Part shown: in pieces, positions 1-24,645 of the stretch
Layout: the number at the start of each line of letters is the position of its first letter
How positions within the stretch are numbered: the first letter of the stretch is position 1
IMG/VR virus record: IMGVR_UViG_3300024496_000106
Coordinates: 1 to 24,645 of that record
Source of the DNA: a virus
DNA length: 24,645 nucleotides
Strand: one strand, 5' to 3'
Made by a program: the position numbers and the translations under genes
The notes under the pieces: model-generated
What the model was told of the DNA's origin: nothing
Seen by the model: only the letters and a program-made list of their open reading frames with translations
The model's database searches: none

Positions 1-1
1 T

Positions 2-230
2 ATCACTAGCGGTGGATCTGGATACACTACAGCACCAACTGCTGTTATTACTGGTACTGGTACTGGCGCAACTGTCGGTGCTATCACTCTTTCTGCTACT
101 ACTGTTGCAAGTATCACTGTAACTAATGGTGGTACTGGTTATACTTCTGCTCCAACTGTTACATTAACAGGTGGTGGTGGATCAGGTGCTGCAGCTACTG
201 CAGTTGTTACAACTGGTGGCGTAAAAATTA
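2..230 (+). repeat. Two Gly/Thr-rich protein repeats inside the sheath gene
   Basis: Two in-frame copies of a motif of the form IT-[ST/N]-GG-x-GY-T-x-APT-x-V-x-[TG] occur, the key S/N-G-G starting at about nt 8 and nt 125, giving a period of 117 nt (39 residues). Each copy is followed by a Gly/Ala/Thr run. The nucleotide copies have drifted, so this is a protein-level repeat rather than a recent DNA duplication. More copies may lie upstream of the window. Confidence 0.75.
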
Positions 231-1606
231 ATAACGAAAATGATTATCTAGTAACTTATGCTGCTGGTGCTGGTGTTGTTGGTGAATTTGCTGCAAAATA
301 TCCAGGAACATTGGGTAACTCATTAAAAGTTTCTTTAGCAGACTCTTCAAGTTTCGCTACATGGACATACAAAGATGAGTTTGATACTGCTCCAGGAACA
401 TCTGACGCTGCTGCTTCTGTTGGTGGCGCAAATGACGAATTACACGTAATCATTGTTGATGAAGACGGATTATGGACTGGTACTCCAGGAACTATCCTAG
501 AAAAATTTGCTTATGTATCCAAAGCAGGTGATGCTAAGAAATTTGACGGAACAAACAACTATTACAAAGATGTAATCAATTCACGTTCTCAGTATATCTG
601 GTGGATGGATCACCCAACAGGTGGAACCAACTGGGGTAATAATATTGCAGGAACTTCATTTGCAAACTCTGCAGCTGTATCTCGTTCATTGGCAGGTGGT
701 TTAGATGACCTAACTGCAACTGATGGCGAGCGTATTACAGCATGGAACATTTTCAGTGATGATGCAAGTTATGACATCTCATTAATTCCAATTGGAAAAG
801 CATCTCCAACTGTTGCTAATGCTGTTATCGCTATCGCAGAAAGTAGAAGAGATTGCGTAGTCTTCATTTCCCCACAAGATATTTCTACTACTGATATCAT
901 TAGCACTTCTAATAGTGGTGATGATGCAGTAAACAAAATTATTGCTTATCGCAATGCGTTAACAAGCACTTCTTATGCTGTGCTTGATTCTGGTTACAAA
1001 TATCAATATGATCGTTATAATGACAAATATCGTTATGTTCCATTAAATGGTGACATTGCTGGTCTATGTGCTCGTACTGATTACACTAACGATGCTTGGT
1101 GGTCTCCAGGTGGTTTAAATCGTGGTCAAATCAAGAACGTAGTTAAATTAGCTGTTGCTCTTGATAAAACTGATCGTGATAATCTATACAAGAATGGTAT
1201 TAACCCAGTTGTTACTTTCCCAGGAGATGGCACTGTTCTATTCGGTGACAAAACTCTATTGGCTAAACCAAGTGCATTTGATCGCATTAACGTGCGTCGT
1301 CTGTTTATTGTTCTTGAGAAAGCAATTGCAACTGCTGCTAAGTATCAGTTATTTGAGTTTAACGATGCGTTTACTCGTGCTCAATTCAAGAACTTAGTGG
1401 AGCCATTCCTACGTGACGTACAAGGTCGTCGTGGTATCACTGACTTCGTAGTTAAGTGTGATGATTCTAACAACACTGGTGAAGTTATTGATCGCAATGA
1501 ATTCGTTGCTGATATCTTTATTAAGCCAGCACGTTCTATCAACTTTATTACTCTTAACTTCGTTGCTGCTCGTTCTGGAATTAACTTCAGCGAGATTGGT
1601 GGCTAA
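2..1606 (+). CDS. 18: Tail sheath protein gp18, 5' truncated
   Basis: This is the contractile tail sheath subunit, which polymerises around the tail tube and contracts during DNA injection. The frame is open from the window edge to TAA at 1604-1606, so the true start lies upstream; 534 residues are visible, against 659 in T4 gp18. The C-terminal part has the family's conserved features, including the stretch around GRRGITDFVVKCDDSNNT (about residues 476-493 of the visible part) and the ending with IKPARSINFITLNF. The first 75 or so residues are Gly/Thr-rich and contain two copies of a roughly 39-residue repeat (GGSGYTTAPT and GGTGYTSAPT), which looks like an extra surface domain. The internal ATG at 311 is not the start, because coding sequence continues upstream without a stop. 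The downstream neighbour is the tail tube gene, as in T4. Identity is confident; the repeat's role is inference. Confidence 0.93.
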   Translation: MTSGGSGYTTAPTAVITGTGTGATVGAITLSATTVASITVTNGGTGYTSAPTVTLTGGGGSGAAATAVVTTGGVKINNENDYLVTYAAGAGVVGEFAAKYPGTLGNSLKVSLADSSSFATWTYKDEFDTAPGTSDAAASVGGANDELHVIIVDEDGLWTGTPGTILEKFAYVSKAGDAKKFDGTNNYYKDVINSRSQYIWWMDHPTGGTNWGNNIAGTSFANSAAVSRSLAGGLDDLTATDGERITAWNIFSDDASYDISLIPIGKASPTVANAVIAIAESRRDCVVFISPQDISTTDIISTSNSGDDAVNKIIAYRNALTSTSYAVLDSGYKYQYDRYNDKYRYVPLNGDIAGLCARTDYTNDAWWSPGGLNRGQIKNVVKLAVALDKTDRDNLYKNGINPVVTFPGDGTVLFGDKTLLAKPSAFDRINVRRLFIVLEKAIATAAKYQLFEFNDAFTRAQFKNLVEPFLRDVQGRRGITDFVVKCDDSNNTGEVIDRNEFVADIFIKPARSINFITLNFVAARSGINFSEIGG

Positions 1607-1609
1607 GAG

Positions 1610-1617
1610 ACTAAATA
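1610..1617 (+). promoter_or_regulatory. Possible weak T4-type late promoter before gp19
   Basis: ACTAAATA matches the T4 late -10 element TATAAATA at 6 of 8 positions and lies in the short 18-19 gap, about 24 nt before the gp19 start. A transcript would begin near 1623 and keep the AAAGGAG ribosome site. AT-rich intergenic sequence gives such matches by chance, so this is tentative. Confidence 0.3.
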
Positions 1618-1640
1618 AAGAAAGAACAAAGGAGAATTAA

Positions 1641-2234
1641 ATGGCAAATATCGCTGATTTTAAAGCACAAATGATTGGTGGCGGTGCACGCCCAAATCAG
1701 TTCCGTGTTGAATTAGTGTTTCCTTCTTACGTACCATTAGGTATCGTTGCTGGTCAACGTGCTCAGTTCTTATGTAAGTCTGCTCAGTTACCAGCGTCTA
1801 CTATTGAGAATATTCAAGTTCTCTATAAAGGACGTCCAGTAAATTTTGCAGGCGAGCGTAATTTTGCACCTTGGACTGTTTCAATTTACAACGATACTAC
1901 TTTCAATATTCGCAATGCTATGGAACAATGGCAAGCTGGTATTCAAAGTTATAGTAACACTGACGGAAGAACTAACCCACGTGATTACCAAGTAGATTTA
2001 CAAGTTCATCAATTAGATCGTGGTGGTGCAATTATCAAGAGCTATAAGTTCGTTGATGCGTTCCCAACACTAATTGGTCCAATCGCATTAGACTACGATC
2101 AGCAAAATCAGATCGAACAGTTTGATGTAGAGTTTCAATTTAACTACTTTACTTCTAATGCAACTGAGGGTGGTGGTATCAATCTTAATGTTTCTGTTGA
2201 TACACCAATCGGTAGTTTCCCACTACCAATTTAA
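1641..2234 (+). CDS. 19: Tail tube protein gp19
   Basis: This encodes the subunit of the inner tail tube, through which DNA passes. The 197-residue product has the gp19 pattern: an N-terminal segment ending in RPNQFRVELVFPSYV, the CKSAQLPAST loop, YKGRPVNFAGERNF at about residues 62-75, and an acidic C-terminal half with the EQFDVEFQFNYF strand. It is longer than T4 gp19 (163 residues), mainly through a Gly/Ser/Pro-rich tail after that strand. A clear AAAGGAG ribosome site sits 8-9 nt upstream of the ATG. It lies 34 nt after the sheath gene and just before the portal gene, the order seen in T4-like phages. Confidence 0.93.
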   Translation: MANIADFKAQMIGGGARPNQFRVELVFPSYVPLGIVAGQRAQFLCKSAQLPASTIENIQVLYKGRPVNFAGERNFAPWTVSIYNDTTFNIRNAMEQWQAGIQSYSNTDGRTNPRDYQVDLQVHQLDRGGAIIKSYKFVDAFPTLIGPIALDYDQQNQIEQFDVEFQFNYFTSNATEGGGINLNVSVDTPIGSFPLPI

Positions 2235-2257
2235 TTATATAATTAGGGTTTTTAATT

Positions 2258-3826
2258 ATGCAAATTTTTGGATTTGAGATAAAACGCAAGCAGCCAGAAA
2301 AAGAGATCGGAACAGTAGTAACTCCGATCTCTGACGATGGCTCTACAGTCGTATCTACTTCTGCGACAGGCTATTATGGCATGGTCATGGATATGGATAC
2401 GATCGTTAAGAATGAGAACGATCTTATTCGTCGTTATAGAGAAACTTCTCTTTATGCTGATTGTGATGCTGCGATTGAAGACATTGTAAACGAAGCAATT
2501 ATTGCTGAACCAGATGATCAAGCTGTAAAGATTAACTTGGATAAAGTTAAATTATCTGAGTCAATTAAGGGTAAAATTAGAACAGAGTTTGATGAAGTTC
2601 TTCGTTTATTAAATTTTGATGATAAAGGTCATGATATATTTCGTCAGTGGTATATTGATGGAAGAGTTTATTATAATATTTTAATAGATCCTAATCAACC
2701 AAAATTAGGTATTCAAGAATTGCGTTATGTGGATCCTCGCAAGATTCGCAAAATTAAAAAAGTTGAAAAGAAAAGAACACCACAGGGTGTTGATGTTGTA
2801 GTTAAAAATGAAGAGTTTTACCTGTATAATGATAAAGGTATTCAAGAGAATACTACACAGGGAATCAAACTCTCGCTAGATTCAATTATCTATACTCCTT
2901 CTGGAGTAGTAGATCAAAATACTGGTATGATGATGTCTTATTTGCATAAAGCAATTAAGCCAACAAACCAGTTAAAGATGATTGAAGATGCGGTAGTTAT
3001 TTACCGCATTTCACGTGCTCCAGAAAGACGTGTGTTTTATGTTGACGTTGGTAACCTGCCAAAATTAAAAGCAGAACAATACGTCAATGACATTATGAAC
3101 AAGTTTAGAAATAAAATTGTTTATGATGCAACAACTGGAGAGACTCGTGACGATCGTCGTCATTTAAGTATGATGGAAGACTTCTGGATGCCACGTCGTG
3201 AGGGTGGTAAAGGAACTGAAATTACAACTCTTCCAGGTGGACAGAATTTGGGAGATATTGCTGATATTCAATATTTCCAAACTAAATTATATCAGGCATT
3301 AAACGTGCCATTATCAAGATTGCAACCAGCTACTGGTTTCTCTCTTGGTAGAACTACTGAGATTACACGTGATGAGATTAAATTTAATAAGTTTATTGCT
3401 CGTCTACGTAAAAAGTTTTCTGGATTGTTTAGTGGTGCATTACGTGTTCAATTGGTTGCTAAGGGTGTTATTCGTGAGGAAGAATGGGCTACTATTGAAC
3501 AAGCAATACAATATGATTATCAACAAGATAATCATTTCACTGAATTAAAAGATAATGAGTTATTGTTGCAAAGATTAGCTGCTTTACAACAAGTAGAACC
3601 TTATATTGGTCGTTTCTATTCTAGCACATGGATCCGTAAGAATGTTCTTGGGCAGACTGATGAAGAAATTGAAATTATGCAGAAAGAAATGACTGAGGAC
3701 AAGATTGAACAAATGCAGTTGGCTGACGAACAAGGTAGATTAGCTGCAGTAACGCAAGTTGCACAGCAACAGCATTTAGCTGATAATGGTATGGGTGGTA
3801 ATGAAGTATCACCTGACCAACAATAA
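2258..3826 (+). CDS. 20: Portal vertex protein gp20
   Basis: This is the dodecameric portal at the head-tail vertex; it initiates prohead assembly and docks the terminase. The 522-residue length is almost identical to T4 gp20 (524). Recognisable family segments include the N-terminal YRETSLYADCDAAIEDIVNE block (about residues 60-79), RYVDPRKIRKIKK near 156-168, the AVVIYRISRAPERRVFYVDVG block (about 245-265), the KFRNKIVYDATTGETRDDRR segment, and FWMPRREGGKGTEITTLPGG. The C-terminus is Gln-rich and acidic. The ribosome site is weak (AGGG about 9 nt before ATG). The gene sits between the tail tube and the prohead core genes, where T4 has it. Confidence 0.95.
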   Translation: MQIFGFEIKRKQPEKEIGTVVTPISDDGSTVVSTSATGYYGMVMDMDTIVKNENDLIRRYRETSLYADCDAAIEDIVNEAIIAEPDDQAVKINLDKVKLSESIKGKIRTEFDEVLRLLNFDDKGHDIFRQWYIDGRVYYNILIDPNQPKLGIQELRYVDPRKIRKIKKVEKKRTPQGVDVVVKNEEFYLYNDKGIQENTTQGIKLSLDSIIYTPSGVVDQNTGMMMSYLHKAIKPTNQLKMIEDAVVIYRISRAPERRVFYVDVGNLPKLKAEQYVNDIMNKFRNKIVYDATTGETRDDRRHLSMMEDFWMPRREGGKGTEITTLPGGQNLGDIADIQYFQTKLYQALNVPLSRLQPATGFSLGRTTEITRDEIKFNKFIARLRKKFSGLFSGALRVQLVAKGVIREEEWATIEQAIQYDYQQDNHFTELKDNELLLQRLAALQQVEPYIGRFYSSTWIRKNVLGQTDEEIEIMQKEMTEDKIEQMQLADEQGRLAAVTQVAQQQHLADNGMGGNEVSPDQQ

Positions 3827-3841
3827 AGAAGGAGATATAGT

Positions 3842-4267
3842 ATGAGTGATAATGTAAAAAATTTAATTTCTGCAATCGCTGCTGGTGATGCAGTAGAAAC
3901 AGAGAATGCATTTAATGCAACTATGGCAGAAAAAATTTCAGCCAAATTGGATGATATGCGCATTACTGTTGCACAAGGTATGTTTAAAACTGCAGTTGAA
4001 ACTGAAGAAACACCTGCAGCTGAAATTACCGATGAAACTCCTGCGCCTGTTGTTGAAGAAGAATTTGATCTAACTGAAGAACAAATTGACGCAATGACTG
4101 AAAAGCAGTTAGATGAGATTCTTACAAAGAAAACACCAGCAAGTAAAGTAATTAGTGACTTCGTTCATAGCGATGATCCTAAATTTGCTGGAGATACAAA
4201 GAAACAAAGAATTAAAAGAGCACTCGGTGCATATTATGGTATGCACCCAGAGAAGTCTAGAAAATAA
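3842..4267 (+). CDS. Probable prohead core protein (gp67/68-type position)
   Basis: The 141-residue product is acidic, with an N-terminal helical block (ISAIAAGDAVETENAFNATM, then AEKISAKLDDMRITVAQGMF), a Pro/Thr/Glu-rich linker at about residues 55-78, an EEQIDAMTEKQLDEILTK helix, and a basic C-terminus ending KQRIKRALGAYYGMHPEKSRK. In T4 the slot between genes 20 and 21 holds the small prohead core proteins gp67 and gp68. The N-terminal helix type (GD.....AF.A.MA.KI...LD..R) is one I associate with prohead core proteins of T4-like phages. A strong AAGGAG site precedes the ATG, and the stop overlaps the next start (TAATG). Function is inferred from position, composition and this resemblance. 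Confidence 0.55.
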   Translation: MSDNVKNLISAIAAGDAVETENAFNATMAEKISAKLDDMRITVAQGMFKTAVETEETPAAEITDETPAPVVEEEFDLTEEQIDAMTEKQLDEILTKKTPASKVISDFVHSDDPKFAGDTKKQRIKRALGAYYGMHPEKSRK

Positions 4268-4803
4268 TGTTTTATAAAGAATTTACAAAAACTATTTCTG
4301 GTGCGGATGAAACCATTCGCTCTTATGGACATTTAATACAAAATATTAATGGGACTATTTTTGTAGATAAAGAAGAAACTAATTTTAAGAGTTTGGAAGA
4401 AGCAAGAAAATACATTAAAAATAAACACTGCTCAGAAGCGATAGAAGACGAGATTATAGAAAAACAATACGAAGAGATTTCAGAAAATCGTATCGCTAAT
4501 ATTATTAAAGAACATCACGATATTAAAGTTACAGATACTCTAATAGAATCATACCTCGAACTTGCTTCTTCTAAAATTTTTACTGTAGATCCAGTTGTTC
4601 AAGAAATTAGAAAACTTAATAAACTAGACTCCCTGATTGAGAGTAAGTTACACTACGAATTAAAAGATGGCAGTATAGTTGCGATTGATGAACAAACGCA
4701 AGAACAACTAAATAATTTATTGGCAAATCATAAAGACGTTGTTGAATATATGCGTGAAACGAAAGACAACTTCTTTAACGTAGTTAATAAGATTAAGGAA
4801 TAA
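4267..4803 (+). CDS. Unknown protein in head gene cluster, 178 aa
   Basis: I do not recognise this protein with confidence. It starts with a TAATG overlap on the preceding gene, so the two are probably translationally coupled. Residues 1-50 look like a compact alpha/beta segment (YGHLIQNINGTIFVDKEETN, then a KSLEEARKYIKN helix). Residues 55-178 are predicted largely helical and charged, rich in Glu, Lys, Asn and Ile. It has no membrane segment or cysteine motif; a single Cys is at about residue 56. The position (20-x-HERE-x-21) suggests a head assembly or core role like T4 gp68, but no motif proves it. Confidence 0.75.
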   Translation: MFYKEFTKTISGADETIRSYGHLIQNINGTIFVDKEETNFKSLEEARKYIKNKHCSEAIEDEIIEKQYEEISENRIANIIKEHHDIKVTDTLIESYLELASSKIFTVDPVVQEIRKLNKLDSLIESKLHYELKDGSIVAIDEQTQEQLNNLLANHKDVVEYMRETKDNFFNVVNKIKE

Positions 4804-4805
4804 AA

Positions 4806-5231
4806 ATGGCTGTCACAAAGACAATTATAAAAAATACCAATCAAGAGACAATCGTAAAGATTGCTGGAACAGCTGGTAATGCTACCATCGATTTACAAAC
4901 TGATTGTTTAGCATCTACTCAAGCATTAGATGGCGCAACTCAAAGAGTTGATATTTGCACTGCTATGGTAACTGGTCTTTTAGGTTCTGCTGTAACTGTA
5001 GTTCGTAACTCAGTTCCAGTATTAGCATTTGCAGGAGAGAATGCATCCTTGTTTGATTTTGAAGGGCAGGGATTTAGAGATAATACAGAAAATAGTAGCG
5101 ATATCGTTGTTGCTATCTCTGGTGCTGAAGCCCATATCTATTTGACATTACGTAAAGTTAGTGGATATGCAACTAAAGTAGAAACTGCTCAGTTTGGTTC
5201 TTATGACAACCCAGCAGTAGTAGGGAGCTAA
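4806..5231 (+). CDS. Unknown beta-rich probable virion protein, 141 aa
   Basis: The product is small, nearly uncharged for this genome and rich in Val, Ala, Thr and Gly, with alternating hydrophobic strands (TVVRNSVPVLAFAGENAS, then SDIVVAISGAEAHIYLTLRK). This looks like an all-beta structural protein rather than an enzyme or scaffold. AAGGA lies 7 nt before the ATG, 2 nt after the previous stop, and the protease gene follows 2 nt later. From its place in the head block it could be a capsid decoration or head-completion protein. I recall similar unnamed proteins in this slot in cyanophages, but assign no function. Confidence 0.75.
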   Translation: MAVTKTIIKNTNQETIVKIAGTAGNATIDLQTDCLASTQALDGATQRVDICTAMVTGLLGSAVTVVRNSVPVLAFAGENASLFDFEGQGFRDNTENSSDIVVAISGAEAHIYLTLRKVSGYATKVETAQFGSYDNPAVVGS

Positions 5232-5233
5232 CA

Positions 5234-5887
5234 ATGAAACTAATTAGAGAAGTTACAGAATCTGTAAATCTTATTACCGAAGATAAATTAGGTAAAGGTA
5301 AACAGTATTATATTGAAGGTGTTTTCCTTCAATCAGAAATTACCAATCGTAATGGTCGCTCTTATCCAGAAGCAGTTATGGATAAAGAAGTTGGTCGTTA
5401 CATGGAACAATGCGTTAAGCAAAATCGTGCATATGGCGAATTAGGTCATCCAGATACACCATCTATTAATCTAGATCGTGTATCCCATTTAATAGTTGAT
5501 CTACACAAAGAAGGCACAAATTATATTGGTAAAGCAAAGATTTTAGATACGCCAATGGGTCAAATCGCCAAAGGTCTTTTAGATGGTGGTGCAAACTTAG
5601 GAGTATCTTCAAGAGCACTTGGTTCTCTACAAATGAACAAAGAGGGTGTTCAAGTGGTTCAGGATGACTTTATGCTGTCTACTGCAGCAGACATCGTTGC
5701 TGACCCATCCGCTCCAGATGCTTTCGTACGTGGTATTATGGAAAGTAGGGAGTGGGTATTTGTTGATGGAAAGTTTGTGGAAAAGCAGATTGATGAAGTA
5801 AGAGCTATCATTAAGAAGACTTCATCTCGCAATCTAGAGGAAGCCAAACTACGTGCTTTCCAAAATTTTCTGACTAAAATCAGATAA
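5234..5887 (+). CDS. 21: Prohead core protease gp21
   Basis: This is the serine protease that sits in the prohead core and cleaves scaffold and capsid proteins during maturation. The 217-residue product matches the T4 gp21 family: YIEGVFLQSEITNRNGRSYP (residues 27-45 region), the catalytic His in YGELGHPDTP (His72), and the nucleophile Ser in NLGVSSRALGS (Ser125 or Ser126). The DFMLSTAADIVADPSAPDAF segment (145-164) is also typical. T4 gp21 is about the same length (212). It is placed directly before its main substrate gp22 and followed by gp23. Catalytic assignments are by family analogy. Confidence 0.95.
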   Translation: MKLIREVTESVNLITEDKLGKGKQYYIEGVFLQSEITNRNGRSYPEAVMDKEVGRYMEQCVKQNRAYGELGHPDTPSINLDRVSHLIVDLHKEGTNYIGKAKILDTPMGQIAKGLLDGGANLGVSSRALGSLQMNKEGVQVVQDDFMLSTAADIVADPSAPDAFVRGIMESREWVFVDGKFVEKQIDEVRAIIKKTSSRNLEEAKLRAFQNFLTKIR

Positions 5888-5897
5888 ATAATAAATA
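5883..5897 (+). promoter_or_regulatory. Candidate T4-type late promoter(s) before gp22
   Basis: Two overlapping near matches to TATAAATA occur back to back: GATAAATA (5883-5890) and AATAAATA (5890-5897), each 7 of 8. Initiation from the second would be near 5903, leaving a 27-nt leader with the AGGAG ribosome site of gp22. The first overlaps the gp21 stop codon, so part of the match is forced. Scaffold and capsid are needed in large amounts, which fits a promoter here. Confidence 0.5.
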
Positions 5898-5929
5898 ATT
5901 ACATAGAACTATCCAGTTAGGAGAAAACG

Positions 5930-6922
5930 ATGTCAATCGAACAAAAAATCGCTGAAATTCTTGCTGAGTCAAAAGCTGCTGCTCTCGAGCAACAAGTCGC
6001 TGACACTCAGGAAGAAACTATTGTAGAAGAGGACGAGACTGTTGCTGAAGAAGCAGTTAAGCCAACCACTCCTCCTGCTAATCCAGACAATGCTAAAAAC
6101 AATGTCGATCAAGAGAAAGCAGCTGAAGGTGGAACTTCTAAAACTAAGAATAAAGCCAATGAAGACGAAGAAGCAGCTGAAGCCAGCCATCTTCCAATCA
6201 AAGGTGTAAAAGAAGATATTGATGCTCTTATGAATGGTGAAGAACTCTCTGAAGAGTTCCGTGCTAAAGCAACTACCATTTATGAAGCAGCTGTTACTAC
6301 TCGTGTAAAAGCAGAAGTAGCACGTATCGAAGAAGAATACGCAGCACGTCTTGAAGAAGAAGCTGCAAAGATTGCAGAGGGTCTTGTTGAAAAGGTTGAT
6401 GGATATCTCGACTACGTAGTTGAGCAGTGGATTGCACAGAATGAAATAGCCCTTGAGCATGGTATGAAGTCCGAAATCCTTGAAGGATTTGTTGCTGGAC
6501 TTAAAGGTCTTTTCGAAGAACACTATATCGATATTCCAGAAGAGAAGTTCGATGTATTAGGTTCAATGGAAAGTAAAGTTGAAGAACTCGAAGCAAAGTT
6601 AAACGAGCAAGTTGCTGCTAATGTCGAATTGAATAAAACAATCGGCGAACTAAAACGTAACGAAATCGTTGAAACTGCATGCGAGGGTTTAACTGATACT
6701 GAAGTAGAAAAACTAAAAGGTTTAGCAGAAGAACTTTCTTATGAAGACGCTGACACTTTTAAATCAAAAGTTCAGACAATTCGTGAGAATTACTTTACTA
6801 CCAAGCAACAAGCGGAAGTAACATCCGTGGTAACTGACGAGCCAGTAGAAACTTTAACTGAGGAAAAGAAAATTGACCCAGTAATGGCAAAGTATCTATC
6901 TGCTCTCAACCGTAAGTCTTAA
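5930..6922 (+). CDS. 22: Prohead core scaffold protein gp22
   Basis: This is the main internal scaffold of the prohead, degraded by gp21 before packaging. The 330-residue product (T4: 269) is strongly acidic. It has a disordered Glu/Thr/Pro/Asn-rich N-terminal third (residues 20-85), then long helices with coiled-coil character (125-245), and the C-terminal EEKKIDPVMAKYLSALNRKS, typical of gp22 in this phage group. Candidate gp21 cleavage sites of the hydrophobic-x-Glu/Ala-or-Gly type are IYE/A (after 119), IAE/G (after 150) and ILE/G (after 185). AGGAG precedes the ATG by about 8 nt. The extra length is mostly in the disordered N-terminal part. Confidence 0.93.
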   Translation: MSIEQKIAEILAESKAAALEQQVADTQEETIVEEDETVAEEAVKPTTPPANPDNAKNNVDQEKAAEGGTSKTKNKANEDEEAAEASHLPIKGVKEDIDALMNGEELSEEFRAKATTIYEAAVTTRVKAEVARIEEEYAARLEEEAAKIAEGLVEKVDGYLDYVVEQWIAQNEIALEHGMKSEILEGFVAGLKGLFEEHYIDIPEEKFDVLGSMESKVEELEAKLNEQVAANVELNKTIGELKRNEIVETACEGLTDTEVEKLKGLAEELSYEDADTFKSKVQTIRENYFTTKQQAEVTSVVTDEPVETLTEEKKIDPVMAKYLSALNRKS

Positions 6923-6944
6923 TTTTTTCAAAAGGAAAACTTAA

Positions 6945-8210
6945 ATGAATCGTCAAGAATTATTAAAAAAATGGGCACCAGTTCTAGAAGCTGAGAATGC
7001 TCCAAAGATTGCAGACAGCTATCGTAAAGAAGTTACTGCAGTTCTATTAGAAAACCAAGAGCGTGAGATGGCTAAAGAGCAACAAGCTCTTTTCGAAGCA
7101 GCTCCAGCTAACGCAGGTGGTGCAGGTATCGCTTTAGGTGGTGCTGGTACTAATGCACAAATGGCTGGTTACGATCCAGTATTGATCGCTCTAGTTCGTC
7201 GTGCTGCTCCACAGCTTATCGCTTATGATATCGCTGGTGTTCAGCCAATGACTCAACCAACTGGCTTGATCTTCGCAATGAAGTCACGCTATACTTCTCA
7301 GAGTGGTACTGAGGCTCTATTCAACGAAGCAGATACTGACTTCGCTGGTACTGGCACTCACGCTGGTTCTAACCCAGTTTCTGGTGCTTATACCACTGGT
7401 ACTGGTATCACTACTGCTAACGCAGAAGATCTAGGTGGCGCAACTACTTTCAATCAGATGGCATTCTCTATCGAGAAGACAACTGTAACTGCACAAACTC
7501 GTGCTTTGAAAGCAGAATACACTGTTGAACTTGCACAAGACTTGAAAGCAGTTCATGGTCTTGATGCTGAAGGCGAATTGAGCAACATTCTTTCTTCAGA
7601 AATCCAAGCTGAAATTAACCGTGAAGTTGTACGTACTGTTTATGCTGCTGCTAAAACTGGCGCAGAAGTTAACACTGCAACTGCTGGTACTTTCGACATG
7701 GACGTTGACTCAAATGGTCGTTGGTCTGTTGAGAAATTCAAGGGACTATTGTTCCAGATCGAGCGTGAAGCAAACGCTATTGCACAGACTACTCGTCGTG
7801 GTCGTGGTAATTTCATCATCTGCTCAAGCGATGTTGCATCTGCTTTAGCAATGGCTGGTGTTCTTGACTATGCTCCAGCATTGTCAACTGGTCTAAATGT
7901 TGATGAAGCATCTACTACTTTCGCAGGTGTTCTAAACGGTAAGTATAAAGTTTATGTTGATCCATATTCTGCTAACCAATCAGCTAGCCAGTTCTTCGTT
8001 GTTGGTTACAAAGGTACTTCAGCATTTGACGCTGGTTTATTCTACTGCCCATACGTTCCTCTACAAATGGTTCGTGCAGTTGATCCAAATACTTTCCAGC
8101 CAAAGATTGGTTTCAAGACACGTTATGGCATGGTTGCAAACCCATTCACTAGCTTGTCCTCTGGCACTAACATCTACTACCGCAAGGTAGCTGTTACTAA
8201 CTTAATGTAA
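6945..8210 (+). CDS. 23: Major capsid protein gp23
   Basis: This HK97-fold subunit builds the capsid lattice. The 421-residue product is shorter than T4 gp23 (521), as expected for marine-type relatives. The N-terminal 51 residues are Glu/Lys/Gln-rich and end in ALFEAAP; LFE/A fits the gp21 cleavage consensus (T4 cleaves after Glu65), so the mature chain would start at Ala52. Strongly conserved gp23 segments follow: DPVLIALVRRAAPQLIAYDI, GVQPMTQPTGLIFAMKSRY, the RALKAEYTVELAQDLKAVHG block, RRGRGNFIICSSDVA and the C-terminal FKTRYGMVANPF. Codon use is heavily biased to GCT/GTT/CGT, as expected for a very highly expressed protein. No vertex gene 24 follows in this window. Confidence 0.97.
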   Translation: MNRQELLKKWAPVLEAENAPKIADSYRKEVTAVLLENQEREMAKEQQALFEAAPANAGGAGIALGGAGTNAQMAGYDPVLIALVRRAAPQLIAYDIAGVQPMTQPTGLIFAMKSRYTSQSGTEALFNEADTDFAGTGTHAGSNPVSGAYTTGTGITTANAEDLGGATTFNQMAFSIEKTTVTAQTRALKAEYTVELAQDLKAVHGLDAEGELSNILSSEIQAEINREVVRTVYAAAKTGAEVNTATAGTFDMDVDSNGRWSVEKFKGLLFQIEREANAIAQTTRRGRGNFIICSSDVASALAMAGVLDYAPALSTGLNVDEASTTFAGVLNGKYKVYVDPYSANQSASQFFVVGYKGTSAFDAGLFYCPYVPLQMVRAVDPNTFQPKIGFKTRYGMVANPFTSLSSGTNIYYRKVAVTNLM

Positions 8211-8214
8211 TTTG

Positions 8215-8248
8215 TTAAGTTATTAAACCGACAGAGATCGGTACTTAA
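8215..8248 (+). other. Hairpin in gp23 3' UTR upstream of the terminator
   Basis: TTAAGT (8215-8220) can pair with ACTTAA (8243-8248), enclosing a second stem ACCGA (8227-8231)/TCGGT (8238-8242). The structure abuts the intrinsic terminator. It may protect the 3' end of the abundant capsid mRNA from exonucleases; that role is inference. Confidence 0.5.
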
Positions 8249-8275
8249 GAGGGGAGCTTCGGCTCCCCTTTTTTT
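8247..8275 (+). terminator. Strong intrinsic terminator after gp23
   Basis: A perfect 8-bp GC-rich stem (8250-8257 with 8262-8269) is closed by a C(UUCG)G tetraloop and followed by six T residues (8270-8275). This is the clearest terminator in the window and ends the head gene block. Confidence 0.95.
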
Positions 8276-8277
8276 AT

Positions 8278-8285
8278 TATAAATA
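8278..8285 (+). promoter_or_regulatory. Consensus T4-type late promoter
   Basis: TATAAATA is an exact match to the T4 late promoter element read by gp55. It lies directly after the gp23 terminator. In T4 the element occupies about -13 to -6, so transcription would begin near 8291, which is the A of the ATG of the next small gene. That mRNA would be leaderless for this gene but normal for the gp3-like gene at 8505. Confidence 0.65.
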
Positions 8286-8290
8286 ATAGT

Positions 8291-8512
8291 ATGGAAGAAC
8301 ATAAAGTAAAAATTATAGTTTTATCCGATCTCCTTGATACTCGTGCGAGGAAGGAGAAAGAATTACGTTACTATGAAGAGCAATTAGAAATTCTTAATGA
8401 AAAAATGTATTGGATTAGAAGAGAAATAGATTTAACCAATAACATTATAAACATGATTGAGCACGAAAAACTTCTTGACCTACGAGAGCATTTAAAACAA
8501 AAAGATGAATAA
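8291..8512 (+). CDS. Small coiled-coil protein, 73 aa
   Basis: The product is highly charged and almost wholly helical: residues 14-50 have heptad-like hydrophobic spacing (LLDTRARKEKELRYYEEQLE onward), so a coiled coil is likely. I do not know its function, but short proteins of this type (KIxVLxDLLDTRxRKEKELxYY) are familiar from the same place after gp23 in cyanophage-like T4 relatives. The ATG starts at the predicted +1 of the late promoter, and I see no Shine-Dalgarno sequence. The stop codon overlaps the next gene's start by 8 nt, suggesting coupling to the tail protein downstream. Confidence 0.75.
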   Translation: MEEHKVKIIVLSDLLDTRARKEKELRYYEEQLEILNEKMYWIRREIDLTNNIINMIEHEKLLDLREHLKQKDE

Positions 8513-9041
8513 TAATACTATTTCTTGTCCTATTCCTAGTAACATATCTCCATTATCGCCTAATGGTTTTATGTTTACTATAAACAAATTACCAGAAATA
8601 AATTTTTTCTGTCAGCAAGTTAATCTTCCAGGAATAACACTTGGTGCACCTGAATTCGGTAACCCATTTAATGTGGCACCAATTCCTGGTGAAACATTAA
8701 CATATGACACATTAGATGTTCAGTTTTTAGTAGACGAGAATATGCAAAATTATAGATCCATCTATAATTGGATAGTCGCTTTAGGTTTCCCAGAAAATTA
8801 TTCGCAATATTTAACTTTCGTAAATGCTGCAGATTTGCAAAGAACATCAGAACTTGCAAAAAATTATTCTGACGCAAGTCTTGTTGTTTTAGGTTCCAAC
8901 AACAATCCAATCCAAACAATACAATTTCACGACGCATTTCCTATATCAATAACCTCATTAACATTCCAATCAACGAATCAAGATGTAAACTACCTAGTGG
9001 GTAGTGCAACATTCCGCTACGGATATTACAAGTTTATTTGA
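8505..9041 (+). CDS. 3: gp3-like tail completion / tail tube terminator protein
   Basis: The 178-residue product is a virion protein of the T4 tail-tube-like group. Recognisable features are FMFTINKLPEINFFCQQVNL followed by PGITLG, IPGETLTYDTLDVQFLVDEN (about residues 61-80) and the NYRSIYNWIVALGFPENY block (about 83-100), then a beta-rich C-terminus that includes PIQTIQFHDAFPISITSLTF. T4 gp3 (176 residues) caps the tail tube and stabilises the sheath; length, and my memory of gp3 being placed after gp23 in marine T4-like genomes, favour gp3. A second tube-like or baseplate protein is the alternative. It is served by the late promoter at 8278, and its last codons overlap the -35 box of the uvsY promoter. 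Confidence 0.6.
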   Translation: MNNNTISCPIPSNISPLSPNGFMFTINKLPEINFFCQQVNLPGITLGAPEFGNPFNVAPIPGETLTYDTLDVQFLVDENMQNYRSIYNWIVALGFPENYSQYLTFVNAADLQRTSELAKNYSDASLVVLGSNNNPIQTIQFHDAFPISITSLTFQSTNQDVNYLVGSATFRYGYYKFI

Positions 9042-9066
9042 CAAAAATTGGCAATTGTAGTATAAT
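9038..9066 (+). promoter_or_regulatory. Consensus sigma-70-type promoter for uvsY-uvsW
   Basis: TTGACA (9038-9043) and TATAAT (9061-9066) are both perfect consensus with a 17-bp spacer. The -35 box overlaps the TGA stop of the preceding tail gene. Initiation would be around 9073. It marks the switch from late structural genes to recombination genes read by host polymerase. Confidence 0.93.
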
Positions 9067-9091
9067 CTTATTATGACTAAGTGGAGATATT

Positions 9092-9529
9092 ATGACTCTA
9101 GATGAATTACAACAAATGTGGGAAAAAGATTGCGAGATAGATGATAACTATCTCGGCGAAAATTCCACAGCCACACCAAAGTTGCACGCTAAGTATGTTA
9201 AACTTCTGGTAAACACCAAACTCAAACACACCAAACTCCAAGCAGATTATGCATTGCTGCGCAAGAATAAATTTCGTTACTATCGTGGCGAGTTATCTCG
9301 TGATGAATTAACAGATCTTGGCTGGCAACAATGGCAAGGTGTTAAACCTCTTAAGAATGAAATGGATGAATTTTTACAGGGTGATAGTGAGTTGGTTACG
9401 TTGAAGATTAAAATTGATTATCTTGAAACGATGATCTATTTTCTTGAATCTGTTCTCGGACAAATTAAAGCACGTGACTGGCAAATTAAAACCGCAGTTG
9501 AGTGGAAGAAGTTTTTAGCAGGGTTTTAA
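9092..9529 (+). CDS. uvsY: Recombination mediator UvsY
   Basis: UvsY loads the UvsX recombinase onto gp32-coated single-stranded DNA. The 145-residue product (T4: 137) is helical and basic, with the family's MTLDELQQMWEKDCEID N-terminus, the PKLHAKYVKLLVNTKLKHTK helix (about residues 29-48), KNKFRYYRGELSRDELTDLG (59-78), and a C-terminal helix including LETMIYFLESVLGQIKARDW. GTGGAG lies 7-8 nt before the chosen ATG. The stop overlaps the uvsW start (TAATG), and pairing with uvsW agrees with T4 recombination gene organisation. UvsX itself is not in this window. Confidence 0.93.
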   Translation: MTLDELQQMWEKDCEIDDNYLGENSTATPKLHAKYVKLLVNTKLKHTKLQADYALLRKNKFRYYRGELSRDELTDLGWQQWQGVKPLKNEMDEFLQGDSELVTLKIKIDYLETMIYFLESVLGQIKARDWQIKTAVEWKKFLAGF

Positions 9530-11013
9530 TGAAAGTATCAATAGAGAAACTTGATGAAGTTTATGTTCGTGTATTTTCAGAACCAAGTATCGAACAAGAA
9601 TTATCAGACTTCTTCACATATGAATATCCAGGCGCAAGATTTACGCCACAGTATCGAGCAAGATTGTGGGATGGTAAAGTTCGCTTATATGATCAAGTAA
9701 GAAAAACTCTTTATGTGGGTTTATACAAATATGTTGAAGAATTTTGTATTCGCAATAACTACGAAGTAGAATATAAAACTCCTGTAATCAACACTAACAA
9801 TATTACTAGCGAAGATATCAAATCTTACGCAAAATCTCTTAATCCGTATGGTCGTGGTAAACCTATTGAGATAAGGGACTATCAAGTTGATGCAGTAGCC
9901 AATGCTTTAGATAAAGAGAGAACTTTACTTCTTTCCCCGACAGCATCTGGTAAGTCATTCATTATTTACACAACGATGCGCTGGCATCTTGATAATAATC
10001 GCAAATGTATTATTATCGTTCCAACAACTTCTCTTGTAGAACAATTATACGCTGACTTTGAAGATTATTCAACTGCTAATGGTTGGAAAGTTTCTGCGCA
10101 TTGTCAGAAACTGTATTCTGGTTTCACTAAAGATTTCACTAAAGATGTTTTAATTACAACTTGGCAATCAGTTTATTTACAGCCACGAGCTTGGTTTAAA
10201 CAGTTTGACGTTATTTTTGGTGATGAAGCCCATCAGTTCAAAGCCAAGTCTTTAACATTAGTTATGGAAAAAATGGATAACATTCGTTATCGCATCGGTA
10301 CTACTGGGACACTTGATAATAAAAAAGTTCATAGATTAGTTCTAGAGGGAATGTTTGGTCCAGTCCACAAAGTTACCACAACTAAACAATTAATGGAGTC
10401 CCAAAGACTCGCCAACCTAAATATTACATGTCTAGTTCTTAAATATTCTGAAGAGATTAGAAAAGAAAGAAAGAACAATACTTACCAAGAAGAAATGGAT
10501 TGGTTAGTTTCCAACGAAAAGCGTAACAAATTTATACGTAACCTTTCAGTAGCATCAAAAGGTAATACTCTTGTTCTTTTCCAGTATGTCGAAAAACATG
10601 GACAAGTTCTCTTCGATATGATTAAACAAAAAGTTAATGTAGACAGAAAGGTATTTTTTGTCCATGGTGGAGTTGATACGGAAGATCGTGAATCAATTCG
10701 ACATATAACTGAGGGTGAGAATGACGCTATAATTATTGCTTCGTTCGGAACATTTTCTACAGGTATTAATATACCTTCAATTGAAAACATTATTTTTGCT
10801 TCTCCATCTAAATCTAAGATACGAAATTTACAAAGTATTGGTAGAGGATTAAGATTAAAAGAAGGAAAAGATGTCTGCAATCTTTATGATCTGGCTGATG
10901 ATTTACATTGGAAGTCTTGGAAAAATCATACACTCAATCATGCTGCTGAGAGATACAAAACCTACGCAGAAGAACAATTTGAAGTAAAATTAGTGGAGGT
11001 CAATATATGTTAA
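9529..11013 (+). CDS. uvsW: DNA/RNA helicase UvsW
   Basis: This SF2 helicase unwinds branched DNA and R-loops, helping shift from origin- to recombination-driven replication. The 494-residue protein (T4 UvsW about 500) has an N-terminal substrate-binding domain containing RFTPQYRARLWDGKVRLYD. Helicase motifs follow in order: Q-like IRDYQ, Walker A SPTASGKS (about 136-143), IIVPTTSLVEQ, Walker B GDEAH (231-235), GTTGTLDN, and motif VI QSIGRGLRLKEG. I chose the ATG at 9529 (TAATG overlap with uvsY) rather than one 27 nt upstream, because it gives the normal family N-terminus MKVSIEKLDEVYVRV. Confidence 0.96.
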   Translation: MKVSIEKLDEVYVRVFSEPSIEQELSDFFTYEYPGARFTPQYRARLWDGKVRLYDQVRKTLYVGLYKYVEEFCIRNNYEVEYKTPVINTNNITSEDIKSYAKSLNPYGRGKPIEIRDYQVDAVANALDKERTLLLSPTASGKSFIIYTTMRWHLDNNRKCIIIVPTTSLVEQLYADFEDYSTANGWKVSAHCQKLYSGFTKDFTKDVLITTWQSVYLQPRAWFKQFDVIFGDEAHQFKAKSLTLVMEKMDNIRYRIGTTGTLDNKKVHRLVLEGMFGPVHKVTTTKQLMESQRLANLNITCLVLKYSEEIRKERKNNTYQEEMDWLVSNEKRNKFIRNLSVASKGNTLVLFQYVEKHGQVLFDMIKQKVNVDRKVFFVHGGVDTEDRESIRHITEGENDAIIIASFGTFSTGINIPSIENIIFASPSKSKIRNLQSIGRGLRLKEGKDVCNLYDLADDLHWKSWKNHTLNHAAERYKTYAEEQFEVKLVEVNIC

Positions 11014-11480
11014 GGGGTACAGAGCATTTCGTCATAATTAAACTTGTTTCTGGTGAACAAGTTATGGCTGTGCTTGAAAATGAAACTGATGATAATGTTC
11101 AGATATCAACTCCTTTGCTTTTGCGTTTGTTTCCAATTTTAGGAGCAGAGCAAGGACAAGAACATGTAACTGCTACACCATATTGTAAATTCGCTGAAGA
11201 TACTTCTCTAACTCTCAATAAAAGAAATATCCTTTTTATCAAAAATTTACATCATCAACTAATCCCCCATTATATTCGTTTGGCAAATGAATCAGAAGAG
11301 CATGTGCCAATTAAACAGAGAGAAGATGGTTCTGTTAGAAAATTAGATTGGGAAGAGGAAGAAGTTGAATCTCTATCAGACGAAGAGATTAAAAAAAGAA
11401 TTAGAATGCTAGAAGCTATTGCTAAGAAAGAAGAGGAAGAAGTTAGAAACTTTGTTGATGGTAATGATACAATACATTGA
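11007..11480 (+). CDS. Unknown protein with possible Sm-like N-terminus, 157 aa
   Basis: The product begins with a strand pattern FVIIKLVSGEQVMAVLENET that resembles the first strands of Sm/LSm-like folds (hydrophobic strand, Gly-Glu turn, second strand). It then has a second beta section to about residue 85 and an acidic, helical C-terminal tail (Glu-rich, about 110-150). The start overlaps the uvsW stop by 7 nt, and GTGGAGG lies upstream, so it is co-expressed with uvsW. I know of unnamed genes like this beside uvsW/gp55 in marine T4-like phages. Sm-like assignment is a weak pattern match only; a role in RNA handling would be speculation. Confidence 0.75.
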   Translation: MLRGTEHFVIIKLVSGEQVMAVLENETDDNVQISTPLLLRLFPILGAEQGQEHVTATPYCKFAEDTSLTLNKRNILFIKNLHHQLIPHYIRLANESEEHVPIKQREDGSVRKLDWEEEEVESLSDEEIKKRIRMLEAIAKKEEEEVRNFVDGNDTIH

Positions 11481-11574
11481 ATTTTTCTTTCAAACCCCAC
11501 ACCGTAAGTTTACTGGTTTTCAAAATAAATGTAAAACAAATCATATACTTGCAATATTTGCAATGAAATAAAAC

Positions 11575-11603
11575 TTTACATTTATAACAATTTGTAGTAT
11601 ACT
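11575..11603 (+). promoter_or_regulatory. Sigma-70-type promoter for gp55
   Basis: TTTACA (11575-11580) and TATACT (11598-11603) are separated by 17 bp, each one mismatch from consensus. It lies in the 157-nt gap between the possible Sm-like gene and gp55. The spacer's last nine bases (ATTTGTAG-type) resemble those of the uvsY promoter. The rest of the gap holds only AT-rich sequence and a weak hairpin near 11501-11517. Confidence 0.85.
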
Positions 11604-11637
11604 TTATATTATTACGTGTTATTAGGAGATTTGATTT

Positions 11638-12180
11638 GTGGCAAACTACATAAACAACGCTGACTTCTTAGCAGCAATCAAAGAATATAAGAAAAGTGTA
11701 AAAGAAGCAGAGGAACAGGGTTTACCCAAACCAATTATCCCAAATTATCTTGGTGAGTGCATTCTAAAAATTGCAACGCACCTTTCTTATAAACCAAACT
11801 TCATCAATTATACTTACAAAGATGATATGATTCTCGATGGTATCGAGAACTGTATTAATTACTTTGATAATTTTGACCCAGATAAGTCGAGCAATCCGTT
11901 CGCATATTTCACTCAAATTATTTACTTCGCATTCTTACGTCGCATAGGTAAGGAAAAGAAACATTCGTATATTAAAAACAAATTGATTCAAGATATGTCT
12001 TTCGATGCATTTGAATTACAAGAGCAAGATGAAGATGGACATTTTCAAAATGCATATCTTGAATTTATGCAACAGCATGGAACTTTTGATGATTCTTTCA
12101 TTGAAAAGAAAAAAGCAAAAAGTAAAAAGAAAAAACAAACCCTTGATGATTTTATAGGCGATGGAGATGAGCAGCAGTAG
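11638..12180 (+). CDS. 55: Late-transcription sigma factor gp55
   Basis: gp55 is the small sigma-like factor that directs host RNA polymerase to TATAAATA late promoters. The 180-residue product (T4: 185) contains the sigma region-2-like helices: KDDMILDGIENCINYFDNFD (about 61-80), PFAYFTQIIYFAFLRRIGKE (87-106) and KKHSYIKNK. The C-terminus is a Lys-rich linker (156-166) followed by QTLDDFIG (167-174), which fits a sliding-clamp-binding peptide; T4 gp55 is known to bind gp45 through its C-terminus. The start is GTG at 11638, with AGGAG 9 nt upstream; no ATG gives this N-terminus. It is expressed from its own promoter and overlaps the next gene. Confidence 0.93.
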   Translation: MANYINNADFLAAIKEYKKSVKEAEEQGLPKPIIPNYLGECILKIATHLSYKPNFINYTYKDDMILDGIENCINYFDNFDPDKSSNPFAYFTQIIYFAFLRRIGKEKKHSYIKNKLIQDMSFDAFELQEQDEDGHFQNAYLEFMQQHGTFDDSFIEKKKAKSKKKKQTLDDFIGDGDEQQ

Positions 12181-13339
12181 TCTGAGTAGGTACATTAGAA
12201 GTTTAGCATCTTCACATTCAGTTGAAGATGTAATTAGAAGAATTCGTTCTAAAAGATATTCTAGAACATATAATGCAAGAAAGAAAGAAAAATTTTTAAG
12301 AGGGCATGTTTGGGATGCCTATGATAACATGTTTAATTTGAATACAATTATGAATAATGATAACAAAATTTTTTTGGGAGTTTCAGATGTTGATGATCTA
12401 ATTACATCTGAGATTTTCAAGCGTCGTTCAGATGCTAACATAAGCACTGTATTGCGTCGCACATCCGTTTTGTGCAATCGTGAAAAGTGGCAAGAGTGGG
12501 CTGAACTGGCATACAGTGATTGTTTGTTTGTTCAATCTTCAACATCATCTGGTTTTATTGTTGAACACAACACAAACAATTTTATAAAGTTTGATGTGAA
12601 TAATAACACTACTGATGTTCGTGCTTATGGTGATGTTGAATTCGCTAATAATGTTATTGAAGTTATAGAGAGCACTTTTGATCAAATAACTTGTCATATT
12701 GAGTGGGTATATAGTGGCGATGGTCAATCTGTTAATGTTCCTCTTAACAGAGATCGTCTACCAATTAAAGAAATGTATCCATTCCTCGGTGATGAATCTC
12801 TGGAAGATTATTATGATCGTTATATGGATTCATCAGCAAATATTCTTTTGTTGATCGGTCCACCTGGAACTGGTAAGACTACTTTTATTCGTGGTCTACT
12901 TTCACATACAAATTCTTCAGCCATCGTATCTTACGATTCTAACATTTTAGATAAAGATGGTTTCTTTGCACATTTCATTGAATCTGATGAGAGCGTAATG
13001 GTTCTCGAAGACAGTGATGCGTTTCTCAAATCACGTAATGATGGTAATACAATGATGCATCGTTTCCTTAACGTAGGTGATGGTCTTGTTACCACTAAAG
13101 GTAAGAAAATGATTTTTTCAACTAACTTACCAAGTATTCGTGATATTGACTCTGCGCTAGTTCGTCCTGGACGTTGCTTTGACATCCTGACATTTAACCA
13201 ATTGACACAGGAACAAGCGGAGAAACTGGCGATTAAATTAAATGTTAAATTGGATGGCGTGAAAGACTCTTGGTCTATCGCTGAGGTTTTTCATAAACAA
13301 GATAATAAACCAGTTTCAAGAAAGGTTGGATTCCTATGA
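12161..13339 (+). CDS. BCS1-like AAA ATPase
   Basis: The 392-residue protein has a C-terminal AAA+ domain with Walker A GPPGTGKT (233-240), a BCS1-type Walker B VLEDSDAFL (281-289; Glu-Asp-x-Asp instead of Asp-Glu), sensor 1 FSTNL (about 319-323), and arginine-finger motif SALVRPGR (331-338). Residues 1-200 form an N-terminal domain of unknown function without a membrane segment, unlike mitochondrial BCS1. The start overlaps gp55 by 20 nt; ATG at 12161 or 12167 are both possible. The stop overlaps the next small gene (ATGA). Such ATPases occur in cyanophage-type T4-like genomes near gp55. It probably remodels a protein complex; the substrate is unknown. Confidence 0.85.
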   Translation: MEMSSSSLSRYIRSLASSHSVEDVIRRIRSKRYSRTYNARKKEKFLRGHVWDAYDNMFNLNTIMNNDNKIFLGVSDVDDLITSEIFKRRSDANISTVLRRTSVLCNREKWQEWAELAYSDCLFVQSSTSSGFIVEHNTNNFIKFDVNNNTTDVRAYGDVEFANNVIEVIESTFDQITCHIEWVYSGDGQSVNVPLNRDRLPIKEMYPFLGDESLEDYYDRYMDSSANILLLIGPPGTGKTTFIRGLLSHTNSSAIVSYDSNILDKDGFFAHFIESDESVMVLEDSDAFLKSRNDGNTMMHRFLNVGDGLVTTKGKKMIFSTNLPSIRDIDSALVRPGRCFDILTFNQLTQEQAEKLAIKLNVKLDGVKDSWSIAEVFHKQDNKPVSRKVGFL

Positions 13340-13506
13340 TTAGAGCGAGAGTTGTTACTACAGATGGAATGGTTTCTGAGGGAACATATACTGACATCGA
13401 AGAATTAACAAAAAGTATTAAAGAAAATAGCAACAAAATTTTAACCTTGGAGGTAGACGTTGAAGATAGCGATCATCACAGACCAGCATTTTGGTGCGAG
13501 GAATGA
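13336..13506 (+). CDS. Small protein, 56 aa, overlapping gp47 start
   Basis: An ATG at 13336 overlaps the stop of the AAA ATPase gene (ATGA) and opens a 56-residue frame ending TGA at 13504-13506. The product begins MIRARVVTTDGMVSEG and contains the helix DIEELTKSIKENSN, then a strand ILTLEVDVED. It fills an otherwise empty 120-nt space and the junction is typical of real genes here. It runs 47 nt into gp47 in another frame and holds the gp47 ribosome site within its coding sequence. I do not recognise the protein. The last 15 residues may not be under selection as protein. Confidence 0.6.
   Translation: MIRARVVTTDGMVSEGTYTDIEELTKSIKENSNKILTLEVDVEDSDHHRPAFWCEE
13449..13453 (+). promoter_or_regulatory. 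Strong ribosome site deciding the TTG start of gp47
   Basis: GGAGG lies 6 nt before a TTG codon at 13460. No ATG occurs in frame at this position, and the next residues (KIAIITDQHFG) already form the nuclease's first strand and metal motif, so TTG must be the start. Confidence 0.8.
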
Positions 13507-14512
13507 TAGTATAGCATTTTTAGATTTCTTTCAAAAATTTTATGACAATACTTTCTTTCCTAATATTGACGCAGCTGGTATTAATACTGTTCTTATTCTT
13601 GGTGACACTTTTGACAGACGTAAGTATGTAAATTTCTATGCTCTTCAAAGAGCAAAAGAAATGTTTTTTGATAAACTGGCTGAGCGAAACATTAATGTTC
13701 ACATGTTAGCTGGTAATCACGACACTTATTATAAAAACACTAACGATGTCAATTCACCAGATTTACTTTTACGTGAATATAAAAACATTAATGTTATAGC
13801 AGAACCACAGACGATATATGTTGGTGGTGTTCCAATTTGTATGATACCATGGATCTGCCCAGAGAATTACCAAGAGTCACTCGATCAATTAAAGCAAACG
13901 CAATCAGATATTTGCATGGGGCATTTTGAAATTGCTGGGTTTGCTATGTATAAAGGAATGCAATCTCATGAAGGATTGGATAAAAATCTGTTTGACAAGT
14001 TCGATCTCGTTTTTAGTGGGCACTATCATCACCGTAATAGTGATGGTCACATTTATTACCTCGGTAATCCCTATGAACTTACTTGGCAAGATTATAATGA
14101 TAGCAGGGGATTCCACATGTTTAGTCTTGATACACGAGAACTTGAATTTATCCCAAATCCATATACTATGTTCTCCAGAATTGAGTATTCCGACAAAGAA
14201 TCCGAACCCATCGACATCGACAAACTTGATCTAGCAGAAAAATTTGTAAAGTTGGTTGTTGTCAATAAAACTGACTTTTATAAGTTTGACAAATTTATTC
14301 AGAAGTTGTATAATAAAGGTTGTCATGAAATAAAGATTGTCGAAGACATGTCTGAATTTGAAGACGGAGAGATTGGTGAAGAAATCAATCTTGAAGACAC
14401 TGTAAGCGTTTTATCTAATTACATTGATAGTATTGAAACTGATGTTGATAAAGAACAAGTTAAAACATTTATGAAAACCCTTTATACAGAAGCGATTAAT
14501 GTGGAGGTATAA
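13460..14512 (+). CDS. 47: Recombination nuclease subunit gp47 (Mre11/SbcD-like)
   Basis: gp47 forms with gp46 the phage Mre11-Rad50-type nuclease that resects DNA ends for recombination-dependent replication. The 350-residue product (T4: 339) carries all five metallophosphoesterase motifs: DQH (8-10), GDTFD (48-52), GNHD (85-88), GHFE (154-157) and GHYHH (187-191). The acidic C-terminal region (about 300-340) includes a helical part likely to meet gp46. Translation begins at TTG behind a strong GGAGG. The stop overlaps the next ORF (TAATG), which in turn overlaps gp46, so all three are coupled. Confidence 0.96.
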   Translation: MKIAIITDQHFGARNDSIAFLDFFQKFYDNTFFPNIDAAGINTVLILGDTFDRRKYVNFYALQRAKEMFFDKLAERNINVHMLAGNHDTYYKNTNDVNSPDLLLREYKNINVIAEPQTIYVGGVPICMIPWICPENYQESLDQLKQTQSDICMGHFEIAGFAMYKGMQSHEGLDKNLFDKFDLVFSGHYHHRNSDGHIYYLGNPYELTWQDYNDSRGFHMFSLDTRELEFIPNPYTMFSRIEYSDKESEPIDIDKLDLAEKFVKLVVVNKTDFYKFDKFIQKLYNKGCHEIKIVEDMSEFEDGEIGEEINLEDTVSVLSNYIDSIETDVDKEQVKTFMKTLYTEAINVEV

Positions 14513-14829
14513 TGAAACAACTAGAGATAGAATATTTCTTTCCATTGACTGAGCAAATACCTTTGGACTTAGATTTTTCTCGATGTTCTCCACATCAATA
14601 TTATCTCAGAGCACAAGGTATCGCTGGGTCTCATGGTCCATTTAATACTGGTACGGTATATATTGGCGATGCGTCAACAACTTGGACTACTGTCTCTAAT
14701 AATATTGGCTCGCCATCTTTTACTATAAATGTAGATGCGATGCCAATTACTGTTATTTCTAAAAAGAAACCCAACTTTATATTGAGATTCATTTATAAGT
14801 CTATGGGTATGAAATGGAAGAGTGAATGA
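14512..14829 (+). CDS. Unknown protein between gp47 and gp46, 105 aa
   Basis: The frame starts in a TAATG overlap with gp47 and ends in an ATGA overlap with gp46, with GTGGAGG upstream; such junctions are strong evidence that it is real. The product starts with a beta-like segment (LEIEYFFPLTEQIPLDLDFS), has a central Gly/Ser/Thr-rich part with alternating strands (about 40-80), and ends in a basic helix-like tail (KPNFILRFIYKSMGMKWKSE). I recognise the general type as an unnamed gene found between 47 and 46 in marine T4-like phages, but know no function. Its co-translation with the nuclease suggests a related role, without proof. Confidence 0.8.
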   Translation: MKQLEIEYFFPLTEQIPLDLDFSRCSPHQYYLRAQGIAGSHGPFNTGTVYIGDASTTWTTVSNNIGSPSFTINVDAMPITVISKKKPNFILRFIYKSMGMKWKSE

Positions 14830-16538
14830 TTGTATTTAAAAGTGTAGAGTGGAAGAACTTTCTTTCCACAGGAAACGCATCAAATAAGGTATTACTAGAT
14901 AAATCCCCAACTACTTTAATCATCGGAAAGAATGGTGAAGGAAAAAGCACAATCTTAGATGCATTGTGCTTTTCATTATTTGGTAAACCATTCCGTAACA
15001 TCAATAAAAATCAACTAATCAATAGTATTAATGGTAAGAACTGTTTGGTCACCATTGAGTTTAATATTGGTCCTACTGCTTATAAAATTGTTCGTGGTAT
15101 CAGACCAAACATTTTTGAAATTTGGCAGAATGATGTTTTGATTAATCAAGATGCTGCATCCAGAGATTATCAAAAGAGTCTTGAGCAACAAATACTTAAA
15201 CTTAATTACAAGACATTCACGCAAGTAGTTATTTTAGGTTCTGCATCTTTTGTCCCATTCATGCAGTTACCATCGGGTCAACGTAGAGAAGTAATTGAAG
15301 ATATTCTTGATATTCGCATTTTCTCTACAATGAATCAATTGTTGAAAGAACGAGCACAGGAAACTAAAGATGCGATCACCAAAATTGAAAATGAAATTGC
15401 TAATGCGAAGACTAAGGTCGAAGCACAAAATGCAATTATTAAAACTATCTCGGATGCGAAAGCAGATAATATTAGATCCATCGAAGAGAAAATCGCTACA
15501 AGCACTAAAGAGGTTGAGCGAAACCAGTCAGAGATTGATGTCCTTGTCGGAGAAATTACAGTACTTAAAGATAAGATTAAAAACCAGGACAAAGTTAACG
15601 AAGACCTCGAGAAAGCAAATAAACTCCAACAACGACTGTTACAAAAAGTCGAAACTTGCGAGCACAATATGGACTTTTTTAATGAACATGAAATATGTCC
15701 AAGTTGTAACCAAGATATCACAGAGGAATACAAGCAGACCATTATCAAAGATCTTAATGAGAAGTTGTCAGAACAAAACGATAAAGTTACTGAACTCAAC
15801 ACAGTCCTCACCAAACTTAAAGAAAAATTATCTGAAATTAATGAAACGATACAGAGGATTGCCGATAAGAACATTGAACTATCTACAAAGAACTCATCGA
15901 TTACCTTACTCAATCGTCAGATCTCAGAACTTGAAACTGAGTCCCAAAAGATTAAATCTGACACAACTAACATCGATGAAGAGAAGTCCAAATTAAAACA
16001 ACTCGCTGAAGATGCGATGGAGAAGATCAAAAACAAAACAACTTTACAAGAGCAAAGAAATATTGAAGAAGTCGCTTCAGTTCTATTAAAAGATACTGGT
16101 ATTAAAACTGCAATCATTCGTGAGTATCTACCTGCCATGAATAAGTTAATTAATAAGTATCTGAACGCAATGGATACTTATATTCACTTTGAACTTGATG
16201 AAGCATTTAATGAAGTTATCAAGTCAAGACATCGTGATGAATTTACTTACGCAAGTTTTTCTGAGGGTGAGAAGATGCGTATTGACTTAGCAATTCTATT
16301 TACTTGGCGACAGATTGCAAAAATGAAAAACTCTGTCAATACAAATCTACTATTGCTTGATGAGATTTTTGATTCCTCGCTTGACACAGCTGGAACTGAT
16401 TACTTCTTAAACCTGATGAATCAGTTCGGCGAGAAGAGTAATATTTTTGTTATCTCCCATAAAGGCGACCAACTCTTTGATAAGTTTAGGTCGGTTATTA
16501 AGTTCGAGAAACGCAACGACTTCAGCGTTATTGCCTAA
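14826..16538 (+). CDS. 46: Recombination nuclease ATPase subunit gp46 (Rad50/SbcC-like)
   Basis: gp46 is the SMC-like ATPase partner of gp47. The 570-residue product (T4: 560) has Walker A GKNGEGKS (34-41), the Q-loop region near 134-152, a long coiled coil (about 170-420) interrupted by a zinc-hook CPSC (291-294), the ABC signature SFSEGEK (477-483), Walker B LLLLDE (508-513) and the switch His in ISHK (545). The Cys-x-x-Cys hook dimerises two molecules by sharing zinc. The start overlaps the preceding stop (ATGA), with GTGGAAGAG-like sequence upstream. A strong terminator follows immediately. Confidence 0.97.
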   Translation: MIVFKSVEWKNFLSTGNASNKVLLDKSPTTLIIGKNGEGKSTILDALCFSLFGKPFRNINKNQLINSINGKNCLVTIEFNIGPTAYKIVRGIRPNIFEIWQNDVLINQDAASRDYQKSLEQQILKLNYKTFTQVVILGSASFVPFMQLPSGQRREVIEDILDIRIFSTMNQLLKERAQETKDAITKIENEIANAKTKVEAQNAIIKTISDAKADNIRSIEEKIATSTKEVERNQSEIDVLVGEITVLKDKIKNQDKVNEDLEKANKLQQRLLQKVETCEHNMDFFNEHEICPSCNQDITEEYKQTIIKDLNEKLSEQNDKVTELNTVLTKLKEKLSEINETIQRIADKNIELSTKNSSITLLNRQISELETESQKIKSDTTNIDEEKSKLKQLAEDAMEKIKNKTTLQEQRNIEEVASVLLKDTGIKTAIIREYLPAMNKLINKYLNAMDTYIHFELDEAFNEVIKSRHRDEFTYASFSEGEKMRIDLAILFTWRQIAKMKNSVNTNLLLLDEIFDSSLDTAGTDYFLNLMNQFGEKSNIFVISHKGDQLFDKFRSVIKFEKRNDFSVIA

Positions 16539-16566
16539 AACCCTACGTCCTGTAGGGTTATTTTTT
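16539..16566 (+). terminator. Intrinsic terminator after gp46
   Basis: AACCCTAC (16539-16546) pairs perfectly with GTAGGGTT (16552-16559) around a 5-nt loop, followed by A and six T residues. It ends the gp55-gp46 transcription unit. Confidence 0.92.
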
Positions 16567-16595
16567 CCAATAAAATCAATGACTTAGAGTAGGAC

Positions 16596-16624
16596 TTTAC
16601 AAATATTCAAAATTCGGGCATAAT
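16596..16624 (+). promoter_or_regulatory. Sigma-70-type promoter for the 52-aa gene and VWA gene
   Basis: TTTACA (16596-16601), a 17-bp spacer ending in GGG, and CATAAT (16619-16624). Both boxes are one mismatch from consensus. It follows the gp46 terminator and precedes the small gene by 24 nt. Confidence 0.85.
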
Positions 16625-16647
16625 TCTACTATAGATTGGAGAATTAT

Positions 16648-16806
16648 ATGTGGACTGATTTTACCGATTTTGAACTTGTAGTACTGGCTGGTAAATATGG
16701 TGTATCCGATGAGTTAGTTTTCAGCGACGATCTTCGTTTGGTGAATCGCAAAGAAATTGAAAACCTACTTACTCTTGTTGAATTTGAATTTGCTTATGGA
16801 GAATAA
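16648..16806 (+). CDS. Small acidic protein, 52 aa
   Basis: An ATG at 16648, with TTGGAG 7 nt upstream and a sigma-70 promoter just before it, opens a 52-residue frame ending TAA at 16804-16806, 3 nt before the VWA gene. The product is acidic and probably helical (begins MWTDFTDFELVVLAGKYGVS, ends TLVEFEFAYGE). It is the first gene of the VWA/CobS-like block. I do not recognise it; placement suggests a partner or regulator of the large protein downstream, which is inference. Confidence 0.75.
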   Translation: MWTDFTDFELVVLAGKYGVSDELVFSDDLRLVNRKEIENLLTLVEFEFAYGE

Positions 16807-16809
16807 ATA

Positions 16810-19023
16810 ATGGAAATGCGTGCATCGGATCTTTCTGCTCGACTTCTTGCAACTGAAAATCTATCAGTTGTCCGTGCAAGAACTCGCACTGCATCTTTCG
16901 ATATCAAGAGTCGTGTGTTGACTCTACCGATGTGGAAAGAAATGACCCCTGATATTGAAGATATGCTTATCGGTCACGAAGTTGGTCATGCTCTTTATAC
17001 AACCGAAGAGTATATGACTCCTATCGAACAAAACCCCAAACTTAAAGGTTACCTAAACATTCTCGAGGATGTTCGCATCGAGAAACTAATCAAACGCAAG
17101 TATCCTGGTCTACGTAAACGTATGAGTGATGGATACAAGCAACTCAATGAACGTGACTTCTTTGGTGTCAGAGCATTGCAATCGCTAGATACTTTGTTGC
17201 TCATCGATCGAATCAATCTATACTTTAAAGCAGGTTATTTCTGTGGAGTGAAATTCTCTCCACAAGAGAAACTATTTGTTGAACGTGCAGAACGCACTGA
17301 AACGATTGAAGATGTTATTGCTTTGGCTAACGATGTTTACGAATACTCCAAGAAAGACGTGGAAGAACGTAAGAAACAAATGCAAATGCAATACGGAGAC
17401 GAAGAGGATTCAGAAGACGAAGATCCTATCGAATCAGATTTTGATATTGATTATGATGAGAACTTTGACGAACTAGAAGATGAAGAACTCGAAGAACTCA
17501 GATCAATGATGAAAGATCGTGCTGGTAAACAGAATGATGAAAAAGCTGAGCAAGAAGATGATTTGGAGTCAAAGACAGATCGTTATTTTGCTGATAAATT
17601 GAGTGAGTTGGCAGACAACGATACTGAATACAATTACTGGAAATTTGACACCGAATATATGGATCCAGTGTTAGTTCCATTCAAAACTGTTTTGGCAGAA
17701 ACCAAAAGTCCAGAGCAGTGGCTAATGGATGATTCTAATGATATTCAATCAAATCGTATGCGTCATTGGGATCAAAGTTCTATCGACCACGTGGAGAAAC
17801 AAAACAAGAAAGAATTTGACCAATTCAAAATTGATTCCGTGCGTGCAGTAAACTATCTTGTAAAAGAGTTCGAGATGCGTAAGAGTGCTACTCTTTACAA
17901 ACGTGCTCGAGTATCCAAAGTTGGTTCTCTCGATATGAAACAGGTTTATGCATATAAACTTAGAGATGATATTTTTAAACGTGTTATGACCATACCGCAA
18001 GGTAAAAACCATGGCATGATTATGTTGCTTGATTGGTCGGGTTCCATGTGCGATGTGTTACAGGATACATTAAAGCAAGTTATCAATCTTGCCATGTTCT
18101 GCAATCGTGCTCAAATCCCTTATCGTGTTTTGGCTTTCACAACTTCTTATAGCGAAACTTATCGTAATAAAATTACGTCTGAGGAACAATTGACCCAAAG
18201 ACGTACCTATGAACACGAGTTTAGGGAGAACAAAAAACAGAAACATCAAGATGCCAATATTATTGATGCGTCAAGTAATTTTAATCTTCTTGAATTGTTT
18301 AGCAACAAAATGACTACTAGCGAGTTTAACTCTATGGCTCGTCGCCTGTTGCACTTTAAGTTTCAGTGGAATGAAGGATATTCAACAAGTGGCACTCCAT
18401 TGAACGAAGCATTGGTGTGGTGCTATGAGAATATCGGCTCTTATATTAAAAACAATAATATTGAAAAGATGACTCTTATTACTCTTACCGATGGCGAGGG
18501 TCATAGTCTGTCGCCCAATTATCATCGTGGATTGGATGATCATCGTACTCATATCGATGGTGCTGAGTATAAGCGTATTAAACAGAAACATTTTATTCGT
18601 GATGAGCAGACTAAGAAAACATATGAGTTCTCAAGATATGGTAATCAACAAACTGAAGTTCTCTTGAGAATGATTAAGGATCGTTACAATCTTGCTTTGT
18701 TAGGTTTCCATATCTGCAACAATCATCGCAGAGATTTGAATTCTGCTATCGGTGCAAATATTCCTGGATTCAGGGGAGATACTTATTCTCTGATTGAATC
18801 TTGGAGGAAAGATTTCCGTAGTCAGGGATTTGCTTCTATCAAGAATACAGGTCGTGACGATTTGTTCTTGATCCCGCAATCTTCTACGAAAATCGTGGAG
18901 GGAGAGTTGGATGTTAACCCAGAAGCCAATGCTAAGAATATTGCAAAAACTTTCGGTAAGTACTTGAATACCAAGAAAACTAGCCGAGTATTGCTGAATA
19001 ACTTTATTGGATATGTTGCATAA
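16810..19023 (+). CDS. Metallopeptidase-like VWA-domain protein (CobT-like architecture)
   Basis: This 737-residue protein has three visible parts. The N-terminus carries a zinc-peptidase motif HEVGH (56-60), preceded by LIG and followed about 25-30 residues later by LEDVRIE (85-91), a possible third ligand as in gluzincins. The middle (about 195-260) is very acidic. The C-terminus is a von Willebrand A domain: MIDAS DWSGS (408-412), Thr in STSGTP (about 529) and TLTDGEG (Asp561). An acidic middle plus a C-terminal VWA is the CobT design, and a CobS/MoxR-type ATPase follows. Such pairs remodel or insert metal into protein complexes. Whether the peptidase site is active is unknown. The start at 16810 lies 3 nt after the 52-aa gene; a second in-frame ATG is at 16816. 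Confidence 0.85.
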   Translation: MEMRASDLSARLLATENLSVVRARTRTASFDIKSRVLTLPMWKEMTPDIEDMLIGHEVGHALYTTEEYMTPIEQNPKLKGYLNILEDVRIEKLIKRKYPGLRKRMSDGYKQLNERDFFGVRALQSLDTLLLIDRINLYFKAGYFCGVKFSPQEKLFVERAERTETIEDVIALANDVYEYSKKDVEERKKQMQMQYGDEEDSEDEDPIESDFDIDYDENFDELEDEELEELRSMMKDRAGKQNDEKAEQEDDLESKTDRYFADKLSELADNDTEYNYWKFDTEYMDPVLVPFKTVLAETKSPEQWLMDDSNDIQSNRMRHWDQSSIDHVEKQNKKEFDQFKIDSVRAVNYLVKEFEMRKSATLYKRARVSKVGSLDMKQVYAYKLRDDIFKRVMTIPQGKNHGMIMLLDWSGSMCDVLQDTLKQVINLAMFCNRAQIPYRVLAFTTSYSETYRNKITSEEQLTQRRTYEHEFRENKKQKHQDANIIDASSNFNLLELFSNKMTTSEFNSMARRLLHFKFQWNEGYSTSGTPLNEALVWCYENIGSYIKNNNIEKMTLITLTDGEGHSLSPNYHRGLDDHRTHIDGAEYKRIKQKHFIRDEQTKKTYEFSRYGNQQTEVLLRMIKDRYNLALLGFHICNNHRRDLNSAIGANIPGFRGDTYSLIESWRKDFRSQGFASIKNTGRDDLFLIPQSSTKIVEGELDVNPEANAKNIAKTFGKYLNTKKTSRVLLNNFIGYVA

Positions 19024-19043
19024 CCCTACATTTTGCAAGGGTT
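19022..19043 (+). other. First hairpin after the VWA gene
   Basis: AACCCT (19022-19027) pairs with AGGGTT (19038-19043), overlapping the stop codon. Its 3' arm can instead pair with AACCCT of the following terminator (19050-19055), so two alternative folds exist. Confidence 0.5.
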
Positions 19044-19049
19044 TCCTGG

Positions 19050-19073
19050 AACCCTCTATTTCAGAGGGTTTTT
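19050..19073 (+). terminator. Intrinsic terminator after the VWA gene
   Basis: AACCCTCT (19050-19057) pairs with AGAGGGTT (19063-19070) around a 5-nt loop, followed by a T-run to 19073. The -35 box of the next promoter begins six bases later. Confidence 0.88.
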
Positions 19074-19078
19074 GGGGC

Positions 19079-19107
19079 TTTACAATAATTCAAAAATAGG
19101 GTATAAT
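19079..19107 (+). promoter_or_regulatory. Sigma-70-type promoter for the CobS-like gene
   Basis: TTTACA (19079-19084), 17-bp spacer ending GGG, TATAAT (19102-19107), a perfect -10. The leader to the ATG at 19169 is about 55 nt, longer than for the other genes here. Confidence 0.92.
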
Positions 19108-19168
19108 TTTATTATAGAATGAAAATTCTTGGTGTGTTGTTTCAATTTTATTATGACTGGAGTGAAAG

Positions 19169-20338
19169 ATGGCAAAAATTACTGAGCAACAAAAAGCATT
19201 CTTCGAAGATAAACTCTTTGAGATGTTTCCTGATGTTAAAACTTCTGGTACTGTGACACGTAAGCAGTTGCTCGAAGTTCGTAGCAAAAACAAAATCGAC
19301 TACCATCCTCTTTGGCTGATGCAAGATGTAATCGGTCGTGGGTTGTATTCTATCAATGGTGGTAAACCTGCAGTAGCAGTTGTGGGTAATACCGTAGTTA
19401 AAACCAAACCAGAACCTGAAGAATCTTTTGTTGTGGACTATTCAAATACTAAAGCACTAATCCCTAAGAAGGACAATAACTTTGTTCCCTTTGGTAATTA
19501 CTCAGACTTGGAAGTTATCATTAAGTCAGGTATTTTCTATCCTGCATACATTAGTGGTCCAACTGGTAATGGTAAGTCAACCATGGTTGAACAAATTTGT
19601 GCCAAGTATAAGAAACCTTTGATTCGTGTTAACCTAAACATGATGACTGACGAAGAGCAACTTATTGGCTCCAAAACTTTGGAGAATGGTAACGTACAAA
19701 TTGTTGAAGGACCAGTTCTGATTGCTATGCGTACTGGTACGACTCTGTTGCTTGATGAGATCGATGCTGGCTCTGCCAATACTTTGCTGTGTTTGCAGCC
19801 GATCCTCGAGGGTAAACCTTATTACTTCAAACTCAAGAATGAGATGATTGTTCCTGCTGATGGATTCAATGTTATTGCAACAGCGAATACTAAGGGTAAG
19901 GGTTCAGACGATGGTCGTTACATCGGTACTAACATTCTGAACGAAGCATTCTTGGAGCGATTTGCTGTTACTTTTGAGCAAGAATATCCTGCTGCAAAAG
20001 TAGAAATTAAAATTATCAAGAATCTCATGGAAACTTATTCGTGTATTGACGAAGAGTTTGCAGAGACACTCGTTAAGTGGGCAGATGCAATCCGTCGCAC
20101 TTTCGAGGATGGTGGTGTGGATGAAACCATTACGACTCGTCGTATGATTCACATCGTTCGTGCGTTTGCGATTTTCAAGAATCGTCAGAAAGCAGTTGAA
20201 CTCTGTTGCAATCGTTTCGATGCTGCAACTAAAGCTGCATTTATTGACCTTTATGATAAAGTTGCAAACCCGCAACCAGAACCTGTAGTAGAGCAAGCAC
20301 CAGTTGTGCAAGAACCTACTCAGGAAGTTCCATTTTAA
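19169..20338 (+). CDS. cobS: CobS/MoxR-type AAA ATPase
   Basis: The 389-residue protein has an N-terminal domain (1-65, QQKAFFEDKLFEMFPDVKTS to VIGRGLYSI), a linker, and an AAA+ module: Walker A GPTGNGKS (130-137), Walker B LLLDEID (193-199), sensor 1 ATANT (237-241), the NEAFLERF arginine segment (258-265), and a C-terminal helical lid. The last 25 residues are a Pro/Glu/Val/Gln-rich tail. Phage genes of this type are commonly named cobS after the cobaltochelatase ATPase, but no cobN or cobalamin gene is present here. The upstream VWA protein is the expected MoxR-type partner. ATPase identity is sure; cobalt chelation is not supported. GGAG lies before the ATG. Confidence 0.88.
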   Translation: MAKITEQQKAFFEDKLFEMFPDVKTSGTVTRKQLLEVRSKNKIDYHPLWLMQDVIGRGLYSINGGKPAVAVVGNTVVKTKPEPEESFVVDYSNTKALIPKKDNNFVPFGNYSDLEVIIKSGIFYPAYISGPTGNGKSTMVEQICAKYKKPLIRVNLNMMTDEEQLIGSKTLENGNVQIVEGPVLIAMRTGTTLLLDEIDAGSANTLLCLQPILEGKPYYFKLKNEMIVPADGFNVIATANTKGKGSDDGRYIGTNILNEAFLERFAVTFEQEYPAAKVEIKIIKNLMETYSCIDEEFAETLVKWADAIRRTFEDGGVDETITTRRMIHIVRAFAIFKNRQKAVELCCNRFDAATKAAFIDLYDKVANPQPEPVVEQAPVVQEPTQEVPF

Positions 20339-20339
20339 T

Positions 20340-20368
20340 TTGACAAATAATGGGTTTTAGTGTATAAT
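20340..20368 (+). promoter_or_regulatory. Consensus sigma-70-type promoter for the paralogous N-domain gene
   Basis: TTGACA (20340-20345) and TATAAT (20363-20368) are both perfect with a 17-bp spacer. The -35 begins 2 nt after the stop of the CobS-like gene. No terminator separates them, so the next gene is probably both read through and independently transcribed. Confidence 0.93.
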
Positions 20369-20410
20369 TGTTTTTGTAGTTGATTATTAACTTTGAAAGG
20401 TGTATATATT

Positions 20411-20848
20411 ATGAAAAAGTTTGCAGATCTGTCTAAAGCACAAAAAGCATTTTGCGTGCGTATTCTGGATGTTTGTCCGCAGTATAAAACTAAGAAAGAT
20501 CTTACTTGGAAAGAGTTGCTTGCTGGTTACTTTCTTCTGAAAGAACAGCGTGGCTCTACTGGTGAGAAACTCGGTTTCCCTATGTGGCTTCAGAAAACTA
20601 ACATCGTTGGACGTGGTACTTATCAAATGCCATGGCCATCTGAGAAAGAACTTTCTGAGTATGTTGCTGCCAAGTCTGCTCCTAAAGCAGTGAAAGTGAA
20701 ACAACCTAAAGTTGTTAAGGTTAAAACCCCTAAAGCAACTGCTCCTAAGAAAACTCGTTTGGAGCAAATTGTTGATGAGTCACCTACTCACGATCAAGAT
20801 GTTGAAGATTTCAATGCAATCTTGCGTGAGAATGGTATCGAAGTTTAA
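20411..20848 (+). CDS. Free-standing copy of the CobS-like N-terminal domain, 145 aa
   Basis: Residues 6-72 align by eye with residues 4-61 of the upstream AAA ATPase: both have QKAF, a Leu/Pro-x-x-KT turn, T-x-K-x-LL, P-x-WL and (V/I)GRG-x-Y. A six- to seven-residue insertion sits in the middle. The AAA module is absent; instead there is a Lys/Pro/Val-rich basic linker (about 90-116) and an acidic helix-like end (VEDFNAILRENGIEV). The start is the ATG at 20411 behind AAAGG; a TTG 18 nt upstream is less likely. It has its own consensus promoter and terminator. It may bind the same partner as the ATPase's N-domain; that is inference. Confidence 0.85.
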   Translation: MKKFADLSKAQKAFCVRILDVCPQYKTKKDLTWKELLAGYFLLKEQRGSTGEKLGFPMWLQKTNIVGRGTYQMPWPSEKELSEYVAAKSAPKAVKVKQPKVVKVKTPKATAPKKTRLEQIVDESPTHDQDVEDFNAILRENGIEV

Positions 20849-20863
20849 TCTTCTAGTTTCCAG

Positions 20864-20904
20864 TCGGGGAAGAGGTAATGCCATCACCTCCCCCGATCTT
20901 TTTT
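20864..20904 (+). terminator. Intrinsic terminator
   Basis: TCGGGG (20864-20869) pairs with CCCCGA (20891-20896) and GAGGT (20872-20876) with ACCTC (20886-20890), with an AA bulge and 9-nt loop. TC and six T residues follow. Confidence 0.92.
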
Positions 20905-20937
20905 ATTGATGGCGATTAATTATGGAGATATTTTATA

Positions 20938-21195
20938 ATGTCTAAACAAGATCTACTTTTGAAGCATTTGAAGAACGGTAAGGTATTTACTGCCAAGCAG
21001 ATTACTGCATCTTTTGGTATTGCACATCCTGCTAGCACAATCCGTAATCTGCGTGAGCAAGGTTATTGTGTTTACGCAAATGACGCAGTTGTGAATGGCT
21101 CTAAAGTTGTTAAGTACCGTATGGGTCAACCTTCACGTCGTATGATTAGTTTGGCTGCTCGTATTTCAGGTTCCAACTTATTCACACGTGGTTAA
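20938..21195 (+). CDS. Small helix-turn-helix protein, 85 aa
   Basis: The product has a winged-helix/HTH look: LLLKHLKNGKVFTAKQITAS (5-24), then FGIAHPASTIRNLREQGYCV with the recognition-helix pattern ASTIRNLREQG (32-42), a beta wing (VYANDAVVNG..VVKYRMG) and a basic tail. This matches short phage HTH proteins (HTH_39-like) that read as small DNA-binding proteins. GGAG lies about 13 nt before the ATG. It follows a terminator, and I see no clear promoter of its own in the 33 nt between. It could regulate the adjacent sigma-70-type promoters; no operator is identified. Confidence 0.8.
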   Translation: MSKQDLLLKHLKNGKVFTAKQITASFGIAHPASTIRNLREQGYCVYANDAVVNGSKVVKYRMGQPSRRMISLAARISGSNLFTRG

Positions 21196-21338
21196 TCAGA
21201 GTCGTATCTCCACAGGACAAGTGCGTCCTTTCGCTGAGCAGACTTTAAACTAAAGAGCGATAAATCGATGCAGTCGACATTTGCTGGTTTGAGACTATAA
21301 AATGATAAACCAGCACTAATTTTTGTAGTGGAGATATA
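21196..21338 (+). other. Structured 143-nt intergenic region
   Basis: No gene is visible. Several inverted repeats are: AGGAC/GTCCT around AAGTGC (about 21214-21229), CTTTA/TAAAG around AAC (21243-21255), CGAT-AA-ATCG (about 21258-21267), and a perfect 8-bp stem GCTGGTTT (21283-21290)/AAACCAGC (21307-21314) with a 16-nt loop, followed by a short T-run near 21320. It does not fold as a tRNA. The last hairpin may be a weak terminator; the set could be a small RNA. Confidence 0.45.
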
Positions 21339-21677
21339 ATGGCAACTAAAGAAGAAGTTAAAAAATCCCAAAACGCCACTACAGGTGGTCGTAAATTTGA
21401 TGGTGGCAAACTACAATATGGTTTGATTCCACCTTTGGCATTAAAAGCAACTGTAGAGATTCTAACATTTGGTGCGGAGAAATACGAACCAGATAATTGG
21501 AAACATGTTCCAGATTCTAAGCGTAGATATTTTGATGCAATGCAAAGACATCTCTGGGCATGGAAAGAGGGAGAGCAAAACGATCCCGAAACTGGAAAGA
21601 ATCACTTGGCGCATGCAATGTGTTGCTTGATGTTCTTATATGAACACGATGTGAAATATTCTAAAGATGAAAAATAA
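21339..21677 (+). CDS. MazG-like nucleotide pyrophosphohydrolase-family protein, 112 aa
   Basis: The product matches the short all-helical family annotated as dATP/dGTP diphosphohydrolase N-terminal domain (DUF5664-type): GGRKFDGGKLQYGLIPPLAL (16-35), FGAEKYEPDNW (44-54), RYFDAMQRHLWAWKEGEQND (63-82) and ETGKNHLAHAMCCLMFL (84-100). The acidic and His residues in these helices are the likely metal/nucleotide site. A role in trimming dNTP pools during phage replication is likely from the family and from its place upstream of the sliding clamp, but the substrate cannot be told from sequence. GTGGAG precedes the ATG by 8 nt. Confidence 0.8.
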   Translation: MATKEEVKKSQNATTGGRKFDGGKLQYGLIPPLALKATVEILTFGAEKYEPDNWKHVPDSKRRYFDAMQRHLWAWKEGEQNDPETGKNHLAHAMCCLMFLYEHDVKYSKDEK

Positions 21678-21718
21678 TTTTACTTTTATGTATTTTGAGA
21701 GTAAAATAAGAATACATA
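21678..21718 (+). repeat. Two interleaved inverted repeats over the gp45 promoter
   Basis: TTTTAC (21678-21683) is complementary to GTAAAA (21701-21706), and TATGTATT (21687-21694) to AATACATA (21711-21718). The order 1-2-1'-2' is crossing, so in RNA it could form a pseudoknot and in DNA it is a pair of overlapping dyads spanning -35 to about +4. Confidence 0.5.
21679..21707 (+). promoter_or_regulatory. Sigma-70-type promoter for gp45
   Basis: TTTACT (21679-21684), 17-bp spacer, TAAAAT (21702-21707). The -35 has two mismatches and the -10 one, so it is weaker than the others. It begins immediately after the stop of the MazG-like gene. Confidence 0.7.
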
Positions 21719-21746
21719 GTTATGTTACATTTGAATAGGAGAAACA

Positions 21747-22400
21747 ATGAAGTTATCTAAAGAAACAGTTGCAGTAATTAAAAACTTTGCTGGTATTAAC
21801 AGCAACCTGTTGTTGAAGCAAGGTAATAAACTTGCAACAATCTCATCGCAGAAAAATGTGATGGCTGACACGACAGTGGCAGAAACATTCCCTGACTTTG
21901 GTATCTACGATCTCAATGAGTTCTTGGGTGCCATGTCTTTGTTTGAAGATCCTGAACTTGAATTCAGCGATAAGTATGTGACTATCAAACAAGGTAAGAG
22001 TACTATCAAATACTTCGCTGCATCACCTGAAGTATTGACTGCTCCACAAAAGGCGATTACATTCCCTGAAGCAGAAATCAATTTTAAACTAACTGCGACT
22101 CAGTTGGATATGATTCGCAAGACTGCTGGCGTTCTTCGTAGCGAAGACTTGTCTATTATTGGTGACGGATCATCTATCACTGCAGTCGTTGGTGACAAGA
22201 AGAATTCTACAGCAAACTCTTTTAATGAGAGCGTTGGAACTACAAACAAAACTTTCAAAGCAAACTTGAAAGTTGAGAACCTAAAGATGCTTCCTGGCGA
22301 TTATGATGTGAGCATTTCTTCCAAGAAGATCTCTCGCTTCAAAGGTGCTGGAGATTTGGTTTATTATGTTGCTGTTGAAGCAGACTCAACATTTGAGTGA
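21747..22400 (+). CDS. 45: Sliding clamp gp45
   Basis: gp45 is the trimeric DNA clamp that tethers the polymerase and, in T4, activates late transcription through gp55 and gp33. The 217-residue product (T4: 228) has the family N-terminus (MKLSKETVAVIKNFAGINSN), the FPDFGIYDLNEFLGAMSLF block (about 48-66), KYFAASPEVL (89-98) and FPEAEINFKLTATQLDMIRK, and a C-terminal half repeating the first domain's fold. AGGAG lies 6-7 nt before the ATG. The oxygenase gene follows after 7 nt and the clamp loader after that. Confidence 0.95.
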   Translation: MKLSKETVAVIKNFAGINSNLLLKQGNKLATISSQKNVMADTTVAETFPDFGIYDLNEFLGAMSLFEDPELEFSDKYVTIKQGKSTIKYFAASPEVLTAPQKAITFPEAEINFKLTATQLDMIRKTAGVLRSEDLSIIGDGSSITAVVGDKKNSTANSFNESVGTTNKTFKANLKVENLKMLPGDYDVSISSKKISRFKGAGDLVYYVAVEADSTFE

Positions 22401-22407
22401 GTTATTG

Positions 22408-23052
22408 ATGAAAAGAACGGATATATTTACATATCCAATTTGGCAGTGGGATAATTTGGCAATAGACAATTCTAAAGTTGCCAACCATGCATATACACTT
22501 AGAACTAAAGACCCCGAATATAGAAATCCAGAGGGACATTCTAAATATACGCTAAAGTGGAAAAGTTTTAATTTAACAAATAAAGACTTTTTACCATTTC
22601 CAGAAACTGCAAAACTAATGAAGATGGTTTTTGATTTAGTGAACCCATGCTTTAAAGAATTAAACCCCAGACCGACAGTTAATCTTGTTGTTGATTCTGT
22701 TTGGTTTAACATTTATCCACCTGGATCTCATCTAGAAAGTCATCCACATCCTGGCAATGTTTTATCTGGAACATATTATGTTAAAGCCAAACCTGAGTGT
22801 GGTGACTTAGTATATTTCACTCCAGATGTTAGTACATATTATAATTTTGCAGCCAAGTATTTTCAAGATCGAAATAACATAACTGCAGTTAAACATTATG
22901 TGCCACCAGTTGAACATTCTTTGGTAGTAGCTCCATCAAATATACAGCATGCAGTTAAAGAAAATAGATCAGATGATGATAGAATTTCTTTCACTTTTAA
23001 TTTAAAGGTTATTGACTCACATACCCATACACCAAACGACAGATATTTTTGA
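22408..23052 (+). CDS. 2-oxoglutarate/Fe(II)-dependent oxygenase
   Basis: The 214-residue protein fits the 2OG-Fe(II) oxygenase family common in marine T4-like phages (2OG-FeII_Oxy_5 type). Visible motifs are SVWFNIYPPGSHLESHPHPG with metal His at 112 and 114, the LSGTYYVKA strand (119-127), and the distal IQHAVKENRSDDDRISFTFN with His181 and the 2OG-binding Arg192. The substrate is unknown; hydroxylation of a protein or nucleic acid is possible. I chose ATG 22408 because the upstream in-frame codons overlap gp45 coding sequence and do not resemble the family. It lies between clamp and clamp loader, so is co-expressed with replication proteins. Confidence 0.88.
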   Translation: MKRTDIFTYPIWQWDNLAIDNSKVANHAYTLRTKDPEYRNPEGHSKYTLKWKSFNLTNKDFLPFPETAKLMKMVFDLVNPCFKELNPRPTVNLVVDSVWFNIYPPGSHLESHPHPGNVLSGTYYVKAKPECGDLVYFTPDVSTYYNFAAKYFQDRNNITAVKHYVPPVEHSLVVAPSNIQHAVKENRSDDDRISFTFNLKVIDSHTHTPNDRYF

Positions 23053-23080
23053 TATTTAATTTTGTTATAAGGAATTTATT

Positions 23081-24034
23081 ATGATTGAATCACGTGATGA
23101 TTTGTTTCTGTGGGTAGAGAAGTATCGTCCGCAAAAAATTGATGATTGTGTTCTCCCTGAATCGTTGAAACAGACATTCAGGGAATATGTATCTAAAGGA
23201 CAGCTACCAACTTTCTTGTTTTGCGGAACAGCTGGTGTTGGTAAAACCACCATTGCTAAAGCACTTTGTAATGAAGTTGGAGCTGACTATATTATGATTA
23301 ACGGATCTGATGAAGGTCGTTCCATTGATACTCTGCGAACCACAATCAAGAACTTTGCGTCTACAGTTTCTTTGACTGATGCCAAAAAGGTAGTTATCGT
23401 TGACGAAGCAGACTATATGAATGCTGAGTCCGTGCAGCCAGCTTTACGTAACTTTATTGAGCAGTTCTCTGGCAACTGTTCTTTTATATTCACCTGTAAC
23501 TTCAAAAATCGAATTATTGAACCCCTACATTCTCGTTGTGCGGTAGTTGAGTTTAAGATCGATTCCAAAGATAAGCAGGAGATCGCAGCTACATTCTTTA
23601 AGCGTGCAGCACAGATCCTTAAACAAGAGAATATTGAGTTCGACCCAAAGGTAGTATCAGAACTCATCATTAAACACTTCCCTGATTATCGTCGTATCCT
23701 AAACGAACTACAGCGTTATTCTGTTTCAGGTAAGATTGATTCGGGCATCCTTATTAATGCCAGTGCAGAATCCTACAAACAACTCATCAAAGATATGAAA
23801 GAAAAGAACTTTGGTGAAGTCCGTAAGTGGGTCGGTAAGAATAGTGAACTGGGAACAGCACCACTATTCCGTGAGTTATATGATAATGCAATTGTCAATA
23901 TGCAAGAAGTTAGTATTCCACAACTTGTTCTCATTTTGGCAGATTATCAATACAAAGCAGCATTCGTAGCAGACCAAGAAATAAATATAATGGCAGCACT
24001 GACTGAGATTATGGCTCAGTGCAAATTTAAGTAA
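23081..24034 (+). CDS. 44: Clamp loader large subunit gp44
   Basis: gp44 is the AAA+ ATPase that, as a 4:1 complex with gp62, opens and loads gp45. The 317-residue product (T4: 319) begins with the loader signature WVEKYRPQKIDDCVLP, then Walker A GTAGVGKT (49-56), Walker B VDEAD (107-111), sensor 1 IFTCN (136-140) and the loader SRC motif HSRC (150-153), which supplies the arginine finger. The C-terminal collar domain ends KAAFVADQEINIMAALTEIM. AAGGA lies about 9 nt before the ATG. Next come a small membrane protein and gp62. Confidence 0.96.
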   Translation: MIESRDDLFLWVEKYRPQKIDDCVLPESLKQTFREYVSKGQLPTFLFCGTAGVGKTTIAKALCNEVGADYIMINGSDEGRSIDTLRTTIKNFASTVSLTDAKKVVIVDEADYMNAESVQPALRNFIEQFSGNCSFIFTCNFKNRIIEPLHSRCAVVEFKIDSKDKQEIAATFFKRAAQILKQENIEFDPKVVSELIIKHFPDYRRILNELQRYSVSGKIDSGILINASAESYKQLIKDMKEKNFGEVRKWVGKNSELGTAPLFRELYDNAIVNMQEVSIPQLVLILADYQYKAAFVADQEINIMAALTEIMAQCKFK

Positions 24035-24045
24035 AGGTATGCTAT

Positions 24046-24387
24046 ATGGATCTATTACTACTAATAATTGTTGCTATGGTTTTCGCACGTATTGGATGGT
24101 CTCTAAGAGAGTTACATGCAATACAACAAATAAACAAACTCAAAGAAGATGAACCTGAAATAACAAAGCATTTTGAAACTGAATTGGAAGAAATTAAAAA
24201 GAAATATCTTCCTATTAAAATTGAGAAGGTAGAACACGGATATTTTGTATATTCAATTCCCGACAATACATTTATGGCTCAGGGAACTACTCGCAAAGAA
24301 CTAGAAGAAAATTTGGATAAAAGATATCCAGGTAAAAGGTTTGCTGCGACTCCTGATAATTTGAAAGAAGTCGGGTTTGATTCATGA
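24046..24387 (+). CDS. Small membrane-anchored protein between gp44 and gp62, 113 aa
   Basis: Residues 2-19 (DLLLLIIVAMVFARIGWS) form one hydrophobic segment, a signal anchor or membrane helix. A charged helical stretch (20-60) and a small domain with strands follow (about 58-75, including HGYFVYSIPDNTFMAQGTT), then the helix RKELEENLDKRY. I do not know its function, but a similar short anchored protein is familiar at this spot in marine T4-like genomes. AAAGGT lies before the ATG. Its stop overlaps the gp62 start (ATGA). A membrane protein between two clamp loader subunits is odd; it may link replication to the membrane. Confidence 0.8.
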   Translation: MDLLLLIIVAMVFARIGWSLRELHAIQQINKLKEDEPEITKHFETELEEIKKKYLPIKIEKVEHGYFVYSIPDNTFMAQGTTRKELEENLDKRYPGKRFAATPDNLKEVGFDS

Positions 24388-24645
24388 GTCCATTTGATTA
24401 TATTAATGCAATAAATTTTACGAAGCAGAACCTATTTGAAGATCCCCAAGCACATAAGGATTATAATGCTTGGATCGTCAATAAAGGGTTATCTTATTTT
24501 CCAGATACCCTATTGTATGCCAACGAAATGAATCGCCATTATGGGATTCCAAAGAACTGGCAATTTTCGTTTTTACTAAATAGTATTACTAAGAAAAAAA
24601 GGTTCAGCAAATGGTCCAAGAAAGAAACCATTTCTGAGTCTTTGC
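24384..24645 (+). CDS. 62: Clamp loader small subunit gp62, 3' truncated
   Basis: An ATG at 24384 overlaps the previous stop (ATGA) and the frame is open to the window edge (87 codons). The visible N-terminus, MSPFDYINAINFTKQNLFED followed by YNAWIVNKGLSYFPDTLLYA and NEMN, and the KKKRFSKW segment, are typical of gp62 in marine T4-like phages. T4 gp62 has 187 residues, so about half is missing. It completes the loader with gp44. Confidence 0.92.
   Translation, partial: MSPFDYINAINFTKQNLFEDPQAHKDYNAWIVNKGLSYFPDTLLYANEMNRHYGIPKNWQFSFLLNSITKKKRFSKWSKKETISESL

Follow-up and report, generated by a model that had tools for sequence, protein, structure and literature searches.

A phage MoxR-type ATPase and a VWA protein with a metalloprotease-like head: the evidence favours a remodelling machine over a cobaltochelatase

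Introduction

A MoxR ATPase paired with a VWA protein carrying a metallopeptidase domain has already been reported in group 2.2 jumbo phages (PMC7824862). The mechanism of NorQD involves a finger in the pore, docking of the C-terminus, and an N-terminal domain with a linker (PMC13036017). In phages, cobS is annotated as a cobalamin gene, and T4-like cyanophages count it among their 25 core genes (PMC3037559). Published readings conflict, the pair being seen either as a virion-assembly protease (Iyer 2021) or as a contributor to B12 (Liu 2021). If it is a remodelling protease, the two claims can be settled, and a gene very common in the ocean loses its cobalamin reading. Here we analysed such a pair in a virus record of 24.6 kb that is probably a fragment and is referred to as the window.

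Results

Organization of the locus

Two main open reading frames lie on the same strand of the window, 145 nt apart, and encode proteins of 737 and 389 aa (Table 1). The longer protein matched the 'peptidase' family phrog_459 over its full length (E 4e-184) and the ATPase matched phrog_249 (E 6e-105), which puts the feature far beyond chance. The layout described in the initial annotation, with an HEVGH motif, an acidic middle, a MIDAS VWA domain, an ATPase and small flanking genes, was located in full in the open reading frames, the acidic stretch covering approximately residues 195-260.

Table 1. Features of the locus in window coordinates
Feature	Position	Strand	Basis
Small conserved ORF, 52 aa	16648..16806	+	Sequence; tblastn relatives in 18/115 related loci, almost always next to the VWA gene on its upstream side
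HExxH-VWA protein, 737 aa, phrog_459 family	16810..19023	+	Sequence and profile match
N-terminal gluzincin-like domain, residues 1-190	16810..17379	+	AF2 model, pLDDT 92; PDB neighbours almost all zincins
HEVGH, putative zinc-binding/catalytic motif, residues 56-60	16975..16989	+	H56, E57, H60 invariant in 50 diverse sequences
NILEDVRIE, residues 83-91; E86 candidate third zinc ligand	17056..17082	+	N83, E86, D87, R89 invariant; on next long helix
Acidic variable linker	17380..17769	+	Alignment; low pLDDT at 196-248
Predicted finger, residues 322-400, conserved KxGxLD-type tip	17773..18009	+	Conserved before MIDAS; within NorD-aligned region including the NorD finger; low-pLDDT tip
VWA domain, full MIDAS (D408xS410xS412, T529, D561); conserved C-terminus	18007..19020	+	Alignment and structural match
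MoxR/CobS-type AAA+ ATPase, 389 aa	19169..20338	+	AAA_5 3e-18, CbbQ_C; solved relatives Midasin, CobS, CbbQ, NorQ
Walker A, GPTGNGKS	19556..19579	+	Sequence; G130, G133-K136 invariant
Walker B, LLLDEID	19745..19765	+	L193-E197, D199 invariant
145-aa protein, paralogue of ATPase N-terminal domain (residues 2-62)	20411..20848	+	BLASTP 31% identity, E 2e-5; relatives in 31/115 loci
85-aa winged-helix protein (HTH_39), linked gene, candidate member of the module	20938..21195	+	Pfam 7.9e-7; in 29/115 loci

A MoxR-type ATPase and its VWA partner

Pfam analysis revealed a MoxR/CbbQ-type AAA core in the ATPase, with matches to AAA_5 (66.5 bits, cut-off 22) and CbbQ_C (25.7 bits, cut-off 20.6), and both Walker motifs are invariant among aligned relatives. 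Midasin is the nearest solved structure and CobS the next, CbbQ and NorQ also being found. Against the CobS equivalog model TIGR01650, the ATPase scored 86.6 bits and missed the threshold of 558.55.

For the 737-aa protein, no useful match came from Pfam, NCBIfam or a PDB search by sequence alone. In a structural search with its VWA part, NorD of the NorQD system came first (Z 15.8 over 257 residues, 6.6 A rmsd), the MIDAS domain of Rea1/MDN1 (Midasin) scored Z 13-14 and other VWA domains about 12. The MIDAS comprises DWSGS at residues 408-412 together with T529 and D561, and all five coordinating positions (D408, S410, S412, T529 and D561) are invariant in the alignment. The segment before the MIDAS, predicted to form a finger, is conserved, yet its pLDDT is below 50 over residues 370-376 and 382-397. 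We consider it very likely that the two proteins form a MoxR-VWA machine.

A zinc-protease-like head

HExxH and a downstream NxxEDxR are invariant in an alignment of about 100 relatives. Part of this conservation was selected, since EDxRI or HEVGHAL belonged to the search patterns by which loci were collected; most relatives obtained without motif seeds have the same motif. HExxH is missing from some relatives, such as phiK7B1 and a Caballeronia plasmid, and catalysis is thus not essential for the fold to function.

When the head was modelled alone with AF2 (pLDDT 92), E86 was placed on a helix (residues 76-97) that follows HExxH. The best 25 PDB matches of this model were all HExxH zincins or their relatives, and unrelated folds appeared from Z 3.6 down. 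Among the neighbours were ArdC (Z 7.4), ZMPSTE24 (7.1), minigluzincins (about 6), IrrE, BlaR1, BepA and Wss1, every zincin match being individually below Z 8 (maximum 7.4). Minigluzincins, ArdC and the M48/M56 metallopeptidases share an HExxH helix and a downstream Glu. Judged by its motifs and predicted fold, the head looks like a gluzincin-like domain with a putative zinc site. The initial annotation's view of a peptidase-like domain on the VWA partner is thereby backed, and HExxH, on whose conservation among homologues that view had been made to depend, is conserved. We think it somewhat more likely than not that the head is an active protease.

The HExxH could instead hold a metal for delivery or for structure, the pair carrying out cofactor insertion or remodelling without cutting, as NorQD does. 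Metal insertion is known for both NorQD (PMC13036017) and CobNST (PMC8651126), cellular CobT functions without HExxH and some mobile-element copies have lost it. However, Glu57, which is catalytic and needless for mere metal binding, is invariant together with both His, and we regard a metal-handling chaperone as improbable. The match to ArdC, the best single structural neighbour of the head although tied with several others, could suggest a protease directed against regulators or defence proteins of the host, comparable to this plasmid antirestriction protein, and the carriers are indeed phages, phage-plasmids and conjugative plasmids. Such a role in counter-defence or takeover would fit poorly with cobS being core in T4-like cyanophages (PMC3037559), unlike patchy counter-defence genes. 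PADLOC, whose scope is defence and not counter-defence, returned no match. We give this role little weight, much as for the chaperone.

Distribution and gene neighbourhood of the pair

Co-occurrence in annotated phages was compared via organism tallies, with a relative of the VWA protein in 463 phage records and a relative of the ATPase in 838. The ATPase gene lies beside the VWA gene in 103 of 115 related loci, mostly just downstream (same strand in 102/115). Family members were traced in T4-like cyanophages, pelagiphages and other phages, in phage-plasmids and in plasmids. The pair is present on plasmids, including phage-plasmids, in 219 of 5,426 E. coli genomes, and in phage PhiR41_1, whose recorded host is E. 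coli K-12, with the motif HEVAH. Where phages of Staphylococcus and Listeria encode an ATPase relative, the adjoining gene is for a DUF7192 protein and not for a recognisable VWA protein; these phages were excluded from the set.

Among the surrounding genes, gp46 occurs at 96 of the 115 loci and gp45 at 81. In other lineages the pair lies near genes for DNA polymerase, ligase, primase, UvsX or RecT, while the flanks in Gordonia and Tsukamurella loci are mostly hypothetical genes. The late-promoter motif TATAAATA had one match, below chance expectation, and was uninformative; a literature search on the timing of cyanophage cobS expression found nothing. Early expression alone may account for the replication and recombination context.

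The "host or virion targets" of the initial annotation are not supported as stated, the neighbouring genes speaking rather for replication and recombination. A machine for virion assembly or maturation, in which the pair would reshape structural proteins and trim them, was proposed for group 2.2 jumbo phages, with tail assembly of the archaeal virus ATV as a precedent (PMC7824862). At T4-like loci, however, as in a number of further lineages, the pair sits among replication and recombination genes and not virion genes, and the phage itself encodes the gp21 head protease; both points weaken the virion version. A conjugative plasmid also bears the module. We consider a virion role unlikely. A target tied to replication is possible, at somewhat less than even chances.

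The cobalamin question

According to the reading proposed in PMC8651126, in which the cyanophage 'peptidase' is called a misnamed CobT, the phage ATPase and VWA protein are cobaltochelatase subunits that hijack host CobN and raise cobalamin. CobN-family genes are present in hosts, for example Prochlorococcus, and CobS is the nearest solved relative of the ATPase after Midasin. Nevertheless, the equivalog score falls far short of the CobS cut-off, and the window VWA protein has no match to the CobT Pfam models PF06213/PF11775, which distant phage relatives do match. The phages have retained HExxH, which is gone from real CobT. Absence of cobN from the window is weakly informative because the record is probably a fragment; the search was therefore run on complete relatives, the window's own phage being represented by its 24.6-kb record, and its host may have a CobN. 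No CobN was found in any of 22 phage or plasmid records bearing the pair, nor in a Nonlabens assembly where the pair is present. E. coli also lacks CobN, although the pair is carried there, and the SAR11 phage HTVC008M carries it in a B12-auxotrophic host group (PMC9296465). The lack of CobN from the 22 records and from E. coli makes a cobaltochelatase very unlikely, and we are confident that the pair is not for B12. The initial annotation, which had preferred a MoxR/VWA remodelling module to cobalamin synthesis and expected no cobN alongside the ATPase, agrees with the conserved HExxH and the absence of CobN from relatives.

Relation to CobT

HExxH is retained in most viral relatives annotated as CobT. 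Cellular CobT, judged from 40 strong matches, has lost it and carries a degenerate version, so that the N-terminal domain of CobT looks like a dead copy. Taken alone, the peptidase-like domain is thus no divider from CobT, the use made of it in the initial annotation, as viral proteins matching the Pfam CobT models also have HExxH. When the profile of the window head was set directly against cellular CobT, the match fell short of significance (E 0.012, P 3.7%); the link between them rests on the intermediate phage family. A full-length profile comparison aligned the finger/MIDAS part alone (P 67%). In a tree of VWA domains, cellular CobT forms one clade (support 99), with low support for its joining point (33-43).

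It is conceivable, though doubtful, and compatible with this tree, that the viral and plasmid copies are ancestral and that cellular CobT arose from a mobile-element, AAA+-driven VWA metalloprotease by loss of the zinc site. If true, phage 'cobS/cobT' would not be stolen B12 genes but kin of the lineage that gave rise to the B12 motor, which suggests a possible origin for the N-terminal domain of CobT.

Discussion

Taken together, the data favour a remodelling protease. Based on sequence and models, we lean towards a phage MoxR AAA+/VWA remodelling machine with a metalloprotease-like head, and not a cobaltochelatase. By analogy with NorQD, the ATPase would form a hexamer, the VWA finger would enter its pore and the VWA C-terminus would dock on the ring. 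ATP hydrolysis could then twist the VWA part relative to the N-terminal domain and thereby strain a target that the MIDAS and the head both hold, and the loosened target might be cut, or merely gripped, by the head. Our best guess for the target would be a DNA-bound or replication/recombination complex of the phage or the host. As PhiR41_1 carries the pair on E. coli K-12, a host without CobN, its function is testable there.

Several known systems resemble the locus in part. CobS-CobT has a homologous ATPase and the same order of N-terminal domain, acidic linker and VWA, but it works with CobN, its CobT N-terminal domain is without HExxH, and the window proteins miss the CobS/CobT thresholds. 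In NorQ-NorD, a MoxR ATPase is likewise combined with a VWA partner that has an N-terminal domain and a linker, and also a finger and a docking C-terminus, which are predicted for the phage pair; nitric oxide reductase, however, depends on NorD to receive its iron, and no mention of zinc or peptidase motifs was found in two papers on NorD. Midasin/Rea1 has MoxR-type AAA modules matching the ATPase and a MIDAS domain matching the VWA part, although it is a single giant eukaryotic ribosome-assembly protein. Minigluzincins, ArdC and the M48/M56 families share with the head the HExxH helix and the downstream Glu, and are neighbours of its predicted fold at a similarity below Z 8, but the descriptions of the matched PDB entries name no fusion to a VWA domain and no AAA+ partnership. 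A further likeness, compared by description, is the pair of group 2.2 jumbo phages, in which a MoxR ATPase adjoins a VWA protein with a fused metallopeptidase domain at its N-terminus and virion assembly was inferred. The idea of a MoxR/peptidase-VWA machine is therefore not new, as PMC7824862 came earlier; what is added here is the wider spread of the family, across T4-like cyano-, pelagi- and other phages, phage-plasmids and plasmids, together with its link to CobT.

Gene organization of the window

The 24.6-kb record is probably a fragment of a T4-like phage genome. Its virion genes are followed by UvsY, UvsW, gp55, gp47, gp46, the gene pair encoding the HExxH-VWA protein and the MoxR/CobS-type ATPase, a dATP/dGTP diphosphohydrolase, gp45 and gp44. 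Relatives of the small gene preceding the pair were found in 18 of 115 related loci, nearly always immediately 5' of the VWA gene. The 145-aa protein shares 31% identity (E 2e-5) with the N-terminal domain of the ATPase and may serve as an adaptor or competitor; its gene is present in 31 of the 115 loci. This stand-alone paralogue was seen only in relatives of the window, whose ATPase N-terminal domain is unlike that of cyanophages.

Features of the window and of fetched DNA stretches (L handles)
Stretch	Position	Feature	Length (aa)	Remarks
Window	311-8210	Virion genes		Tail sheath, tube, portal, gp21 head protease, scaffold, major head protein
Window	1641-2234	First tail-tube-like gene
Window	8505-9041	Second tail-tube-like gene		phrog_45; beyond major head protein gene
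Window	12161-13339	P-loop protein	392	phrog_14322, function unassigned; between gp55 and gp47
Window	16648-16806	Small gene	52	Precedes pair
Window	16810-19023	VWA protein	737	phrog_459 "peptidase", full-length PHROGs match, E 4e-184
Window	19169-20338	ATPase	389	phrog_249 "porphyrin biosynthesis", PHROGs E 6e-105
Window	20411-20848	Paralogue of ATPase N-terminal domain	145	Downstream of ATPase
Window	20938-21195	Winged-helix gene (HTH_39)		Next after 145-aa gene; 29/115 loci, adjoining pair
L178	4088-6283	HECGH-VWA protein		Pseudomonadota genome
L180	2123-6713	AAA ATPase, DUF3150, HEAAH-VWA genes		Conjugative plasmid pPROV013-PER
L101	4725-6677	ATPase relative, DUF7192 protein		Phage
L099	4998-6739	ATPase relative, DUF7192 protein		Phage

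The HExxH head is conserved and its predicted fold resembles zincins

The HExxH motif reported in the initial annotation proved genuine, both in alignments and in locus counts. Across the window protein and nine relatives (28-75% identical to it), H56, E57, G59, H60, N83, E86, D87, R89 and I90 are invariant; H56, E57, H60, N83, E86, D87 and R89 remain so in 49-50 sequences, the search seeds having in part selected for these residues. Relatives retrieved by plain tblastn keep the same residues. HExxH was present in 100 of 102 loci counted, four of which miss the spacing rule alone, and the other two loci have no N-terminus. AlphaFold2 modelled the head alone with a pLDDT of 92, predicting three strands, an HExxH helix (47-63) and a next helix (76-97) with NxxEDxRIE. 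Its 25 nearest solved structures are zincins or zincin relatives; unrelated folds start at Z 3.6. Since every match has Z < 8, putative membership of the zincin fold rests on the uniform neighbour list and the motifs.

Viral proteins termed CobT by Pfam mostly keep HExxH (HEVAH in SSU5 and E. coli phage-plasmids, HEVGH in Rhizobium, HEAGH in T5S1, HECYH in ICP2). The window head aligned with this viral family HExxH over HExxH (E 1.3e-11, P 97%), and the family matched cellular CobT alone in unchanged register (E 2.4e-4, P 44%). SSU5 matched the CobT N-terminal model, which may itself contain viral members, at 2e-37. No in-register HExxH was found in 40 strong Pseudomonadota CobT matches or four more divergent ones, where the site is RGxxD-like. 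The motif is likewise missing in phiK7B1 and a Caballeronia plasmid. Among the cellular matches, the sole intact copy, HECGH (L178), is the weakest, lies close to a primase-like gene and probably sits on a mobile element. Judged by this comparison of sites, the cellular CobT head looks like a dead version.

Host evidence argues against a role in B12 synthesis

Viral cobST has been described as widespread, with the "peptidase" held to be misannotated CobT and a B12 role proposed (PMC8651126). For the window, the ATPase scored 86.6 bits against a CobS cut-off of 558.55, and a profile search gave no CobT match for the VWA protein. The earlier observation that no CobN accompanies the pair held in the records of 22 relatives (12 + 8 + 2); run on control genomes and one Prochlorococcus genome, the identical search does recover CobN. 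The hosts matter more here than this absence. E. coli gave no CobN match in the control, and the pair occurs in 219 of 5,426 E. coli genomes, plasmid-borne in every case, as well as in phage PhiR41_1 (HEVAH; host recorded as K-12 MG1655). SAR11, the host clade of HTVC008M, is B12-auxotrophic (PMC9296465). CobN was also not found in the Nonlabens assembly holding a phage contig with the pair, infection of Nonlabens being assumed from the assembly.

Gene neighbourhood and possible target

Virion assembly has been proposed for MoxR and metallopeptidase-VWA proteins of group 2.2 jumbo phages (PMC7824862). Among T4-like loci, gp46 lies nearby in 96/115 and gp45 in 81/115; elsewhere, the neighbours are UvsX and a primase-helicase in DLP6, and DNA polymerase, ligase or primase in phiK7B1, ICP2, SSU5, Rhizobium, T5S1 and PhiR41_1. 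On pPROV013-PER (L180) they are RecT and lambda exonuclease, which shows that the module occurs outside viruses. Given this context and the gp21 that the phage already encodes, the pair more probably acts on a replication or recombination target than in virion processing, although early expression could by itself account for the gene neighbourhood. In Listeria and Staphylococcus phages (L101, L099), a DUF7192 protein, possibly a degenerate partner, takes the VWA protein's expected place beside an ATPase relative.

Comparison with known ATPase-VWA systems

In Pfam, the ATPase scores above the thresholds of AAA_5 and CbbQ_C; among solved structures, its relatives are Midasin, CobS, CbbQ and NorQ. 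Considered with the segment before it, the VWA part has NorD bound to NorQ as its top structural match (Z 15.8); Midasin/Rea1 comes next, and general VWA domains rank below both. According to PMC13036017, the VWA protein of NorQD inserts a finger into the pore of the ring and docks on it through its final residues, which are required for co-purification; a twisting of the VWA domain relative to the N-terminal domain, driven by the ring, is also proposed there. Phage VWA proteins have a corresponding pre-MIDAS segment with a GxL-type tip, which CobT and further viral relatives show too; a C-terminal ending, ..FI..VA, is common to most T4-like members. Because the finger tip is modelled at low confidence, we only infer that the phage pair parallels the NorQD finger and docking C-terminus. 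Taken together, these results suggest that PMC7824862 and PMC8651126 saw one kind of module from two sides: a CobT homologue, yet with an intact protease-like site that cellular CobT does not have.
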